Position numbers and translations under genes: made by a program
The notes under the pieces: model-generated
Database searches by the model: none
The model's input: only the letters and a program-made list of their open reading frames with translations
Told to the model about the DNA's origin: nothing
Source of the DNA: Eubacteriales bacterium
GTDB taxonomy: Bacteria; Bacillota; Clostridia; Lachnospirales; Lachnospiraceae
Assembly (NCBI GenBank): GCA_030536575.1
Contig: JAUNPS010000004.1
Location: 62,001 to 126,000 of the forward strand
Direction: 5' to 3'
DNA length: 64,000 nt
Part shown: in pieces, positions 1-64,000 of the stretch
Position numbering within the stretch: position 1 is the stretch's first letter
How the letters are laid out: each line of letters begins with the position of its first letter

Positions 1-587
1 GCATCATCGAAATCAACGGCCAATGGTACATTTTCTACCACCGCCACACCAACGGAACCAACTACAGCCGCCAGGGCTGCATCGAGAAAATCGAGATCCT
101 GGAAGACGGGCGGATTCCGCAGGTTTCCATGACCTCCTGCGGGGCGAACGGCGGGCCGCTGGCTGGGAAGGGCTATTATCCTGCTTACCTTGCCTGCAAC
201 CTGTATTGCGCGGACTATGCGCTGACAGTGGGCTATCCGGGCGAATGGATGGACTGTCGGTTCCCGAAAATCACCCAGGATCAGCCGGACAATGTGGAGG
301 GAACCGCCTACATTGCCAATATGCGTCCGGGGGCCGCGGCAGGCTTTAAATACTTTGACTGCAAGGATGTGCGGAAGATTTCCGTGCGCACCAGGGGCGG
401 GGCGCGGGGACGGTTCCTGGTGAAAACGGCCTGGGACGGCGAACCGGTGGGAACCATCGAGCTTGGCCGGAACAACGAATGGAAGGAGTACACTGGAGAG
501 GTGCGGATTCCGGACGGCGTGCAGGCCCTTTATTTTGAATTCGAAGGAGCCGGGAGGCTGTCCTTCGCATCCTTTACATTGGAATAA
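1..587 (+). CDS. GH43-family glycosidase, C-terminal fragment (5' end outside window)
   Basis: This is the 3' end of a larger gene, open from the window edge in frame 3 and closed by TAA at 585-587. The visible start (IIEINGQWYIFYHRHTNGT, then SRQGCIEKIEI) matches the last blades of a GH43 five-bladed beta-propeller (arabinofuranosidase/xylosidase type), where an HR dipeptide is typical. About 110 residues follow, ending in a beta-rich stretch with GTAYIANMRPGAAAGFKYFDC, which resembles the CBM6-like module often attached to GH43 enzymes. The likely role is trimming xylan or arabinan side chains. The exact specificity cannot be read because the catalytic Asp and Glu residues lie upstream. A U-tailed hairpin follows at 601-637. 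Confidence 0.75.
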   Translation, partial: IIEINGQWYIFYHRHTNGTNYSRQGCIEKIEILEDGRIPQVSMTSCGANGGPLAGKGYYPAYLACNLYCADYALTVGYPGEWMDCRFPKITQDQPDNVEGTAYIANMRPGAAAGFKYFDCKDVRKISVRTRGGARGRFLVKTAWDGEPVGTIELGRNNEWKEYTGEVRIPDGVQALYFEFEGAGRLSFASFTLE

Positions 588-600
588 ACAGAATCGGAAG

Positions 601-637
601 AGAGGCTGTGTGCAGAAATGTACACGGCTTCTTTTTA
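601..637 (+). terminator. Rho-independent terminator of the GH43 gene
   Basis: A 13-bp stem allowing G-U pairs (601-613 with 620-632), a six-base AGAAAT loop and a T run at 632-636. It lies 13 bases after the GH43 stop. Confidence 0.75.
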
Positions 638-724
638 TGTGGGCAACTGCGCCAACTGTTCGTACCCTCTGGAAGCTCTCGTGCGGCGTAATAGGATTTA
701 ACTGCAAAATGTAGTTACAATGTA

Positions 725-753
725 TTGACACGAAAGAAGGGAAAAGATATAAT
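725..753 (+). promoter_or_regulatory. Consensus sigma-A promoter of the toxin-antitoxin operon
   Basis: TTGACA at 725-730 and TATAAT at 748-753 with a 17-bp spacer, a perfect consensus. The antitoxin start codon is about 17-24 bases downstream. Such operons are normally autorepressed by the antitoxin. No clear palindrome is seen over this promoter. Confidence 0.85.
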
Positions 754-776
754 AACGGTGAAAGGGGATGAAAACA

Positions 777-1100
777 ATGGAAAAAATTATGAGTGTAGCA
801 ACCGCACCAAAAACGGGAACATTTCAAATGCGCATTAATCCGGAAATTAAGGAACGAGTGGAGGCTATTTATGCCCGATGCGGAATGACGCTTACGGATG
901 CGGTCAATGCTTTTATACAGCAATCCTTGAATGTAGAAGGAATGCCATTTTTAGTAACTCAGAACAGTCAGGAGGCTCTTAGGGAGCAGGCAGTCTCGAT
1001 CTTGATGAAAGAGCTGAAAAACGGAGAAAATTCGGTAAAATCAGATAAGGACTGGATTTCGGAAGAAGAGATGTTGGCTGAGTTTGGGGTGAATTTATGA
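777..1100 (+). CDS. RelB/DinJ-family antitoxin
   Basis: A small protein (107 aa) with an N-terminal ribbon-helix-helix region: MRINPEIKERVEAIYARCG followed by LTDAVNAFIQQSL is the typical RelB/DinJ pattern (beta-strand, helix, turn, helix). This part should dimerise and bind the operator. The acidic C-terminal half would wrap the toxin. I chose ATG 777 because GAAAGGGG lies nine bases upstream; an in-frame ATG at 768 touches the ribosome-binding site and is less likely. The stop overlaps the toxin start (ATGA at 1097-1100), so the two are translationally coupled. It probably neutralises the downstream RelE/ParE-like toxin and represses the operon. Confidence 0.85.
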   Translation: MEKIMSVATAPKTGTFQMRINPEIKERVEAIYARCGMTLTDAVNAFIQQSLNVEGMPFLVTQNSQEALREQAVSILMKELKNGENSVKSDKDWISEEEMLAEFGVNL

Positions 1101-1414
1101 GACTTCGTTATACGCCGCAATCACGTCAGGATTTATGGGAATTAAAGGAATACATTTCTGTAGAACTGAGCAATCCCTCGGCAGCAGAAAATATTGTTTC
1201 AGGTATTTTAAAATCGTGTGCAAAGCTGAAAGACCAACCGGGAATGGGAATACGTTTAGCACAAAAAACAGGAAGGGATACAGAACTGCTGTATATTGTA
1301 ACCGGGAAACACCTTGTGTTTTACAGAATAGAAAAGAATGATATATTAATTATCAGGATTCTTGATAGCAGGACGAATTATCTCAAAGTGCTTTTTCGAA
1401 AAGAAGAACAATAG
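1097..1414 (+). CDS. RelE/ParE-family toxin
   Basis: A 105-aa basic protein of the RelE/ParE fold. It opens with RLRYTPQSRQDLWELKEYIS, typical of the family (strand, then two helices), and ends with the conserved beta-strands LYIVTGKHLVFYRIEKND and IIRILDSRTNY. The HLVFYRI strand and RILDSR match ParE/YoeB-like members better than classical RelE, so the target (ribosome-bound mRNA or DNA gyrase) cannot be settled from sequence. The start overlaps the antitoxin stop by four bases. It is a complete two-gene module with its own promoter, in an otherwise metabolic neighbourhood. Confidence 0.85.
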   Translation: MRLRYTPQSRQDLWELKEYISVELSNPSAAENIVSGILKSCAKLKDQPGMGIRLAQKTGRDTELLYIVTGKHLVFYRIEKNDILIIRILDSRTNYLKVLFRKEEQ

Positions 1415-1454
1415 AAAAGCTAAGAAATAGAGGCTTCCATTGCCGATATGTGCA

Positions 1455-1482
1455 CAGGGCGGTTTCTGGTAAAACCGCCCTG
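1455..1482. terminator. Strong hairpin between the convergent toxin and MerR genes
   Basis: A perfect 11-bp inverted repeat (CAGGGCGGTTT at 1455-1465, AAACCGCCCTG at 1472-1482) with a six-base loop. It lies between two converging genes. Neither side has a clean T run, so it may terminate weakly in both directions. Confidence 0.5.
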
Positions 1483-1483
1483 G

Positions 1484-2299
1484 CTATTTGGCATTGTCCG
1501 TTTTCAGCAGGCATCTTTGTTCTAAAACCGGTCTTGAAAAGGCGTAATTTCCTACAAAAAGCTCTGTCTCTATCGCCAACGCGATTTCGGCCTCAGACGC
1601 ATAAGGACGGCTCCAATCCCAAACCTGCCCGATACCGCTTTGTTCTGCCTTTTTGCACAAATACTGTCCCGCCGGGATATGCAAAAGCTCAGGATAGCTG
1701 GGTGTCCCGGCAGCGGCAGTATTGACATCCACAAAAATGTATTGCTTCCATTCGCCGCCCTCTCTCAGCAAAAGAAGTCCGTTGGCATTTCCGAGCTGTA
1801 AGCCATGCTCATAAATCTCCATAATCAGCCGCTTCATCTGCTCGTTTGATTCATCACAGCCAAGCGCTCCTTCATACGGGGCAAGCCAGCAGGTTCGCTC
1901 CGGCAGATTAAATTTTGCCGGATATTCGTTCCGATAGCTGACTTCCGAACGCTCCATCTCCGACTGCATGGCCTTCAGAAGATCCAAACGCTCCTCCATG
2001 ATCCGTATCTTTTCCTCAACAAGAACCGTTCCACGGTCAACCAAATCCTTATAACAAATCCAGGGTTCCGTTTCATTTGTATAATCATGAAAATGCTTCA
2101 ATGGAATATCCAGATCAACACAAAACTGAATGGCATCCACAACCGCCTTCTGGCAGAAAGAATAATAACGGTATCCGCTGTCCGGATCGACATAAGCCGG
2201 CGTTAAAATCCCCAGTCTGTCATAATAGCGGAGCGCCTTGATATGGACGCCTGTTATCTTGGAAAGCTCCCCGATAGAAAGTAAATTTTTCTTTTTCAT
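1484..2299 (-). CDS. MerR-family regulator with GyrI-like effector domain
   Basis: 271 aa. The N-terminal winged helix (residues 7-75: IGELSKITGVHIKALRYYD, then GILTPAYVDPDSGYRYYSF) is a clear MerR DNA-binding domain. It is followed by a dimerisation helix (about 80-120) and a C-terminal domain resembling the GyrI-like/BmrR effector fold, which binds small hydrophobic or cationic drugs. It diverges from a MATE pump. The intergenic promoter has the 19-bp spacer and CTCTCCC/GGGAGAG dyad expected of a MerR-activated promoter, so it probably senses a toxic compound and switches on efflux. The start has a CAGGAG ribosome-binding site that overlaps the MATE promoter's -35 edge. Confidence 0.88.
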   Translation of the reverse strand: MKKKNLLSIGELSKITGVHIKALRYYDRLGILTPAYVDPDSGYRYYSFCQKAVVDAIQFCVDLDIPLKHFHDYTNETEPWICYKDLVDRGTVLVEEKIRIMEERLDLLKAMQSEMERSEVSYRNEYPAKFNLPERTCWLAPYEGALGCDESNEQMKRLIMEIYEHGLQLGNANGLLLLREGGEWKQYIFVDVNTAAAGTPSYPELLHIPAGQYLCKKAEQSGIGQVWDWSRPYASEAEIALAIETELFVGNYAFSRPVLEQRCLLKTDNAK

Positions 2300-2311
2300 A
2301 GCATTCTCCTG

Positions 2312-2342
2312 TTGACTCTCCCCTAAAGGGAGAGTTTATAAT
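2312..2342 (+). promoter_or_regulatory. MerR-type promoter of the MATE gene (19-bp spacer, dyad operator)
   Basis: TTGACT at 2312-2317 and TATAAT at 2337-2342, with a 19-bp spacer carrying the inverted repeat CTCTCCC (2318-2324)/GGGAGAG (2328-2334). MerR activators untwist exactly this kind of over-long spacer, so the pump is expected to be silent until the regulator binds its ligand. Confidence 0.85.
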
Positions 2343-2346
2343 GCCA

Positions 2347-2375
2347 AGTATAGGCGCCAGCCGATAAGTTGTCAA
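2347..2375 (-). promoter_or_regulatory. MerR gene promoter, overlapping the MATE promoter
   Basis: Reading the minus strand, TTGACA (2370-2375) and TATACT (2347-2352) are separated by 17 bp. The predicted start near 2340 lies inside the -10 box of the MATE promoter, so the two polymerases cannot occupy the region together. Confidence 0.7.
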
Positions 2376-2436
2376 TACGCCGGATGCGCGGATTGCAATT
2401 TTCGGAAATGGAACGCCAGAAATCAGGAGGAAATTT

Positions 2437-3741
2437 ATGGATCTTCAAACAGGCAGCGTCCGCAAAATTTATTTCAGATACTTATTTCCCAGTCTGTTCA
2501 GCGGTTTGGTAATGAGCATTTATTCCCTGGTAGATATGATCGTTGTCGGCCAGTATGAAGGGCCGTCAGGCACGGCGGCGTTGGCCTGCGTATCCCCTTT
2601 GTGGGCATTCTTTTGCTGCCTGAGTACCTTGTTCGGAAATGGCGGCGCGGTGTTGTTCAGCAATGCGAAAGGAGAAGGAAAAAGCGACGAAAGCCGGGCG
2701 GCATTCACGGTATCCTTCGTCCTCGTCTGCACCATTTCCGCCGTTGTGTGGTTCGTGATTGCGGTCTTTGATAAGCAGTTACTGCGGCTGTTCGGTGCGG
2801 ATGACGCACTTCTGCCCCTGGCCCTGCGTTATATGAAATGGCTGAAATTAGGAATTCCCCTTTGGCCCCTCGGATACTACCTCGGCATGTTTGTCCGCAA
2901 TGACGGTTCTCCGATGCTGGTGGGAGCTGCCACGGTCTGCGGCGGCGTGTTTAATATTTTCGGGGATTTTTTTCTGACCTTTACCTGCGATCTGGGGATT
3001 GAGGGAGCGGCCATTGCGACTGTGGTCGGACAAAGCCTTGTGTGCCTGATTCAGCTTCTGCATCTGTTTTCCAGGAAAAATACCCTGGCGTTTACGAAAG
3101 TCTCTTCCTTTTGGAAGCGGGGGATAGGAATTGCGTCGATTGGATTTTCCTCCTTTCTGTGTTCGGTAGGTATGGGGATTGTCGTTGTCCTGTTTAATAA
3201 TCAGATCATGCGGTATTTTGGCAGCAATGAACTGGCGGTCTATGGTGTGGCGGGGAACCTGTTCACATTGGTTCAGACTTTCAGTTATGGCATTGGGAAC
3301 GCGGCGCAGCCCATTGTGGCGGAAAATATGGGAGCTGGGAAGCCGGACAGGGTGCGGCAGGTGCGGAACCTGGGCTGTTTGGTGGCTATCGGAATCGGCC
3401 TGGCCGCTATGGCCATTGCGCTGCTGTTTCCAAACCAGATTGTCCGGCTCTATATGAAGCCATCCGCGGAGATATTGGCGGCAGCTCCGGGTATCATGCG
3501 GCGGTACTTTACCTGCCTGCTGTTCCTGCCGTTCAATGTCTACGCAACCTACTATTTACAGGCAATGCGGCGGGTAAAAGCTTCCCTGCTGGTATCGCTG
3601 ATGCAGAGCGTACTTCTCTGCACCGTATTTTTGTATCTGTTCCCGGTAATTTTTGGGCAGGCAGCCATTTGGTATGTTATGCTTTTCGCTGAATTATTTA
3701 CAGCGCTTGCGGCAATCCTTTTGATGAGAAAAACTTCTTGA
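2437..3741 (+). CDS. MATE-family multidrug efflux transporter
   Basis: 434 aa, the usual MATE length, with about twelve hydrophobic segments in two homologous halves. The opening FRYLFPSLFSGLVMSIYSLVD and the repeated pattern in the second half are typical of NorM/DinF-like transporters, which expel cationic or aromatic compounds using a Na+ or H+ gradient. It sits downstream of a MerR-type promoter and diverges from the MerR gene, with a leader of about 90 nt. The RBS is AGGAGG ahead of ATG 2437. The substrate is unknown. A second, distinct MATE gene lies at 15.6 kb. Confidence 0.9.
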   Translation: MDLQTGSVRKIYFRYLFPSLFSGLVMSIYSLVDMIVVGQYEGPSGTAALACVSPLWAFFCCLSTLFGNGGAVLFSNAKGEGKSDESRAAFTVSFVLVCTISAVVWFVIAVFDKQLLRLFGADDALLPLALRYMKWLKLGIPLWPLGYYLGMFVRNDGSPMLVGAATVCGGVFNIFGDFFLTFTCDLGIEGAAIATVVGQSLVCLIQLLHLFSRKNTLAFTKVSSFWKRGIGIASIGFSSFLCSVGMGIVVVLFNNQIMRYFGSNELAVYGVAGNLFTLVQTFSYGIGNAAQPIVAENMGAGKPDRVRQVRNLGCLVAIGIGLAAMAIALLFPNQIVRLYMKPSAEILAAAPGIMRRYFTCLLFLPFNVYATYYLQAMRRVKASLLVSLMQSVLLCTVFLYLFPVIFGQAAIWYVMLFAELFTALAAILLMRKTS

Positions 3742-3766
3742 TTTCTTATCGGGCTTATTGTATAAT
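3738..3766 (+). promoter_or_regulatory. Promoter overlapping the end of the MATE gene
   Basis: TTGATT at 3738-3743 and TATAAT at 3761-3766 with a 17-bp spacer. It would produce a leader that runs into the hairpin at 3811-3864. Confidence 0.6.
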
Positions 3767-3810
3767 CTCAGGACAGAAGCAGTTTCTTTGCCGCCGGGTA
3801 AAGAAGTGAA

Positions 3811-3864
3811 GCGTCAGACTTTCTATCGTTAGGCCTTTGAAGATGGAAAGCTCTGGCGCTTTTT
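3811..3864 (+). terminator. Long-stem terminator or attenuator before the isochorismatase-like gene
   Basis: GCGTCAGACTTTC (3811-3823) pairs almost completely with 3846-3859, followed by TTTTT at 3860-3864. A smaller TTCTTT/AAAGAA stem lies upstream (about 3784-3804). It could simply end the MATE transcript, but the promoter at 3738-3766 suggests a regulated leader. I do not recognise a known riboswitch class. Confidence 0.6.
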
Positions 3865-4388
3865 GTCTGTTTTTAAGAAAGGAGAAATGGAACGACCCGC
3901 GGTGGGACAGCATCCGCAACGGCAAACGGGTACTGGACGTTTTCCGGGCAAAGAAGCTGCCCGTCATCCAGATTAAAGAGGTTCACAGACCGGACATGGT
4001 AGACTTTGGCCGGGAGCTGGACGGATCTGAGGATATTCACTGCATTGAGAGTTCTCCTTATACGGATTACGCAAAACTGACCTATCCCATTGAAGGGGAG
4101 TACCTGATCTCCAAGCGGCGGTACAGCGCGTTTTTCGGAACAGACCTGGAAATTCTCTTAAAGGGACTTCATGTGGATACGCTGTATATGATTGGCGGGC
4201 TGACGGATGTCTGCATCCATTATACGGCGGTAGACGCGCATCAGAACGACTACCATATTAAGGTGGTCACCGATGCCGTGGCTGGTTCCAGCGAAGAGGC
4301 GCACAACTATGCGCTGAAAGCAATCCATTATTTACAGAGGGATGCTTTAATTACAACTGCGGATATGGAGGCAGCATTGAATGATTAG
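3837..4388 (+). pseudogene. Isochorismatase-fold cysteine hydrolase, N-terminally truncated
   Basis: From about residue 17 the protein follows the isochorismatase-like (nicotinamidase/cysteine hydrolase) fold: KRVLDVFRAKKLPVIQIKEVHRP, a catalytic Lys in ISKRRYSAFFGT, and the nucleophile Cys in GGLTDVCIHYTA. The first beta-strand with the catalytic Asp (normally near LLVIDMQ) is absent. The open frame instead runs back into a terminator hairpin. A good RBS (AAGGAG at 3879-3884) and ATG at 3887 exist, but that ATG is out of frame with the conserved part. The simplest reading is a small deletion just after the original start codon. It could still be translated from an inefficient start, but would lack one member of the Asp-Lys-Cys triad. 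Confidence 0.6.
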
Positions 4389-4401
4389 CCGCAAGTGCCT
4401 G

Positions 4402-4432
4402 TTGACTCTCTCATTACGGGATGCTGTATAAT
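4402..4432 (+). promoter_or_regulatory. Second 19-bp-spaced promoter, before the deaminase gene
   Basis: TTGACT at 4402-4407 and TATAAT at 4427-4432, again with a 19-bp spacer. It shares the string TGTTGACTCTC with the MATE promoter at 2310. The dyad is less complete. This is a probable second target of the same MerR regulator. Confidence 0.65.
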
Positions 4433-4463
4433 ATGCCCAAAAGTTACGAAAGGAGAGATTCCA

Positions 4464-4934
4464 ATGTCTATGGATGAAGTATTTATGAAAAAGGCCATCG
4501 AATTGTCCGCATTGGCGGTTCAGCATGGGAACGAGCCTTTTGGCGCGGTTCTGGTGAAGGATGGGGAGATTGTCTATACAAACGAAAACCAGATTTATTC
4601 CGCCAGCGATCCTACTTTCCACGCGGAAGCAGGACTGCTGCGGCGGTTCTGCGCGGAAATCCGGATTACGGATTTGCGCGATTACACCCTCTATTCCAGT
4701 TGTGAACCGTGCTTTATGTGCTCCGGGGCAATGGTCTGGACGAAGCTGGGACGGCTTGTCTATGCCGCCAGCAGACGGGAATTAAGCCAAATTTTTCATG
4801 AGGAGGGCAGCGACTGCAGCGCTCTGGTGTTTGCCAATTCCTCCTGGAAGCCCCAGGTCACGGCGGGCGTACTGCGGGAGGAAAGCCTGGAAATCCTGAC
4901 GAAATATTTTGCCCCCGGTTCGCCGGAAGCATAA
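4464..4934 (+). CDS. Nucleoside/base deaminase of the CDA fold (guanine deaminase-like)
   Basis: 156 aa, typical of the small zinc deaminases. The zinc site is intact: HAE at residues 53-55 (in DPTFHAEAGLLRRF) and CEPC at 80-83 (in LYSSCEPCFMCSGAM). The pattern NEPFGAVLVKDGE near the start matches guanine deaminase and related base deaminases better than tRNA-specific TadA, and the context agrees, since a purine nucleoside phosphorylase gene begins 23 bases later. Such a pair would split a purine nucleoside and deaminate the base. ATG 4464 has AAAGGAGAG nine bases upstream. Cytosine or another base cannot be excluded as substrate. Confidence 0.82.
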   Translation: MSMDEVFMKKAIELSALAVQHGNEPFGAVLVKDGEIVYTNENQIYSASDPTFHAEAGLLRRFCAEIRITDLRDYTLYSSCEPCFMCSGAMVWTKLGRLVYAASRRELSQIFHEEGSDCSALVFANSSWKPQVTAGVLREESLEILTKYFAPGSPEA

Positions 4935-4957
4935 GGCAGAAAAGGAGAGTTTATAGG

Positions 4958-5782
4958 ATGTTTTACGATATGGTAAAGGAATCGGCGGAGTATATCCGGC
5001 AAAAAACAGAGAGGCGGCCGACTATCGGCGTGATTCTGGGAAGCGGACTTGGCGGCCTGGTGGATATCATGGAGGAGAAAACCGTCATCCCGTACAGCGA
5101 TATTCCCCATTTCCCCCAATCCCGTGTGGCGGGACACGCGGGGAACTTCGTGATCGGCAGAATTGGGAATGCGGTGGTGGCCGCGATGCAGGGGCGCTTT
5201 CATTTCTATGAAGGGTTTGCTATGAAAGAAGTCACTTATCCGATTTACGTGATGAAGCTGCTGGGGATTGAAAGCCTGCTTGTAACGAATGCCTGCGGCG
5301 GAATCAATCCGTCCTTTGCGCCGGGGGATCTGATGCTTTTGACGGACTATATCAATATGTTGGGAACAAATCCGCTGATCGGAGAAAACGATGAGCGGTT
5401 TGGCGTGCGTTTTCCGGATATGTCCGAGGCCTATTCCCGGAAATTGATTGAAAAAGCCGAAAGCATTGCCGATGCGCTTCACATTCCTTACAAAAAGGGC
5501 GTATATGCCATTTTCCCAGGCCCGTGCTATGAAACGGCAGCGGAGATCCGGGCCTATGCCCGTTTGGGAGCGGATGCCATCGGAATGTCCACCGTTCCGG
5601 AGACGATTGCGGCAAATTACCTGGGGATGAACGTTCTCGGAATCGCCTGCATCACCAATATGGCCACCGGAATCGCTAAGGAAAAGCACACCCATGAGGA
5701 GGTTGTGCGGATTGCGAATGAAAGCAGCCAAAAGCTGTGCAGTTGGGTGAAAACTATCGTGGAAAACTGGAATTGTGACTGA
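4958..5782 (+). CDS. Purine nucleoside phosphorylase (trimeric PNP family)
   Basis: 274 aa, the normal length for trimeric PNP. Conserved blocks are present in order: GVILGSGLGGL (phosphate loop, about residues 25-35), the HFPQSRVAGHAGNF loop, MQGRFHFYEG, TNACGGINPSFAPGDLMLL, GVYAIFPGPCYETAAEIR (nucleoside-binding Tyr and Glu) and ADAIGMSTVPETIAAN (Met/Glu of the purine pocket). It cleaves inosine and guanosine with phosphate to free base and (deoxy)ribose-1-phosphate. It follows the deaminase by 23 bases with RBS AAGGAGAG, and a strong terminator ends the operon. Confidence 0.93.
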   Translation: MFYDMVKESAEYIRQKTERRPTIGVILGSGLGGLVDIMEEKTVIPYSDIPHFPQSRVAGHAGNFVIGRIGNAVVAAMQGRFHFYEGFAMKEVTYPIYVMKLLGIESLLVTNACGGINPSFAPGDLMLLTDYINMLGTNPLIGENDERFGVRFPDMSEAYSRKLIEKAESIADALHIPYKKGVYAIFPGPCYETAAEIRAYARLGADAIGMSTVPETIAANYLGMNVLGIACITNMATGIAKEKHTHEEVVRIANESSQKLCSWVKTIVENWNCD

Positions 5783-5802
5783 GCCGTACTGTGTGCAAAG
5801 CA

Positions 5803-5839
5803 CCCCCCTGAAGGCGGAAACGCATTCAGGGGGGTTTTT
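5803..5839 (+). terminator. Rho-independent terminator of the deaminase-PNP operon
   Basis: A perfect 10-bp stem (CCCCCCTGAA 5803-5812, TTCAGGGGGG 5825-5834) followed by TTTTT at 5835-5839. Between here and 6039 I see only AT-rich DNA with no convincing gene. Confidence 0.92.
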
Positions 5840-6038
5840 CTGCCCTCACGCAGGGAATTGATGGAAGGAGATCCAGGGCGGAACGCCCGGAATACACCCG
5901 TTCTGCTGCACGCTAACGGGCGATATCACCAAAAGAATCATTGAAAACATCTTAAAAAAGGACATAATTTATAAAAAATAGGCAATTATCATAGGTTTAT
6001 CCGTGAAATAGAATAAAACCATAAAGGAGGAAGCGTCT

Positions 6039-6992
6039 ATGAAGAGAAAAAGAATGTCCCCCCAGGAGTACAAACGCACCTTCCGCAAACAGCTCCCGCT
6101 CCAACTGTTCGTACTCTCCGGAATCGCCTATCTGATCGTATTCAACTTCGTACCAATGCTGGGAATCATTATGGCTTTCAAAGATTACGATATTTCCATG
6201 GGAATCAGTGGAATTTTCACCAGCGACTGGGTGGGCCTGAAGTATTTCAAGGAATTCGTCACCGACTACCAGTTCCCGACACTGATGAAAAACACCATCG
6301 GCATCAGTGTTCTGAAGCTGATTTTTACATTCCCGGTGCCCATTCTGTTCGCCATTATGCTGAACGATATCCGGTGCATCCCGTTTAAAAAGATCGTGCA
6401 GACCTGCAGTTACCTGCCCCATTTCATTTCCTGGGTGGTCATCGCCGGAATTGCATCCCAGTTCTTTTCTTCCACCGGAATCATCAACAACCTGCTGATG
6501 GCCCTGGGGCTGATCGAAGAACCTATCGCTTTCCTGAGCAGCGCGAAATATTACTGGGGCATGGCCGTAGGTCTGGATGTCTGGAAAGAAACGGGCTGGT
6601 GGACGATTGTCTTCCTGGCCGCCATCGTCGGCATCAATCAGGACATGTACGAAGCCGCTAAAATCGACGGCGCAGGCCGTCTCCAGCGTACCTGGTACAT
6701 CACCCTTCCGGCTATCAAACCGACCATTGTCACCGTCCTGATCCTGGCTCTGGGCAATCTGTTCGGCGGCGGATTAAGCGGCTCGAACTTCGAACAGAGC
6801 TACCTGCTGGGAAATACCATGAACAGTTCGGCTTCCTCCATTTTGCAGACCTATGTATTTGACGTGGGGCTTGCCCTGGGGCGCTACTCTTACGCGACGG
6901 CTGTCGGTCTGATCCAGTCCATTGTCTCGCTGATTCTGGTGTTCTTAAGCAACCACTTGTCGAAGAAATTTACCGGTGTGGGAATTGTTTAG
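6039..6992 (+). CDS. Sugar ABC transporter permease, LplB type (locus A)
   Basis: 317 aa with six predicted membrane spans. It carries the binding-protein-dependent permease signature near EAAKIDGAGRLQRTWYITLP (EAA motif), which docks onto the shared ATPase. The opening LFVLSGIAYLIVFNFVPMLGIIMAFKDYD is characteristic of the LplB/YtcP-type carbohydrate (CUT1) permeases of Firmicutes. It is first in an operon of permease, permease, binding protein, kinase, regulator and fucosidase. The RBS is AAAGGAGG. No ATPase gene is nearby. Confidence 0.9.
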   Translation: MKRKRMSPQEYKRTFRKQLPLQLFVLSGIAYLIVFNFVPMLGIIMAFKDYDISMGISGIFTSDWVGLKYFKEFVTDYQFPTLMKNTIGISVLKLIFTFPVPILFAIMLNDIRCIPFKKIVQTCSYLPHFISWVVIAGIASQFFSSTGIINNLLMALGLIEEPIAFLSSAKYYWGMAVGLDVWKETGWWTIVFLAAIVGINQDMYEAAKIDGAGRLQRTWYITLPAIKPTIVTVLILALGNLFGGGLSGSNFEQSYLLGNTMNSSASSILQTYVFDVGLALGRYSYATAVGLIQSIVSLILVFLSNHLSKKFTGVGIV

Positions 6993-7003
6993 GGGGTGAC
7001 AGG

Positions 7004-7897
7004 ATGAATCGAACAAAAAGGAAAAACCGCATCCGAAGCAGGGAAGACGTGATTCTGGATATCATCATTTATGTGTTCTGTATTCTGATTTTTATTGCAA
7101 CGGTATATCCGTTCTGGTATGTTTTTATCGTGTCCCTGAACGAAGGCGTCGACACGGCGCTGGGCGGCATGTACTTCTGGCCAAGGGCTTTTACATTGGA
7201 TAATTTCAAAAAATTTCTGACGGATATCACCTGGCTGAAGGCGCTGGGCGTCAGCGTTGCCAGAACCGTTATCGGAACGGCTATCGGCGTGATTTTTACA
7301 ATGATTGTGGCCTATGGCCTGTCCTTCAAAGATTTGCTGAACCGGAAACTCTACATGACAATGATCATCATCACCATGTATTTTTCCGGCGGGATCATCC
7401 CCTATTATGTGCTGTTAAGAAGCCTGAACCTGATCAATACGTTTTACGTTTACATCATTCCGGGTGCGCTGAACACCTTTTTCCTGACGGTCGGCCTGTC
7501 CTTCTTCATGGGAATCCCATCGTCCCTGCGGGAATCGGCAAAAATCGACGGCGCTTCGGAGCTGAAAGTTTTCACACATATCATCCTGCCGATTTCCAAA
7601 CCCTTCGTGGCGACGCTGGTGCTGTTCATCGGCGTAGGCCATTGGAACAACTGGTTCGACTCCACCTTTTATGTCCGGGACAAGAACCTGATGACCCTGT
7701 CCTTCCGCATGATGGAAGTTATCAACAAGACGAAAGTCAGCGCCACGGCGGCGGCAGCGGGAATCAGCAGCACCACGACTTCCCTGTCCGTCCAGGCGGC
7801 GGCCATGATTATTGCAGTCGTACCCATTATATTAGTTTATCCGTTCCTGCAAAAATATTTCGTGACCGGAATGTTCGCAGGTTCCGTAAAAGAGTAA
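7004..7897 (+). CDS. Sugar ABC transporter permease, YtcP/LplC type (locus A)
   Basis: 297 aa, six spans, and the partner of the preceding permease (11-base gap). The EAA loop is ESAKIDGASELKVFTHIILPIS. The N-terminal IFIATVYPFWYVFIVSLNEG and C-terminal YPFLQKYFVTGMFAGSVKE are hallmarks of the second permease in Lpl-type systems. The two together should form the membrane channel for an oligosaccharide supplied by the binding protein at 7946. The RBS is GGGGTGA, seven bases before the start. Confidence 0.9.
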   Translation: MNRTKRKNRIRSREDVILDIIIYVFCILIFIATVYPFWYVFIVSLNEGVDTALGGMYFWPRAFTLDNFKKFLTDITWLKALGVSVARTVIGTAIGVIFTMIVAYGLSFKDLLNRKLYMTMIIITMYFSGGIIPYYVLLRSLNLINTFYVYIIPGALNTFFLTVGLSFFMGIPSSLRESAKIDGASELKVFTHIILPISKPFVATLVLFIGVGHWNNWFDSTFYVRDKNLMTLSFRMMEVINKTKVSATAAAAGISSTTTSLSVQAAAMIIAVVPIILVYPFLQKYFVTGMFAGSVKE

Positions 7898-7945
7898 TCG
7901 CATGGTTTCTGGAATGATCCAGATGCACATAGAAAGGAGAAAAAC

Positions 7946-9505
7946 ATGAGTAAAAAAGGAATGAAACGAAGAGCAGCCAGTACCCTCTTAGCCGTGTCCC
8001 TGGCAGGAACCGCCGCCCTTGGCGGAACCGGGATTGCCGCATGCGCAGAAGACGCCGGCGATGTGACCACTTTAAGCATCTACATCGATGCGACCTGGTG
8101 GCCAACGGACAAATGGGAAGGCATTATCCCGGAGGAGATCACGAACCGGACAGGCGTGGCATTGGACGTGACGGTCGCTACGGATGAAAGCCAGCTCGGC
8201 CTGATGATCGCATCCGATGAGCTTCCGGATCTGGTCTTCACCGACCGGGAGATCAATCGGCTTTCCGATTCGAAATTCTGCTATCCGCTGGAGGAGCTGA
8301 TCACGGAATATTGCCCGGAAAATGCGGATGTTTTCGACGATACCAGAAAGGCTATCGGGACGTCCCTGGGCACAGACGGAAATTATTATGCAATCCTGAA
8401 TGTCTTTAACACCAGCGAAGAGATGAAAGCCAGCGGCGTGGCAAACGGCCAGTGCGTCATGGTTTACCGCCAGGACATTTACGAGGCTCTGGGTTCTCCG
8501 CAGCTTGAAACAATGGACGACCTGATGAATGTGCTGAAACTGTGTAAGGAACAGTATCCGGATATGGTTCCCCTTCAGCTTGGCGGCGTCTGGAAATTGC
8601 AGTCGGTTGCCACGATGTTAGGGGCAATTCCTTCCCAGGACAACAGTTATGGTTACAATAGCGACGGTTCTGTGGTATACTATTCTTCCGGTGATAATTA
8701 TTACGATTATCTGAAATATGCGAACGAAATGGCCCGGAACGGCCTGATCACGGCGGAAGCCTACGCCAGCGAAAACGAAACGGATAACTACCAGGTGCTG
8801 TATAACGGAAATGCCTTTATGATGTCCATGTACTTAAAGGGCGACGACCTGGGAACCCAGATGGCCAGAATGAATGTGGAAAATCCGGATCTGCGGGTTC
8901 TCCCCTGCCTGGGCGAGGGCCAGGTTGGAACCGGAAAAGGATGGTGCGGAACGTTTATTACCAAAGCGTGCCAGGATCCGGAGGCCGCGATTAAATTCCT
9001 GACATTTCTATACAGTGAAGAAGGGCAGAAACTGTCGAAATTTGGCCGGGAAGGCATTGAATGGACAGAGGAAGACGGCCAGATTACATTCTCCGAAGAG
9101 TTCCTGACAGCGATTCAGAACGACGACACCAGAATTGCGACCTACAACAACCAGTATTACCTTGGCTGCGACGGAGTCAAAGATGTGATGACCGGATTTG
9201 CCCTGTTCAGCGAGGAAAACAAAGCGGCGGCGCTCACCTATATGGAAGATTCCAAGTCCGCTCCGGAAATCGGCGTATCGATTCCGAATACCACTTCGGA
9301 CGAAGGCATTATTGCGGCGAAACTGAACGATGCGATTCCGGCGGAAGAAGCGAAGGTGATTTTTGCGGCCAGCGACGAAGAATTCGAGGCAGCTTACGAA
9401 CAGCTTCAGAAAGTGGCGTCTCAGATCGGCGTAGAGCAGCTCAATGAGTACATGACCCAGACGGTCGAAGAAAACTGCGAGAAATTCGGTTTCGAAAAAC
9501 AGTAA
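7946..9505 (+). CDS. Extracellular sugar-binding protein, probable lipoprotein (locus A)
   Basis: 519 aa, with a basic N-terminus, a hydrophobic signal segment (about residues 12-34) and GIAACAED at the end, a plausible lipobox with the Cys near residue 34. It is the only one of the five binding proteins here with such a cysteine. The mature part has the family-1 solute-binding pattern (LSIYIDATWWPTDKWEGII, later DLVFTDREINRL and KFLTFLYSEEGQKLSKFG). It should capture a glycan fragment for the two upstream permeases; the downstream GH95 enzyme suggests a fucosylated one. The RBS is AAAGGAG. Confidence 0.88.
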   Translation: MSKKGMKRRAASTLLAVSLAGTAALGGTGIAACAEDAGDVTTLSIYIDATWWPTDKWEGIIPEEITNRTGVALDVTVATDESQLGLMIASDELPDLVFTDREINRLSDSKFCYPLEELITEYCPENADVFDDTRKAIGTSLGTDGNYYAILNVFNTSEEMKASGVANGQCVMVYRQDIYEALGSPQLETMDDLMNVLKLCKEQYPDMVPLQLGGVWKLQSVATMLGAIPSQDNSYGYNSDGSVVYYSSGDNYYDYLKYANEMARNGLITAEAYASENETDNYQVLYNGNAFMMSMYLKGDDLGTQMARMNVENPDLRVLPCLGEGQVGTGKGWCGTFITKACQDPEAAIKFLTFLYSEEGQKLSKFGREGIEWTEEDGQITFSEEFLTAIQNDDTRIATYNNQYYLGCDGVKDVMTGFALFSEENKAAALTYMEDSKSAPEIGVSIPNTTSDEGIIAAKLNDAIPAEEAKVIFAASDEEFEAAYEQLQKVASQIGVEQLNEYMTQTVEENCEKFGFEKQ

Positions 9506-9596
9506 CCGAAAAAGGGCGGGTGCGTTCGCGGCAGGCAATGCTGTGGGACGAATCCGCCCTGCGGTGGTTTCCGGGCAGGGGGAAGGAGGAGGCGGC

Positions 9597-11315
9597 ATGA
9601 CAAAATGGACAGAATGGTGGAACGGGACAAAGCTCGGAAAAAAATTCCGGGATACCAGGCTGACGAAAAAGATGATGCTGATCTATGTGATTTTTGTGCT
9701 TCTGCCCGGAATCCTGACGCTCTATCTGATGAATACGAACTACTATAGTGTTCTGTGGGAGAAATATTACCGGAATGCGGACGAAGCTTTCCGCAAGGAA
9801 GCGGAGACAGTGGAACTTCGCTTGAACGATATCAGCAAGATTTCAGCGCATTTTACCTCAAATTCCGTGCTGATGGATTATATGGGGACAGCGGGCATGT
9901 CCGTGGCGGATTCGGCTTACGATTACATGAAATATTTCAAAACGATTTTTCAGATTGCAGGAAATACGAGCCCGTATGTGACGTCCATGACCGTCTATAC
10001 GAAAGCGGCTCATGAATTTGAAATGACTGGGCAACTGGAAAATCTGGAGGAAGACAGCGTTCCGGAAGAAGTGCTGAAAACCGTGAAAGGCTCCTGGCAG
10101 ATTTTGTATGAAGACGGAACGGTTCAACTGACCTATTATGAGCCGATCTACACCATCGGATATCATAAATTCCTGGGAGTTTTGAAGATCTGTGTAGACC
10201 CTGCGCTGGTGATGAATTGCTTCCTGGAAGAGCGGATCGGTTTTTATTCGGAAGAGCCGTCTTTTTTGATCGAGAAGGTTGGGGAAACCTTTCAGATGAT
10301 CGAGCAGGAAGAAACGAAGAACAGCCGGTTCGTCTATGTCAGCGAACGAAGATCGGAACAGCTAAACGGTACGTTTTTAACGACCGTGGTGATGCCGGAG
10401 GATTTTTTGCAGTCCTTTCTGGTCGTGCTTCTGCCTTCGTTTCTGATGCTGCTGATCCTGCCGTTTATTTATATCAGCATGATGCGCAGGCAGATGCGGC
10501 GGATTGAAAACCTTTCCGCTTACATTGACCGGAATCACACGGCGAACCCGCAGCAGTACGAGGAAAAGCCGGAATCCAATGACGAGATTGGTACGCTGAT
10601 CAAGGTGTACAATCACAATATCAGCGAGATCAGCAGACTTTCCAAAGAGGTGGATTTGGCGGAGCTGCAGCGCAAGGATTCGGAATTCTATGCATTGCAG
10701 GCCCAGATCAAGCCGCATTTCCTGTATAATACCCTGGAAAATATCCGGATGGCGGCCGTGCAGGAGCAGGATCTGCGGACGGCTTCCATGCTGGAGATTC
10801 TGGGAAATTACATGCGCTACGGCCTTCAGAAGGATCGGAAATATACGCTTCTGGTGCGGGAATTACAGCATGTGAAACATTACCAGCAATTGATGGATAT
10901 CCGGTTTCCGGGTGAAATTCAGATGACGATTGCGGCGTTTGCGGATATTTCGGAGGTGTCGTGCCCTTATCTGATCTTGCAGCCAATTATTGAAAATGCG
11001 CTGAAACACGGGATGGAGCCGGGGCAGCCCATTGAAATCCGTATTGAGATTCACGAAGCGTCCCTAGGCGCGGGGCGGCAGGACGTGAAAGTCTGCATCA
11101 GCAACAACGGGCGGAAAATCCCGGAGGAGCGTCTTAAGCAGATCCAGGATCAGCTTTCGAACGGCGTCAGCGACGAGGACGGCCATGTGGGGCTGAATAA
11201 CATTAATTTCCGGCTGATTTCGTGCTATGGGCGGGAGTATTTTATGCGGGTTGAGAACGGAGAAGAAGCGGGGTGCCGGATGGTGATCTATCTGCCGGCG
11301 CGGAATGATATCTGA
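9597..11315 (+). CDS. YesM-type sensor histidine kinase (locus A)
   Basis: 572 aa. A transmembrane segment near residues 22-42 is followed by an extracytoplasmic sensor of about 240 residues, a second span near 275-300, a HAMP-like linker, and the His_kinase/HATPase module. The phospho-accepting histidine is His374 in QIKPHFLYNTLE, and the N box is LQPIIENALKHGMEPG. ATG 9597 is preferred because GGAAGGAGG lies just upstream. It should sense sugar outside the cell, or the occupied binding protein, and phosphorylate the regulator encoded next. A GGGCGG/CCGCCC hairpin (9514-9559) sits between the binding-protein gene and this one and may lower its expression. Confidence 0.9.
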   Translation: MTKWTEWWNGTKLGKKFRDTRLTKKMMLIYVIFVLLPGILTLYLMNTNYYSVLWEKYYRNADEAFRKEAETVELRLNDISKISAHFTSNSVLMDYMGTAGMSVADSAYDYMKYFKTIFQIAGNTSPYVTSMTVYTKAAHEFEMTGQLENLEEDSVPEEVLKTVKGSWQILYEDGTVQLTYYEPIYTIGYHKFLGVLKICVDPALVMNCFLEERIGFYSEEPSFLIEKVGETFQMIEQEETKNSRFVYVSERRSEQLNGTFLTTVVMPEDFLQSFLVVLLPSFLMLLILPFIYISMMRRQMRRIENLSAYIDRNHTANPQQYEEKPESNDEIGTLIKVYNHNISEISRLSKEVDLAELQRKDSEFYALQAQIKPHFLYNTLENIRMAAVQEQDLRTASMLEILGNYMRYGLQKDRKYTLLVRELQHVKHYQQLMDIRFPGEIQMTIAAFADISEVSCPYLILQPIIENALKHGMEPGQPIEIRIEIHEASLGAGRQDVKVCISNNGRKIPEERLKQIQDQLSNGVSDEDGHVGLNNINFRLISCYGREYFMRVENGEEAGCRMVIYLPARNDI

Positions 11316-11323
11316 GGTGGAAG

Positions 11324-12115
11324 ATGAAGATTTTGATTGTGGATGATGAGATAAACATTGCCCGTGGGATTAAGGCAATGCTGCAGGCGGGGGTTTCCTT
11401 TGAACCGGTGGTGCGGTGTACGGCGAGCGGGGAGGAGGCGCTTGCGATTGCCAGGGAATTCCGGCCGGATCTGCTGATTACGGATATCCGGATGCCGCGG
11501 ATGAATGGGCTGGAGCTGATCGACGCGATGAAGGAGGCAGGCCTTTGCGGGGAGTTTTTGATCCTGTCCGGGTATGAGGACTTCGCGTATGCCCAGGAGG
11601 CGATCCGTAAGGGGGTGGCGGATTATCTGACGAAACCGGTGGAGCGGGAGTATTTGTGCGCGTTTTGTGAGAAGTGCTGTGAACGGATGCAGAAGAGGGC
11701 GCTGGAGCAGAATGTGCAGAAGGCGCCGGAGTTCCCGTTTTTGAGCTGGGAGCCGGAGAAGGAGGATTATCCGGCTTCGCTGCGGAACATTATCGGGTAT
11801 ATTGAGCAGAATTATGCGAAGCAGGAGCTTTCCGGGGCGAGTATTTCGGAGGCGTTGTTTTTTCATCCCAGTTACATTTCGCAGTTGATCGGGAAGTATA
11901 CGGATCGGAGTTTGAATGGGATTATTCATTATTTTCGGCTGAAGAAGGCGCTGGAGCTGCTGCTTTCGCCGAAGAATTACCGGGTCTGCGAGGTGAGCGG
12001 GATGGTGGGGTATAAGAGTGAGCGGCAGTTTTATAAGGCGTTTCAGAAGTATTTGGGGTGTACGCCGACGGGGTTCCGGAAGGAATATGGGGGCAATATC
12101 CAGTGGAGTGAATAA
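11324..12115 (+). CDS. YesN-type response regulator with AraC DNA-binding domain (locus A)
   Basis: 263 aa. The receiver domain (1-120) has the acidic pocket DDE at 7-9, the phospho-acceptor Asp54 (LLITDIRMPRMNG) and the KP pair in DYLTKPVERE. A short linker leads to two helix-turn-helix motifs of the AraC type, ending SERQFYKAFQKYLGCTPTGFRKEY. It is eight bases after its kinase. It is short for a YesN protein, lacking the long middle region seen in the locus C regulator. The likely target is the promoter of the locus A transporter and fucosidase genes. Confidence 0.9.
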   Translation: MKILIVDDEINIARGIKAMLQAGVSFEPVVRCTASGEEALAIAREFRPDLLITDIRMPRMNGLELIDAMKEAGLCGEFLILSGYEDFAYAQEAIRKGVADYLTKPVEREYLCAFCEKCCERMQKRALEQNVQKAPEFPFLSWEPEKEDYPASLRNIIGYIEQNYAKQELSGASISEALFFHPSYISQLIGKYTDRSLNGIIHYFRLKKALELLLSPKNYRVCEVSGMVGYKSERQFYKAFQKYLGCTPTGFRKEYGGNIQWSE

Positions 12116-12140
12116 AAACGGCAAAAAGGAGAAAAAGACG

Positions 12141-14384
12141 ATGAGACTATGGTATGCAGAAGCAGCAAAAACATGGCCGGAGGCCCTTCCGGTGGGGAAT
12201 GGCAGGCTTGGCGGGATGGTGTTCGGGGAACCTGTCCGGGAGACGATCCAACTGAATGAGGACAGCGTGTGGAGCGGGAAGAAGCTGGATCGGATCAATC
12301 CGGATGCGCAGAACTATTTGCCGGAGATCCGGCGGCTGATCCGGGAAGGGAATTTGGCCGAGGCCCAGCGGCTGGCAATGTATGCGCTTTCGGGGACGCC
12401 AAATTCCCAGCGGGCCTATCAGACCGCAGGAGAATGCAAGATCGAGATGCGCGGCCTGGGGAATATTGAAAACTATGAACGGGAGTTGGATTTGGACGAA
12501 GGGATTGCGAGGGTGCGCTTCTCTTCGGAGGGCGTGACTTATCACCGGGAGGTGCTGGCTTCCTGGCCGGAAAACGACATGGTCATTCATCTGTGGACGG
12601 AAGAAAACAAGCCCTTTTCCTTTGACTGCTCGCTGGAACGGTGCCGGAATTTCTTTGATGAAGTAAAGGCGGAAGGCGGAAACCGCATCCGTTTTCAGGT
12701 ACATGGGCCGGAGGGCGGAATTTCCTTCTGCGCCGCAGCCAGCGTGAAAGCGGAGGGCGGAACGGTTCGCACCATCGGCGAATATCTGGTCGCGGAGCAG
12801 GTGACGGACGCTGTAATTGCCCTGGATGTGGAAACTTCCTTCCGGGAGGTGGACTATGAGACGGCGGCGGTGAAACGGTGCGCGGAAATTCTGGAAAAGG
12901 ACATGGAGTCCATTCTGGACAGGCACCGGGCAGACTATCAAAAGTTGTTTTCAAGGCTTGCACTTCATTTCGACCGGGCGGATGAAAGCCTGGAGAAGCT
13001 TCCGACGGACGTGCGCTTAAAGGCCGCGCAGAACGGGGCGACGGACCTTGGGCTTCTGGAAACGTATTTCCAATACGGCCGTTATCTGCTGATCTCCAGC
13101 AGCCGGGAAGGCTCGCTTCCCGCGAATTTACAGGGCATCTGGAACGACAGCCTGACGCCGCCATGGGACAGCAAATTTACGATTAATATCAATACGGAGA
13201 TGAACTACTGGATCGCGGAGAGCGGAAATCTGTCCGAGTGCCATCAGCCATTGTTCGCGCACCTGGAACGGATCAAGGAAAGCGGAAAGGAGACGGCCCG
13301 CAGGATGTACGGCTGCCGGGGTTCCGTGGCCCATCACAACACAGACTTGTACACGGACACCGCGCCCCAGGATCACTATATGGCCTCTACCTTTTGGGTC
13401 ATGGGGGAGGCGTGGCTGGCCACCCACGTCTGGGAACATTACCTGTACACGAATGACCGGGCGTTCCTGCGGGAACATTTCGATATTCTGGAGCAATGCG
13501 TCCGTTTCTTCCAGGATTTCCTCATCGAAAATCCGGACGGCTATCTGGTCGTCTCGCCGTCCCTCTCCCCGGAAAATACCTACCGGATGGCCGACGGCAC
13601 GGAGGGTGTGCTCTGCGAAAGCCCCACAATGGATGTGGAAATCCTGGACGAGCTTTTCCGGGGCTACATCGGGGCCTGCCGTGTCCTGAACCTGGATCAG
13701 GAGCGGATTTCCCGGGCAGAAGAAATCCGGAAGCGTTTCCCGCCGCTGAAAATCGGAAAATACGGCCAGCTCCAGGAATGGATGGAGGACTACGACGAGC
13801 CGGAGCCGGGGCACCGCCACATTTCCCATCTGTACGGCATTTATCCGGGAAGCAGCCTGACGGAAGAAAAACGGCCGAAGGAGCGCAGGGCCGCCAGAGT
13901 GTCTCTGGAGCGGCGGCTGGCAAACGGCGGCGGCCATACGGGCTGGTCGCGGGCGTGGATCATCGGGCTCTGGGCGGCCTTTGGCGAAGGCGAAAAGGCC
14001 TGGGAGAATTTGCAGGCCATCCTTTCCATGGGAACCTTCCCGAATCTGATGGACAATCATCCGTGGCGGGGCGGCCATGTGTTCCAGATCGACGGAAATC
14101 TGGGGGCTTCGGCGGCTATGCTGGAGATGCTGGCCCAGTGCCGGGACGGACGGCTTTCGCTCCTTCCGGCGGTGACGGAGGAGACTGGGAGCGGGACGCT
14201 GCGGGGAATGCGCCTGCGCGGCGGGATCGAACTTTCCATGGAGTGGAAGGACGGGAAGGTGGAGCGGCTTCGCCTGCTTCCGGACAAACTGGAAGGGGAG
14301 AGCCTGGAACTGGAAGTAAATCTGAACGGAAAAAAAGAAAAAATCGTACTAAAAGCCGGTGAGGAATTTATCTGGGAAAGGTAG
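12141..14384 (+). CDS. GH95 alpha-L-fucosidase
   Basis: 747 aa. The N-terminal block PEALPVGNGRLGGMVFGEP and QLNEDSVWSG are signature GH95 sequences. The (alpha/alpha)6 barrel carries NINTEMNYWIAE (the two catalytic-network Asn residues of the family), the SPENTY and CESPTMDVEILDELF blocks, and QIDGNLGASAAMLEMLAQ near the C-terminus (conserved Asp). The family removes alpha-1,2-linked fucose (some members galactose) by inversion. It has no signal peptide, so it acts inside the cell on imported oligosaccharide. ATG 12141 has AAAAAGGAG upstream. It is the last gene of locus A and points to host or milk fucosyl-glycans as substrate. Confidence 0.9.
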   Translation: MRLWYAEAAKTWPEALPVGNGRLGGMVFGEPVRETIQLNEDSVWSGKKLDRINPDAQNYLPEIRRLIREGNLAEAQRLAMYALSGTPNSQRAYQTAGECKIEMRGLGNIENYERELDLDEGIARVRFSSEGVTYHREVLASWPENDMVIHLWTEENKPFSFDCSLERCRNFFDEVKAEGGNRIRFQVHGPEGGISFCAAASVKAEGGTVRTIGEYLVAEQVTDAVIALDVETSFREVDYETAAVKRCAEILEKDMESILDRHRADYQKLFSRLALHFDRADESLEKLPTDVRLKAAQNGATDLGLLETYFQYGRYLLISSSREGSLPANLQGIWNDSLTPPWDSKFTININTEMNYWIAESGNLSECHQPLFAHLERIKESGKETARRMYGCRGSVAHHNTDLYTDTAPQDHYMASTFWVMGEAWLATHVWEHYLYTNDRAFLREHFDILEQCVRFFQDFLIENPDGYLVVSPSLSPENTYRMADGTEGVLCESPTMDVEILDELFRGYIGACRVLNLDQERISRAEEIRKRFPPLKIGKYGQLQEWMEDYDEPEPGHRHISHLYGIYPGSSLTEEKRPKERRAARVSLERRLANGGGHTGWSRAWIIGLWAAFGEGEKAWENLQAILSMGTFPNLMDNHPWRGGHVFQIDGNLGASAAMLEMLAQCRDGRLSLLPAVTEETGSGTLRGMRLRGGIELSMEWKDGKVERLRLLPDKLEGESLELEVNLNGKKEKIVLKAGEEFIWER

Positions 14385-14398
14385 AAGAAAAAAGGAGG

Positions 14399-14419
14399 GC
14401 CGGGGGATTCGCCCCCGGC
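14399..14419 (+). terminator. GC-rich hairpin after the fucosidase gene
   Basis: GCCGGGGG (14399-14406) pairs perfectly with CCCCCGGC (14412-14419) around a five-base loop. There is no T run, so termination is uncertain. The rest of the 246-base gap holds the promoter of the next gene. Confidence 0.5.
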
Positions 14420-14571
14420 AAGTAAATGAAAAAGAAAATCTATGTAAAAAAGCCTGTCCGCTTTGTATGAAATTATCTTACCGCAGAACTGTGAACACTT
14501 TGTGGTGAGAATCTAAAAAAATCCGGAAGGAATCTAAAGAAAATTTGAAGGTCTGGGAAAGTTTTCCTGTG

Positions 14572-14601
14572 TTGACAGCCGCCCGCACGGCATTCTACAA
14601 T
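14572..14601 (+). promoter_or_regulatory. Promoter of the orphan response regulator
   Basis: TTGACA at 14572-14577 and TACAAT at 14596-14601 with an 18-bp spacer, 30 bases before the start codon. Confidence 0.7.
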
Positions 14602-14630
14602 AGAAAAAAGCGGAAGGAAGCGAAAGTGGC

Positions 14631-15344
14631 ATGGGATACCAAATACTGGCGGCGGACGGCGAACCGGAACTTTTAGACACTTTGGAACGGTATCTGCACC
14701 GTGAGAAGATCACCCTCCGGAGGGCCGGGGACGGGCTGGAGGCTTTGGAACTTTTCGAGATGCGGGAACCGCACCTGGTGCTGCTGGATATTTGGATGCC
14801 TGGCATGGACGGCCTTTCCGTACTGAGCAGGATTCGCAGAAACAGCGTGGTTCCGGCAATCCTGCTGACCACCAGGAGAGGCGGGCAGGATACGATTCGG
14901 GGGCTGGAGCTGGGGGCGGATGACTGCATTGCAAAGCCCTGCATGCCGCTGGAGGTGGTAGCGCGCATTAAGGCCCAGCTTCGGCGGAATTATGACTACC
15001 AAAATGCCGGGAAAGAAACGAAACTCCGTCAGTTCGACCTCGTGCTGGACAAACGAAAGCAGACCGTGACGAAGCGGGGGCGGCGGGTGCCGCTGACCCG
15101 GACGGAATTTGGCATTTTAAAACTGCTGATGCTGCATCCGGGCCACGTCCATCCAAAGCGGCAGATTAAAGAATATGTCTGGCCGTCGGAAACCTTCGTA
15201 AGCGATGACACGCTGATGGTGCATATCTGTAAAATCCGGGGCAAAATCGAGGACATTCCGGGGCATCCCCAACTGCTGAAAACCGTGAAAGGGGTCGGGT
15301 ACAAGTTTGAAAGGGAAACAAGCCCCTGGCAGAAAACGCTTTGA
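14631..15344 (+). CDS. OmpR/PhoB-family response regulator (orphan)
   Basis: 237 aa. The receiver domain (1-120) has Asp53 in LLDIWMPGMDG, but the first acidic pair reads AADGEPE, where most members have DDE or DDD. Phosphorylation or metal binding may therefore be altered. The C-terminal winged helix (about 135-232) ends MVHICKIRGKIEDIPGHPQLLKTVKGVGYKFE, typical of OmpR/PhoB. No histidine kinase gene is adjacent; the next gene is a MATE pump in the same direction 223 bases later. It has its own promoter and RBS (GGAAGGAAG). Confidence 0.88.
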   Translation: MGYQILAADGEPELLDTLERYLHREKITLRRAGDGLEALELFEMREPHLVLLDIWMPGMDGLSVLSRIRRNSVVPAILLTTRRGGQDTIRGLELGADDCIAKPCMPLEVVARIKAQLRRNYDYQNAGKETKLRQFDLVLDKRKQTVTKRGRRVPLTRTEFGILKLLMLHPGHVHPKRQIKEYVWPSETFVSDDTLMVHICKIRGKIEDIPGHPQLLKTVKGVGYKFERETSPWQKTL

Positions 15345-15390
15345 CGAAAAAGTGCAGGATACAGGGGAAAAATTTTGGGAAAAAATCCCT

Positions 15391-15419
15391 TTGACTTTGA
15401 AAGGGAAAATTGGTAAGAT
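15391..15419 (+). promoter_or_regulatory. Promoter of the second MATE gene
   Basis: TTGACT at 15391-15396 and TAAGAT at 15414-15419, 17-bp spacer, TGG just before the -10. It would start a leader of about 140 nt. Confidence 0.6.
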
Positions 15420-15428
15420 ACTGTTATA

Positions 15429-15553
15429 CAGCGTGTAGCAAGACTGCGTAAATCCGGTTGATTGCGATATGCTGTTTTTATTTTATCAGGAATGAAAAGC
15501 GTGTGGCCAAAGAGGCATAAATCCAGCTCTTTTGCCGCGCGCTTTTCTTTTTT
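15429..15553 (+). promoter_or_regulatory. Two-hairpin attenuator-like leader of the second MATE gene
   Basis: Hairpin 1 pairs 15429-15441 with 15462-15474 (13 bp, one mismatch, several G-U pairs). Hairpin 2 pairs 15494-15514 with 15527-15547 (21 bp, one mismatch, two G-U) and is followed directly by six T residues (15548-15553). The RBS of the MATE gene comes next. A terminator placed immediately before the RBS suggests transcription attenuation. It does not match a riboswitch consensus I can recall. Confidence 0.6.
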
Positions 15554-15567
15554 ATGGAGGGAAGAAC

Positions 15568-16959
15568 ATGAACCAAAAATCAAACACCTTTCTGGAAACA
15601 GAACCCATCGGCAAGCTGATGAGAAAGTATGCGGTGCCCTGCGTCATTTCGCTGCTGGTGGCGGCCCTGTACAATATTGTCGACCAGATTTTCATTGCGA
15701 ATGCGAGTTATCTGGGGTCTTATGGAAATGCGGCGAACACCGTTGTATACCCGATGACGGTCATTGCCCTGGCGATCGCCGTGCTGATTGGCGACGGCTG
15801 CTGCGCCCATGTAAGCATCTGCCTGGGTGCGGACAAAAAAGAAGACGCACACAAGAGTATTGGAAGCGCGGTCGTTCTCTGTATCATTTGCGGCCTGATC
15901 CTGACGGCGGTTTATCTGATCTTTCAGGAACCGATCCTGACTGTGTTCGGCGGGCGCGTGAACGAAGAGACATTCCATCACGCGAAGGAATATTTCTTCT
16001 GGATCACTGTGGGCGTGCCGTTCTATATGTTCGGCCAGGCCATGAACCCGATTATCCGTTCGGACGGAAGCCCGAAGTTTGCCATGGCGGCGACCCTGGC
16101 GGGCGCGGCGACAAACATTATTCTGGATCCGATTTTTATCTTTGTGTTTAAATGGGGGATGATGGGCGCGGCTGTCGCAACGATCCTGGGACAGATCCTG
16201 ACGGCGGTTCTGTCCGTGTGGTATCTGTGCCATATGAAAGCGATCCGCCTGGAAAAGAGCAGTTTCCGTCTGCATGGGAAGCTGGCCGGAAAATACCTTC
16301 CCCTTGGAATCTGCAGTTTCCTGTCGCAGATTTCGCTGGTGGCGGCAATGGCGGCTATCCAGAACATGACGCTGAAATACGGCGCGTTGGACCCCGTTTT
16401 CGGGCAGGAGGAATATGCACAGATCCCGATGGCGGTGCTTGGCATTGTTATGAAATTTTTCCAGATCGTCATTTCCATTGCGGTCGGTATGGCGGCGGGC
16501 TGTATCCCGATCGTCGGGTACAATGTGGGCGCGGGCCGGAAAGACCGTGCGCGGAACCTGTTTACAAAGCTCTTGATTTCGGAAGCTGTTGTCGGGGCGG
16601 TTGCGCTGTTTATCGTGGAGGTCTTCCCAAGACAGCTCATCGGTATTTTCGGCGCGGCGAATGAGAGTGTTTACTATACGGATTTCGCGGTGAAATGTTT
16701 CCGGATTTATCTGTGTATGATGATTTTCGCGACGATAAACAAAGGGACGTTTATTTACCTGCAGTCCCTTGGAAAGGCGTTGATTTCGACGGTCCTTTCG
16801 CTGGTGCGTGAGCTGGTATTCGGCGTAGGATTTGCGCTTCTGCTGCCGCGGTTCTTTGGGCTGGACGGCGTGCTGTATTCGATGCCGGTGTCGGATGTGC
16901 TGACGTTTGTCATTTCGGCGATTGTCATCGCGTATACGTATAAAACATTGAAAAATTAA
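15568..16959 (+). CDS. MATE-family efflux transporter (second copy)
   Basis: 463 aa, about twelve membrane spans. The opening FLETEPIGKLMRKYAVPCVISLLVAALYNIVDQIFI is typical of the MATE branch common in Clostridia. ATG 15568 follows GGAGGGAAG; an in-frame ATG at 15532 lies inside the leader hairpin and is unlikely. It exports drugs or metabolites using an ion gradient. It is only distantly similar to the MATE protein at 2437. It is probably controlled by the attenuator-like leader and perhaps by the orphan response regulator upstream. Confidence 0.9.
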   Translation: MNQKSNTFLETEPIGKLMRKYAVPCVISLLVAALYNIVDQIFIANASYLGSYGNAANTVVYPMTVIALAIAVLIGDGCCAHVSICLGADKKEDAHKSIGSAVVLCIICGLILTAVYLIFQEPILTVFGGRVNEETFHHAKEYFFWITVGVPFYMFGQAMNPIIRSDGSPKFAMAATLAGAATNIILDPIFIFVFKWGMMGAAVATILGQILTAVLSVWYLCHMKAIRLEKSSFRLHGKLAGKYLPLGICSFLSQISLVAAMAAIQNMTLKYGALDPVFGQEEYAQIPMAVLGIVMKFFQIVISIAVGMAAGCIPIVGYNVGAGRKDRARNLFTKLLISEAVVGAVALFIVEVFPRQLIGIFGAANESVYYTDFAVKCFRIYLCMMIFATINKGTFIYLQSLGKALISTVLSLVRELVFGVGFALLLPRFFGLDGVLYSMPVSDVLTFVISAIVIAYTYKTLKN

Positions 16960-16970
16960 GCGAAGCTCCT

Positions 16971-16998
16971 TTGCAAACCTCTGCCGATCGGGTAAAAT
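16971..16998 (+). promoter_or_regulatory. Promoter of the PAS-Fis regulator
   Basis: TTGCAA at 16971-16976 and TAAAAT at 16993-16998 with a 16-bp spacer, in the short gap after the MATE gene. Confidence 0.5.
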
Positions 16999-17024
16999 AA
17001 GAGCAGGCAGGAGGGATGCGAAGG

Positions 17025-17510
17025 ATGCAGACAATCGCGATTTTGGAAGCAATGGAACAGGGGATCCTGATCTGTAACCGTCACGGGCGGATTCAGTATA
17101 TGAATGAGGCTTACGGCAGTTTTATTGGCCATACGCTGGAGGAAGTGAAGGGGAAGCCCATCGCGGACTACCGGAAGCAGGCGAAGGTGCCGGAGGTGCT
17201 GGAAACCGGGATTCCGGTGGAGGGCATGATCCGCCGGGAGGGTTATCAGGAGTATTTTGCCAGTATTTATCCGATTTTGGAGGATGGGGAGATCCGGGGG
17301 ACGATTTCGGTCGTGACCACGTTGGAGGAGCACCATCTGAAGAAGTCGCTGAAGCATACGACGCTGGAAGAGCGGGTGCGGAATTTCGAGAGACAGGAGA
17401 TTCAGGCGACGGTGCGGTATTACGGAGGCGGCGTGGAAGGGAAGAAGCTGGCGGCGAAGGAGCTGGGGATTTCTCTGGCGACGTTGTATAATAAGTTAAA
17501 AGAGAACTGA
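17025..17510 (+). CDS. Small PAS-Fis transcriptional regulator lacking an AAA+ domain
   Basis: 161 aa. Residues about 1-105 form a PAS domain (ILEAMEQGILICNRHGRIQYMNEAY, IGHTLEEVKGKPI, then EYFASIYPILEDGEIRGTISVV). The C-terminal 40 residues are a Fis-type helix-turn-helix (VEGKKLAAKELGISLATLYNKLKEN) of the kind that ends sigma-54 enhancer-binding proteins. The AAA+ ATPase normally between them is missing, so it cannot act as a classical sigma-54 activator. ATG 17025 is better spaced from GGAGGG than ATG 17016. It lies just upstream of the AtuA-CocE fusion gene and may control it. Confidence 0.78.
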   Translation: MQTIAILEAMEQGILICNRHGRIQYMNEAYGSFIGHTLEEVKGKPIADYRKQAKVPEVLETGIPVEGMIRREGYQEYFASIYPILEDGEIRGTISVVTTLEEHHLKKSLKHTTLEERVRNFERQEIQATVRYYGGGVEGKKLAAKELGISLATLYNKLKEN

Positions 17511-17515
17511 GCGGA

Positions 17516-17558
17516 AACGCGGGTGATTTCTAAATTTTTAGAAATTTGCCCGCGTTTT
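17516..17558 (+). terminator. Terminator after the PAS-Fis gene
   Basis: AACGCGGG (17516-17523) pairs with CCCGCGTT (17549-17556). The loop region contains a second AT-rich dyad (ATTTCTAAA/TTTAGAAAT) and a short T run follows. The fusion gene downstream therefore probably has its own promoter. Confidence 0.7.
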
Positions 17559-17610
17559 CTTGTGCGTGGAGGGAGGACAACGTATACTTGGTTTCAAGGG
17601 AGGCGAAGAC

Positions 17611-20600
17611 ATGAGACTAAAAGAGATTGCACATGCGAGAACAGGAGATAAGGGAGAGATTTCGAATATTTCGGTGATCCCGTACCGGGAAGCGGACTTC
17701 GCGTGGCTGAAGGAGGAGCTGACGGCGGAGAAGGTGAAAGCGTTTTTCGCGGAGATCTGCCATGGCGAGGTGGTGCGGTATGAATTGGAGGGGATAAAGG
17801 CTTTTAATTTTGTGATGGATCGGACGCTGGGGGGCGGGGTGACGAGGTCACTGGCGTTGGATAAGCATGGGAAGACGCTGGGGATGGCGTTGTTGGAGAT
17901 GGAGGTGGAGACGCCGGAGGGGTGGACGAGGCCGGAAGTCGGGCGGAGCCAGAGCCAAGACGGACCGGAAAGAGCGGTGGTGCGGCAGGGCGAGCCGAAC
18001 GCGGCCGGGAGCCAGAACCAAGGCGGGTCGGAAAGTGCGGCGGTGCGACAGGGCGAGCTGAATGCGGCCGGGGGCCAGAGCCAAGGCGGACTGGAAAGTG
18101 CGGTGGTTCGGCGGTGCGGACTGGGTGCACTGGATACACCTCTGGAAGGGAAATGCATCCGCATCGGCAGCGGCGCGGGCTACGCCGGCGACCGCTTGGA
18201 ACCGGCACTGGAGCTGCTGGAAAAAGGCGATTTGGACTATCTGATTTTCGAATGCCTGGCGGAACGAACCGTAGCTTTGGGGCAGCAGGAAAAAGAGAAG
18301 GATTCCGAAAAAGGCTATAACCCCCTGCTGGAATACCGGATGCGGCGCGTCCTTCCGCTTGCAGCGGAAAAACACGTGAAAATCATCACAAACATGGGCG
18401 CGGCAAACCCGGAATCCGCCGCAGAACAGGTAAGCAAACTGGCCGGCGAACTGGGGCTGTCCCATCTTCGCATTGCTTATATTACCGGAGACGATATCAC
18501 AGACCGTCTGGAACAGTACGAAAACTGCCCCATTCTGGAAAACGGGAAAATCCTGGGCGACATGAGAGAAACCCTGATTTCCGCAAACGCTTACATGGGA
18601 GCGGAAGGTATCGTAGAAGCTTTAAGCCAGGGCGCGGATATTATCATCACCGGCCGCGTATCAGACCCGGCCCTGACCGTTGGCCCCCTGCTCTACGAAT
18701 TCGGCTGGAACCTCGAACAGCATCCGGATCAAATGGGCCAGGCTATCCTCGCAGGCCATCTGCTGGAATGCGCAGGCCAGGTCACGGGCGGCTACTATGC
18801 CTCCCCTGGCTATAAAGAAGTCCCAGATCTTGCCCATTTAGGATTCCCCATCATCGAAATCGATGAGACAGGCGGCTTTACTGTTTCGAAAGTGGAAGGC
18901 TCCGGCGGCCTGGTGAGCACCGATACCTGCAAAGAACAGACCGTCTACGAAATCCACAATCCGGCGGCTTACCTGACCCCTGACGCCATCGCCGACTTTA
19001 CAAAAGTACGGTACACTCAGATCGGAAAAGACCAGGTCTATGCCGCAGGAGCAACCTCCCACGGCAAGCCGGACACCCTGAAAGTCAGCGTGGGCTATAA
19101 AGACTGCTGGATTGGCGAAGGCGAAATTTCTTACGGCGGAGGCGGCTGCCTGGAGCGGGCGAAGCTGGCGGCGGAAATCCTGGAAAAGCGTATTGCCCTG
19201 ACCGGCATTTCCCTCACCGAATACCGCACGGAGCTGATCGGATGGGACTCTCTCTACCGGGAGCGGATTTCCGAAAAACTGCGCGCCGGGGAACCGCCCT
19301 GTGAGGTGCGCCTCCGGGTCAGCGGAAGAAGCAAAGACCGCTTACAAGCCGAGCTTTTGGCAGACGAGGTAGAAGCGCTGTACACGAACGGCCCGGCGGG
19401 CGGCGGCGGAGCCGTGAAACGGGTTTCGGAAATCGTGTCAGTGTGCTCGATCTTTGTACCGCGGACAGATATCCGGCAGGAGATACATTTCAGCAAGATG
19501 CCGGGGCAGGAGGAACGCATGCAGCGCTTGTTCCAAAAGCGGCTGGAAGCTGTGAAACTGCGCCCCATTACGGAACCTGGAAGTTCCTGGACAGAAATGG
19601 TTCCGATGGCGGACGGTATCCGTCTGGAAACCGTGATCTGCCTGCCGCGGGGCAGAGGCCCATGGCCTATTATCCTGAAACGGAGCTGTTATCCGAATCA
19701 GCAGGTCGAAATGGACTGGTATGCGGACGTCTTTACCTGCCGCGGCTTTGGCCTTGTTTATCAATGGTGCCGGGGAACGGCAGGTTCCGAAGGCGATTGG
19801 GAACCCAACGTCCATGAACGGGCGGACGGCCTTGCCACCGTGGAATGGCTGACTGGCCAGCCTTATACGAAAAACATCGGATTCTGGGGGGATTCCTACC
19901 TGGGTCTGACGGGCTGGTGCATGCTGGATGCCGTACCGGAAAGCGTGAAATCCATGTATCTGGGCGTGTACGGTGTTGACCGCCACACGTCGGCTTACAA
20001 GGACGGACTGTTCCGGCAGGATGTGCTGACCACCTGGGCCGCCGGAAATACCGGAAGCGCCATCCCGGAAGGGGTGAGCCAGATGGATTCCTGCCGCTAC
20101 CGGCCCCAGGAAGAGGTGGATGAAAAGCTCTGGGGCGTGCATTTGGACTGGTATCGGGACTGGATCAGCCATCCGGACCGCAGCAGCCATTATTGGTCGG
20201 AAGGATTCTGGGGAATGCTGAAAGAGATTCCGACGAAGGCGAAGATTCCCGTGTATATCCGCGACGGATGGTATGACCATCATCTTGGAAGCGCGATTGT
20301 TTCCTATGATTCGCTTTCGGAGGAGAGCAAGGCGCACAGCGTATTGCAGATCGGGCCGTGGAACCATGGGTACATTCCGGTGATTCCGTTTGAGGATACG
20401 AAAAATCTGGAGGACGACGCGCTGGATTCCGTTTTCCAGTGGTTCTATGAAACCCTTGTGAAGGAGAAGAAGCCCGAAGGCGCTGTGCGGGAATATGTCA
20501 TCGGTGAAGACCGCTGGATTGAAAAGAAGGAGCGCGCGCAATGCACAGAAACCCGGTCTTTCTATTTCGGAAACGGGACGCTGGACGCGCAGCCGGGGCA

Positions 20601-21168
20601 GGACGGGACATTGTCCTACGAATATGACCCGGAAAATCCGGTGCCCTCTCACGGGACGGAGGCAATGCTGGCCCACAGCGAGGAGCAGGGAAGCCTTGCG
20701 CAGCCGCAGCCGGGCGCGCGGCCGGATGTGATCAGTTTTGTGTCGGAACCTCTTGCGGAGGGCTTTACGACGGACGGGGTGATTGAAGTCGTGCTTTATG
20801 CGGCTTCGGACGCGGAGGATACCGCATTTACCGCGAAGGTGATGGAGGTCTTTCCGGATGGGACGGCGGTCAATGTGCGCGGAAGCATTACGACCCTTGC
20901 TTACCGGAATGGCGCGGACAAACGTCTGACGTATATGCCGGGAGAGAAGGTGGAGCTTCGGATTCCGATGTGGGACATTGCGTGGCATTTCCGGGAGGGA
21001 TCCCGGATTCGGGTGGATATCAGTTCGTCGGATTTTCCGCAGTATGCGGTGCACAGCAATTATCCGGGGGTGTGGTCGAAGCAGAGCCGGACGAAGATTG
21101 CAGAACAAACGCTTTATTACGGTGGGGGAAGCCCTTCAGAGGTGCGGTTCCCGCTGATAAAGAAATAA
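17611..21168 (+). CDS. Fusion protein: AtuA-type domains (DUF1446) plus CocE/NonD-family hydrolase
   Basis: 1185 aa, unusually long. Residues 1-105 look like the small ferredoxin-fold domain that normally lies at the C-terminus of AtuA-type proteins (KEIAHARTGDKGEISNISV). Residues 113-175 are a linker of three 21-residue repeats. Residues about 181-640 are an AtuA/DUF1446 domain (IRIGSGAGYAGDRLEPALELL, ITGRVSDPALTVGPL, SYGGGGCLERAKLAAEI). From about 660 it is an alpha/beta hydrolase of the CocE/NonD/X-Pro dipeptidyl-peptidase type: nucleophile Ser762 (GFWGDSYLGL), Asp889 (DGWYDHH), His919 (GPWNHG), then the family's jelly-roll C-terminus. AtuA proteins act in acyclic terpene or acyl-CoA breakdown; CocE-like enzymes split esters or amides. 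The joint substrate is unknown. A binding-protein gene follows by 34 bases. Confidence 0.8.
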   Translation: MRLKEIAHARTGDKGEISNISVIPYREADFAWLKEELTAEKVKAFFAEICHGEVVRYELEGIKAFNFVMDRTLGGGVTRSLALDKHGKTLGMALLEMEVETPEGWTRPEVGRSQSQDGPERAVVRQGEPNAAGSQNQGGSESAAVRQGELNAAGGQSQGGLESAVVRRCGLGALDTPLEGKCIRIGSGAGYAGDRLEPALELLEKGDLDYLIFECLAERTVALGQQEKEKDSEKGYNPLLEYRMRRVLPLAAEKHVKIITNMGAANPESAAEQVSKLAGELGLSHLRIAYITGDDITDRLEQYENCPILENGKILGDMRETLISANAYMGAEGIVEALSQGADIIITGRVSDPALTVGPLLYEFGWNLEQHPDQMGQAILAGHLLECAGQVTGGYYASPGYKEVPDLAHLGFPIIEIDETGGFTVSKVEGSGGLVSTDTCKEQTVYEIHNPAAYLTPDAIADFTKVRYTQIGKDQVYAAGATSHGKPDTLKVSVGYKDCWIGEGEISYGGGGCLERAKLAAEILEKRIALTGISLTEYRTELIGWDSLYRERISEKLRAGEPPCEVRLRVSGRSKDRLQAELLADEVEALYTNGPAGGGGAVKRVSEIVSVCSIFVPRTDIRQEIHFSKMPGQEERMQRLFQKRLEAVKLRPITEPGSSWTEMVPMADGIRLETVICLPRGRGPWPIILKRSCYPNQQVEMDWYADVFTCRGFGLVYQWCRGTAGSEGDWEPNVHERADGLATVEWLTGQPYTKNIGFWGDSYLGLTGWCMLDAVPESVKSMYLGVYGVDRHTSAYKDGLFRQDVLTTWAAGNTGSAIPEGVSQMDSCRYRPQEEVDEKLWGVHLDWYRDWISHPDRSSHYWSEGFWGMLKEIPTKAKIPVYIRDGWYDHHLGSAIVSYDSLSEESKAHSVLQIGPWNHGYIPVIPFEDTKNLEDDALDSVFQWFYETLVKEKKPEGAVREYVIGEDRWIEKKERAQCTETRSFYFGNGTLDAQPGQDGTLSYEYDPENPVPSHGTEAMLAHSEEQGSLAQPQPGARPDVISFVSEPLAEGFTTDGVIEVVLYAASDAEDTAFTAKVMEVFPDGTAVNVRGSITTLAYRNGADKRLTYMPGEKVELRIPMWDIAWHFREGSRIRVDISSSDFPQYAVHSNYPGVWSKQSRTKIAEQTLYYGGGSPSEVRFPLIKK
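17947..18135 (+). repeat. Three tandem 63-bp repeats inside the fusion gene
   Basis: Units 17947-18009, 18010-18072 and 18073-18135, each coding 21 residues and keeping the frame. Units 1 and 2 share the pattern SQxQxGxExAxVRQGExNAAG; the third has diverged at its end. Codons are GC-rich. The result is a hydrophilic linker between two folded domains. Confidence 0.9.
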
Positions 21169-21202
21169 CGAATAAGAACATATTTAAAAGGAGGATCTAT
21201 CT

Positions 21203-22786
21203 ATGAAGAAAAAGTTAGCAAGCGGTTTATTGGCAGTATCCCTGTCGGCAGGACTTTTGGCAGGCCTGGGAATGACGGCTGCGGCAGAAGAGTCCGGTAT
21301 AACGGTGACTTCCTACGGGGAATATTCCGAGGAAAATCCGTATCATCTGACGTTTGCCTACGTTGAGTTCTACAATCAGGACGAAGCAGCGAGAGCGGCG
21401 GTGCAGGATGCAATGAATGCGTACCTGATTCCGGAGTACCACATTGAAGTGGAACTTCTTCCGATGGGCTATGCAGACTATCAGACCACCGCGCAGCTGA
21501 TGCTGTCGGGCGGAGACGCGCTGGATGTGCTTCCGGTTTATTATCGGATGGCATCGAGCTGGATCAGCATGGGCGGCCTGTATGATATGTCGGAATTCAT
21601 GGATACGGAAGAGGGCCAGGCGATTAAGGATGCCATTGGGGAGGACAATGCTTCCCTGTGCGAAATGAACGGAGTTCTGTACGGCTTTCCGGCGAACAAA
21701 GAGTCCGTGGAGCTGGGCGGCCTGTGCATGCGGGCGGACATCTGCGACGAACTGGGGATTACGGAGGAATATGGCCTGAGCAAGGACAGCGAGATTTTCA
21801 CGGAGGCGCTGGACTGGTCGGAGGCTGAGAAGATTTTCCAGAAAGTGCAGGAGGCTTATCCGGATATGATTCCGCTGTATCTGTACAATGCGGATCAGCG
21901 CGGAAGATTTATGGATTTTGATTATCTGGTAGACGGCTTTGGCGGGCTGGATATGCAGGCAGACCGGGAGAGTACCGAGGTGGTGAACCTTTTCGAGACG
22001 GAGACGTTCCGGACGGCTGTGACGATGCTGGCGGACTGGTACGACAAGGGGTACATTTATAAGGATGCCGCGACGGATACCCAGGGAACGGCGGCAATGA
22101 TGAAAGCCGGAAATACGTTCAGCTATGCGACGGCGATTAAGCCGGGATTTTTGGCGGAGGCCAAGGCGGCGAACGGATGCGACTGTTATGTGCTGTATTT
22201 TAAGACGGGCGGCGGAACCGACGGATACATTACGACGGTCAACGTGTCCTATTACAATACCGGAATCGCGAATAACAGCGAAGATCCGGAAATGGCGTTC
22301 AAGTTTATCTCCGCGCTGTACAGCGACCCGAATGTGATGAACCTGTGGCAGTACGGGATTGAAGGTGTGAACTACCAGATTCTGGACGACGGAACGGCTT
22401 ACTTCGTGGACGGCGAGGATGGTTCGAATTATGCTTATCATCAGAATACCGGATGGTTTATGGGAAATCAGTTTATCAGCTATGTGTGGAATGATGAAGC
22501 GCGGACGAAGGATACGGGATACTGGGATCTTTTGAAGAGCCATAATGAGAATGCGTATTATTCTCCGGCGTTTGGGTTTACCTGGGACAGTTCGGAGTAT
22601 GCGACGCAGATTACGGCTTTGAGCAATGCGTATGAGACGTACCGGGCGGCGCTGCTGACGGGGAGCTGTGGGTCGGCGAATGTGGAGAGTACGATTCAGG
22701 CGCTGAATGATGCGTTGTATGCGTCGGGATTGGAGGAAGTGATGGAGGCCAAGCAGGCGCAGTTGGATGCGTGGCTGGGGAAATAA
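21203..22786 (+). CDS. Extracellular solute-binding protein without permeases (orphan)
   Basis: 527 aa. A Sec signal peptide (MKKKLASGLLAVSLSAGLL, cleavage likely after AAA near residue 28) has no lipobox cysteine. The mature protein has the family-1 binding-protein layout (ELLPMGYADYQTTAQLMLSGGD, later MAFKFISALYSDPNVMNLWQYG) and resembles LplA-type proteins. The RBS is AAAAGGAGG and it follows the AtuA-CocE fusion by 34 bases, so the two are probably one operon. No permease genes are adjacent; the next transporter set (22990 on) has its own binding protein. A terminator follows at 22835. Confidence 0.85.
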   Translation: MKKKLASGLLAVSLSAGLLAGLGMTAAAEESGITVTSYGEYSEENPYHLTFAYVEFYNQDEAARAAVQDAMNAYLIPEYHIEVELLPMGYADYQTTAQLMLSGGDALDVLPVYYRMASSWISMGGLYDMSEFMDTEEGQAIKDAIGEDNASLCEMNGVLYGFPANKESVELGGLCMRADICDELGITEEYGLSKDSEIFTEALDWSEAEKIFQKVQEAYPDMIPLYLYNADQRGRFMDFDYLVDGFGGLDMQADRESTEVVNLFETETFRTAVTMLADWYDKGYIYKDAATDTQGTAAMMKAGNTFSYATAIKPGFLAEAKAANGCDCYVLYFKTGGGTDGYITTVNVSYYNTGIANNSEDPEMAFKFISALYSDPNVMNLWQYGIEGVNYQILDDGTAYFVDGEDGSNYAYHQNTGWFMGNQFISYVWNDEARTKDTGYWDLLKSHNENAYYSPAFGFTWDSSEYATQITALSNAYETYRAALLTGSCGSANVESTIQALNDALYASGLEEVMEAKQAQLDAWLGK

Positions 22787-22834
22787 GAATGTGAGGCCGC
22801 TGGCTGGAAGACTGGCGGAAGCGGTTATGATGTG

Positions 22835-22872
22835 GCCGCTGGCTGGGGAAATACCCGGTCAGCGGCTGTTTT
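22835..22872 (+). terminator. Terminator of the fusion/binding-protein operon
   Basis: GCCGCTG (22835-22841) pairs with CAGCGGC (22860-22866), extended inward by G-C and G-U pairs, and is followed by TGTTTT. The same GGCCGCTGGCTGG string occurs once more just upstream (near 22795). Confidence 0.7.
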
Positions 22873-22989
22873 CGTGTCGCAGGAAGTCCGTTTCTTTTTT
22901 TCGATATAACCAGTCGCCGGATTCTATGGATTTTCGAGGGAAAACCGGTAGAATAGAAGTATCAAATTAGGAAACGGAGGTAAAACAAA

Positions 22990-24300
22990 ATGAAAAAGAA
23001 ACTGGCTTTCCTTATGAGTGCGGCAATGCTGATGGGAATGATGGGAACAACAGCCCAGGCGTCAGAAGAAGCGCAGGATTTTTCCGGAATCACGCTGACT
23101 CTGGCCTACAATACGTCCGGCGATGTGGCGGACGCATTTTTAGAACAGTTCGCGGCTTTCGAAGCATTGACCGGGTGTACCGTCGAGGTGGAAAAACTGG
23201 CCTCCGACGCATCGGAATCGGACAGTATGATGCAGATCCGCGCGGCGACCGGGGAACTGCCGGATATTTGGCTGAATTCAGTGGGCGCGAACTTAAAGAG
23301 CATGTCGCCCCAGGAAAACTGCTATGATTTGTCCGGGCAGGAATGGATCGGCCGGATTGCGGACACGTACCGGGAAATCGGGACAGACGACGAAACCGGC
23401 GCAGTCTATGTCGTACCGGCCACAACCAGCAACGTAGCCGGCGTTTTCTACAACAAAACCGAATACGAAGCCCTGGGTCTCGAAATCCCGGTAACCTGGG
23501 ACGAATTTCTGGAAAACTGTGAAATCATCCGCCAGAACACAGACAAAGATCCCTGCGCATCCCCGTATGATTCCGCGTCCGGCGTACAAATTCTGTTCCT
23601 TGCGCAGTATTTCTACGTGCAGCAGGAAAATCCGGATTTTGCGGAGCAATATACGAACAGGGAGGTAGAACTTCACGAATCCGAAGCCTACATGCGCGGG
23701 CTGACGAAGATGTACGACCTGTGGGAAAAGGGCTATCAGACGGAAGATCCGTTGTCCCTGTCCTTCGAAGACGCCGCGCTCCAGCTTGCAAACGGCGAAG
23801 CGGTGATGCTGATTTGCAGAACAAATGTAATGGGAACCGTGGAAATGCTTGCGCCGGAAAAACTGGACGAAATCGGTTTCTTCCCATTGCCGGATGAAGA
23901 CGGGGATGCGTTGGGCGTTGCGACCTGGATGCCGACCGGATGGGTGATGAACCAGAATATTGCGGCGGAAAAAGAAGCCTGTGCGCTGGCCTTTCTGGAG
24001 TATCTGACGACCAGCGATGCCATCGACGTTTACTGCACCAAGACGACGCCGACCGGCGCCTTCATGCTGAAAGACATTGAACTGCCGGACACCGTGTCGA
24101 ATGCGGTTGTGGAAGCGCAGGAATGGGTGTCGAAAGCGTCTTCTCCGGTTATGGAATATTTCTCCGATATCAAGGGTGCGAATATTGCGACAATCCTGCA
24201 GATGGCCGGAACGGGAGAGTATACGCCGGAAGAAGCGATTGCGGAAATTGAGCAGGACAACGCCATCGATGCACAGCAGAAAGGAATCGAAGGCTGGTAA
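22990..24300 (+). CDS. Extracellular sugar-binding protein (locus C)
   Basis: 436 aa, the usual length for a CUT1 binding protein. The signal peptide (MKKKLAFLMSAAMLMGMMG, cleavage near AQAS-EE) has no lipobox cysteine. The mature part is typical of family 1: ITLTLAYNTSGDVADAFLEQF, PDIWLNSVGANL, NKTEYEALGLEIPVTWDEFLE and NGEAVMLICRTNVMGTVE. It is first in a run of binding protein, permease, permease, kinase, regulator and glycosidase with gaps or overlaps of a few bases. The RBS is ACGGAGG. Substrate unknown, but linked by context to the GH106-like enzyme. Confidence 0.9.
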   Translation: MKKKLAFLMSAAMLMGMMGTTAQASEEAQDFSGITLTLAYNTSGDVADAFLEQFAAFEALTGCTVEVEKLASDASESDSMMQIRAATGELPDIWLNSVGANLKSMSPQENCYDLSGQEWIGRIADTYREIGTDDETGAVYVVPATTSNVAGVFYNKTEYEALGLEIPVTWDEFLENCEIIRQNTDKDPCASPYDSASGVQILFLAQYFYVQQENPDFAEQYTNREVELHESEAYMRGLTKMYDLWEKGYQTEDPLSLSFEDAALQLANGEAVMLICRTNVMGTVEMLAPEKLDEIGFFPLPDEDGDALGVATWMPTGWVMNQNIAAEKEACALAFLEYLTTSDAIDVYCTKTTPTGAFMLKDIELPDTVSNAVVEAQEWVSKASSPVMEYFSDIKGANIATILQMAGTGEYTPEEAIAEIEQDNAIDAQQKGIEGW

Positions 24301-24325
24301 AACATTCAGGGAGAGGGTGGCCCGA

Positions 24326-25180
24326 TTGAATAAAAAGACATATCCCATCAGAATGGCCATACCGGGACTTCTGATTTATCTGATCATTTTTGTCATACCC
24401 ACATTTGCATCCTTTTATTTCTCCATGACCAGGTGGAATCTGCGGACGTCGGAATTTACGGGACTGGAAAATTACGTCACATTTTTTACAATGACAAGCA
24501 CGAAGTCCGCCCTGAAAAATACGGCAATCTATGCGTCGGTCTGCTGTCTGGCAAAACTCATTCTGGGACTGCTTCTTGCAAGGTACGTGTGCAGCGGGGT
24601 GCGTTCCGGAAATTACCTGAAGATTCTCATTTTCTTTCCGACCTTGCTGGGGAATGTGGTGACAGCAACCGCATTCCAAAGCATTCTGGAACCGAATGGA
24701 ATCGTCAACCAGGTTCTGGCCGTGTTTGGCATTCCCACGGTGCGCTTTCTGACTGACAAGCGTCTGGCGCTGGCGACCTGCTGTGTCATCGATATCTGGC
24801 AGGGCCTTGGGACGGCCACCATTATTTTTATCGCGGGATTAAGCGCAATTCCGCGGGACTATTATGAAGCGGCTTCCATCGACGGCGCGCGGGATTTTCA
24901 GGTGTTCCGGAAAATCACCCTGCCGCTGATGGTTCCGTCCATTAACACCGTGCTGACGCTTTCCCTGATCGGCGGAATCCGGACATATGACCTGATCTAT
25001 ACGCTGACAGGCGGCGGGCCGGGATATGCCACGGAAGTTATGGGGTCGGTAGTATATAAACTGTTTTCCAGGGGAAGCTATGGATTAGCAACGACCGGAA
25101 ACGTGATTATTTTTGTGATTGTATCGGTGATTGTTTTCCCGCTGAATGCATTCGTGAGCAGATGGGAGGAGCAGTTATGA
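24326..25180 (+). CDS. Sugar ABC transporter permease, MalF/UgpA type (locus C)
   Basis: 284 aa, six spans. The EAA loop is EAASIDGARDFQVFRKITLP. The start is taken as TTG 24326 (MNKKTYPIR), with GGGAGAGGG upstream; the longer open frame back to 24077 lies inside the binding-protein gene and is spurious. ATG 24353 is an alternative but would cut off the basic N-terminus. The TTGGGPGYATEVMGS-like block in the last third is typical of CUT1 permeases. It overlaps the next gene by four bases. Confidence 0.87.
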   Translation: MNKKTYPIRMAIPGLLIYLIIFVIPTFASFYFSMTRWNLRTSEFTGLENYVTFFTMTSTKSALKNTAIYASVCCLAKLILGLLLARYVCSGVRSGNYLKILIFFPTLLGNVVTATAFQSILEPNGIVNQVLAVFGIPTVRFLTDKRLALATCCVIDIWQGLGTATIIFIAGLSAIPRDYYEAASIDGARDFQVFRKITLPLMVPSINTVLTLSLIGGIRTYDLIYTLTGGGPGYATEVMGSVVYKLFSRGSYGLATTGNVIIFVIVSVIVFPLNAFVSRWEEQL

Positions 25181-26016
25181 TGGTACGGAAAAGAAGCCTG
25201 TTCAGCAAAATAGCAGAGGTTTTCCTTGTGGTGCTGACCATATTTACCCATTGGATCGTGTTCTATTTTGCGATTATCACATCCGGAAAGAATAAAGCGG
25301 AAGCGGGGAGGCTGGATTTAAGGCTCCCGACGGAATGGAATTTTGTGGAAAATTATACGTATGTGCTGACCTATCAGAATGGCGCATTCTTGCGGGCACT
25401 GAAAAACAGTGTGATTTTGACAGTTTTTTCCATCTTGATTCTCGTGCTGACGGCTTCCGCCACCGCTTATATTCTGCAAAGGAGGACGGGACTGATCGGA
25501 AAGATTTCAAATAAGATCATCATTGCAGGATTGATCGTTCCGGCGTCCATTGTGCCGACGTATTGGATGCTGAAACTGCTTCACATCGCGGGAACTTTAC
25601 CAGGACTGGTACTGGTGGAAGTGGCGACCCTGTTTCCGTTTGCGACCATGCTGTATAAAGGCTACATTGCGTCGATTCCAAAAGAAATTGACGAAGCGGC
25701 AATTATAGACGGATGCAGCGCGGAAGCTTTGTTCGCCCGGATCATTTTTCCGATGATAAAACCAATTACGGCAACCGTCGTGATTTTGCGGTCTATTGTG
25801 GTGTATAATGATTTTCAGAATCCGCAGTATTATATGTCGGGTTCCCGTTCTCAGACGGTACAGTTGTTCGTCTATTCCATGAAATCTGCCTGGACGACCG
25901 ATTACGGGCATATGTTTGCGGCGGCTATTCTGGTGTCCATGCCAATGATCCTTCTGTACCTGTTTCTGAACCAGAAAATTTTGGAAGGGATGACCGCAGG
26001 CGCGGTAAAAGGATGA
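25177..26016 (+). CDS. Sugar ABC transporter permease, MalG/UgpE type (locus C)
   Basis: 279 aa, six spans. The EAA loop is EAAIIDGCSAEALFARIIFP and the ending LNQKILEGMTAGAVKG is the usual C-terminus of MalG-like permeases, where it contacts the ATPase. Start ATG 25177 overlaps the previous stop (ATGA), with GGGAGGAG just upstream. It would pair with the product of 24326. The stop overlaps the kinase start by four bases, so transporter and sensor are translationally coupled. Confidence 0.9.
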   Translation: MMVRKRSLFSKIAEVFLVVLTIFTHWIVFYFAIITSGKNKAEAGRLDLRLPTEWNFVENYTYVLTYQNGAFLRALKNSVILTVFSILILVLTASATAYILQRRTGLIGKISNKIIIAGLIVPASIVPTYWMLKLLHIAGTLPGLVLVEVATLFPFATMLYKGYIASIPKEIDEAAIIDGCSAEALFARIIFPMIKPITATVVILRSIVVYNDFQNPQYYMSGSRSQTVQLFVYSMKSAWTTDYGHMFAAAILVSMPMILLYLFLNQKILEGMTAGAVKG

Positions 26017-27776
26017 AAAACGAAAGCTTTACCTGGAAACTGCTTCGCTCTTATCTGATTCTTGCGGTGATTCCGCTGATTGCCGTAATGATCTACGTAG
26101 TTACAGACTCCACATCTTCCGCACGGAGGGCCTCGAAACAGCGGTTGGAATCGGCGGCAACGCTGACCGGTGCGCAGTTTGGCTCTCTGTTGGATACGAT
26201 GGAGTTTGTTTCTATGAGTGTCATGTGCAGCGACGATTTCATCAATATGGCGAAACGTCTGACGTATGAGAACAATACGCAGCTCGAAGAGCGCACTTAT
26301 TATCAATCCCTTGTGGCCGATATTTGTTCTTACGCCTACGTCGATTCGGTTTACAAGCTGGCCTATTTCAGCAAGAAAGGTCATTTTATCACGAATCAGC
26401 GCTATAATGATGACTATTCGTTCCTTTACCGGATTCCAGAGGAGACGATGGAAGAGGTGGATTGGCTTTCTAAAGCGGATGAAGAGCGGGGGAAGACGGT
26501 TTTACTGCCGGCGTCGGACAATTCGGTTCCGGAAATGCATGAGGAGGCGCTGACACTGGTGCGGGCGGTTCGGGATCCGGGCGAGGTGACGGGGTATCTG
26601 GTTGTGCAGATGCGGCTGGAAGATTTATCCTACATTTTCAGTATTGATGAATTAAGCGACGCACAGATTTTGATTCAGGATCAGGAGACGGTGATTTATG
26701 CCACGGATGGTTTTCCGCTCCAATGTTATCAGGAAGATCCGGCGCAGTTTGACAAGGCTTATTTAAGCGCCAGCGTGACAGATACGGCGCGGAATTTAAA
26801 GATTACGCTGGCTTCTCCGATGGAACTTGTCTATGCCAGCGTGGTCGATACGATGAAACCTCTGATTTTAGAAGGGGTGATTTTGCTGGCCTTTACCATC
26901 GGGGGAATCTGCATATTTTCGAAAAGCCTTTCCAGGCCGCTGATTGCTTTAAAGGAAGAAATGCAGCATACGACGCTGGATAACCTGAATCATGCGGCAA
27001 ACCAGAAGCTTTTTGAAAGCTACGAAGAGACGAAATATTTGTATACAGAATTTACGCATATGCGTGCGAGGCTGGATACGATGATTCAGAATGAAATCGC
27101 ATTGCGTACATTGCATACAAGAGAACTTCTGCATTCTCTGCAAGGGCAGATTAATCCGCATTTTTTGTACAATACGCTGAATATGATTGGCGTCATGGGG
27201 AGCGAGAGCGGAAATGACCAGGTCTATGACGCATGTTTAAAATTGTCTGGTATTTTGCGGTATTCCATTGCAGACAAAAACAACGGCCTGAGCACGATTC
27301 GGGACGAACTGGAAAATACGAGGCAATATCTGGAACTGATGAAGCTCCGTTTTGAAGATCGGATTCAGTGGGAGCTTACGTGTGCGGAGGAAATACAGGA
27401 GCAGCCCATTCTGCGGCTGGTTGTCCAGCCTTTTGTGGAAAATATTTTTGAACATGCTTTTGACGCGGCGCATATCCGGATGGAAATTCGAATCCGCGGT
27501 TACGAGGAAGAGGGGCGCTGGGTAATTTCGATTGAGGACAATGGCGCCGGAATCTCTCCGGAAGCGTTGGCCAGGCTTTTAGAAGAATTGCAGCGAAACT
27601 ATGAAAACGCGCGAAAGACGGGTTCCAGAAAGCAGGATGGGATTGGAATTGAAAACACGATCCTGAGACTGCTGTTGTATTATAAAGGAGATTTTCACTA
27701 TACAATCGAAAACCGGGAATGTGGAGGAGTCCGGATTTTATTATCCGCAATGGTGAAGGAATGTGAGAATGCATGA
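26013..27776 (+). CDS. YesM-type sensor histidine kinase (locus C)
   Basis: 587 aa. The first membrane span is near residues 8-28, an extracytoplasmic sensor (Cache-like) reaches to about 280, a second span lies at about 288-308, then a HAMP-like linker and the catalytic module. The phospho-accepting histidine is His383 in QINPHFLYNTLNMIG; the ATP-binding N box is VVQPFVENIFEHAFD, followed by the G box DNGAGISPEAL. Genes on both sides overlap by four bases. It should report extracellular substrate to the AraC-type regulator encoded next. Compared with the locus A kinase the sensor region is quite different, suggesting another ligand. Confidence 0.9.
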   Translation: MKNESFTWKLLRSYLILAVIPLIAVMIYVVTDSTSSARRASKQRLESAATLTGAQFGSLLDTMEFVSMSVMCSDDFINMAKRLTYENNTQLEERTYYQSLVADICSYAYVDSVYKLAYFSKKGHFITNQRYNDDYSFLYRIPEETMEEVDWLSKADEERGKTVLLPASDNSVPEMHEEALTLVRAVRDPGEVTGYLVVQMRLEDLSYIFSIDELSDAQILIQDQETVIYATDGFPLQCYQEDPAQFDKAYLSASVTDTARNLKITLASPMELVYASVVDTMKPLILEGVILLAFTIGGICIFSKSLSRPLIALKEEMQHTTLDNLNHAANQKLFESYEETKYLYTEFTHMRARLDTMIQNEIALRTLHTRELLHSLQGQINPHFLYNTLNMIGVMGSESGNDQVYDACLKLSGILRYSIADKNNGLSTIRDELENTRQYLELMKLRFEDRIQWELTCAEEIQEQPILRLVVQPFVENIFEHAFDAAHIRMEIRIRGYEEEGRWVISIEDNGAGISPEALARLLEELQRNYENARKTGSRKQDGIGIENTILRLLLYYKGDFHYTIENRECGGVRILLSAMVKECENA

Positions 27777-29317
27777 GAGATATCCGAGTTTTGATCGTCG
27801 AGGATGAACCGCCCATCGGCAGATTTGTTAAAAAACTGGTAGAGGAAACGGAAGGCTTTACGGTGGCGCAGGTCTGCTGTACCGGGGAGGAGGGATGCGA
27901 ATTCCTCCGGCCGGAGCCGCCGGACGTTTTGATTACCGATATTCGGCTGCCTGGTATGTCCGGTCTGGAATTGATCCGGAAGGCCAGGGAATATAGCCGG
28001 GAAATGTTCTGCATTGTGATCAGCGGCTATAAGATGTTCGAATATGCGAAAGAGGCTCTTGAGATGGAAGCCGCGGCCTATATTCTGAAGCCGATTGATC
28101 CGGAGGAATTGAGACGGAATCTGGATGCGGTTCGGGAGGCCTGGGAAAAGTCCTATGCGGAGACAAGAAAGAAAAAGCTGCAGGAAGCATTTCGGAAAAA
28201 GGATGAAAAAGCTTTTCAGGAAATTTTTCCAGAGGGTTCCATGCGGCTTTTTGCGGTTTATTATGGGGATCGGCAGGAGGAAATCTGCCGGATTGCTGTT
28301 GGGGTGGATCGGAGTATTCCGTGGTTTTTCTATAAAGACTGGATTTTTTTTGCGGAGGGCGCGTCCAGAGAGGAAAGCTGTTTTGAGAAGATTGAACGGA
28401 AAATTTTGGGACGGGCGGGACGGAGGAATACCTGCACCTGTGTGATGATTCCGAAGCTCTCTGGGGATACGCCGATGATTGGCGAGATCAAAAAGCTCTG
28501 CCATGAAAAATTGGAACCGCTCAGTGTTCCGGGAAGGGCGATTCGGATGGAACTGGGGAAGGACGTGGAAATTCCGGAGAAAAAGATTTCGGATGAGAGG
28601 CTGCTGCGGCAGATCCGGATTGCGGTTCAGGCGCAGGAGGAACGAAATGTAAAAAAGCATTTCTGGGAACTCTATGCGCTTTGGGAGAAAGAACAGGCTG
28701 GAATCGCGCACATTCGGAGGGCAATGCATGAAATTGCGGACACGCTGAAAAGAGAAGGGTTTCTTCCGGCGGATGCGGCCGTATGGAAAGAGGGAATCGA
28801 AGAAAGTATTCGGACAGGGGACAGTTTTGCGGAGATTCGGGACAGTGTGTGGAAGGTTATCGAAGAATTGTTCCGGAGCAATCATGTGGGAGAAAAGTAT
28901 TTCCGTAAAGATGAGGAGAAGCTTTTCCGGCAGATTTGCTGTTTGCTTGAGCAGAATCCGGAAAAGAACTATTCGCTCCAGGAAATCTGCAGCCGTTTTT
29001 CGGTTAGTCCGCCTTATGTCCGGAAAATTTTTAAGCGCTATACCGGGAAAACCTACAAGGAATATCAATTGGAACAGAAGCTGGAGCTTGCCAGGCAATT
29101 CCTGGATCAGAATCCCACGATGCTGGTGCGGGAGGTGGCGGATCGCATCGGGTTTGAACAGCTTTATTTTGGAACGGTATTTGGAAAATATATGGGAATG
29201 ACGCCTTCGCAGTATAAGGCGAAGAAGCTGGCGGAAAGGAGTGGGGAAGCGGATGCTGTACGAAAAGAACAAGGAGACAACGCTCAGGCGGGAATTGTTT
29301 CAGAATCCGACCTGTGA
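27773..29317 (+). CDS. YesN-type response regulator with AraC DNA-binding domain (locus C)
   Basis: 514 aa. The receiver domain has EDE near residues 10-12, phospho-acceptor Asp56 (VLITDIRLPGMSG) and the KP pair in YILKPIDPEE. A middle region of about 250 residues has no motif I recognise, as is usual for long YesN proteins. The C-terminal AraC domain has two helix-turn-helix motifs (YSLQEICSRFSVSPPYVRKIFKRYTGKTYKEY, then VREVADRIGFEQLYFGTVFGKYMGMTPSQYK). It overlaps its kinase by four bases and the downstream glycosidase gene by about 65. Confidence 0.9.
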   Translation: MRDIRVLIVEDEPPIGRFVKKLVEETEGFTVAQVCCTGEEGCEFLRPEPPDVLITDIRLPGMSGLELIRKAREYSREMFCIVISGYKMFEYAKEALEMEAAAYILKPIDPEELRRNLDAVREAWEKSYAETRKKKLQEAFRKKDEKAFQEIFPEGSMRLFAVYYGDRQEEICRIAVGVDRSIPWFFYKDWIFFAEGASREESCFEKIERKILGRAGRRNTCTCVMIPKLSGDTPMIGEIKKLCHEKLEPLSVPGRAIRMELGKDVEIPEKKISDERLLRQIRIAVQAQEERNVKKHFWELYALWEKEQAGIAHIRRAMHEIADTLKREGFLPADAAVWKEGIEESIRTGDSFAEIRDSVWKVIEELFRSNHVGEKYFRKDEEKLFRQICCLLEQNPEKNYSLQEICSRFSVSPPYVRKIFKRYTGKTYKEYQLEQKLELARQFLDQNPTMLVREVADRIGFEQLYFGTVFGKYMGMTPSQYKAKKLAERSGEADAVRKEQGDNAQAGIVSESDL

Positions 29318-32300
29318 ATACCGGGGAGCGCCGTTTTGGGCGTGGAATGGGAAATTGGAGGAGGAAACGCTGAAAAACCAGATTGAAACCATGAAAAAAA
29401 TGGGGATGGGCGGCTTTCATATGCATGTGCGCACCGGGATGGACAGCCCTTATCTGGACGAAGCGTTTCTGGAATTCGTGAAGACCTGCGTGGAAAAGGC
29501 TGAGGAGGAGGAGATGCTGGCGTGGCTTTATGATGAAGACCGCTGGCCGTCCGGGACTGCGGGCGGGCTTGTGACACGCGGGAATCCGGAGTATGCCGCT
29601 AAAAATCTGTTGATTACGGCCAGACCTTACGAGGAAGGGAAGAGAAAGCGCGAAGAGGTTCCCGTGGCCGGAAGCGGGCGCGGAGGAATGCGTCAGGAGA
29701 ATGGGGAGCTTCTGGCGGTCTATGACATTGTGCAAAATGAGGACGGAAGCCTGAAATCCTGGTGCAGAAAGGATTTTTTGGATGCGGCAGGGCAGGGAAC
29801 GCGGATTTATGCATATCTGGAGCATGGGAATGCGGATTCCTGGTTTAACAATGCCGCTTATGTGGATACGCTGTGTGAAGAAGCCATTCAAAAGTTCCTT
29901 ACGGTTACACACGAGACCTATGAAAAAGCGGTAGGCGAGGAATTTGGAAGGCGAATTCCCGCTATTTTTACGGATGAGCCGCAGTTCAATGAGAAAAATA
30001 CGCTGGATTTTGCCGGAGAAAGGAAGGATATTTTCCTTCCGTGGACGACTGATTTTGCGGAGACATTCCAGAGGGAGTATGGCCGGGATATTCTGGCGGA
30101 TTTGCCGGAGCTTTTATGGGAACTTCCCAAAGGACAGGTGTCCGTGCTGCGTTATCAATATCATAATCATGTGGCGGATCGTTTTGTGCGCTCTTTTTGT
30201 GCGCAGATTGGCGGCTGGTGCCGGGAGCATGGAATTGCGCTTACGGGGCATGTGTTAGGAGAAGGCAGTTTGCAGGAACAGACCGCATATCTGGGAGAAG
30301 CGATGCGATGCTACCGGCACTTTGGAATACCGGGCATTGATGTGCTCTGTGACCGGCATGAGTATACGACCGCAAAACAGGCGCAGTCCATCGTTCATCA
30401 GGCGGGTAAGGAGGCGATGCTGTCTGAATTATATGGCGTCACCGGGTGGGATTGCGATTTTCGAACTTATAAGCTGCAGGGGGATTGGCAGGCGGCGCTG
30501 GGGGTGACGGTGCGCGTGCCGCATTTATTCTGGATGACGATGAAGGGAGAAGCGAAGCGGGACTATCCGGCGTCGATTGGCGTTCAGTCGCCCTGGTTTG
30601 CGGAGTATGCGATGATTGAGGATCATTTTGCCAGGGTGAATACGGCGATGACCAGAGGGGTTCCTGTAGTGAGGGTGGCGGTGGTTCATCCGATTGAGAG
30701 TTACTGGTTGCACTGGGGGCCGTCGGAGCAGACGTTTGCGGCAAGAGAGCATCTGGAGGGGCGGTTTCAGGAATTGGCGGAATTGCTGCTGTTTCATGGG
30801 ATTGATTTTGATTATCTTTCGGAGAAGGAGCTGCCTTATTTTTGTGAAGGTGGCGGAAATCCGCTGAAAGTGGGGGCAATGTGTTACGATGTGGTGGTTG
30901 TGTGCGGCTGTGAAACGCTGCGGGGCAGTACCGTCGAGCGTTTGGAGGATTTTGTGGCGGAAGGTGGGGAGCTGCTCTTTTTCGGGGAGTATCCGAAATA
31001 TGTGGATGCGGTTCCATCCGGGAAGCTTTCGGCATTTTGCAGCCGGGGAAAGCAGGTTCCGTTTGAAGAAACGGCTGTTTTAGAAGCGCTGGAGCCCTGG
31101 CGATTTCTGGATATCCGCAGGGAAGACGGGAGCAGGGAGGACCGGATTGTGCATCAGCTTCGCGGGGATGGCGATGGTTTCTGGCTGTTTGCGGCGATGG
31201 GGAAAAATCCGGTATGCCAGGACGTGGATGATGCGGAGAAGGTGCGCTTTTTCATGAAAGGGCGCTGGAAGCTGACGCTTTACGATACCCTGACCGGGGA
31301 GATTCGGGAGCTGCGTGCGGATTACCAAAATGGCAAGACGATTCTGACGCGGAAATGGCATCATCATGACAGCATGCTTTTGTGGTTGGAAAAGGCGGAT
31401 TTTTCGTCTGTGGACTCGACAGAAATACCGGAGGAAAAGGAAGAGCCAAAGGGGCGTCCGTCTCTGCTGTTCGATTTGGTGGATGTGGAGCTGGAGGAAC
31501 CGAATATGCTGCTTCTGGATTTGGCGGAATATGCGCTGAATGGAGAGGATTTCCGGCCGGAGGAAGAGCTTCTGCGGCTGGACAATCAGGTGCGGAAGGA
31601 ATTGGGCCTGCCTCTTCGGAGAAAGGAGGTTGTACAGCCCTATTTGCTGAAAGAAACGGAGTCGGTGGGCAGGCTGGCCCTTCGGTTTCCTGTTTTCAGT
31701 GAAATTCGGGTAGAGGAGCCGGAATTGGCTTTGGAGGACGCGGAGCAAACGGTGATTTTCTGGAATGGAGCCAGAGTGGAGCAGAGAAAGACCGGATGGT
31801 TTGTGGATCGCTGTATCGAAAAAATTGCTTTGCCGCCCATAGAGGTTGGAAAAAATGTCCTGGAAATTCAGGTTCCGGTGGGGGAGCGGACAAATCTGGA
31901 AGCTTTTTATCTGCTGGGAGATTTCGGGGTACGGGTGAATGGAACCAGGAAAACGGTTATTGCACCGGTGCGAAAGTTGGGGTTTGGGGACATTGTACCG
32001 CAGGGACTGCCTTTTTATACGGGCAATGTGCTTTATAAATTCCGGGTGGAGGCAGAAAAGGGGCTGAAGATTCGGATCCCCAGATATCGGGGAGGGCTTC
32101 TGAAGGTTTTCGTGGACGGGAAGGACTGCGGAAATGTGGCGTTTTCGCCTTATGAGGCGGATTTGTCCGGAATTCTTCCAGGAGTGCATGAGATTGGAAT
32201 CCGGCTTTATGGGACGAGGCAGAATGGGTTTGCGCAGCTTCATCATACGCCGGGAATCTGGTTTTATCAGAGTCCGAATTCTTTCCGGAGTGAAGGGGCG

Positions 32301-32384
32301 AGGTGGTGTTATGAGTATCAGTTTAAAGAAGCTGGGATTTTGAGAAGTCCGGAGATTTATGGGGGACGGGTGGTGGAAGGATAG
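29253..32384 (+). CDS. Large GH106-like glycosidase (locus C)
   Basis: 1043 aa. It opens with YRGAPFWAWNGKLEEETLKNQ, then MGMGGFHMHVRTGMDSPYL and AWLYDEDRWPSGTAGG, the arrangement of the N-terminal catalytic barrel in the GH106 alpha-L-rhamnosidase group. I assign it at superfamily level only. The middle (ESYWLHWGPSEQ) and the C-terminal beta-sandwich region are shared with the protein encoded at 52143. No signal peptide, so it is cytoplasmic. ATG 29253 lies 11 bases after AAAGGAG; the GTG at 29241 overlaps that RBS. The start lies within the end of the regulator gene, so expression is coupled to locus C. Confidence 0.75.
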   Translation: MLYEKNKETTLRRELFQNPTCEYRGAPFWAWNGKLEEETLKNQIETMKKMGMGGFHMHVRTGMDSPYLDEAFLEFVKTCVEKAEEEEMLAWLYDEDRWPSGTAGGLVTRGNPEYAAKNLLITARPYEEGKRKREEVPVAGSGRGGMRQENGELLAVYDIVQNEDGSLKSWCRKDFLDAAGQGTRIYAYLEHGNADSWFNNAAYVDTLCEEAIQKFLTVTHETYEKAVGEEFGRRIPAIFTDEPQFNEKNTLDFAGERKDIFLPWTTDFAETFQREYGRDILADLPELLWELPKGQVSVLRYQYHNHVADRFVRSFCAQIGGWCREHGIALTGHVLGEGSLQEQTAYLGEAMRCYRHFGIPGIDVLCDRHEYTTAKQAQSIVHQAGKEAMLSELYGVTGWDCDFRTYKLQGDWQAALGVTVRVPHLFWMTMKGEAKRDYPASIGVQSPWFAEYAMIEDHFARVNTAMTRGVPVVRVAVVHPIESYWLHWGPSEQTFAAREHLEGRFQELAELLLFHGIDFDYLSEKELPYFCEGGGNPLKVGAMCYDVVVVCGCETLRGSTVERLEDFVAEGGELLFFGEYPKYVDAVPSGKLSAFCSRGKQVPFEETAVLEALEPWRFLDIRREDGSREDRIVHQLRGDGDGFWLFAAMGKNPVCQDVDDAEKVRFFMKGRWKLTLYDTLTGEIRELRADYQNGKTILTRKWHHHDSMLLWLEKADFSSVDSTEIPEEKEEPKGRPSLLFDLVDVELEEPNMLLLDLAEYALNGEDFRPEEELLRLDNQVRKELGLPLRRKEVVQPYLLKETESVGRLALRFPVFSEIRVEEPELALEDAEQTVIFWNGARVEQRKTGWFVDRCIEKIALPPIEVGKNVLEIQVPVGERTNLEAFYLLGDFGVRVNGTRKTVIAPVRKLGFGDIVPQGLPFYTGNVLYKFRVEAEKGLKIRIPRYRGGLLKVFVDGKDCGNVAFSPYEADLSGILPGVHEIGIRLYGTRQNGFAQLHHTPGIWFYQSPNSFRSEGARWCYEYQFKEAGILRSPEIYGGRVVEG

Positions 32385-32467
32385 AGCGAGGTTGGCTGGG
32401 AAAGCGGCCATTCACCGATGAATGGAACGGGGATGCCGGGTTGCGGCTATCCGCCGAAGAATGAAAC

Positions 32468-32493
32468 AGGGCTGGCCGGGTTCGGTCAGCCCT
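32468..32493. terminator. Bidirectional hairpin between the glycosidase and prs genes
   Basis: AGGGCTGGCC (32468-32477) pairs with GGTCAGCCCT (32484-32493) allowing one G-U. It lies between converging genes. T content is modest on both sides. Confidence 0.6.
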
Positions 32494-32500
32494 ATTCTGC

Positions 32501-33679
32501 CTAGCGAGGCTTATTCTGCTTCTCCAGGAAATTATGGATGCGCTCGTGAGGGCTTAACAGGCTGCTGATCGAAGCGTCGTGATTCAGGGTATCGATCAGA
32601 TAAGCGATATATTTGCTCAGATCGCAGTTTGTGTAGTAGGGTTTCTGCAGCAGTTCCGGGGTCTGGTAAACCAGATTCGTCGTCAGAACGTGATCGAATA
32701 GGCCGTCTTCATAGGCTTTATCGAATTTCTCCAAGCCGTTGGTGAACAGGCCGAAGGTGGCGCAGATGAAGATTTTCGCGGCTTTCCGCTTCTTCAGTTC
32801 GGCGGCGACTTCCAGCACGCTGTCTCCGGAGGAGATCATATCGTCGATGATGACCATATTTTTTCCTTCTACGTCGGCGCCAAGGAATTCGTGGGCGACG
32901 ATGGGATTCCGGCCGTCGATGATTTTCGTGTAGTCCCGGCGTTTGTAGAACATCCCCATGTCCAGTCCCAGGACGTTCGCCATGTAGATGGCGCGGCTCA
33001 TGCCGCCTTCGTCGGGGCTGATGACCATCATGTTCGTCTTATCAATGTAGAGGTCGTGGTCGGCCTTGAAAAGCCCTTTGATGAACTGGTAGACGGGCTG
33101 TACGGTCTCGAAGCCGTTTAAGGGGATGGCGTTCTGGACGCGGGGGTCGTGTGCGTCGAAGGTGATGATGTTATCGACGCCCATGCGGACCAGTTCTTTT
33201 AAGCCGAGGGCACAGTCCAGGGATTCGCGCCCGGAGCGCTTGTGCTGGCGGCTTTCGTAGAGGAAGGGCATGATTACGGTGATTCTTCTGGCTTTTCCGC
33301 CTACGGCGGCGATGATGCGCTTCAGATCCTGGAAATGGTCGTCCGGGGACATGTGGTTCGTCTCGCCGCAGAGGGAGTAGGTCAGGCTGTAGTTACATAC
33401 GTCGACCAGAAGATACAGGTCGTCGCCGCGTACCGATTCGGAGATGATACCTTTGGCTTCGCCGGAGCCGAAACGGGGGTTATGGGCTTCGATAATGTAG
33501 TTATCCCGCTGATAGCCTTCAAAAGCGATGGTAGACTTGTGCGCATGATCCCGTTCTTCACGCCAGGTAACCAGGAAACGGTTGATTTTTTCGCCGAGTT
33601 CACGGCAGCTGGCCAGAGGGATGATCCCAAGAGGCCCTACGGGGATGGTTTCCAGGTTCCGTTCATCAGTTTGCTGCAT
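32501..33679 (-). CDS. prs: Ribose-phosphate pyrophosphokinase (PRPP synthetase), long divergent form
   Basis: 392 aa against about 315 for the classical enzyme. The PRPP loop is VIIDDMISSGDSV, and an N-terminal ligase-like half is present with VIMPFLYESRQHKRSGRESLD matching the canonical ATP-site block (P-Y-x-R-Q-D-R). The usual DLHSPQIQGFF segment is replaced by TFDAHDPRVQNAIPLNGF. The extra length is spread through the N-terminal half and a tail after about residue 330. It makes PRPP for purine, pyrimidine, NAD, His and Trp synthesis. The RBS is GGAGG, eight bases before ATG. This longer form seems common in Lachnospiraceae, from memory. Confidence 0.85.
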   Translation of the reverse strand: MQQTDERNLETIPVGPLGIIPLASCRELGEKINRFLVTWREERDHAHKSTIAFEGYQRDNYIIEAHNPRFGSGEAKGIISESVRGDDLYLLVDVCNYSLTYSLCGETNHMSPDDHFQDLKRIIAAVGGKARRITVIMPFLYESRQHKRSGRESLDCALGLKELVRMGVDNIITFDAHDPRVQNAIPLNGFETVQPVYQFIKGLFKADHDLYIDKTNMMVISPDEGGMSRAIYMANVLGLDMGMFYKRRDYTKIIDGRNPIVAHEFLGADVEGKNMVIIDDMISSGDSVLEVAAELKKRKAAKIFICATFGLFTNGLEKFDKAYEDGLFDHVLTTNLVYQTPELLQKPYYTNCDLSKYIAYLIDTLNHDASISSLLSPHERIHNFLEKQNKPR

Positions 33680-33852
33680 GATAAATCCTCCAGTGTTTTT
33701 TAGAATATCGGATCGTTGCTGTAAAAGTGCTTTTTCCGCTGAGCGGAAAGGATAAATGCAAGAATAGCGGCTGCACCGGAACGTTTTATAAACAGTGGTG
33801 TCCGGAACGACAACATGCTCCGGAGCATTTCGCGGGCAGCGCTGTCATGGAA

Positions 33853-33870
33853 AACCGAAGCGGGCGGCAG
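33853..33870 (-). terminator. Perfect GC palindrome downstream of the dnaI-like gene
   Basis: GGCGGCAGATCTGCCGCC is an 18-bp perfect palindrome, extended by GAGC/GCTT-like flanks, about 50 bases past the dnaI-like stop on the minus strand. Only TTTT follows, so it is a weak terminator candidate. Nothing else is evident in the 239-base gap. Confidence 0.45.
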
Positions 33871-33918
33871 ATCTGCCGCCGCTCATTCACTTCTAGTTTA
33901 TCATATAATTTTCCGAGG

Positions 33919-34920
33919 TCAAGGCTTCCGATGAGATAATTTTTTCTGAATACGGATATCTTCCCCAAAGAGCTTGCGGATTTTATAGCCGCTGGAGATC
34001 CGGGAGAAGACGCGCTCGGAGTAGGTGTCACGAAAAACGTCCATGGCCAGGTTCGTGGAGATGATCGTGGACTTCCGGCCCAGGAGCCGCTCGTTAATAC
34101 AGAGGAAGAGCTGGGAGGCCACGAAGGAGTTCGTAAGCTCTGTCCCCAGATCGTCAATGATGAGCAGATCGCAGTCGAAGATGTAGGAATGCATCTGCTG
34201 AAGCTCGTCGAGATCGTCGCCCCGGTGGAAGGTGGTCTTGGAAAACAGGTCGAACAGCTCGAAAGCGGTAAAATAAATCACGGAATGGGCGGTGTCGATC
34301 AGCTCTTTGGCAATACAGTGGCTTAAAAAGGTCTTTCCGACGCCGGTGTCTCCATAAAAGAAGAAATTCTCGAAAGTGTCGTCGAAGTGGGCCAGGTAGT
34401 CTTTACACTCGGCGACCAGCTTCTGCATGGTGGCCAGAGCGCTCAGGCCGGTGGAAGGATTCAGGGCCGTGTCGGAATAATAATCAAAGGAGAAGGTGCT
34501 GAAATTCTCGGTTTTCAGGGCTTCCCGGATGTTGGACTGGGTGTAGAGCAGGTCGATGACGGCCTGGCGGAAACAGTGGCATTTGGCGCTGCCGATGTAG
34601 CCGGTGTCCTGGCAGTCCGGGCAGACGTAGTGCATGTCCAGGTAGTCGCCGGGATAACCGGCTTTTTTGAGGACTTCGCGGCGCATTCCGGCCAGGGCGG
34701 CGATATCGTCCTGGAGGCTGTCAATGGCGGAGTCATCCCCGCCTAAATATTTCCGGGCGCAGGCTACGCTCAGGGAGGCGATCTGCTGATTTATGATTTC
34801 CAGGTCGGGGAGTTTGGCGGAGACTTCGGCGGTGCGTTCGTCCAGTTTTCGCTTGTTATCTAATTGTCTGCGGTGGTATTCCCGCATAATTTCGTCGTAC
34901 TGTGCATTTTTTAATGCCAT
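33919..34920 (-). CDS. DnaI/DnaC-like replicative helicase loader (AAA+ ATPase)
   Basis: 333 aa. The N-terminal helical region (1-95) is followed by a zinc-binding cluster, Cys100, Cys103, Cys114 and Cys116 (CPDCQDTGYIGSAKCHC), as in Firmicute DnaI. The AAA+ domain has Walker A GDTGVGKT at 190-197, Walker B LLIIDDLGTE and an arginine-finger region near ERVFSRISS. It should load the DnaB/DnaC helicase onto single-stranded DNA at the origin and during restart. It follows the dnaD-like gene by 46 bases on the same strand, a classic Clostridia pair. The start has GGGAGTGAG upstream. Confidence 0.88.
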   Translation of the reverse strand: MALKNAQYDEIMREYHRRQLDNKRKLDERTAEVSAKLPDLEIINQQIASLSVACARKYLGGDDSAIDSLQDDIAALAGMRREVLKKAGYPGDYLDMHYVCPDCQDTGYIGSAKCHCFRQAVIDLLYTQSNIREALKTENFSTFSFDYYSDTALNPSTGLSALATMQKLVAECKDYLAHFDDTFENFFFYGDTGVGKTFLSHCIAKELIDTAHSVIYFTAFELFDLFSKTTFHRGDDLDELQQMHSYIFDCDLLIIDDLGTELTNSFVASQLFLCINERLLGRKSTIISTNLAMDVFRDTYSERVFSRISSGYKIRKLFGEDIRIQKKLSHRKP

Positions 34921-34966
34921 GGAGGCTCACTCCCTTCGGATGGATGGCTGACGCGGAAGAGTCCGG

Positions 34967-36040
34967 TCAACTGTTCAGCAGATCTTTTTCCAACTGTTCG
35001 AAGTCGTAATCGCGCTGATGGAAGTTATTAAATTTATTCGGGGCAGAGGCTTTGGGTGCAGCCTCTTTTTTCTTTTTCATGCGCTCGGTGTCCAGAGTGC
35101 GGATGTCGTCCAGATGATGGACACCTTTTTTCTTCCACTGCTGCAGGATCTTGTCTGCGTAGGGGAAGCTGGCTTCGTGGGTCTGACTGATCGTGCGGTT
35201 ACATGCCTCGGCGACAATGTTCAGGGTAAACTGGTATTCGTCCAGCCAGCGGTCTATGTATTCTTTTTCGGATGCGGCGGGGCCGCGGTTTTTGATCCCG
35301 AAAGCGTTCAGGACGGAGTAATACTTCTTATTATAGAGGTTCGTACTGTTTTTCGCCTGCTGGACGGTCTGGATGCCTTCGGAGGCCCAGCCCAGGGCGA
35401 CTTTTTCCATGTAGTGGCTGCTCTTATTCCCCTTGGAGACGCAGTATTCTACGAGATATTCGATCAGGTCGGCGGAAAAGTGCAGGGTGTCATAATAATA
35501 GAGGATATTCGAAATTTCCGAGGGCGTCAGGGGGCGGCCGATATACTGGGCGGCTATGAAGAGAAGCTGCTCAATATCCTCCTGCTTTTTCAGCTCCGCG
35601 ATGCGGTCTGCGGTGAGGGGCTGCTTTTTCGGGGGCAGGGGGGAGGCTTCCGGGAGAGGCTCGGAGGCGGCTGCCTGCTCCAGAACGGGTTCCGGGGCGG
35701 GGACTTCCGGGGTGGAAGGCGCTTCGGCCTCTTCCTCTTCTTCTGTTACGGGATCCAGAAAAGCGATCCCCTGGATTTCTCCGCGGCTATCCTTCTCAAG
35801 AAGGAGAAGGCCCTGCTTTTCCCAATAGGAAAGCGCACGCAGGACGTCCTTTTCTGTGTGGTCAAAGGTGTCTGCGATGGAGCTGACGGAGAGCTGTGCA
35901 TCTATGGAAACACACCGGAGCAGATAGAGGTAAATCTTTACGAATTCGCCGTTCGCTTCGGGCATGTAGTGGTCAATAAAGGCGTTCTGAATGAGGGTAT
36001 AGCCGGAGCCGGCCGGCTTTTTTAAGGTTATGCTGTTCAT
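34967..36040 (-). CDS. DnaD-domain replication initiation protein
   Basis: 357 aa. The N-terminal winged-helix region (FIDHYMPEANGEFVKIYLYLLRC, then SIADTFDHTEKDVLRALSYWEKQGLL) is DnaD/DnaB-type. A low-complexity acidic linker follows (EEEEEAEAPSTPEVPAPEP), then a DnaD-like C-terminal domain (TPSEISNILYYYDTLHFSADLIEYL and AEACNRTISQTHEASFPYADKIL). I start it at 36040 (MNSITLKKPA), with GGAAGGTG upstream; the open frame extends 50 codons further but reads through the DnaA-box region. It remodels DNA at initiation and helps the DnaI-like loader encoded next. DnaA boxes sit directly upstream. Confidence 0.85.
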   Translation of the reverse strand: MNSITLKKPAGSGYTLIQNAFIDHYMPEANGEFVKIYLYLLRCVSIDAQLSVSSIADTFDHTEKDVLRALSYWEKQGLLLLEKDSRGEIQGIAFLDPVTEEEEEAEAPSTPEVPAPEPVLEQAAASEPLPEASPLPPKKQPLTADRIAELKKQEDIEQLLFIAAQYIGRPLTPSEISNILYYYDTLHFSADLIEYLVEYCVSKGNKSSHYMEKVALGWASEGIQTVQQAKNSTNLYNKKYYSVLNAFGIKNRGPAASEKEYIDRWLDEYQFTLNIVAEACNRTISQTHEASFPYADKILQQWKKKGVHHLDDIRTLDTERMKKKKEAAPKASAPNKFNNFHQRDYDFEQLEKDLLNS

Positions 36041-36155
36041 ATATTTCACCTTCCCGTTTCCTGTTTCCACAGTATAGCACAGATTTTTTGAAAAGAGAAC
36101 TGAAAGTTTTCCAACGTGGGAAGCGTGGAAAATCCACATTTTCGAATGTGGAAAG

Positions 36156-36173
36156 TGTGGATAATGTGGATAA
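36156..36173. promoter_or_regulatory. Tandem DnaA boxes, pair 1
   Basis: Two consensus boxes back to back: TGTGGATAA at 36156-36164 and again at 36165-36173 (complement of TTATCCACA). Weaker matches lie nearby at about 36063 and 36130-36154. They are just upstream of the dnaD-like start. Confidence 0.8.
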
Positions 36174-36271
36174 GTTTGTGGAGAACTCAAAAACGCAACT
36201 GCAAAAAAGCCCGTAAAATGGGGAAAAATGAGGGCTTTTGAAATTATGGAGAAAAAGTTATGTAAATAGGG

Positions 36272-36339
36272 TTTTCCACATTGAAATTCACAGGATGCAT
36301 TCTGAAAATTGTGAATAAAAGTGTGGATAATGTGGATAA
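36272..36339. promoter_or_regulatory. DnaA-box cluster, pair 2 with extra boxes
   Basis: TGTGGATAA at 36322-36330 and 36331-36339 repeat the tandem pair, with TGTGAATAA at 36310-36318 and, in the opposite orientation, TTTTCCACA at 36272-36280. The four tandem copies are perfect consensus boxes; the other two fit TTWTNCACA. Confidence 0.8.
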
Positions 36340-36570
36340 CTGTGGGAAAGCCCGAAGATACAGGCTTTTCCGATGTGTATAAAAATGTTTATTCCTGCGG
36401 GCAACGAGGCGGGCAGCCGCATTTGTGGAGAGGTTCGGCGGCGCTGTGTGCCCGCGAAACACGTTTCGCCCCGGTGTCTGGGCGGTGGTGGAGTATATCA
36501 GCAAGAAAGACGCTGTGTGCCAGGCCTGGCGGATGCGGGAGAGATTTGGCGCATGTGCGGGCATAGAAAA

Positions 36571-36606
36571 ACCCCGGCTTTTCTTGTATGATACATAAAA
36601 CCGGGG
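36571..36606. repeat. CCCCGG/CCGGGG inverted repeat in the intergenic region
   Basis: CCCCGGCTTTT and AAAACCGGGG flank a TGTAT-rich centre that is itself a partial dyad. On the plus strand no gene precedes it, and on the minus strand it lies 270 bases beyond murC. Its role is unclear. Confidence 0.5.
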
Positions 36607-36648
36607 AATTCATTTCATTCTTGTGAGCAGCGAGTCAAGCAGCCGCAT

Positions 36649-36790
36649 TTGCGCGGATATTGCCAGGAAATTATCGTTTCCCGGAATAGAATCAGCGAGC
36701 AAGCAACCGCCTTGCGCGGATATTGCCAGGAAATTATCGTTTCCCGGAATAGAATCAGCGAATCAAACGGCCGCACTTGCGCGGATATTT
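36649..36790. repeat. 63-bp direct repeats downstream of murC
   Basis: A 50-base stretch is identical at 36649-36698 and 36712-36761 (period 63). A third partial copy starts near 36777, and a diverged flank resembling the unit boundary appears near 36398-36420. Each unit contains CCAGGAAATTATCGTTTCCC, which can fold into a hairpin. No gene is evident in 36041-36872. Confidence 0.85.
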
Positions 36791-36872
36791 GGCAGTGCTG
36801 TGTGCCTGTGGCATACGTTTTGCACCGACCGTAGCGGGGTGTAGATGCCACGGGAGCGTTGATTGAAAAAAT

Positions 36873-38252
36873 TTAGAAACCGAGGAGATGTTCACCGATT
36901 TTCACAATATCTCCCGCGCCCATGGTAAGCAGAACATCGCCTTCCACACAGTTTTCCAGCAGGAAGTTTTCGATAGCGTCAAAGGTCGGGAAGTAGTGCG
37001 CCTCTGTCCCCAGTTCCTGGATCTTTCCCTGGAGGGTCTGTGAACTGATCCCAAGATTATCCGTCTCGCGGGCTGCGTAAATATCGGCCAGTACGACCTT
37101 GTCAGCCATGGAAAGGGCCTGTGCAAAGTCGTCCATCAAGGCCTTCGTCCGTGTATAGGTGTGGGGCTGGAAGACGCACCACAGAGTCTTGTGGGGCATG
37201 TTCCGGGCGGCGGTTAAGGTCGCTTTGATCTCCGTGGGATGGTGGGCGTAGTCGTCAATGATGGTGACGCCGCCGATCTCGCCTTTTTTCTGGAAACGGC
37301 GGTCGGTGCCCGCGAAGGCGGACAGGCCGTCCTGCATGGTTTCAATGGAAATGCCGAGCAGGTCGCCTAGGGCCATGGCGGCAATGGCATTATAAACATT
37401 GTGAATGCCGGGTACGCGTAAAGTGATCCGTCCGAGTTTTTCGTTCCCTTTACAGAACAGGAAGCTCGCGTGCGCATTTTCGTCGAAGGTGATTTCGGCG
37501 GGATAGTAGTCGTTTTCGGGGCTGGAGCCATATGTAAGGATCCGGCAGTCGAGGCCGTCCGTGATTTCGCGGTAATTCGGAATGTCGCTGTTAATGATCA
37601 GTGTCCCGTCTGCGGGAAGTTTTTCGGCAAATTTCCGGAAGGAGCTGCGGATATCCGCCAAATCCTTGAAGAAGTCCAGGTGATCGGCGTCAATGTTCAG
37701 GATCAGGCTGATCTTCGGGAAAAAGCTCAGGAAGCTGTTCGTGTATTCGCAGGCTTCGGTGATGAAGGTTTCATGGCCGCCGACCCGGATATTTCCGTGG
37801 ATGGCCTGTAAAATACCGCCGACGGAGATCGTGGGGTTCTTATCCGCTGCCAGCAGGATGTGGGAGGCCATGGAGGTCGTGGTGGTCTTTCCGTGTGTGC
37901 CGGAAACAGCGATGGGAACCTGATAATTTTTCATGATCTGGCCCAGCAGTTCGGCGCGGGTCAGCATCGGAATGCCTTTTTCCACGGCGGCCGCATATTC
38001 CGGATTATCCGGGTGGATCGCAGCCGTATAAACCACGAGGTCTGTGCCTTCCTGGATATTCGAAGCGCGCTGTCCGTAGAATACGGCGGCGCCTTTGCTT
38101 TCAAGCTGGCGGGTCAGCGGGGATTCCTTTGCGTCGGAACCGGTGACGGTGAAATGCTGGTCCAGGAGGATTTCGGCGAGGCCGCTCATGCTGATGCCGC
38201 CGATGCCGATGAAGTGGACGTGGAGAGGGGTCTGGAAATTTATTTGATACAT
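36873..38252 (-). CDS. murC: UDP-N-acetylmuramate--L-alanine ligase
   Basis: 459 aa, normal MurC length. The N-terminal UDP-binding domain has HFIGIGGISMSGLAEIL; the ATP loop is GTHGKTTTT at 118-125, followed by conserved blocks ILNIDADHLDFF, DDYAHHPTEIKATL and VFQPHTYTRT. It adds L-alanine to UDP-MurNAc, the first amino-acid step of peptidoglycan precursor synthesis, in the cytoplasm. The RBS is AAGGAG ahead of ATG. It stands alone here, away from the usual mur/fts cluster, with long repeat-bearing gaps on both sides. This isolated position is common among Clostridia. Confidence 0.95.
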   Translation of the reverse strand: MYQINFQTPLHVHFIGIGGISMSGLAEILLDQHFTVTGSDAKESPLTRQLESKGAAVFYGQRASNIQEGTDLVVYTAAIHPDNPEYAAAVEKGIPMLTRAELLGQIMKNYQVPIAVSGTHGKTTTTSMASHILLAADKNPTISVGGILQAIHGNIRVGGHETFITEACEYTNSFLSFFPKISLILNIDADHLDFFKDLADIRSSFRKFAEKLPADGTLIINSDIPNYREITDGLDCRILTYGSSPENDYYPAEITFDENAHASFLFCKGNEKLGRITLRVPGIHNVYNAIAAMALGDLLGISIETMQDGLSAFAGTDRRFQKKGEIGGVTIIDDYAHHPTEIKATLTAARNMPHKTLWCVFQPHTYTRTKALMDDFAQALSMADKVVLADIYAARETDNLGISSQTLQGKIQELGTEAHYFPTFDAIENFLLENCVEGDVLLTMGAGDIVKIGEHLLGF

Positions 38253-38362
38253 TATGGATTCTCCTTACTGTTCTAAAATCATTCGCTGTTACCTATTATA
38301 CCCTTTCCCCGGCGAAATGAAAAGCTTATTTAGGGAAAAACCGTAATTTGCCTGAGGAAGGT

Positions 38363-38504
38363 GTTACTGTTCACTCGTACCTCGTTCCAGTAACAAATCG
38401 CAGGCTCATTTTAAGTTTTGCTTCGCAAAAGAGCCTGCTCACACCTGAATCACGTTCTTACGTACCTGAGCAGCTAAGTGCTCAGGTACTGTCTGAACAG
38501 TAAC
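38363..38504. other. 142-nt element with a predicted three-way-junction fold
   Basis: Three perfect stems: outer GTTACTGTTCA (38363-38373) with TGAACAGTAAC (38494-38504); inner GCAGGCTC (38400-38407) with GAGCCTGC (38431-38438), capped by TTTTGC/GCAAAA; inner GTACCTGAGCA (38462-38472) with TGCTCAGGTAC (38479-38489). Competing pairings also exist: 38363-38369 with 38388-38394, and 38380-38386 with 38502-38508. No open frame fits. It may be an RNA or a mobile structured repeat. Both strands could form it. Confidence 0.6.
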
Positions 38505-38725
38505 GAGGAATGCTCATTGTCCGGCCCGGCGTTTCGTGACAAAAACTTTAAAAATTCCACGAATTTCCACCCCAATCGTAAAAATCAAACAAAATCCAAC
38601 AAGAAAATTCAACCAATAAAATACAAAATCAACAATAATCCATCATAAATCGACAAAATACCGAAACGCACGTTGTGAAAAACGTTAAAAACAAAGAAAA
38701 AAATATCCAAAAATTGTAAAAACTG

Positions 38726-38754
38726 TTCACTATTCCAGGAAACTGTGGTATAAT
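38726..38754 (+). promoter_or_regulatory. Promoter of the glycogen genes
   Basis: TTCACT at 38726-38731 and TATAAT at 38749-38754 with a 17-bp spacer, 39 bases before the glgC start. Confidence 0.7.
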
Positions 38755-38792
38755 AAATGAACATCAATTAACTTACAACAAGAGGTGATAGC

Positions 38793-40067
38793 GTGATTAA
38801 AAAAGAAATGATTGCAATGTTACTTGCAGGCGGGCAAGGCAGCCGTCTTGGTGTGCTGACATCCAAGGTGGCGAAACCGGCCGTTGCATTTGGTGGAAAG
38901 TATCGAATCATTGATTTTCCTTTAAGCAACTGTATCAATTCTGGTGTAGATACAGTCGGAGTTTTGACACAGTATCAGCCCCTGCGGCTGAACAGCCATA
39001 TCGGGATCGGGATTCCCTGGGACCTGGACCGAAACATCGGAGGCGTGACCATCCTCCCGCCTTACGAAAAAAGCAGTAACAGCGAATGGTATACCGGCAC
39101 CGCAAATGCCATTTACCAGAACCTGAGCTACATGGAAAACTACAATCCGGAATACGTCCTGATTCTCTCAGGCGATCACATCTACAAGATGGACTACGAA
39201 GTTATGCTGGATTTCCACAAGGCGAATAACGCCGACGTCAGCATTGCCGTAATGCCCGTTCCGATGGAAGAAGCGAGCCGTTTCGGCATCGTCATCACTG
39301 ACGAGAACAGCAAGATCACGGAATTCCAGGAAAAGCCGGAGCACCCGAAGAGCAACTTAGCCTCCATGGGTATCTACATATTCTCATGGAAAGTCTTAAA
39401 AGAAGCCCTGATCGCCCTGAAAGACCAGAGCAACTGTGACTTCGGCAAGCATGTCATTCCCTACTGCCACGAAAACGGCAGGAAGCTGGTGGCCTACGAG
39501 TACAACGGCTATTGGAAAGACGTAGGGACACTTGGCTCCTATTGGGAAGCAAATATGGAGTTAATTGATATTATTCCGGAATTTAATTTATATGAGGAGT
39601 TTTGGAAAATTTATACCAGCAGTGAGATCATTCCACCGCAGTACATTTCTGCCGACTCCACCATTGTAAAGAGCATCATCGGCGATGGCACGGAGGTTTA
39701 CGGAGAAGTCTATAATTCCGTAATCGGCGCAGGCGTTACCATAGGAAAAGGAACCGTGATCCGGGATTCCATCATTATGAAGGGAGCCGTGATCAAAGAC
39801 GGATGTACCGTCGACAAAGCTATCATCGCAGAAAATACAGTAGTTGGTGAAAATGTTGTTCTCGGTATCGGAGAAGACATTCCGAATAAGATGAAACCCA
39901 GCGTATATTCGTTCGGTCTGGTGACCATCGGGGAAAATTCCGTGATCCCGGCTGACGTGAAGATTGGAAAGAATACGGCGATTTCCGGAAAAACGGCGCC
40001 GGAGGATTATCCGGGCGGCGTTCTGGCCAGTGGCGAAACATTAATTAAGGCAGGTGAGTTGGCATGA
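38793..40067 (+). CDS. glgC: Glucose-1-phosphate adenylyltransferase, catalytic subunit
   Basis: 424 aa. The nucleotide-binding start [30 protein letters not shown] (regulatory lysine region), the active-site block [10 protein letters not shown], and the sugar-phosphate region [18 protein letters not shown] are all typical of GlgC. The C-terminal third is a left-handed beta-helix (hexapeptide repeats such as [22 protein letters not shown]). It makes ADP-glucose from glucose-1-phosphate and ATP, the committed step of glycogen synthesis. The start is GTG 38793, with AGAGGTGA upstream. It overlaps glgD by four bases, so the two subunits are made together. Confidence 0.95.
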
Positions 40068-41182
40068 GGGCAGTAGGTATCATTTTGGCAGGCGGAAACA
40101 ATCACCGCATGAAAGAACTTTCCAACAAACGCGCGATCGCAGCCATGCCCATTGCAGGCAGCTATCGCAGCATTGACTTTACACTGAGCAACATGACGAA
40201 TTCCTCCGTACAGAAGGTAGCGGTACTGACCCAGTACAACGCCCGTTCCCTGAACGAGCACCTAAGCTCCTCCAAATGGTGGGATTTCGGAAGAAAGCAG
40301 GGCGGCTTGTACGTTTTCACGCCGACCATTACGAAAGAGAACAGCTTCTGGTATCAGGGAACCGCGGACGCGATCTATCAGAACCTGGATTTCCTGAAAA
40401 AATGTCATGAACCGTATGTCATCATCGCTTCAGGCGACGGTGTTTATAAGCTGGATTATAACAAGGTGCTGGAGTACCACATTGAAAAGAAAGCGGACAT
40501 TACCGTTGTATGTAAGGAAATGCCGCCGGAGGAGGATGTGACCCGTTTCGGCGTCCTGAAGATGAACGAGGAATGCCGGATCGAAGAATTCGAAGAGAAA
40601 CCCATGGTAAGTAATTCGAATCTGGTTTCCGCCGGAATTTATGTGGTTCGCCGCAGGCAGCTCATTGAAATGATCGAGCGCTGCGCCCAGGAAGACCGTT
40701 ACGATTTCGTAAAGGATATCCTGATCCGCTACAAGAACCTGAAACGGATTTACGGTTATAAACTGAAGGACTACTGGAGCAATATTGCGACCGTAGAATC
40801 CTACTACAAGACCAATATGGATTTCTTAAAACCGGAAGTGCGGGATTACTTTTTCCGTCAGTATCCCGACATTTATTCCAAGGTGGACGACCTTCCGCCA
40901 GCCAAGTACAACCCCGGAAGCTGCGTAAAGAACAGCCTGGTTTCCAGCGGCTGTATTATCAATGGCTACGTGGAAAATTCCATATTGTTCAAGAAAACAT
41001 TCGTCGGCGAAAACTGCGTGATCAAGAATTCCATTATCCTGAACGATGTTTATCTGGGGGATAATACGCATATTGAGAACTGCATTGTGGAAAGCCGCGA
41101 CACGATCCGGGCGAACTCCTACCATGTAGGCGAGGACGGGATCAAGATCGTAATCGAAAAAAATGAAAGATACGTGCTTTAA
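40064..41182 (+). CDS. glgD: GlgD, partner subunit of glucose-1-phosphate adenylyltransferase
   Basis: 372 aa. It is a GlgC paralogue with a degraded active site: the N-terminus reads [19 protein letters not shown] in place of GGxGxRL-T, and the catalytic SGDH becomes ASGDGVYKL, lacking the histidine. It ends with a shorter left-handed beta-helix. In Firmicutes GlgD has little activity alone but boosts GlgC in a heterotetramer, changing its response to effectors. ATG overlaps the glgC stop (ATGA). There is no glgA, glgB or glgP in the window, so the rest of the pathway is elsewhere. Confidence 0.93.
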
Positions 41183-41272
41183 AGCGCGGGAACGCTCCGC
41201 ATGCGGATGCGTTTGACAGGCAGAGAAATGCCTGAAAATATTGGAGAAGGTGTGAAAGGGGCTTAAGATACT

Positions 41273-41557
41273 ATGAAAATTACGGATGTCAGGGTGCGTA
41301 AAGTTGCAAAAGAAGGAAAGATGAAAGCGGTCGTTTCGATAACGATCGACGAGGAGTTTGTTGTACACGATATCAAGGTGATCGAGGGCGAAAAGGGCCT
41401 GTTTATTGCGATGCCGAGCAGGAAGGCTTCGGATGGCGAGTACCGTGATATTGCGCATCCGATTAATTCCGGGACACGCGAGCGGATTCAGAAGATTATT
41501 CTGGAGCAGTATGAGATTGCGGCTGCGGCGGCTGAGGAGGAAGAAGAGGCTGTCTAA
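41273..41557 (+). CDS. spoVG: SpoVG, RNA-binding septation/sporulation regulator
   Basis: 94 aa. The sequence [42 protein letters not shown] and [17 protein letters not shown] is the SpoVG signature. The family binds RNA/DNA and affects asymmetric septation, capsule and virulence genes in Firmicutes. The C-terminal tail ends in an alanine/glutamate stretch. It lies 90 bases after glgD and is followed by a terminator. A possible -35 TTGACA occurs at 41213-41218, but its -10 is weak. It supports a spore-former as host. Confidence 0.95.
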
Positions 41558-41640
41558 AGGAATAAGGGAAATCCGGGCAGTTTTTGGCGAGATGGATTTT
41601 GCCAAATTACCGGGCGTGGATGAAAAAGAGTTATTGGAAG

Positions 41641-41675
41641 AAGAGGCTGACACGAAAGTGCGCGGCCTCTTTTTT
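41641..41675 (+). terminator. Terminator of spoVG
   Basis: AAGAGGC (41641-41647) pairs with GCCTCTT (41665-41671) around a CACGAAAGTG inner hairpin, ending in six T residues (41670-41675). Confidence 0.8.
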
Positions 41676-41691
41676 CGCGGGGAAAATATGC

Positions 41692-41720
41692 TTGCCCTTC
41701 TTTCGGAAATAAAATATAAT
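41692..41720 (+). promoter_or_regulatory. Promoter of the ArsR-like regulator
   Basis: TTGCCC at 41692-41697 and TATAAT at 41715-41720 with a 17-bp spacer, 25 bases before ATG. Confidence 0.65.
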
Positions 41721-41744
41721 GGAGAAAATTACAGGAGTGAAATT

Positions 41745-42665
41745 ATGGCAAAGCGGAAAGAATTTGATATTGATGAGCCTGACGAGCTGTGCAGCTTGGG
41801 GCGGGCGCTGTCCTCCCCGGTGCGGCTGGAAATCCTGCGGCTCCTTTATGAGGAAAGCCTGATTATCGGGGAGATTGCGAAGCGGATGGACATTCCGGCT
41901 TCCAGTACGGCGTTTCATCTCAAGATCCTGGAGGAAGCCGGGCTGATCCGGATGGAGGAGCAGCCAGGAACCAGAGGACAGACGAAGCTGTGTACCAGGA
42001 AAGTTGACCAGGTTTCGATCAATCTGGTGAAAAAAAACAGGGATATTTCGGAAGTTTTCAGCGTGGAGATGCCGGTAGGGGCTTACACGGACTGTCGGGT
42101 GACGCCGACATGCGGGCTGCTGGCGCAGGAAGGCGTGATTGGCAGCGAGGATCAGGAATCCTGCTTTTTCAGTCCGGAGCGGATGCGGGCCGGGCTTTTG
42201 TGGACGTCTTCCGGGTTCGTGGAGTATAAATTTGCCAATGGAATCCCGAAAAAGAACCGGGTGAAGAAGCTGATCCTGTCGATGGAAATCTGTTCGGAAG
42301 CGCCGGGGTATCGGGAGGACTGGAAGTCGGACATTACGCTGTGGCTGAATGGCCTGGATTGCGGAACATGGACGAGTCCCGGAGATTTCGGAAGCAGGCG
42401 CGGGAGGCTGAGTCCGCCGAGCTGTCCCAATGGAATGAGCCAGTACGGGGTTCCGGTGATCTGGGAAGTCGGGCAGGAAGGAAGCCTGGTGAACGGGGAA
42501 AAGGTATCTGAGGTGACGATTGATGAGCTGAAGGTGATGGAGAATCCTTTTGTGACGGTGCGGATTGGAAATAAGCCGGATGCCCGGTATGTCGGGGGAT
42601 TTAATTTGTTTGGGAAGCATTTTGGAGATTATAATCAGGATTTGATTTTGACAATGGAATATTGA
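41745..42665 (+). CDS. ArsR-like transcription factor with a large C-terminal domain
   Basis: 306 aa. Residues about 10-90 are a winged helix of the ArsR/HTH_20 type (LGRALSSPVRLEILRLLYEESLIIGEIAKRM, then STAFHLKILEEAGLIRMEEQPGTRGQ). The C-terminal 190 residues are beta-rich, with blocks such as KKLILSMEICSEAPGYREDWKSD and SDITLWLNGLDCGTW; they resemble a carbohydrate-sensing beta-sandwich, but I cannot name the family. ATG 41745 follows ACAGGAG; the open frame further upstream is noise. A GH2 glycosidase with two operator-like palindromes follows, so this is its likely repressor. No metal-binding cysteine pair is evident. Confidence 0.8.
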   Translation: MAKRKEFDIDEPDELCSLGRALSSPVRLEILRLLYEESLIIGEIAKRMDIPASSTAFHLKILEEAGLIRMEEQPGTRGQTKLCTRKVDQVSINLVKKNRDISEVFSVEMPVGAYTDCRVTPTCGLLAQEGVIGSEDQESCFFSPERMRAGLLWTSSGFVEYKFANGIPKKNRVKKLILSMEICSEAPGYREDWKSDITLWLNGLDCGTWTSPGDFGSRRGRLSPPSCPNGMSQYGVPVIWEVGQEGSLVNGEKVSEVTIDELKVMENPFVTVRIGNKPDARYVGGFNLFGKHFGDYNQDLILTMEY

Positions 42666-42672
42666 GAGACAG

Positions 42673-42711
42673 GCTGCATCGAAAGCGAAAGAAGCTGGAT
42701 GCAGCTTTTTT
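42673..42711 (+). terminator. Terminator of the ArsR-like gene
   Basis: GCTGCATC (42673-42680) pairs perfectly with GATGCAGC (42698-42705), followed by six T residues. Confidence 0.9.
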
Positions 42712-42746
42712 GATGCCCGGATACGAAAATGGAAAATTTTATAATA

Positions 42747-42763
42747 AAACAGTAATACTGTTT
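42747..42763. promoter_or_regulatory. Operator O1 of the GH2 gene
   Basis: AAACAGTAATACTGTTT is a perfect 17-bp palindrome around a single central base. It lies about 28 bases upstream of the -35 box. Confidence 0.75.
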
Positions 42764-42791
42764 AAATAACGAAAATCAGAAAGAAAAATGG

Positions 42792-42819
42792 TTGACAAAA
42801 TAGGAAAAATTGGTATAAT
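42792..42819 (+). promoter_or_regulatory. Strong promoter of the GH2 gene
   Basis: TTGACA at 42792-42797 and TATAAT at 42814-42819 with a 16-bp spacer and an extended TGG before the -10. It lies between two operator-like repeats. Confidence 0.85.
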
Positions 42820-42830
42820 AAAGGTAAATT

Positions 42831-42847
42831 AAACAGTAAAAATGTTT
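42831..42847. promoter_or_regulatory. Operator O2 of the GH2 gene
   Basis: AAACAGTAAAAATGTTT matches O1 at 15 of 17 positions. It lies 11 bases after the -10 box, over the expected transcription start and just ahead of the RBS. Confidence 0.7.
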
Positions 42848-42865
42848 AAAGGAGGAACTGAGCTC

Positions 42866-44665
42866 ATGAAATGTTATCTGAAAGATTATCCCAGGCCGCA
42901 GTTTGTGAGAAAGAACTGGGAAAATTTGAACGGACTCTGGGATTTTGCATTCGATGATGGGAATCTGGGAGAAAAGGAAAAATGGTATGCACATTTCCAG
43001 GGAAAGACGAAAATCCGCGTGCCGTTTACCTATGAAACGAAATTGAGCGGGATTCAGGATGAGAGCCGCCACGATTTTATCTGGTATCGGAGAGTTATTT
43101 CCGTGGATGGGGAACGCCTCGAAAAAAACAGGTATCTGCTGCATTTCGAGGGGAGCGATTTTCGGACGAAGCTTTGGGTGAATGGGCAGTATGCGGGCAG
43201 CCATCAGGGAGGCTATGCGCGGTTTTCTTTTGACATTACGGAACTGGTAAAGGATGGGGAAAACGAGCTGGTGGTAAAGGTGGAGGATTCCTTTGCGATG
43301 GAGCAGCCCAGAGGGAAACAGCGCTGGATAAAGGAAAATTTCGGCTGCTGGTACGTGCAGACCACTGGAATCTGGAAGACGGTGTGGACGGAATATGTTC
43401 CGCAGGTCAGCCTTGCTTCTGTGAAAATGACGCCGAATCTGGAGGATTATGCGCTGGAACTGGAGCTTGAAGTGGATGCGCCGGAGGACATGCTTGACGG
43501 GAGCCTGTTGGTGGAAACGGAGGTATCTTTTGGCGGAAAATCGGTAAACCGGGTTCTTACCACAATGATTTCGAGCCATGTGCAGGCGAAAGCAGACTTG
43601 TTTACGGAGGGGCCGGAAGGCTTTGAGTGGGGCGTGAAGACCTGGAGTCCGGAGGAACCGAATCTTTACGATGTGGTATTCCGGGTGGTGAGCCGGGGGA
43701 CGGTTCTGGATGAGGTCGGGTCTTATTTTGGAATGCGCGAAATCCGGATCGACGGGCCGAATGTTCTGCTGAATGGGCGGCCGCTGTATCAGAGGCTGAT
43801 TTTGGATCAGGGCTATTGGAAGGATTCGCATATGACGCCGCCGGATGAGGAAGCGCTTGTTGAAGATCTTGAGAAAATCCAGGCGCTGGGCTACAATGGC
43901 CTGCGGAAGCATCAGAAGATTGAGGATGAGCGGTTCCTGTACTGGTGTGATGTGAAGGGGATGCTGGTGTGGAGCGAGGCTCCGGCGGCTTACCGGTTTA
44001 CGGATTATGCGGTTTGTGAGTTTACACGGGAGTGGATGGAGATTGTAAAGCAGAACTATAATCATCCGGCGATTATTGTCTGGACGCCTTTTAATGAGTC
44101 CTGGGGGATCAGTAAGGTTAAGACGAAGCGGGACGAGCAGCATTTTACGGAAAGTATTTATCATTTGACGAAGAGTATGGATAAGATGCGGCCGGTGATT
44201 GTAAATGACGGGTGGGAGCATACGGTTTCGGATATTCTTACGCTGCATGATTATGAAGAGGCGGGAGAGATCCTGAAGATGCGTTATGAGAAATGCAGGG
44301 AGGAAATTCTGGATAACAGGGTTTATCATTGCCATGACAGAGCGGCGATGGCGGATGGATATGCGTATAAGGGGCAGCCGGTGCTGATCAGCGAATATGG
44401 AGGGATTGCTTTTAATAATGATGATGCCGGATGGGGATATGGGAAGAAGGTGGATACGGAGGAGGCATTTTTGCGCAGGTTTGAGGAGGTTACGATGGCG
44501 GTGAAGGAGCTGCCGTATGTGTGTGGTTTCTGTTATACGCAGGTGACGGATGTGCAGCAGGAGATCAATGGGCTGATGGATATGGAGAGGAATTTTAAGG
44601 TGGAGCCGGAGAAGATTCGGGAGATTAATGAGAGAGAGGTGGGGTACTTAAGAAGGTTTCGATAG
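42866..44665 (+). CDS. GH2 glycoside hydrolase (beta-galactosidase/beta-glucuronidase group)
   Basis: 599 aa, the compact GH2 form of sandwich, immunoglobulin-like domain and TIM barrel. The sugar-binding N-terminus has RKNWENLNGLWDFAFD and FEGSDFRTKLWVNGQYAGSHQGGY. The acid/base Glu411 lies in WTPFNESWGI and the nucleophile Glu510 in LISEYGGIAF. ATG 42866 follows AAAGGAGG by ten bases; the ATG at 42842 lies inside operator O2. No signal peptide, so it is cytoplasmic. Beta-galactosidase, glucuronidase and mannosidase activities all occur in the family, and sequence alone does not decide. Strong promoter control suggests tight induction by its sugar. Confidence 0.87.
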   Translation: MKCYLKDYPRPQFVRKNWENLNGLWDFAFDDGNLGEKEKWYAHFQGKTKIRVPFTYETKLSGIQDESRHDFIWYRRVISVDGERLEKNRYLLHFEGSDFRTKLWVNGQYAGSHQGGYARFSFDITELVKDGENELVVKVEDSFAMEQPRGKQRWIKENFGCWYVQTTGIWKTVWTEYVPQVSLASVKMTPNLEDYALELELEVDAPEDMLDGSLLVETEVSFGGKSVNRVLTTMISSHVQAKADLFTEGPEGFEWGVKTWSPEEPNLYDVVFRVVSRGTVLDEVGSYFGMREIRIDGPNVLLNGRPLYQRLILDQGYWKDSHMTPPDEEALVEDLEKIQALGYNGLRKHQKIEDERFLYWCDVKGMLVWSEAPAAYRFTDYAVCEFTREWMEIVKQNYNHPAIIVWTPFNESWGISKVKTKRDEQHFTESIYHLTKSMDKMRPVIVNDGWEHTVSDILTLHDYEEAGEILKMRYEKCREEILDNRVYHCHDRAAMADGYAYKGQPVLISEYGGIAFNNDDAGWGYGKKVDTEEAFLRRFEEVTMAVKELPYVCGFCYTQVTDVQQEINGLMDMERNFKVEPEKIREINEREVGYLRRFR

Positions 44666-44674
44666 GAGAGAGGG

Positions 44675-44703
44675 GAGGCTGCGCGGGGCGCAGCCTCTTA
44701 ATT
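44675..44703. terminator. Bidirectional terminator between GH2 and Rpn-like genes
   Basis: GAGGCTGCGC (44675-44684) and GCGCAGCCTC (44688-44697) form a perfect 10-bp stem with a three-base loop and TTAATT after it, serving two converging genes. Confidence 0.85.
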
Positions 44704-44706
44704 GGG

Positions 44707-45951
44707 TTAGGAGGTGGGGGAGGAGAGGCGGGTTTCCAGGAGGGTGAGGCGTTCCTGGGATTGGGCGAGGGCGGCTTGGAGTTGTTCAAGCAGGGATTGC
44801 TGCTGGGTGATGGTATCTTTCAACTGAGTATTTTCTGATCTTTGCTGTTCATTTACTGCGTTTAGACGTGCAAGCTCTTTATCTTGCTGTGAGAGCTTTT
44901 CGTTCTGCTGAGCCAACTTATCATTCTGCTGTGTCAGCAGTTGCCCCTGTTGAGCCAGCTTATCATTCTGTTGTGAAAGCTTTTCGCCCTGCTGGGCCAG
45001 CGCCTCCTTGTGTTGAACTAACGACGCCTCCTGCTGAGCCAGCTCCGCCTTCTTCTGTTCAAGCTCCACCTGCATCTCATCGATCATATACTGCGCCGTA
45101 TTCCGATCCAAAATTTTCAATTCATCCGAAAAAAATCCCATAACATTCTCCATATTTCTGCATATTGCATATGCCTGCTCATACATAGCTGAGAAGTCCT
45201 GATAACGCTCGATCAGATCCAGAATCACCTCCGGGTCATCCTCCGCCAGAAACGTCAGCCATGCGTCCAACCGGTTTCTGATACCTCTATTCTGCCGGAC
45301 TTTCCGGAAGATGTCAAGAGGAATCAGGATAAATTTTTGCAGCATTTTCATTTTCAGGCCGGTATTTGACTGCTGCTGAAAGAAATGGACATAGCGCCCT
45401 GGAAATTTTTTAAACTCCCTGGGACTTTTCGCGTAAAGGACAATGGTATAAACGTCCTTGATATCCTTATAGCTAAATTTTTTCTCGCGGTTGCTGCGGG
45501 ATTTCTTATATTGCCGCAGAAGCATGTCCGCCGAGTAGCAGGCGCACCGCTGTCCGGGAAACGCATAGCCCACCTTCTGCACCTCCACATTCGCAATGCT
45601 TCCATCCTCCAGCTTCACGATCATATCCGTAACCAGAAGCGTGCCTTCATCCGCAATGCGCGTATTATCATTCGGAAGTACCTCAACAATCGTCACCTTC
45701 CGTCCAAGGAGCAGCGAAAGGAATTCTTCCAGCCGCTCCGGCGTCGTGGAAGGATTCATAATTTCTTTAAAGAAAGAATCATAGAGCATCTTAATGCCCC
45801 TCACCCCGGTGCAGAAATCCAGAAATTCTGTTTGCTGCTCCTCGGTCCATGTCAGAAAAGTATCGTTCAGATGTGCCGTGCGTCGGATCTCCTCCAGCAC
45901 CTCCGTTCTTGTGCGGATGTTGGGAAAACGTTCCCGTAAAGTTTTTGCCAT
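44707..45951 (-). CDS. Rpn-family nuclease (PD-(D/E)XK) with heptad-repeat tail
   Basis: 414 aa. Residues 1-280 match the Rpn/transposase-like nuclease family: FLDFCTGVRGIKMLYDSFFKEIMNP, then the active-site arrangement Asp109 (TDMIVKLEDG) and Glu123-x-Gln125 (NVEVQK), and CYSADMLLRQYKK. Residues about 285-405 are a long coiled coil built from seven-residue repeats (QQNDKLAQQ, QQGQLLTQQ, QQNEKLSQQ). Family members promote RecA-independent recombination and some act in anti-phage defence. It faces the GH2 gene and is alone. The repeat tract could expand or contract by recombination. The start is supported by AAGGAGTGA upstream. Confidence 0.85.
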   Translation of the reverse strand: MAKTLRERFPNIRTRTEVLEEIRRTAHLNDTFLTWTEEQQTEFLDFCTGVRGIKMLYDSFFKEIMNPSTTPERLEEFLSLLLGRKVTIVEVLPNDNTRIADEGTLLVTDMIVKLEDGSIANVEVQKVGYAFPGQRCACYSADMLLRQYKKSRSNREKKFSYKDIKDVYTIVLYAKSPREFKKFPGRYVHFFQQQSNTGLKMKMLQKFILIPLDIFRKVRQNRGIRNRLDAWLTFLAEDDPEVILDLIERYQDFSAMYEQAYAICRNMENVMGFFSDELKILDRNTAQYMIDEMQVELEQKKAELAQQEASLVQHKEALAQQGEKLSQQNDKLAQQGQLLTQQNDKLAQQNEKLSQQDKELARLNAVNEQQRSENTQLKDTITQQQSLLEQLQAALAQSQERLTLLETRLSSPTS

Positions 45952-46164
45952 GGCAGGTCACTCCTTATAAAAATAAAATGGTTGTGTGAAAAATGCTTCG
46001 AAAAGAAGCGCTGAATAAAAGATTCCAAACCGAACGGTTTGAGAAATGAAATCGAGGCAGCAGGAAAGCTGCCGCAGATGACAGTTAAACCATAGCATGT
46101 TTTCTATGGATGTGCAAGAAAATTCCATCGACGAATTGCGACGGCAATTTACACAGCCAAAAGG

Positions 46165-46192
46165 TTTACAATCGCCAGGAATCCATTATAAT
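46165..46192 (+). promoter_or_regulatory. Promoter of the membrane AraC regulator
   Basis: TTTACA at 46165-46170 and TATAAT at 46187-46192 with a 16-bp spacer. The upstream gap (45952-46164) contains small hairpins (CCAAACCG/CGGTTTG, GGCAGC/GCTGCC, CCATAG/CTATGG) but no gene. Confidence 0.65.
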
Positions 46193-46228
46193 AAAAACAG
46201 GAAAGCTGTAAAAACAGGGAGAACCGGA

Positions 46229-48481
46229 ATGAAAGAAAAGAGAAAAGGGCGAATGGAAACATTCGCAAAGAAAATCAAAAACATAAGCAGGTCCCGCTAC
46301 CGCATCCGCATCCTGCTGGCCTTTTTTGCCGTGGCCGTACTGGCCATCGGCTTCCTGGACGTAGCCGTATTCCGCGGCCTCTCGGAGCAGATCCGGGCGG
46401 ACAGCGAAAAAGACACCAGAGAAATGCTGGAAAATATGACCAGCTCCTACGAAAACCAGGTCGTACAGTACCAGGATCAGGCCCAGCTCTTATACCGGAA
46501 CCTGAACGTGAAAGCATATCTGGCCACAGAGGGACGGGAAGATTCCCACATCGACACCATTTACGAATCCATGAAAGCCCTGGCCGGGAACATGACCGGA
46601 ATTTCCTCCGTGATCCTGTTCTATAAAGAGGAAATCCTGGCCAGCTATGACACAGGAATGGTCATGACCTCCGCGAAGGAAGAAGTCCTGAAAAAGATTC
46701 AGGAAACCACCACAGACAAAGAAATCCTGTACGTATGGACAGATAATAAAAAGTCCCGCAGGCAGATGGCGGTATTCTGGAGCGACCGGGAAAAGCTCTA
46801 CGGCCCCAGCATTTACGGGGTAGCCCTGATTGTCTCCATGGACGCGGTTCAGGAAAAAGTCGTTCCCTGGAATCAGAAGGCCGAAAACCCGATCTACATT
46901 TTCCACGAGAGCGGGGAACTGGCAGCCGCCCAGAAAAACGGTTATGAAGAAAAATTAAGCGATGTGTTTGCCAAAATTCAGGAACAGGAGCCGGATTTCG
47001 GAGCCTGGTATGAAAACATCGACGGGAAAAAATGTACGGTTGCCTATGTAAGGCCGGAAGACAGCCGTTTTCTGACAGTCCGTATCCAGGAAGTGCCGGC
47101 CAGCCAGGAAAGAACCCAGCAGGCCCTCCGCACCATCTTAATATCCACGGTACTGGGAATGGGGTTAAGCCTTTTGATCGTATGGGTGGTGTCCGGCTGG
47201 ATGTATCGTCCTCTGGGCGAAATTTTCCGAAACATTCTGGAAATGGCCCAGGCCTCAGAGGATGAGGAAAAAGGAGAACTGGAGCTGGTAAGCGACGCGA
47301 TGGCCGATGTAAACGAAAACATGAACCTGTTAAAAAATCAGCTCCGGAATCACGCCGTGATCCGCTTCCTGCGCCAGGGAACCAGCGAAAGCGAAATTGA
47401 CCGGAACATCTTTGATTTTCCGGAAAACGGGCCGGAACGGTTCCTGTTAATGACCCTGCGCTATTACCTGGAAGATTGGAAGAAAAACGATGCGCTGGCC
47501 GCTGACCTTCCGGAAATCGCGAAAAAACAGGGAGTCGGGATAAAAGCCTATCGTGCCTACCAGGGAGAAATCGTGCTCCTGTTTTACGAAAGCCGCCCGG
47601 AAGGGGAATATTTGCTCGACCAGAGCGGGATCGGGGAAGAATGGGCGGAAGCAATTTTAGATGCCCTGGAAGCCGGTTACGGATTAAAAGGCTGCATCGG
47701 CATGGCGGGCTGCAAAACCCTTTCCGAACTTCCGGAAGCCTATAAGACCGCCGAGCTGCTGACCGAATACCACATTTTATCAAAGGAAATCCGGGTGATC
47801 TCCGAAGCATCCCTGGAACAGAAACGGCAGGGTTCCGTCAGCGGGCCGCAGCGGGAACAGCTCCTGCGTTTTGTAAAAGAAGGGCGGGAAGAGGATCTTC
47901 CGGCCTGCGTCCATGGGCTGCTGCAGAATCTTGCGTCTTACCGAATCGCCGAAGCCCAGGATTACCTGAAGGCGCTGGTGGCGGAAGTGATCCGGCTTTC
48001 GGAGAGCGTCAGCGGAGAACGGCAGGTACAGTATGAAAGCTATCTGGAAGATTTCCTGACCAATCAGATCTTTATCGGCCAGGTGGATATCGAGGAATGG
48101 CTGTGCCAGCTGTTTTTGCAGGTACAGGCGCAGATCCGGGAAGGGAGGCAGTCGAACGCTTCCCGGATTATGGGAGACGTGGCCGCATATGTGGCAGACC
48201 ATTACCAGGACTGCGATTTATCCGTGGAATCCGTGGCCGAACGGTATGGGCTGAGCGTTTCGTATTTCAGCAAGCTGTTTAACCAATACACCGGAAAAAC
48301 TTTTCCGGATTATGTAAACCAACTGCGGCTGCAGAAAGCAAAAGAATTGCTTCTTGCAGACCCAGGGATGCCGGTAGGAGAGATCGCGGAGCTGGTAGGG
48401 TTTCACAGTTCCTCCTATTTTTCGGCGGCGTTCCGGAAATATTACGGGGTTTCCCCTTCTCAGATCCGAAAAAGAAAATAG
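46229..48481 (+). CDS. Membrane-bound AraC-family regulator with extracellular sensor (locus D)
   Basis: 750 aa. A first membrane span lies near residues 25-45 (LLAFFAVAVLAIGFLDVAVF), an extracytoplasmic sensor of about 260 residues follows, then a second span near 300-325 (TILISTVLGMGLSLLIVWVVSG), a cytoplasmic region, and a C-terminal AraC domain with two helix-turn-helix motifs (CDLSVESVAERYGLSVSYFSKLFNQYTGKTF, then PVGEIAELVGFHSSSYFSAAFRKYYGVSPSQIRK). It thus joins sensing and DNA binding in one chain, replacing the kinase/regulator pair of loci A and C. ATG 46229 has AGGGAGA upstream. It should control the transporter operon that follows after a terminator. Confidence 0.88.
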   Translation: MKEKRKGRMETFAKKIKNISRSRYRIRILLAFFAVAVLAIGFLDVAVFRGLSEQIRADSEKDTREMLENMTSSYENQVVQYQDQAQLLYRNLNVKAYLATEGREDSHIDTIYESMKALAGNMTGISSVILFYKEEILASYDTGMVMTSAKEEVLKKIQETTTDKEILYVWTDNKKSRRQMAVFWSDREKLYGPSIYGVALIVSMDAVQEKVVPWNQKAENPIYIFHESGELAAAQKNGYEEKLSDVFAKIQEQEPDFGAWYENIDGKKCTVAYVRPEDSRFLTVRIQEVPASQERTQQALRTILISTVLGMGLSLLIVWVVSGWMYRPLGEIFRNILEMAQASEDEEKGELELVSDAMADVNENMNLLKNQLRNHAVIRFLRQGTSESEIDRNIFDFPENGPERFLLMTLRYYLEDWKKNDALAADLPEIAKKQGVGIKAYRAYQGEIVLLFYESRPEGEYLLDQSGIGEEWAEAILDALEAGYGLKGCIGMAGCKTLSELPEAYKTAELLTEYHILSKEIRVISEASLEQKRQGSVSGPQREQLLRFVKEGREEDLPACVHGLLQNLASYRIAEAQDYLKALVAEVIRLSESVSGERQVQYESYLEDFLTNQIFIGQVDIEEWLCQLFLQVQAQIREGRQSNASRIMGDVAAYVADHYQDCDLSVESVAERYGLSVSYFSKLFNQYTGKTFPDYVNQLRLQKAKELLLADPGMPVGEIAELVGFHSSSYFSAAFRKYYGVSPSQIRKRK

Positions 48482-48492
48482 GAAAACCAGGA

Positions 48493-48524
48493 AGAAGAGG
48501 TGCGGCTGCGCCCCTTCTTTTTTT
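48493..48524 (+). terminator. Terminator of the AraC regulator gene
   Basis: Positions 48493-48503 pair with 48508-48518 (one mismatch, one G-U) around GGCT, followed by seven T residues. Confidence 0.85.
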
Positions 48525-48641
48525 GAACAAAATGCACAAAAAATGCCCCAAAATACGGAAAAACAATAAAAAAGATAGAAGAAAAGATAAAATTAACAAT
48601 TGAAAAAAAGAGATTTTTGAAGAAAAAAGAGATCTTTATGC

Positions 48642-48670
48642 TTGAAATCCATACAACCTGACGATATGAT
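48642..48670 (+). promoter_or_regulatory. Promoter of the locus D transporter operon
   Basis: TTGAAA at 48642-48647 and TATGAT at 48665-48670 with a 17-bp spacer. The A-rich stretch upstream (48525-48640) may act as an UP element or hold AraC sites; I see no clear repeat in it. Confidence 0.6.
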
Positions 48671-48737
48671 GCAGATATCACACATGTACATGCGTTGGAG
48701 CCAAACGAAAATAAAAAAGAAAAAAGTAGGAGGGGCT

Positions 48738-49655
48738 ATGAAAGGGAAGAAAACCTTTAAAAAAGATTTCCCACTCTACCTGATGGCGCTTCCGGGAGTA
48801 GCGGTTCTGATCGCGTTCGCCTACATTCCTATGGCCGGTCTGATCCTGGTCTTCAAGGATTACAATTACAAAGGCGGAATATTCGGAAGTCCGTGGGCCG
48901 ATCCATTATTTAAGAATTTTGAGTTCTTCTTCAATAATATGGACAATGCCCTGCGAGCCACCAGAAACACGGTGGGGCTGAACATCCTGTTTTTTGTCTT
49001 CGGTACGATTTTCGCAGTTGCCATTGCGATCATGCTCAGCGAGGTAAAAAACAAACATTTTATTAAAATAAGCCAGAGCGTCATGTTCTTTCCGTATTTC
49101 ATCTCCTGGATGGTGATGGGCGCGATCCTGAATGCACTGCTCAGCTCCGAAGTGGGCGTCATCAGCGGAGCGCTGCAGAAGATCGGAATCAGCTTTGACT
49201 TCTATTCCAGCCCAGGCGCGTGGGTCGTGATCCTGGTATTGGTATCCGTCTGGCAGAGCACCGGATACAATTCGGTCATCTATTACGGCGTCCTGTCCGG
49301 GTTCGACACTTCCATTTATGAAGCGGCCCAGGTAGACGGGGCGAGCAAGTGGCAGCAGATTACCAAAATTACCCTGCCGCTTCTGAGGCCAACGATTACG
49401 ATCATGTTCCTGCTGTCCGTCGGCAATATGCTGAAAGGCAACCTGAACATGATGATCGGCCTTACGAACCTAAACCCAATGCTGCTGGAAGTCACCGACG
49501 TCATCGACGTCTTCGTATACCGCAGCGGCGTCCAGAACGGAGATATGGCGTTTGCATCCGCCGTTTCTCTCTACCAGTCCATTTTCGGCTTTGTTCTGGT
49601 CATGGTATCGAACAAGCTGGCAAAAATGTACGACAGCGATACGTCATTATTCTGA
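48738..49655 (+). CDS. Sugar ABC transporter permease, LplB type (locus D)
   Basis: 305 aa, six spans. It opens PLYLMALPGVAVLIAFAYIPMAGLILVFKDYN, characteristic of the LplB branch, with the EAA loop EAAQVDGASKWQQITKITLP. ATG 48738 follows TAGGAGGGG; the longer open frame upstream covers the promoter and is not coding. It is clearly related to the locus A permease at 6039. It is first in an operon of permease, permease, binding protein, GH106-like enzyme and esterase. Confidence 0.9.
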   Translation: MKGKKTFKKDFPLYLMALPGVAVLIAFAYIPMAGLILVFKDYNYKGGIFGSPWADPLFKNFEFFFNNMDNALRATRNTVGLNILFFVFGTIFAVAIAIMLSEVKNKHFIKISQSVMFFPYFISWMVMGAILNALLSSEVGVISGALQKIGISFDFYSSPGAWVVILVLVSVWQSTGYNSVIYYGVLSGFDTSIYEAAQVDGASKWQQITKITLPLLRPTITIMFLLSVGNMLKGNLNMMIGLTNLNPMLLEVTDVIDVFVYRSGVQNGDMAFASAVSLYQSIFGFVLVMVSNKLAKMYDSDTSLF

Positions 49656-49668
49656 GAGGAGGACAGAC

Positions 49669-50559
49669 ATGACAAAGAGCGTTTCCAGGTCCGACCGGAC
49701 TTTAACCCGTATATTCTACGGAATCCTGACCGTTTTTTCTCTCATTTGCCTCCTGCCGATCATTTTGGCAATTTCCGGTTCTTTTTCCACGGAAATCGAG
49801 GTCGCCACCAAGGGCTATTCGCTGCTCCCAAGAGGATTTACCCTGGATACTTATAAATACGTATTCCAAAGCCAGGGAGCCACACTCCTGAGCGCTTACA
49901 GGGTCACGCTTTTTACCACCGTGTTCGGAACGCTTTTATCCGTGACGATCACCACCTGTTTCGCCTATGTGATTTCCGTAAAGGATTTCAAGCATGCAAA
50001 CAAACTGGCTTTCTTCGCATATTTTACAATGCTTTTCAGCGGAGGGATGCTGCCGTGGTATCTGGTGTGCACGAAATACTACCATTTAAACGACACGCTG
50101 ATCGGGTTGATCTTACCCTACAGCATGAATGTGTTCTACATGTATCTGGTACGGAACTACATTAAGGGAATTCCCTATGAACTGACAGAAAGCGCGAAAA
50201 TTGACGGCGCGGGCTATTTCCAGATCTTTATAAAGATCATCCTGCCGCTTTCAAAGGCGGGAATCGTAACCATTGTCCTATTTTATATGCTGACCTTTTG
50301 GAATGATTTTTATCTGCCGCTGATGCTGGTAAACAAAGATGAGTATTATTCCATGCAATATATTCTGTATAAGATGAATGCCAATATCCAGTATTTGGCA
50401 GCAAACCCAAGTGGAATGGGAGCGGCGCACATTGTCCTGCCGACCCAAACCATCAAAATGGCTATAACCTGTATCGCAATCGGGCCCATTGCGCTGGTGT
50501 ATCCATTTATACAGAAATATTTTGTAAAAGGTGTAACTGTAGGAGCATTAAAAGGCTGA
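49669..50559 (+). CDS. Sugar ABC transporter permease, YtcP type (locus D)
   Basis: 296 aa, six spans, with the EAA loop ESAKIDGAGYFQIFIKIILP and the conserved ending YPFIQKYFVKGVTVGALKG. The N-terminal VFSLICLLPIILAISGSFSTEIEVATKGYSLLP is typical of this branch. ATG 49669 follows AGAGGAGGA. It pairs with the preceding permease (13-base gap), and together they import the ligand of the binding protein encoded 18 bases further on. Confidence 0.9.
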   Translation: MTKSVSRSDRTLTRIFYGILTVFSLICLLPIILAISGSFSTEIEVATKGYSLLPRGFTLDTYKYVFQSQGATLLSAYRVTLFTTVFGTLLSVTITTCFAYVISVKDFKHANKLAFFAYFTMLFSGGMLPWYLVCTKYYHLNDTLIGLILPYSMNVFYMYLVRNYIKGIPYELTESAKIDGAGYFQIFIKIILPLSKAGIVTIVLFYMLTFWNDFYLPLMLVNKDEYYSMQYILYKMNANIQYLAANPSGMGAAHIVLPTQTIKMAITCIAIGPIALVYPFIQKYFVKGVTVGALKG

Positions 50560-50577
50560 GTAAGAAAGGAGAAAAAA

Positions 50578-52071
50578 ATGAAAACAATGAGAAAACTCGC
50601 AGTACTGACACTGGCAGGAACCATGTTCGCTTCCACACTGGCGATGGGCGCTTTCGCGGACGAAGCATCCGACCCCATTCCGGTAACCCTGGTTATGTTC
50701 GGGGAAGAATCCCAGCGCATGAAAGAACTGATGGCAAATGAGATCCATCAGAAAGTCCTGGATGAGATCAATGTGGACCTTGAGATCCAGTACCTTCCCT
50801 GGAGCGAGTACGGCGGAGGAAAATCCGAGCTGATGTTCTCTGCCGGAGAAAAATTCATGTGCTATACAAACACGGAAGTGACCGCAAAAATGGTTGGAAA
50901 AGGCTATTATGCGGACGTAACCGACCTGCTGGAGGAAAATGCGCCGGAACTCTACGAATACTGCAACGAGGCCGAAGCATCCGAAGCCTTCAAGATCAAT
51001 GACCGCATCTATTCTATTACCGTAGGCAATAAACCCAACGCCGGAGAAAACTACCTGATGATGGTGAGAAAAGACCTGATGGAAGAAGTCGGCGTAGAAG
51101 AGATCAACACCATTGAAGACCTGGAAAACTTCTATACCCTGTGCAAAGAAATCCATCCGGATTATATCGGCCTTGGACGCGGGTTAGATCCGAGAGTGTT
51201 AAACGGCTCCATTGCTTCGGAAAAAAATATGGATTTCGTAAACAATTTTGTCTTCACCGATGCAAACGCGGATGACAATACCCTTTACAGTTATTATGAA
51301 TCCGAAGAATTTAAGCAGGTAGCAGAGATTGCCGCGCGCTGGAAAGAAATGGGAATCATTCCCTCCTACCAGTTATCAAATGGCGAACAGTCCTCCAGCG
51401 AATTCGCCGCAGGCCGCGCGATGTTCGCAGTCAGCGCAAACGACCGTATTTTCGAGATGATGGAAACCGTTCGTCCCTCTGCGCCCGACGCCCTGTTCGT
51501 AAATATTTATCTGGGCAATGAAGAAGAAAAGCCGCTGCTGAACTTTGGTGCAGGAAATTACGTGACTGCCTTTGGAATCAGTGCAGGCGTCGAAGATCCG
51601 GAAGAACTGGCCGCTTACATCCAAGTAATCAATCTCTTCCAGAAGAATCAGGAATGGGTAGACCTCTGGGTATACGGAATCGAAGATGTGGACTACACGC
51701 TGACCGAAAACGGACGCGTAGAACGGATCTGCACCGATGAACTGATCCATAGCTGGATGCCGGTAAACGTAAACTTCCGCCGCTACCCCTCCTATGTAAC
51801 GGACGAGCAGATCGAATCCTTTAACCACCAGGCGGACAATGCCATCGACAAAAAAACGATGAACTTCATCTTCGACACCGAGCCGGTAAAATCGGAATAT
51901 GCACAGCTTCAGGCCGTAGAATCCGAATATTTAACACCCATTGCAAACGGATTTAAAGACTATGACGAGAACATCGACAAAGCCATTGAAAAATTAAAAG
52001 CAGCGGGGATTGACAAGTTTATGGAAGAAGTGCAGAGACAGTTTGACGAGTTCAAGGCTTCTCAGCAGTAA
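50578..52071 (+). CDS. Extracellular sugar-binding protein (locus D)
   Basis: 497 aa. The signal peptide (MKTMRKLAVLTLAGTMFAS, cleavage near AFA-DEAS) has no lipobox cysteine, so the protein is either secreted or held by another means. The mature part is LplA-like: PVTLVMFGEESQRMKELMANE, YLPWSEYGGGKSELMFSAGE, and a C-terminal EEVQRQFDEFKASQ. The RBS is AAGGAG. It is the third gene of the operon. A hairpin just after the stop (52079-52115) may reduce transcription into the enzyme genes and so raise the relative amount of this protein. Confidence 0.88.
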   Translation: MKTMRKLAVLTLAGTMFASTLAMGAFADEASDPIPVTLVMFGEESQRMKELMANEIHQKVLDEINVDLEIQYLPWSEYGGGKSELMFSAGEKFMCYTNTEVTAKMVGKGYYADVTDLLEENAPELYEYCNEAEASEAFKINDRIYSITVGNKPNAGENYLMMVRKDLMEEVGVEEINTIEDLENFYTLCKEIHPDYIGLGRGLDPRVLNGSIASEKNMDFVNNFVFTDANADDNTLYSYYESEEFKQVAEIAARWKEMGIIPSYQLSNGEQSSSEFAAGRAMFAVSANDRIFEMMETVRPSAPDALFVNIYLGNEEEKPLLNFGAGNYVTAFGISAGVEDPEELAAYIQVINLFQKNQEWVDLWVYGIEDVDYTLTENGRVERICTDELIHSWMPVNVNFRRYPSYVTDEQIESFNHQADNAIDKKTMNFIFDTEPVKSEYAQLQAVESEYLTPIANGFKDYDENIDKAIEKLKAAGIDKFMEEVQRQFDEFKASQQ

Positions 52072-52078
52072 AAACAAC

Positions 52079-52115
52079 ACGCTCTGCCGGGTTTAAAGCC
52101 AGGCAGGGCGTATTT
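52079..52115 (+). terminator. Hairpin between binding-protein and glycosidase genes
   Basis: ACGCTCTGCC (52079-52088) pairs with GGCAGGGCGT (52102-52111) with one mismatch and is followed by TATTTT. It is probably a partial terminator inside the operon, since the glycosidase RBS is only 20 bases further. Confidence 0.65.
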
Positions 52116-52142
52116 TAAAATACCAGAATAGGGGGACGGGCA

Positions 52143-55100
52143 ATGAACAGCCAATGGACAGAACAGGAATTTCAAAATCCTCCGGCCAGGTTCCGGGGCG
52201 CGCCCTTCTGGGCGTGGAATAACCGCCTGGAAAAAGAAAAGCTCAAAAAACAGATCGGCTATTTTAAAGAAATGGGAATGGGCGGATTCCATATCCATTG
52301 CCGGACAGGGCTGGATACGGAATATCTTGGAAAGGAATTTTTAGAATGCGTCGCAGAGTGCGCCGAAGAGGGCAGAAAGCAGGGATTATATACCTATCTC
52401 TATGATGAAGACCGCTGGCCCTCCGGCGCGGCAGGCGGAAAAGTGACGAAAGAGGAGGCGTACCGGAGCCGCTTTTTCGCGTTTGTCCCGGACGGCGAAG
52501 CAGAAGTGTGTCCGGAAGGGAAGCTTTTGGGGAGCTATCGGATTACCCTGAAGGACGGATACCTGGAAAGCTATCGTTTCGCGGAGAAAGGAGAGCAGGG
52601 AGACGGAATCTGGAGACTGTATCTTCAGACGGCAAAGCCCTCGCCCTGGTTTAATAACCAGACCTACCTGGATACGCTGAACAAAAAAGCGGTAGAACGT
52701 TTCCTGGAAGTGACCCATGAAACTTACTATACACTGCTGGGAGAGGAATTCGGCAAAACCATTCCGTCAATTTTTACCGACGAGCCCCAGTTCCAGCGAA
52801 AAGAAACCCTCGCCTTCGCGGAAGAAAAAAAGACGCTGATCCTGCCCGGTACGGATTCCTTCGAAGCATTTTACCGGGAAAGATATGGGGAAAGCTTCCT
52901 GGAACATTTCCCAGAGGTGGTCTGGGAGCTGCCGGACGGGCAGGTATCGGCGGCGCGCTACCAGTATCATGACGGGATTGCGGAGCTGTTTGCAACTTCC
53001 TTCGCAGATACAATCGGAAGCTGGTGCAGGGAACATCATCTGATGCTGACCGGGCACATGATGGAAGAACCCACGCTTCTGAGCCAGACCTCGGCGCTGG
53101 GGGAGGCCATGCGTTCCTACCGCGGTTTTCAGCAGCCGGGAATCGATATGCTGTGCGACTGGCGGGAATATACGACCGCGAAACAGGCCCAGAGCGCGGC
53201 GCATCAGTACGGCTGTCCGGGCGTTCTAAGCGAGCTTTACGGCGTGACAAACTGGGATTTTGATTTCCGGGGGCATAAGCTGCAGGGAGACTGGCAGGCC
53301 GCCTTGGGCGTTACCAGGCGGGTGCACCATCTGGCTTGGGCGAGCATGGAAGGGGAGGCGAAACGGGACTACCCGGCTCCGATTTTTTACCAGTCTGCCT
53401 GGTATCAAGCATATAAAATGGTGGAAGACCATTTTGCCCGTGTCAATACGGCGCTGATGCGCGGAAAGCCCAGGGTGCGCATCGGGGTCATCCACCCGGT
53501 GGAGAGCTATTGGCTGCATTTCGGCCCCAGGGAACAGACCGCCCAGATCCGGGAGATCCTGGAAAAAAATTTCCGGGATGTGACGGAGTGGCTGCTGTTC
53601 GGGAATCTGGACTTTGATTTTCTGGCGGAGTCCCTGCTTCCGGGGCAGAACGTACATGAAGAAGACGGGAAGCTGTGCGTGGGGGATATGCGGTATGACG
53701 TGATCCTGGTTCCGGGATGCGAGACGCTCCGCAGCACGACCATTGCGTATCTGTCCGCTTACGCCGGACACGGCGGCAACGTTCTTTTTGCCGGACAGCT
53801 GCCGGAATACGTGGATGCCAGGCCGAACCCGGAAGGAAAGCGGCTCGCCGAAAGATGCACCGTGATTCCCTTCGGCCAGGCCGCCATCCTGGAAGCCCTG
53901 GAGGCGTATCGGGAACTGGAAATCCGAAAAGCCGACGGCGGGAGGGCAGACCAGTTCCTTTTCCAGATGCGGGAGGATGGAGAAAACCGCTGGCTGTTTC
54001 TGGCGAACGTGCGGAAGCCGGAAAACCCGGATCTGCCAAGGCAGGAGCCTTACCAGATTCGGATACGGGGAAGCTGGGAGGCAGAACTTTGCGATACGCA
54101 GGACGGGACTGTCCGGAAACTTGCAGTAAACCGGAGAAATGGCTGGACGATCTTCTGGCATATTTTGGATATTCACGACAGTCTGCTGCTGCGGCTGACC
54201 CCAGCAGCCCTGGACGCGGTTCGGGAGCAGGAGCCGGTGAGCCTGCAAAGGCCCGCGCCTTCCATCCGGAAAACCATACCGCAGCCGGACAGGTATGTGC
54301 TGGAAGAACCGAATGTATTGCTTCTCGATCAATGCGAATACCGTCTGGACGAAGAACCCTGGCAGGAAACGGAAGAAATTTTAAGGATTGACAACCAGTT
54401 GCGGGAACGCTTCGGCTATCCGAAACGAATGGAGGCCATGCCGCAGCCCTGGGTGGAAAATGAAGAGGGGGATACCGCCCATACAATTGAACTGCGTTTC
54501 CGCATCTTTTCGGAAATTACCTGCGAAGGGGCGGAGCTGGTGCTGGAAAATGCAGAGGATGCGGAGATTTTCTTCCGGGACGTTCCGGTAAAGGCGGCCC
54601 CCTGCGGCTGGTTTGTGGATGAAAGCCTGAAAAGAATAAGGCTGGGAACCGTGTATCCGGGGGAAAATATCCTGCGAATCCGACGGCCCTTTGGCAGGAA
54701 GACAAATTTGGAATGGCATTATCTTTGCGGGAATTTCGGAGTGCGCGTGGCAGGCAGGAGCGCTTACCTTACCAGTCTTCCGGAAAAATTAAATTTCGGG
54801 GATTTTACGGTGCAGGGCCTTCCGTTTTATGCCGGGAATCTTTGCTATGAAACCGCTTTCCCGGTGGAAAGAGAAGGGACGTACCAGCTTCAGGCCAGTA
54901 AGTTTCGCGCGCCGCTTTTGCAGGTGTCCGTGGACGGCGGAGCGTGGAAGCCTATTGCCTATGCGCCGTATCAGGCGGAGCTTGGGGTATTAAAGCCGGG
55001 TGTGCATCAATTGAAGCTGCGCGTTTTCGGAAGCCGGGTCAATGCGTTTGGGGCCGTCCACAACTGTGACGAGACACTGGAATGGTTCGGGCCGGATGCC

Positions 55101-55217
55101 TGGCGGACGCAGGACGAGGCCTATTCCTATGAATACCAGATCAAACCCGCCGGGATCTTAAAGACGCCGGTGCTTCTGGAAAAAGCTGGACAGGATTTTG
55201 GAAACATGGCAGAATGA
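52143..55217 (+). CDS. Large GH106-like glycosidase (locus D)
   Basis: 1024 aa, a paralogue of the enzyme at 29253. Shared blocks are RFRGAPFWAWNNRLEKEKLKK, MGMGGFHIHCRTGLDTEYL, YLYDEDRWPSGAAGG, SIFTDEPQF, ELYGVTNWDFDFRGHKLQGDW, ESYWLHFGP and the C-terminal beta-sandwich. This arrangement points to the GH106 alpha-L-rhamnosidase group at superfamily level. The conserved Asp/Glu pairs in DEDRW and TDEPQ are candidate catalytic or metal-site residues. No signal peptide. It is preceded by GGGGGACGGGC, a rather poor RBS. An esterase gene follows by 30 bases, hinting at an acylated substrate. Confidence 0.75.
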   Translation: MNSQWTEQEFQNPPARFRGAPFWAWNNRLEKEKLKKQIGYFKEMGMGGFHIHCRTGLDTEYLGKEFLECVAECAEEGRKQGLYTYLYDEDRWPSGAAGGKVTKEEAYRSRFFAFVPDGEAEVCPEGKLLGSYRITLKDGYLESYRFAEKGEQGDGIWRLYLQTAKPSPWFNNQTYLDTLNKKAVERFLEVTHETYYTLLGEEFGKTIPSIFTDEPQFQRKETLAFAEEKKTLILPGTDSFEAFYRERYGESFLEHFPEVVWELPDGQVSAARYQYHDGIAELFATSFADTIGSWCREHHLMLTGHMMEEPTLLSQTSALGEAMRSYRGFQQPGIDMLCDWREYTTAKQAQSAAHQYGCPGVLSELYGVTNWDFDFRGHKLQGDWQAALGVTRRVHHLAWASMEGEAKRDYPAPIFYQSAWYQAYKMVEDHFARVNTALMRGKPRVRIGVIHPVESYWLHFGPREQTAQIREILEKNFRDVTEWLLFGNLDFDFLAESLLPGQNVHEEDGKLCVGDMRYDVILVPGCETLRSTTIAYLSAYAGHGGNVLFAGQLPEYVDARPNPEGKRLAERCTVIPFGQAAILEALEAYRELEIRKADGGRADQFLFQMREDGENRWLFLANVRKPENPDLPRQEPYQIRIRGSWEAELCDTQDGTVRKLAVNRRNGWTIFWHILDIHDSLLLRLTPAALDAVREQEPVSLQRPAPSIRKTIPQPDRYVLEEPNVLLLDQCEYRLDEEPWQETEEILRIDNQLRERFGYPKRMEAMPQPWVENEEGDTAHTIELRFRIFSEITCEGAELVLENAEDAEIFFRDVPVKAAPCGWFVDESLKRIRLGTVYPGENILRIRRPFGRKTNLEWHYLCGNFGVRVAGRSAYLTSLPEKLNFGDFTVQGLPFYAGNLCYETAFPVEREGTYQLQASKFRAPLLQVSVDGGAWKPIAYAPYQAELGVLKPGVHQLKLRVFGSRVNAFGAVHNCDETLEWFGPDAWRTQDEAYSYEYQIKPAGILKTPVLLEKAGQDFGNMAE

Positions 55218-55247
55218 ACAAAAAGGATTTCGGAGGTTTGAAAAGAG

Positions 55248-56030
55248 ATGGGACGTGTACAGCGAATCGAAAATTTGACATATCAGCCGGAAACGGGCGC
55301 GGCAGGCCTGCTGGATCTGTATCTTCCGGAAGAAACCGACTGCCGGGCGCTTCTCCTTTATTTTCACGGAGGCGGCCTGGAGGGCGGCGATAAGCGGGAC
55401 GAAGAAGCCATTTATCAGGAAATCGCCGCAAACGGGATCGTGGTCGCAAGCGCCAACTATTGCCTGTATCCCGACGCCAGATATCCCCTGTTCGTCGAAG
55501 ACGCGGCAAAAGCGGCCGCCTGGTGCCGGGAACATGTCCGCGGCTACCGGACATACGGGCAGTTTTTTATCGGGGGAACCTCCGCAGGGGCCTATCTGTC
55601 CATGATGCTCCATTTTCAGCCGGAATTTCTGGCGGCCTGCGGGGTAGAGGAAAGAGAGACGGCGGGTTACATTTTCGACGCGGGGCAGCCCACCGTTCAC
55701 TACAATGTGCTGCGGGAACGCGGCATTGATCCGGGAGCCGTCCGCATTGACGAAGCCGCACCCCTGTTCTATCTGGACGGGGAACGGCCTGCGCCTGCAG
55801 GCCAGCGCTTCCTGTTTTTCGTCTCGGACAATGATATCAAAGGAAGGCGGGAACAGAACGAACTGCTGCTTCGGACAATGGAAACCCATGGCTATTCGGA
55901 AAGCCAGCTCACCTACTGCGTCATGGAGGGATATCCGCATGTCGGGTATGTGCACCAGCAGGACGAAAAGGGAGCGTATCCTTATGCGCAGAAGATCAGC
56001 GCCTTTTGCCTGGGAAGGCCGCTTCCTTAA
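55248..56030 (+). CDS. Alpha/beta-hydrolase esterase (locus D)
   Basis: 260 aa. The fold is esterase/lipase of the HSL/acetyl-esterase kind: oxyanion motif LYFHGGGLEGGDKRDEE, nucleophile elbow GGTSAGAYLSMML, and a probable catalytic His in EGYPHVGYVHQ near the C-terminus. It probably removes acetyl or feruloyl groups from the glycan before or after the GH106-like enzyme acts. It has a GGAGG-like RBS 15 bases upstream. It is the last gene of locus D and its stop overlaps the convergent LacI gene by four bases, with no terminator between them. Confidence 0.82.
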   Translation: MGRVQRIENLTYQPETGAAGLLDLYLPEETDCRALLLYFHGGGLEGGDKRDEEAIYQEIAANGIVVASANYCLYPDARYPLFVEDAAKAAAWCREHVRGYRTYGQFFIGGTSAGAYLSMMLHFQPEFLAACGVEERETAGYIFDAGQPTVHYNVLRERGIDPGAVRIDEAAPLFYLDGERPAPAGQRFLFFVSDNDIKGRREQNELLLRTMETHGYSESQLTYCVMEGYPHVGYVHQQDEKGAYPYAQKISAFCLGRPLP

Positions 56031-57052
56031 ATCGTCGTCTCCCTCCTCACCAAAATCGGCGTAACCGTCTTATGAATCGGCGTCTCCAACGGCACGGGAC
56101 GCCGTTTCTTCCGCTCATCCATCTGCATCACCAAAAGCTCCATCGCCTCCCGCGCAATCGTCCCAATCTGCTGCCCCACCGTACTGATCGGCACAATCGC
56201 CTCCGAAGAAACCGGCGAATCGTCAAATCCCACAATCTGAAAATCCGGCGGCAGCATCCCATATTTCTTAATCAAAAGATTCAGCAAAATATTCGCATAG
56301 GTATCATTGGGCATAAAAATTCCTTTTTTGCGGCCGGGATACTTTTGGATAATCTCCTCCAACACCTGGCTGATCGTCTTCCGCGCGCTCTCGTAAGTAT
56401 TCCCCGTATCCACAAGAAGCAGTTCATGGGGCACCTGCCGCTCCTGACAGATATCCAGAAAGCCCTTGATCCGCCCGTAAGCAGGCGTTTTCTCCGGAAC
56501 ATCCGAATTCATATGGATCAAAATGTCGCATCCGCTCTTCAGAAGAAGGCTGGTCGCCTGCACGCCTCCCATATAGTTATCGGTGTTTACGCTGCACACA
56601 AATTCGTCTTCCCGCTCGATGGTAACAAGCGGAATGTTATAAGAAGCCAGCTCCTTCGAAGAAATCGTGTGGCTCAGAATAATCATGCCCTCAATCTTAT
56701 AAGCCAGCAGCTCCTGAATATACTGGCGCTCAATGTCCTTCTTTTCATTTCCGACAAAAACCAGAAACTTATAACCAAAGGTCTCATAGGTAGACAAAAT
56801 CTGATTCAGCATCTCCGAATAATAATGCAGAAACAGGTTCGGGATCAGGATTCCCACGAACTCCGTTTTCCCGTTCGCGAGAATGCGCGCCACCTTATTT
56901 TCCTTATAATTCAGGGCCTCCAAAGCCTCGGCAATGATCTGCTGGTTTTTCAGAGTCAGAGAATCCGGGTTATTAAAATAGCGGGAAATCGTGGTCTTGG
57001 AGAAATGCGTATAGCGGGCAATATCATCAAACGTTATATTTTTCTTTTCCAT
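56027..57052 (-). CDS. LacI-family repressor of the fructan operon
   Basis: 341 aa. The N-terminal helix-turn-helix and hinge (ITFDDIARYTHFSKTTISRYFNN, then ALEALNYKENKVARILANGKTEFVGILI) are typical LacI. The periplasmic-binding-like effector domain follows to the C-terminus. ATG 57052 has TGGAGTACTCTT upstream; the extra six in-frame residues further up are unlikely. It diverges from a GH32/fructokinase transport operon, and the gap contains ACCGGT-centred palindromes as operators. The ligand is probably a fructose-containing sugar or its phosphate. Confidence 0.9.
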   Translation of the reverse strand: MEKKNITFDDIARYTHFSKTTISRYFNNPDSLTLKNQQIIAEALEALNYKENKVARILANGKTEFVGILIPNLFLHYYSEMLNQILSTYETFGYKFLVFVGNEKKDIERQYIQELLAYKIEGMIILSHTISSKELASYNIPLVTIEREDEFVCSVNTDNYMGGVQATSLLLKSGCDILIHMNSDVPEKTPAYGRIKGFLDICQERQVPHELLLVDTGNTYESARKTISQVLEEIIQKYPGRKKGIFMPNDTYANILLNLLIKKYGMLPPDFQIVGFDDSPVSSEAIVPISTVGQQIGTIAREAMELLVMQMDERKKRRPVPLETPIHKTVTPILVRRETTI

Positions 57053-57082
57053 AAGAGTACTCCATATCAATTATAATGTACT

Positions 57083-57122
57083 ATTATAGCAGAAATTGAG
57101 AAACCGGTAAAGTAACCGGTTT
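57083..57122 (-). promoter_or_regulatory. LacI gene promoter with overlapping operator
   Basis: On the minus strand a -10 TATAAT lies at 57083-57088 and a weak -35 TTTACC at 57106-57111. The operator AAACCGGT (57101-57108) / ACCGGTTT (57115-57122) covers the -35, which fits autorepression. Confidence 0.65.
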
Positions 57123-57185
57123 TGTGCAAAGTAAATAAAATTCAAACCGGGAATTTGACGCTTTTCACGAAAAGGAAATAGGGTA

Positions 57186-57214
57186 TTGACGGAACGGGAA
57201 AAAGGGATTATGAT
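57186..57214 (+). promoter_or_regulatory. Promoter of the fructan operon
   Basis: TTGACG at 57186-57191 and TATGAT at 57209-57214 with a 17-bp spacer. A LacI operator begins nine bases after the -10. Confidence 0.75.
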
Positions 57215-57222
57215 GAAATCAC

Positions 57223-57240
57223 AAAGTAACCGGTTACTTT
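57223..57240. promoter_or_regulatory. LacI operator of the fructan operon
   Basis: AAAGTAACCGGTTACTTT is a perfect 18-bp palindrome over the expected transcription start. A second, overlapping copy of the half site (TTTACCGGTTACA at 57238-57250) follows directly, so two dimers may bind side by side. Confidence 0.85.
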
Positions 57241-57287
57241 ACCGGTTACACAAGGTAAAAAAAGAAAACCAAATGGAGGAACGTAAC

Positions 57288-58565
57288 ATGAAGAAAAGAA
57301 TGTGGAAAATCATGATGACCATGGCGATTGCATCTCTGGCGACCAGCGCCGTACCCTTTGCAGCATCCGCGGAAGAACCCGTAGAACTGACCATCTGGGT
57401 ACACGAAACCGAGTCCACGAACGAAGGCCAGTTATACGCCGCCCTGGTCGAAGAGTTCAACGCCCAGTTCGAAGGCCAGTATCACGCCACGATCACCCAG
57501 ATCGCCAGAAGCGGCGACGCCGGCGGATACGACGATAAAGTAAACGCAGCGATTTCCAATGGCGGCCTGCCCGACGTCTTCACCGTAGACGGCGTAACCG
57601 TAGCCGAATACGCAGACGCCGAAGCCATCGTTCCCATCGAAGAATATTTCACCGAAGAAGAACTGGCCGATTTTAACGATTCCATCATCCAGCAGGGAAC
57701 CTACGAAGGCCAGCTCTACACCCTGGGCGCCATGGACTCCTCCGTCGGTCTCTTCTATAATAAAGACATGTTCGAAGCAGCCGGCATCGAGCCCGCCACC
57801 GTGGACGATCCCTGGACCCTGGCCGAACTGGAAGAAGCGGCAGCCAAACTGACCACCGACGACTGCTACGGCATCACCATGAGCCTGGACGCGAAAGATG
57901 AGACGGCGATCTATTTCTTCCTGCCGCTGGTATACTCCCAGGGGAGCAGCGTCATTGCAGACGACGGCGAAACCGCAGAAGGCTACTTAAACGGCGAAGC
58001 GATGGTAAACCTCTTCACCTGGATCAAAGAAATGGCGGACAACGGCTACGCAAGCGCCACCCCGGCAGAAAACAGCTTCGAACTGGGACAGGCCGCCATG
58101 GCCCTCTCCGGCTCCTGGGAACCGGGCAACCTGGCCAAATTCGATATCAACTGGGGCTTAATGCCAATGCCGATCTACGATGAAAACTCCACAGCCGTTT
58201 CCGCCTGCGGTTCCTGGACATTTGCCATGAGCGCCAACTGCACAGATGAGAAAAAAGAAGGCGCAGCCGAACTGATCCGCTTCATGACCAGCGCCGACGC
58301 CGGCAGCAGAATGTACGAAGCAAACGCCATGCCGCCCTCCAGAGGAAGCGCCTTCGACGCCATCGACGCTTTCAATGAAGAACCGTTAAGCGTCTTCAAC
58401 TACCAGCTTCAGAACACCGCCGCGGCAAGACCGGTATCCGTATACTACTCCATGTTAAGCGACCAGTTTGCCACCGCAATGCAGAACGTCCTGACCGGCA
58501 TGGATGTAACCGACGCCCTGAACCAGGCAGTCGAGCAGTACAACTTCCTGGCAGACATTTTCTAA
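57288..58565 (+). CDS. Extracellular sugar-binding protein (locus E)
   Basis: 425 aa. The signal peptide (MKKRMWKIMMTMAIASLAT, cleavage near ASA-EEPV) has no lipobox cysteine. The mature part is a standard CUT1 binding protein: ELTIWVHETESTNEGQLYAALV, GGLPDVFTVDGVTVAEYAD, LSGSWEPGNLAKFDINWGLMP. ATG 57288 follows ATGGAGGA; the open frame upstream crosses the operators and is not coding. It is first in the LacI-controlled operon, and the GH32 and fructokinase genes indicate that it binds sucrose or short fructo-oligosaccharides. Confidence 0.88.
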   Translation: MKKRMWKIMMTMAIASLATSAVPFAASAEEPVELTIWVHETESTNEGQLYAALVEEFNAQFEGQYHATITQIARSGDAGGYDDKVNAAISNGGLPDVFTVDGVTVAEYADAEAIVPIEEYFTEEELADFNDSIIQQGTYEGQLYTLGAMDSSVGLFYNKDMFEAAGIEPATVDDPWTLAELEEAAAKLTTDDCYGITMSLDAKDETAIYFFLPLVYSQGSSVIADDGETAEGYLNGEAMVNLFTWIKEMADNGYASATPAENSFELGQAAMALSGSWEPGNLAKFDINWGLMPMPIYDENSTAVSACGSWTFAMSANCTDEKKEGAAELIRFMTSADAGSRMYEANAMPPSRGSAFDAIDAFNEEPLSVFNYQLQNTAAARPVSVYYSMLSDQFATAMQNVLTGMDVTDALNQAVEQYNFLADIF

Positions 58566-58637
58566 GGGAGCATCTCCTGCGTCCGGAACCCCTTCCGGGC
58601 GCGGGAACCCGCCTGAAAGAAAAGGAGGAATTTTAAA

Positions 58638-59528
58638 ATGAAGACTGCGAAGAAAAAAATGACAAAAGAAAACTGGACAGGCCTGGCCTTCATTGCCCCG
58701 GCGGTGATCCTGCTGTTCGTCTTTCTGTTCATTCCCTTTCTTCTGACTGTGGGATACAGCTTTACAAACTATAACATCCTGAAACCGGACAAAACCACCT
58801 TTACCGGCCTTACGAACTTCATCCGGCTGACCCAGGACAGCGTTTTCCTGAAAAGCATTGTAAACACCTTCGTATTCGTAATCCTGGTCGTACCGCTTCA
58901 GGTTGGCCTGGCTCTGGGCCTGGCGCTTCTGGTAAACCGGAAACTGAAAGGAATTTCCATCTTTCGTCTGGCCTTTTTCGCCCCGACCGTATTATCCCTG
59001 GTTGTAGTATCCATTCTGTGGAGCTACATCTATAATCCGAACAATGGCCTGTTAAATTCTCTGCTCGCGAACTTCGGACTTGGCCCGTTCAAATTTTTGA
59101 ATGACCCGAAAACGGCAATGCTCTGCATTGTTATCATGTCCGCATGGCAGGGCTGCGGCTTCCAGATGATGATTTTCCTGTCCGGGCTGCAGGATATTCC
59201 GACCTATCTGTACGAAGCGGCCGCGGTGGACGGCGCGACGAAATGGTCGCAGTTCTGGCACATCACGATTCCGGGACTGAAAAACATTACGGTATTCATT
59301 TCCCTGCAGATTGTCGTGAGCGCATTCCAGTTGATTATCCAGCCGATGATGATGACGGCAGGCGGCCCGCAGAATTCTACGATGACCATCGTATACGAAA
59401 TCTATCAGACCGGCTTTAAATACAATAAAATGGGCTACGGTTCCGCCATGGCACTGGTCTTCACCGTCCTGGTGCTGATCCTGACCCTGATCCAGAACAA
59501 ACTCACCAACAAGAGCAACGAAGACTAG
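58638..59528 (+). CDS. Sugar ABC transporter permease, UgpA/MalF type (locus E)
   Basis: 296 aa, six spans. N-terminal ENWTGLAFIAPAVILLFVFLFIPFLLTVGYSF and the EAA loop EAAAVDGATKWSQFWHITIP are typical of CUT1 permeases, as is the MTAGGPQNSTMTIVYEIYQ block. It follows the binding-protein gene by 72 bases, a gap containing GCGGGAACCCGCC-like dyads and the RBS AAAGGAGG. It forms a pair with the next permease. Confidence 0.9.
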   Translation: MKTAKKKMTKENWTGLAFIAPAVILLFVFLFIPFLLTVGYSFTNYNILKPDKTTFTGLTNFIRLTQDSVFLKSIVNTFVFVILVVPLQVGLALGLALLVNRKLKGISIFRLAFFAPTVLSLVVVSILWSYIYNPNNGLLNSLLANFGLGPFKFLNDPKTAMLCIVIMSAWQGCGFQMMIFLSGLQDIPTYLYEAAAVDGATKWSQFWHITIPGLKNITVFISLQIVVSAFQLIIQPMMMTAGGPQNSTMTIVYEIYQTGFKYNKMGYGSAMALVFTVLVLILTLIQNKLTNKSNED

Positions 59529-59540
59529 GAGGAACGAAAA

Positions 59541-60386
59541 ATGGATAAGAAAATGCCTGTATCGAAAAAAATCATTACTTATCTCTGCATGACCATTATC
59601 GCCCTGGTCTTCATGTTCCCGCTGATCTGGATGGTCGTTTCCTCCTTCAAGGACGACGCCATGATCTTCACGGATATTTCCAGCCTGAAAGCCTTTGTTC
59701 CAGCCTTCAAAGACGACATCCTTTTCAACTATAAAGAAGTGATGAGCAAGCTTCCGCTGGTGAAGGCAATGCTGAACTCCTTCAGCTACATTTTCTTCAT
59801 TATCCTGTTCGGCCTGATCATCAATTCCATGGCCGGCTACGCCTTCGCCAGACTGGATTTCCCGAAAAAGAACCTGATCTTTTCCGTGATCCTGGCCGTC
59901 ATGGTCATCCCGGCGCAGACCGTTATGCTGCCGCAGTTTTCCATTATTTATAAAATGGGACTGGCAAACTCCTACCTGGCCCTGATTTTACCGGCCCTGG
60001 CAAGCCCGATGTATATCTTCCTGTTCCGTCAGAATTTCATGGGAATCCCGGAGAGCATTGAAGAGGCGGCGAAGCTGGATGGAGCCAGCGCGGTGCGGAC
60101 GTTCTTCCAGTTAATTGTGCCCCTGGCGAAGCCCGTGTACGCGACGGTAGCGATTCTGATGTTCATTGCTTACTGGAACGATTTCGTATGGCCGGTTATG
60201 GTCATTTCGGACAGCTCGAAGCAGACGATTCAGATGGCATTGAGCGCACTGTTCAGCATCCAGCCGGTGAATTATGGCAATGTAATGGCAGGCCTGACCC
60301 TCGTAACAATCCCGGTACTTGTAATCTTCCTGAGCTTACAGAAATATTACGTAGCCGGTATCGCCTCCACAGGCGCAAAGAACTGA
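59541..60386 (+). CDS. Sugar ABC transporter permease, UgpE/MalG type (locus E)
   Basis: 281 aa, six spans, with the EAA loop EAAKLDGASAVRTFFQLIVP and the C-terminal LSLQKYYVAGIASTGAKN. The N-terminal TIIALVFMFPLIWMVVSSFKDD is standard for MalG-like permeases. It starts 12 bases after the previous gene with RBS TAGGAGGA. As in the other loci, no ATPase gene is present, so a shared MsmX/UgpC-like ATPase from elsewhere must power it. Confidence 0.9.
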   Translation: MDKKMPVSKKIITYLCMTIIALVFMFPLIWMVVSSFKDDAMIFTDISSLKAFVPAFKDDILFNYKEVMSKLPLVKAMLNSFSYIFFIILFGLIINSMAGYAFARLDFPKKNLIFSVILAVMVIPAQTVMLPQFSIIYKMGLANSYLALILPALASPMYIFLFRQNFMGIPESIEEAAKLDGASAVRTFFQLIVPLAKPVYATVAILMFIAYWNDFVWPVMVISDSSKQTIQMALSALFSIQPVNYGNVMAGLTLVTIPVLVIFLSLQKYYVAGIASTGAKN

Positions 60387-60417
60387 TAACCCTCAAAACG
60401 GATGACAGGAGCATACT

Positions 60418-61905
60418 ATGATCAGTCAAACTTTACGCGAAGCCCGCAAATATGAAGAGGCTTCCGCAAAAATGATAAAAAAAGAAGACCGTCCGGCTTT
60501 CCACCTGTCTGCCAGAACCGGATGGATGAACGACCCTAATGGATTTTCCATTTACGATGGAAAATACCACATGTTCTATCAATATCACCCGTATGATTCC
60601 CATTGGGGGCCCATGCATTGGGGCCATGCGGTCAGCGAAGACCTCCTTCACTGGACGTACCTCCCGGCGGCTCTGGCGCCGGATGAATTTTACGACCGGG
60701 ACGGCTGTTTCTCCGGAAGCGCCGTCACCCTCCCGGACGGCAGACAGCTTCTGATGTATACGGGCGTGCAGAAAGAATACCAGAGAAACGGCGGCGTCTG
60801 CGATGTGCAGACCCAGTGTCTCGCGGTGGGAGACGGGCTGGATTATGAGAAATATGAGCAGAATCCGGTCCTGGACGAAAAAGACCTGCCGGAGGGCAGC
60901 AGCCGGAACGACTTCCGCGACCCGAAAATGTGGCGGAAACCGGACGGAACCTACCGCTGTGTCATCGGAAACCGCCCGGCGGATGGCAGCGGCCAGATTT
61001 TACTCTATTCCAGCGAGGACGGATTTCATTGGAAATTCGAAAAAGTTTTCGCGGTAAATGAAAACCGTTTCGGAAAAATGTGGGAATGCCCGGACGTCTT
61101 CGAATTGGACGGAAAACAAGTGCTGCTTATAAGCCCCCAGGATATGCTTCCCCAGGATTTCGAGTACCACAATGGAAACGGCACGCTTTGCCTGATCGGC
61201 AGCTACGACGAAGAAACCGACACGTTTACCGAAGAATCCAACCAGTCCATCGACTACGGAATCGACTTTTACGCGCCCCAGACCGTGCTGACGCCGGACG
61301 GCCGCCGGGTCATGATCGGATGGATGCAGAACTGGGATACCTGTACGTTCCGCGCGCCCTATCAGCCCTGGTACGGCCAGATGAGCCTTCCGCGGGAGCT
61401 GTCCGTCAAGGACGGACGTTTATACCAGAAACCCATCCGGGAATTGGAAGCATTGCGCACCGAAAAAGTGGAATACCGCGATGTGAATTTTACCGGGACG
61501 ATCAGCCTGGACGGAATCTATGGCCGCATGATTGACCTGGAACTTACCCTTCGTCCGGGCAATGCAGAGAAGCTCTATCAGAAATTTGCAATCCGCTTCG
61601 CCCAGGACGACACCTATCAGACCGCCTTAAGCTTCCGGCCCCATGAACGGATTCTGAAAGTTGACCGAAAATTTTCCGGTTCCCGCCGGGCCATTATCCA
61701 TCAGCGCCGGAGCCGGGTGAACAGCGAAAACGGCGAGCTGAAAATGCGGCTGATCCTGGATCGCTTCAGCGTCGAAGTATTTATCAACGACGGCGAGCAG
61801 GTGATGACCGCTACGATGTACACCGATTTGACGGCAGATAAAATTTCCTTTTTTGCGGATGGCGCTGTGGCCATGGATGTGGTAAAATATACGTTGACGA
61901 TATAG
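60418..61905 (+). CDS. GH32 beta-fructosidase (sucrose-6-phosphate hydrolase/levanase group)
   Basis: 495 aa. All GH32 motifs are present: nucleophile Asp39 in GWMNDPNGF, the transition-state stabiliser Asp168 in FRDPKMW, and the acid/base Glu223 in WECPDVFEL. The C-terminal beta-sandwich begins near residue 345. There is no signal peptide, so it hydrolyses imported sucrose or short fructans in the cytoplasm, releasing fructose for the kinase encoded next. The start is ATG 60418, with GACAGGAG upstream. In an ABC-transport operon the substrate is probably unphosphorylated, so invertase or fructan hydrolase is more likely than sucrose-6-phosphate hydrolase. Confidence 0.93.
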   Translation: MISQTLREARKYEEASAKMIKKEDRPAFHLSARTGWMNDPNGFSIYDGKYHMFYQYHPYDSHWGPMHWGHAVSEDLLHWTYLPAALAPDEFYDRDGCFSGSAVTLPDGRQLLMYTGVQKEYQRNGGVCDVQTQCLAVGDGLDYEKYEQNPVLDEKDLPEGSSRNDFRDPKMWRKPDGTYRCVIGNRPADGSGQILLYSSEDGFHWKFEKVFAVNENRFGKMWECPDVFELDGKQVLLISPQDMLPQDFEYHNGNGTLCLIGSYDEETDTFTEESNQSIDYGIDFYAPQTVLTPDGRRVMIGWMQNWDTCTFRAPYQPWYGQMSLPRELSVKDGRLYQKPIRELEALRTEKVEYRDVNFTGTISLDGIYGRMIDLELTLRPGNAEKLYQKFAIRFAQDDTYQTALSFRPHERILKVDRKFSGSRRAIIHQRRSRVNSENGELKMRLILDRFSVEVFINDGEQVMTATMYTDLTADKISFFADGAVAMDVVKYTLTI

Positions 61906-61951
61906 AGAGAACACGACGTGTTGTCCCGGAATTTTGGAGGAAAGAAGCCAT

Positions 61952-62923
61952 ATGAAAAATTATGATGTAGTTGCGTTAGGAGAATTGCTGATCGATTTCA
62001 CGGAAAACGGCGCAAGCGCCCAGGGAAACCCGCTCTTCGAAGCGAACCCCGGAGGAGCCCCCTGCAATGTGCTCGCCATGCTGACAAAGCTTGGATGCAG
62101 GACGGCCTTCATCGGAAAAGTAGGAAAGGATTTCTTTGGCAGCCAGCTAAAAGACGCGCTGGTCGAAGTAGGAATCGACGCGGCGGCCCTGCGGATGGAT
62201 GAAGAAGTCCACACCACCCTGGCGCTGGTACATACCTTTCCGGACGGAGACCGGGACTTTTCCTTCTATCGGAACCCCGGAGCCGACATGATGCTTTCCG
62301 AGGCCGAGGTGCCCGAAGAACTGATTACGGATACGAAAATTTTCCACTTCGGAACCCTGTCCATGACCCACGAAGGCGTTCGGAACGCCACGAAAAAAGC
62401 GCTCCGTATTGCAAAAGAACACGGCGTGACCATTTCCTTTGACCCGAACCTGCGCCCGCCCCTGTGGAAATCCCTGGACGACGCGAAAGAACAGATCCTG
62501 TACGGACTGGGTTACTGCGACGTCCTGAAAATTTCCGACAATGAAATCCAGTGGCTGACCGGAGAAGAGGAGTTCGACGCAGGTGTCCGCTGGATCAAGG
62601 AGCGCTACCCGCAGATCGCGCTGATCCTGGTTTCCATGGGGAAAGAGGGCAGCCGCGCTTACTATGGCGAGACGATTGTAGAAGCGCCGGCCTTTGTACA
62701 GAAGAACACCATCGAAACCACAGGTGCGGGGGATACGTTCTGCGGCTGCGTGCTGGAATATGTATGCCGGAATGGGCTGGAAAACCTGTCCGAAGAAATG
62801 TTAAAAGAAATGCTTACCTTCGCGAATGCGGCGGCGGCGCTGATTACGACCCGGAAAGGGGCGCTCAGGGTGATGCCGGAGAAGGCGGAGGTTGAGGAGT
62901 TGGTGGGAGCTGCGGCGCGGTAA
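61952..62923 (+). CDS. PfkB-family fructokinase
   Basis: 323 aa. The N-terminal signature VVALGELLIDFTENGAS and GGAPCNVLAMLTKLG, and the C-terminal PfkB signature ETTGAGDTFCGCVLEYV with its catalytic Asp, place it among ribokinase-like sugar kinases, closest to fructokinases. It phosphorylates fructose released by the GH32 enzyme. ATG 61952 follows GGAGG; a TTG at 61934 lies upstream of that RBS and is rejected. It is the last gene of locus E, ending in a terminator that begins inside its coding sequence. Confidence 0.92.
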   Translation: MKNYDVVALGELLIDFTENGASAQGNPLFEANPGGAPCNVLAMLTKLGCRTAFIGKVGKDFFGSQLKDALVEVGIDAAALRMDEEVHTTLALVHTFPDGDRDFSFYRNPGADMMLSEAEVPEELITDTKIFHFGTLSMTHEGVRNATKKALRIAKEHGVTISFDPNLRPPLWKSLDDAKEQILYGLGYCDVLKISDNEIQWLTGEEEFDAGVRWIKERYPQIALILVSMGKEGSRAYYGETIVEAPAFVQKNTIETTGAGDTFCGCVLEYVCRNGLENLSEEMLKEMLTFANAAAALITTRKGALRVMPEKAEVEELVGAAAR

Positions 62924-62939
62924 GCGCGGCAGCTCTTTT
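62907..62939 (+). terminator. Terminator of the fructan operon
   Basis: GAGCTGCGGCGC (62907-62918) pairs with GCGCGGCAGCTC (62924-62935), one mismatch, followed by TTTT. The fructokinase stop codon lies in the loop. Confidence 0.85.
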
Positions 62940-62973
62940 GGCGGTGGTGCGGCGGCGCGGGGGCCTTTGTCGC

Positions 62974-63375
62974 CTATTTCGTTGGGCTTTGGGGGGATTC
63001 CGAGGATTCCCGCCGCAGGCTGGAGTCCGCGCTTTTCAAGAGTTCTTCCGAAGAAATTCCGTAGAGTTTTGCCAGGGCGATCAGGTTCGAGGTGCTGGGG
63101 TCGGAGGTTCCGTTTTCCCACTTCGAGACGGCCTGGCGGCTGACGCTCAGGGACTCGGCCACAAATTCCTGGGTCATTTTGCAGCGGAGGCGGTTTTCTT
63201 TCAGAACCTCGCCAAGGGATTTACAGATACTCTTCTTTTCTTCCCGCACGTCTTTGGAACCGATATACTTTTTCAGTGCCCGGACGATCAGCACAAAGAG
63301 ATAGATGAGCGCGCCGAGAACTGCGAGCTGGACGAGAAAATTCACGATAATGATGAGAATTCCTAATGCGTTCAT
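62974..63375 (-). CDS. XRE-family regulator with N-terminal membrane anchor
   Basis: 133 aa. Residues 5-35 are strongly hydrophobic (ILIIIVNFLVQLAVLGALIYL and on), followed by a basic stretch (RALKKYIGSKDVREEKK). Residues about 53-110 form an XRE/Cro helix-turn-helix (LKENRLRCKMTQEFVAESL, SRQAVSKWENGTSDPS). The usual layout in Firmicutes is the reverse, with DNA-binding first and membrane spans last. AAAGGAG lies upstream of ATG. The 248-base gap to the divergent ATPase gene carries GTTGC/GCAAC repeats (63431-63478) that may be its operator. It might sense a membrane signal, or simply be tethered. Confidence 0.8.
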   Translation of the reverse strand: MNALGILIIIVNFLVQLAVLGALIYLFVLIVRALKKYIGSKDVREEKKSICKSLGEVLKENRLRCKMTQEFVAESLSVSRQAVSKWENGTSDPSTSNLIALAKLYGISSEELLKSADSSLRRESSESPQSPTK

Positions 63376-63536
63376 AAGTGCTCCTTTCGAGATGTAAGGT
63401 TTGTGGGCTTTGATGACTTTATTTTACTACAGATTGCCGGTTGCGGCCAGCAACTATTGCGCAATTTTCAGTTGCGGGAACACATTGCATGAAATTTGTT
63501 TGCATATATCGGAGCAGAAGAAAGAAAAAATAATCC

Positions 63537-63565
63537 TTGAAGGCTGTCAGACGATAGGATAAAAT
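63537..63565 (+). promoter_or_regulatory. Promoter of the terminal ATPase gene
   Basis: TTGAAG at 63537-63542 and TAAAAT at 63560-63565 with a 17-bp spacer. A small GGACAG/CTGTCC hairpin lies in the leader. Confidence 0.6.
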
Positions 63566-63623
63566 GAAGGGGAGTGAAAAGCGGACAGAGTGCGCCTGTC
63601 CGGGAGCAAAGGAGTGAGGAAGC

Positions 63624-64000
63624 GTGCATAGGCTGGTCATTCATAAGCTTGGGCCGATTGATCATTGTGAGCTGGAATGTTCGGAATTTATGACTTTTAC
63701 AGGGTTTCAGGCGTCGGGGAAAAGCACAATTGCGAAAGCGATCTACTACTTTCGGACGATAAAAGAGGATATTGTCGAGCTGGCGAAGGGCCAAGCTTTG
63801 AGAACCGCTGCGATAAGCGGGGCAGAAGTGAAGCTTGTGCCAGAATATAACTCCGGACTGAAAAAAGATTTGGAAAATTCGTTAAGAGAAAAGTTCCTGA
63901 GAACTTTTGGCTCTTCCTGGGGAATGGCGAATGAAATGTATATGGAGTATCATTTCACAGAGAGCTGCTTTGTGCGGATTTCGCTGAGAGATGACATTAC
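63624..64000 (+). CDS. AAA-family ATPase, N-terminal fragment (continues past window)
   Basis: 125 codons are visible from GTG 63624, which has AAAGGAGTGAGG upstream, and no stop occurs before the window edge. The start HRLVIHKLGPIDHCELE is the first strand pair of OLD/RecF/SMC-like ATPases, and the Walker A motif GFQASGKST is at residues 27-35. Such proteins include stand-alone AAA_15-type ATPases and the ATPase half of OLD-family defence nucleases. Without the C-terminal half (Walker B, nuclease or TOPRIM domain) the class cannot be named. The divergent XRE gene may regulate it. Confidence 0.75.
   Translation, partial: MHRLVIHKLGPIDHCELECSEFMTFTGFQASGKSTIAKAIYYFRTIKEDIVELAKGQALRTAAISGAEVKLVPEYNSGLKKDLENSLREKFLRTFGSSWGMANEMYMEYHFTESCFVRISLRDDI

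Follow-up and report, generated by a model that had tools for sequence, protein, structure and literature searches.

In the window (the whole stretch of DNA analysed, 64,000 nucleotides), a single gene on the forward strand (17611..21168, 1185 aa, translation stop-free) joins an AtuA core to a normally separate small subunit and to a serine hydrolase of the CocE/S15 family whose catalytic triad is complete. The original prediction had read small domain, core and hydrolase in this one frame from the letters alone, and Pfam confirmed it. We favour, at somewhat better than even confidence, a cytoplasmic two-step catabolic enzyme in which an imported ester or amide would be hydrolysed and the freed tertiary beta-hydroxy acid then cleaved.

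Domains and integrity of the fused gene

Four Pfam families were matched above their cut-offs, in this order along the forward strand: the AtuA_ferredoxin small domain (fd; PF23544, residues 1–100, 17611..17910, E 9.7e-35, 119.7 bits), the AtuA core (PF07287, residues 183–627, 18157..19491, E 2.5e-154, 514.7 bits), the S15/CocE alpha-beta hydrolase domain (PF02129 Peptidase_S15, residues 668–921, 19612..20373, E 2.1e-38) and PepX_C (PF08530, residues 969–1178, 20515..21144, E 3.4e-22), so that the hydrolase part as a whole spans residues 668–1178. A fifth family was found at E 0.13, under its own cut-off, and HMG-CoA lyase (PF00682, HMGL-like) was absent from the five families seen at E up to 1. 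NCBIfam TIGR00976 (CocE_NonD) was matched over residues 664–1184 with a score of 248 bits (cut-off 66.3). By alignment, the nucleophile is Ser762 (codon 19894..19896, GDSYLG), joined by Asp889 (20275..20277, GWYDHH) and His919 (20365..20367, GPWNHG); the three residues are identical in 17/17 aligned hydrolases, and the hydrolase is complete, as had been predicted. The ATG at 17611 is preceded by AAGGGAGG (by eye); an alternative TTG start at 17560 would give 1202 aa (mechanical reading only). Columns that are invariant among the other aligned rows are retained in fd (17/17; 29 other rows), core (53/53; 31 other rows) and hydrolase (83/85; 16 other rows), and because nearly all of them are kept the product looks like a working protein.

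Small domain and core are separated by a linker (residues 105–180, 17923..18150) that includes a tandem repeat of 63 bp (21 codons, 2.7 copies, 17945–18112). Elsewhere in the genome the repeat had only three weak matches (E 0.2 to 0.7), and a mobile repeat as the origin of the linker was rejected on these grounds.

An assembly artefact joining separate genes is, in our estimate, very improbable. It would fit the confinement of the core-hydrolase junction to a single draft genome of 90.73% completeness and 3.1% contamination, and the lack of a match in either of two other genomes of the genus (2/2). Against it, the single frame lies deep inside a 164,811-base contig (gene start at base 79,611), the 21-codon repeat preserves the frame, and the Lachnoclostridium sp. 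An169 protein described below repeats the fd-core order and shares the short regulator gene and palindrome upstream. The 64-kb window has zero N. Misassembly of the fd-core part was rejected because An169 has the same order; for the core-hydrolase part it is unlikely.

Domain order and relatives

The closest relative on the core tree is the An169 protein (locus L091), the sister of the window protein with support 100/98. It is likewise an fd-first fusion with a short PAS-Fis gene and the palindrome upstream, and its small domain is 84% identical to that of the window protein; it differs in its length of 586 aa, in the missing hydrolase part and in its short linker (about 28 residues, no repeat of the 63-bp type by eye). 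No hydrolase was present within the 15 kb examined around L091, so the lyase does not depend on one.

In 79/80 named related loci fd and core are adjacent genes, core first, and the remaining locus is that of An169; in the single-chain AtuA proteins scanned the small domain followed the core in 3/3 (Roseibium, Rhodococcus and Sphingobium; Pseudomonas was not among them). The small domain thus normally follows the core, as had been stated, and the window protein departs from this order, which is customary and not defining. The description "permuted AtuA domain" was right about the fd-first order, which is real and recurs in An169; since this branch usually encodes the small domain in a gene of its own, "moved and fused" is the more apt wording. 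Two genomes from a single clade show this shift of a subunit from a downstream gene to a position ahead of its partner. The possibility that the N-terminus is unrelated to AtuA, named as a refutation at the outset, fails on the PF23544 match of residues 1–100 and on the same order in An169.

A survey for the same fusion recovered the fd-core order in An169 and the core-hydrolase fusion in one genome only. The whole-protein search of genome contigs confirmed no relative. Apparent three-part fusions in genomes G093 and G398 (frames of 1116 and 1119 aa) were rejected, the DNA of both having three separate genes. Among the papers listed by literature searches, part of them swamped by unrelated words, no AtuA-CocE fusion was seen.

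The hydrolase as a recurrent neighbour

Of the 80 named loci, 13 have a hydrolase gene next to the core-fd genes; it lies downstream in 10 of these and upstream in the other 3. On the core tree (82 rows) the hydrolase label falls on 15 rows and is clustered, with 6 changes needed against a shuffled mean of 13.9. In a clade test over five rows (L047, which nests among them, was left out; the grouping came from the core tree, with the hydrolase tree already seen beforehand), the window hydrolase belonged to a different lineage from that of the hydrolases adjoining the closest core relatives. As it does not share one descent with them, lyase and hydrolase were probably paired on more than one occasion.

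These data bear on the possibility that the fusion is near-neutral and joined functionally unlinked neighbours, the hydrolase being a general esterase or peptidase. CocE/S15 hydrolases are broad, An169 has no hydrolase in the DNA examined, the core-hydrolase fusion is confined to one genome, and L044 and L047 (outside the 80 named loci) carry the hydrolase with no core nearby. We nevertheless regard such a fusion as improbable, given a pairing that recurs with 6 changes on the tree, hydrolases that lie upstream of the lyase genes in some loci and downstream in others and are of different descent, and conserved residues that are almost all retained.

Hydrolase and CitMHS transporter genes exclude each other. 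As flanking genes in the 80 named loci they occurred together in 0, hydrolase only in 13, CitMHS only in 49 and neither in 18 (Fisher 6.5e-7, a test that disregards shared descent, with some contigs short); counted anywhere in the locus, the figures were 0, 13, 51 and 16. It is as if one group would import the free acid and the other release it from a conjugate.

Comparison with known systems and predicted chemistry

The core profile matched PDB 9erq_A (CmlA) remotely (E 4.4e-7). Entries 9erq and 9evf are deposited as citramalate lyase CmlA/CmlB, in which a large AtuA-family chain of 456 aa is likewise paired with a small one of 105 aa; unlike the fused protein, this lyase consists of two chains with no hydrolase, and CmlB is DUF4387, not PF23544. 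DUF4387 (PF14330) was not found in the source genome at its 90.73% completeness, and no paper on CmlA/CmlB was among those listed by a literature search. A second AtuA-like pair, ThnQ/ThnS of anaerobic naphthalene degradation, is said to cleave beside a tertiary alcohol in the available text of a source that includes unpublished results (PMC12016498); the substrate described there is the CoA ester of a cyclic acid, and the likeness lies in this description. AtuA of acyclic terpene utilisation shares the core family by name, and the three AtuA-family single chains scanned carry the small domain behind the core. On the hydrolase side, cocaine esterase CocE and the alpha-amino acid ester hydrolases have the same family and triad (the match spans the whole domain; PDB 1ju3 and others); they differ in being separate enzymes. 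By analogy with AtuA relatives that have a partner of about 100 aa and are C-C lyases, the AtuA part of the fusion is best read as a lyase too. To our knowledge, no activity is known for any member of this AtuA branch.

Neighbour families were named from a single scanned member of each cluster or subunit. CoA transferase A/B was found at 8 of the 80 loci, thiolase at 7, 3-hydroxyacyl-CoA dehydrogenase at 4, acetoacetate decarboxylase at 3 and HMGL-like proteins at 3; all five families handle acetoacetate or acetoacetyl-CoA, and together they occur at 18/80 named loci, which suggests an acetoacetate-like product. Core, fd, hydrolase, thiolase and CoA transferase stand in one row at L096. Only 3/13 hydrolase loci (L094, L096 and L132) have such a partner, most partners being at hydrolase-free loci, and none occurs in the window unit. 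Further neighbours, each again from one scanned member, were an HpcH/HpaI lyase with a family III CoA transferase at L126 (citramalyl-CoA-like chemistry), M20 and M42 peptidases in clusters containing L122, L138 and L048, and PTS and metallo-beta-lactamase-like genes at L142; an amylase and a GH39 gene lie behind the hydrolase at L090 of Fusicatenibacter saccharivorans.

The same neighbours bear on a second reading within one pathway, in which the lyase acts on a CoA thioester and the hydrolase either has a side substrate or supplies an acid that must first be activated by a different enzyme. A role as CoA-ester lyase is tentatively assigned to AtuA, CoA transferase A/B lies near 8/80 loci and a family III CoA transferase at L126, and cleavage of a CoA ester is reported for ThnQS in the available text (PMC12016498). 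CmlAB, on the other hand, is deposited as a citramalate lyase, a free acid by name, and the window unit (17016–22786) has no CoA transferase or ligase. Acetoacetate decarboxylase, whose substrate is the free acid, lies near 3/80 loci and also speaks against the thioester, which we consider rather unlikely.

Regulator, upstream site and transcript

Upstream of the fused gene lies a short PAS-Fis gene (17016..17510, forward strand, 164 aa; Pfam PAS and HTH_8, no AAA+ domain), whose product is likely the local regulator; this short form is directly upstream in 6/80 named loci (L090–L093, L098 and L100). Between the two genes is the palindrome TTTCTAAATTTTTAGAAA (17527..17544), a putative operator of the PAS-Fis protein. 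Its consensus is shared upstream of cores: in 41/80 named loci the 3.5 kb preceding the core contain a site with at least 15/18 matches, and in 20 single-base shuffles a mean of 0.85 and a maximum of 3 of 80 loci were obtained. The palindrome is flanked by an outer inverted repeat, AAACGCGGG / CCCGCGTTT (17515..17557, CCCGCGTTTTC), a possible terminator of the regulator gene. The site looks like a retained sigma-54-type enhancer whose regulator lacks its AAA+ part; an enhancer-type site seems to have outlived both the AAA+ domain and the sigma-54 promoter.

Downstream, 34 bases after the fused gene, an extracellular solute-binding protein with DUF3502 is encoded (21203..22786, forward strand, 527 aa). 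The gap contains no inverted repeat and no terminator-like site; a terminator-like hairpin (22832..22869, forward strand, 16-pair stem, T-rich tail) follows only beyond the DUF3502 gene; the region has 5 such sites, and shuffles gave 5.9. From this arrangement, the two genes are probably on one transcript. Members of the DUF3502 cluster were also found in L042/L131 (one contig), L043 and L132, all hydrolase-bearing; by strict count the cluster is adjacent in 1/80 loci (L131, a 191-aa piece).

Proposed mechanism

In the two-step reading that we favour, an ABC importer using the adjacent DUF3502 binding protein would take up a small hydroxy acid in ester- or amide-bound form, and the hydrolase would release the acid from its conjugate. 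The core and the small domain, tethered to it at the N-terminus by the repeat-bearing linker, would then cut the C-C bond adjoining the tertiary alcohol in a CmlAB- or ThnQS-like manner, to yield a ketone together with a small carboxylate, which would be acetate for a carboxymethyl leaving arm. Control of the unit would lie with the PAS-Fis protein, acting through the palindrome at 17527–17544. From the neighbours at related loci we infer that an acetoacetate-like ketone is the likeliest product, which would make the freed acid 3-hydroxy-3-methylglutarate or a close homologue; 3-hydroxy-3-methylglutarate itself is named tentatively, as a possible and somewhat doubtful candidate. Of the earlier proposal, the two-step enzyme and the imported substrate are thus upheld as likely inferences, and the link to terpenes gives way to a probable C-C lyase with acetoacetate-type chemistry, as the neighbours at related loci suggest.

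A fuller version, which we put forward as speculative and, taken as a whole, unlikely, is that one polypeptide provides an undescribed bacterial route: it would hydrolyse imported 3-hydroxy-3-methylglutaryl-type conjugates (e.g. acylated plant glycosides) and cleave the acid, CoA-free, to acetoacetate and acetate, the intermediate passing from hydrolase to lyase, and the move of the small subunit to the N-terminus would have made room for the hydrolase at the end of the core.

AtuA/DUF1446 proteins occur in many anaerobes, where they are labelled with a terpene name. The fusion, taken with the recurrent operons of its relatives, replaces this vague annotation by a concrete test: a tertiary hydroxy acid for the lyase and its conjugate for the CocE-type hydrolase.

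Domain architecture of the fused protein

Translation of the window frame 17611–21168 (+) yielded 1185 residues without a stop. A Pfam search, which the original prediction of a permuted AtuA–CocE fusion had proposed as a check, placed AtuA_ferredoxin (small domain) at residues 1–100, AtuA (core) at 183–627, Peptidase_S15 at 668–921 and PepX_C at 969–1178, all on the plus strand and above cut-off; the predicted layout is real. The predicted triad Ser762, Asp889 and His919 was likewise confirmed and is identical across 17/17 aligned hydrolases. Invariant alignment columns were retained at 17/17 positions in the small domain (invariant in 29 other rows), 53/53 in the core (31 other rows) and 83/85 in the hydrolase (16 other rows). 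The linker consists mostly of a 63-bp tandem repeat (2.7 copies). A second 63-bp tandem repeat (2.5 copies, window 36628–36789) lies between called frames and was dissimilar to it by eye. No signal peptide was seen on inspection by eye, so the fused protein would be cytoplasmic.

Distribution and origin of the fusion

The window's own genome, an assembly of 100 contigs totalling 4.81 Mb (completeness 90.73%, contamination 3.1%), contained a single AtuA match, and the whole fused protein was unmatched in both of the two other genomes of the genus. Whole-protein searches of three overlapping genome sets gave matches in 10/61 (own genome and relatives), 47/397 (family) and 35/391 (class) genomes, often to the hydrolase part alone; no frame covering all three parts was found in them besides that of the own genome. 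Apparent three-part fusions in genomes G093 and G398 (frames of 1116 and 1119 aa) were rejected, each being three genes.

Named genomes were scanned with the core alignment and the best 80 of 387 relatives were retained, which form the basis of the locus counts given below. The small domain was present in 80/80 of these best loci, encoded by the gene immediately following the core in 79 and fused ahead of it in one (L091, Lachnoclostridium sp. An169, a record without MAG label). Single-chain AtuA proteins on plasmids of Pseudomonadota and Actinomycetota carried it behind the core in 3/3 cases. The window protein and L091 were sisters in a core tree of 82 rows (100/98), with weak agreement from a small-domain tree of 20 chosen rows (90/90). 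The fusion with the small domain first is most simply explained by a single origin before the two split.

Pairing with the hydrolase

The hydrolase adjoined core and small domain in 13 of the best 80 loci (downstream in 10, upstream in 3). Mapped on the core tree, the hydrolase label (15 rows: these 13 loci, the window and locus L170) required 6 changes and was clustered (shuffled mean 13.9; 0/500 shuffles as low as 6). The window hydrolase was separated by its tree (98/96) from those of the core relatives L090 (Fusicatenibacter saccharivorans), L092, L093 and L098, and grouping it with them was rejected with L047 removed (p-AU 6.6e-7) or kept outside (p-AU 4.9e-11), in tests run after the hydrolase tree had been inspected. 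The window hydrolase is therefore of other descent than those of its core relatives, so the lyase–hydrolase pairing probably arose more than once. Hydrolase relatives at L044:6635–8368 and L047:8289–9983 (49% and 41% identical) had no AtuA core in the locus DNA examined.

Next to the core, hydrolase and the transporter CitMHS excluded each other in the best 80 of 387 (both 0, hydrolase only 13, CitMHS only 49, neither 18; Fisher 6.5e-7, shared descent ignored); anywhere in the locus DNA examined, the counts were 0, 13, 51 and 16.

Binding protein and surrounding genes

The fused gene is followed after 34 bases by a DUF3502 binding-protein gene (window 21203–22786, +), and neither an inverted repeat nor a terminator-like site was found in this gap. 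A 16-pair terminator-like hairpin follows the binding-protein gene, such sites not being in excess over shuffles. Further members of the binding-protein cluster occurred at loci that also have the hydrolase, namely L042/L131 (a single contig), L043 and L132, and DUF3502 was detected in the L043 and L132 proteins. By strict adjacency, the cluster was near the core in 1 of the best 80 loci (L131). The L131 piece (Catenibacillus scindens, L131:8871–9446), behind the hydrolase, scored 25.4 bits for SBP_bac_1 (cut-off 26); at 191 aa it is far shorter than its relatives and possibly broken. At L139 the hydrolase is followed by a binding protein and a permease. Carbohydrate-active genes surround the window unit (12018–14384, 29241–32384, 52143–55217 and 60418–61905: GH95, GH32 and two GH106-like below cut-off), accompanied by several binding-protein and permease genes. 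A PD-(D/E)XK family transposase-like protein is encoded at window 44707–45951 (−).

Upstream regulator and palindrome

A short PAS-Fis gene lies upstream of the window gene, and of core or fusion in 6 of the best 80 of 387 loci. The PAS-Fis relative of other loci (one scanned) has a sigma-54 AAA+ domain, and a GAFTGA-like motif was present in 38/45 long regulator relatives. An 18-bp palindrome, TTTCTAAAATTTTAGAAA, is located upstream of AtuA operons in the window (17527–17544) and in L090, L100, L103, L107, L108, L109, L113, L115 and L116 (18/18), among others. A copy with at least 15 matches, lying no more than 3.5 kb upstream of the core, was found in 41 of the best 80 loci (mean 0.85 in single-base shuffles), a count biased upward because the consensus was derived from those same loci; it was present in 36/47 loci with this regulator cluster anywhere and 5/33 without.

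Sigma-54 promoters follow the consensus TGGCAC-N5-TTGCW. For loci whose palindrome had 14 or more matches, the 300 bases downstream of it were scanned for this consensus (at least 9/11). Such promoters were found in 28/36 loci with the long PAS-AAA-Fis regulator (0.26 expected), 5/9 without regulator (0.12 expected) and 0/6 with the short regulator; the window had none, its best site below the palindrome reaching 6/11. The sigma-54 DNA-binding domain had no match in the own genome (90.73% complete) and was present in 4/14 control genomes. We interpret the palindrome as an enhancer-type site that would have been retained as a putative operator after the regulator's AAA+ part and the promoter's sigma-54 dependence were lost.

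Lyase function and substrate

The core profile matched chain A of PDB 9erq/9evf, deposited as citramalate lyase subunit A (E 4.4e-7), and a DUF4387 protein of a same-class genome matched chain B, subunit B (E 8.1e-26); DUF4387 had no match in the own genome (90.73% complete), and no solved structure in the PDB matched the small domain beyond chance. Genome contigs G486:C89, G502:C93, G537:C143 and G551:C25 carried weak AtuA matches (E 7e-5 to 9e-4), each lying ~1 kb or less from a DUF4387 match, an apparently citramalate-lyase-like arrangement. A role of AtuA as CoA-ester lyase is tentatively 'speculated' in a passage of PMC9973270; passages of PMC4682846 (2015) place DUF1446 beside methylaspartate ammonia-lyase, its function then unassigned, and give citramalate lyase activity as undetected in citrate-grown E. 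coli. The chemistry common to AtuA-type lyases is cleavage beside a tertiary alcohol.

Acetoacetate-type partner genes on the same strand, at most four to five genes away from the core, were present in 18 of the best 80 of 387 loci: CoA transferase A/B in 8, thiolase in 7, 3-hydroxyacyl-CoA dehydrogenase in 4, acetoacetate decarboxylase in 3 and HMGL-like in 3, clusters being named from one scanned member each. These enzymes act on acetoacetate or acetoacetyl-CoA, and their presence near related loci suggests 3-hydroxy-3-methylglutarate or a homologue as the lyase substrate. An acetoacetate decarboxylase family gene stands behind core and small domain at L128:8652–9506 (scanned), L137:8704–9558 and L148:5313–6170 (the latter two by cluster). 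Only 3/13 hydrolase loci (L094, L096, L132) had such a partner. Other neighbours suit the 3-hydroxy-3-methylglutarate reading less or not at all: an HpcH/HpaI lyase together with a family III CoA transferase in L126, and M20 and M42 peptidases, PTS, amylase and GH39 at further related loci.

The function proposed for the fused protein from these comparisons may be regarded as a well-founded proposal. The protein itself joins an AtuA-type lyase to its own small subunit, with the order of the two reversed, and to a hydrolase encoded elsewhere by a separate gene beside the lyase.
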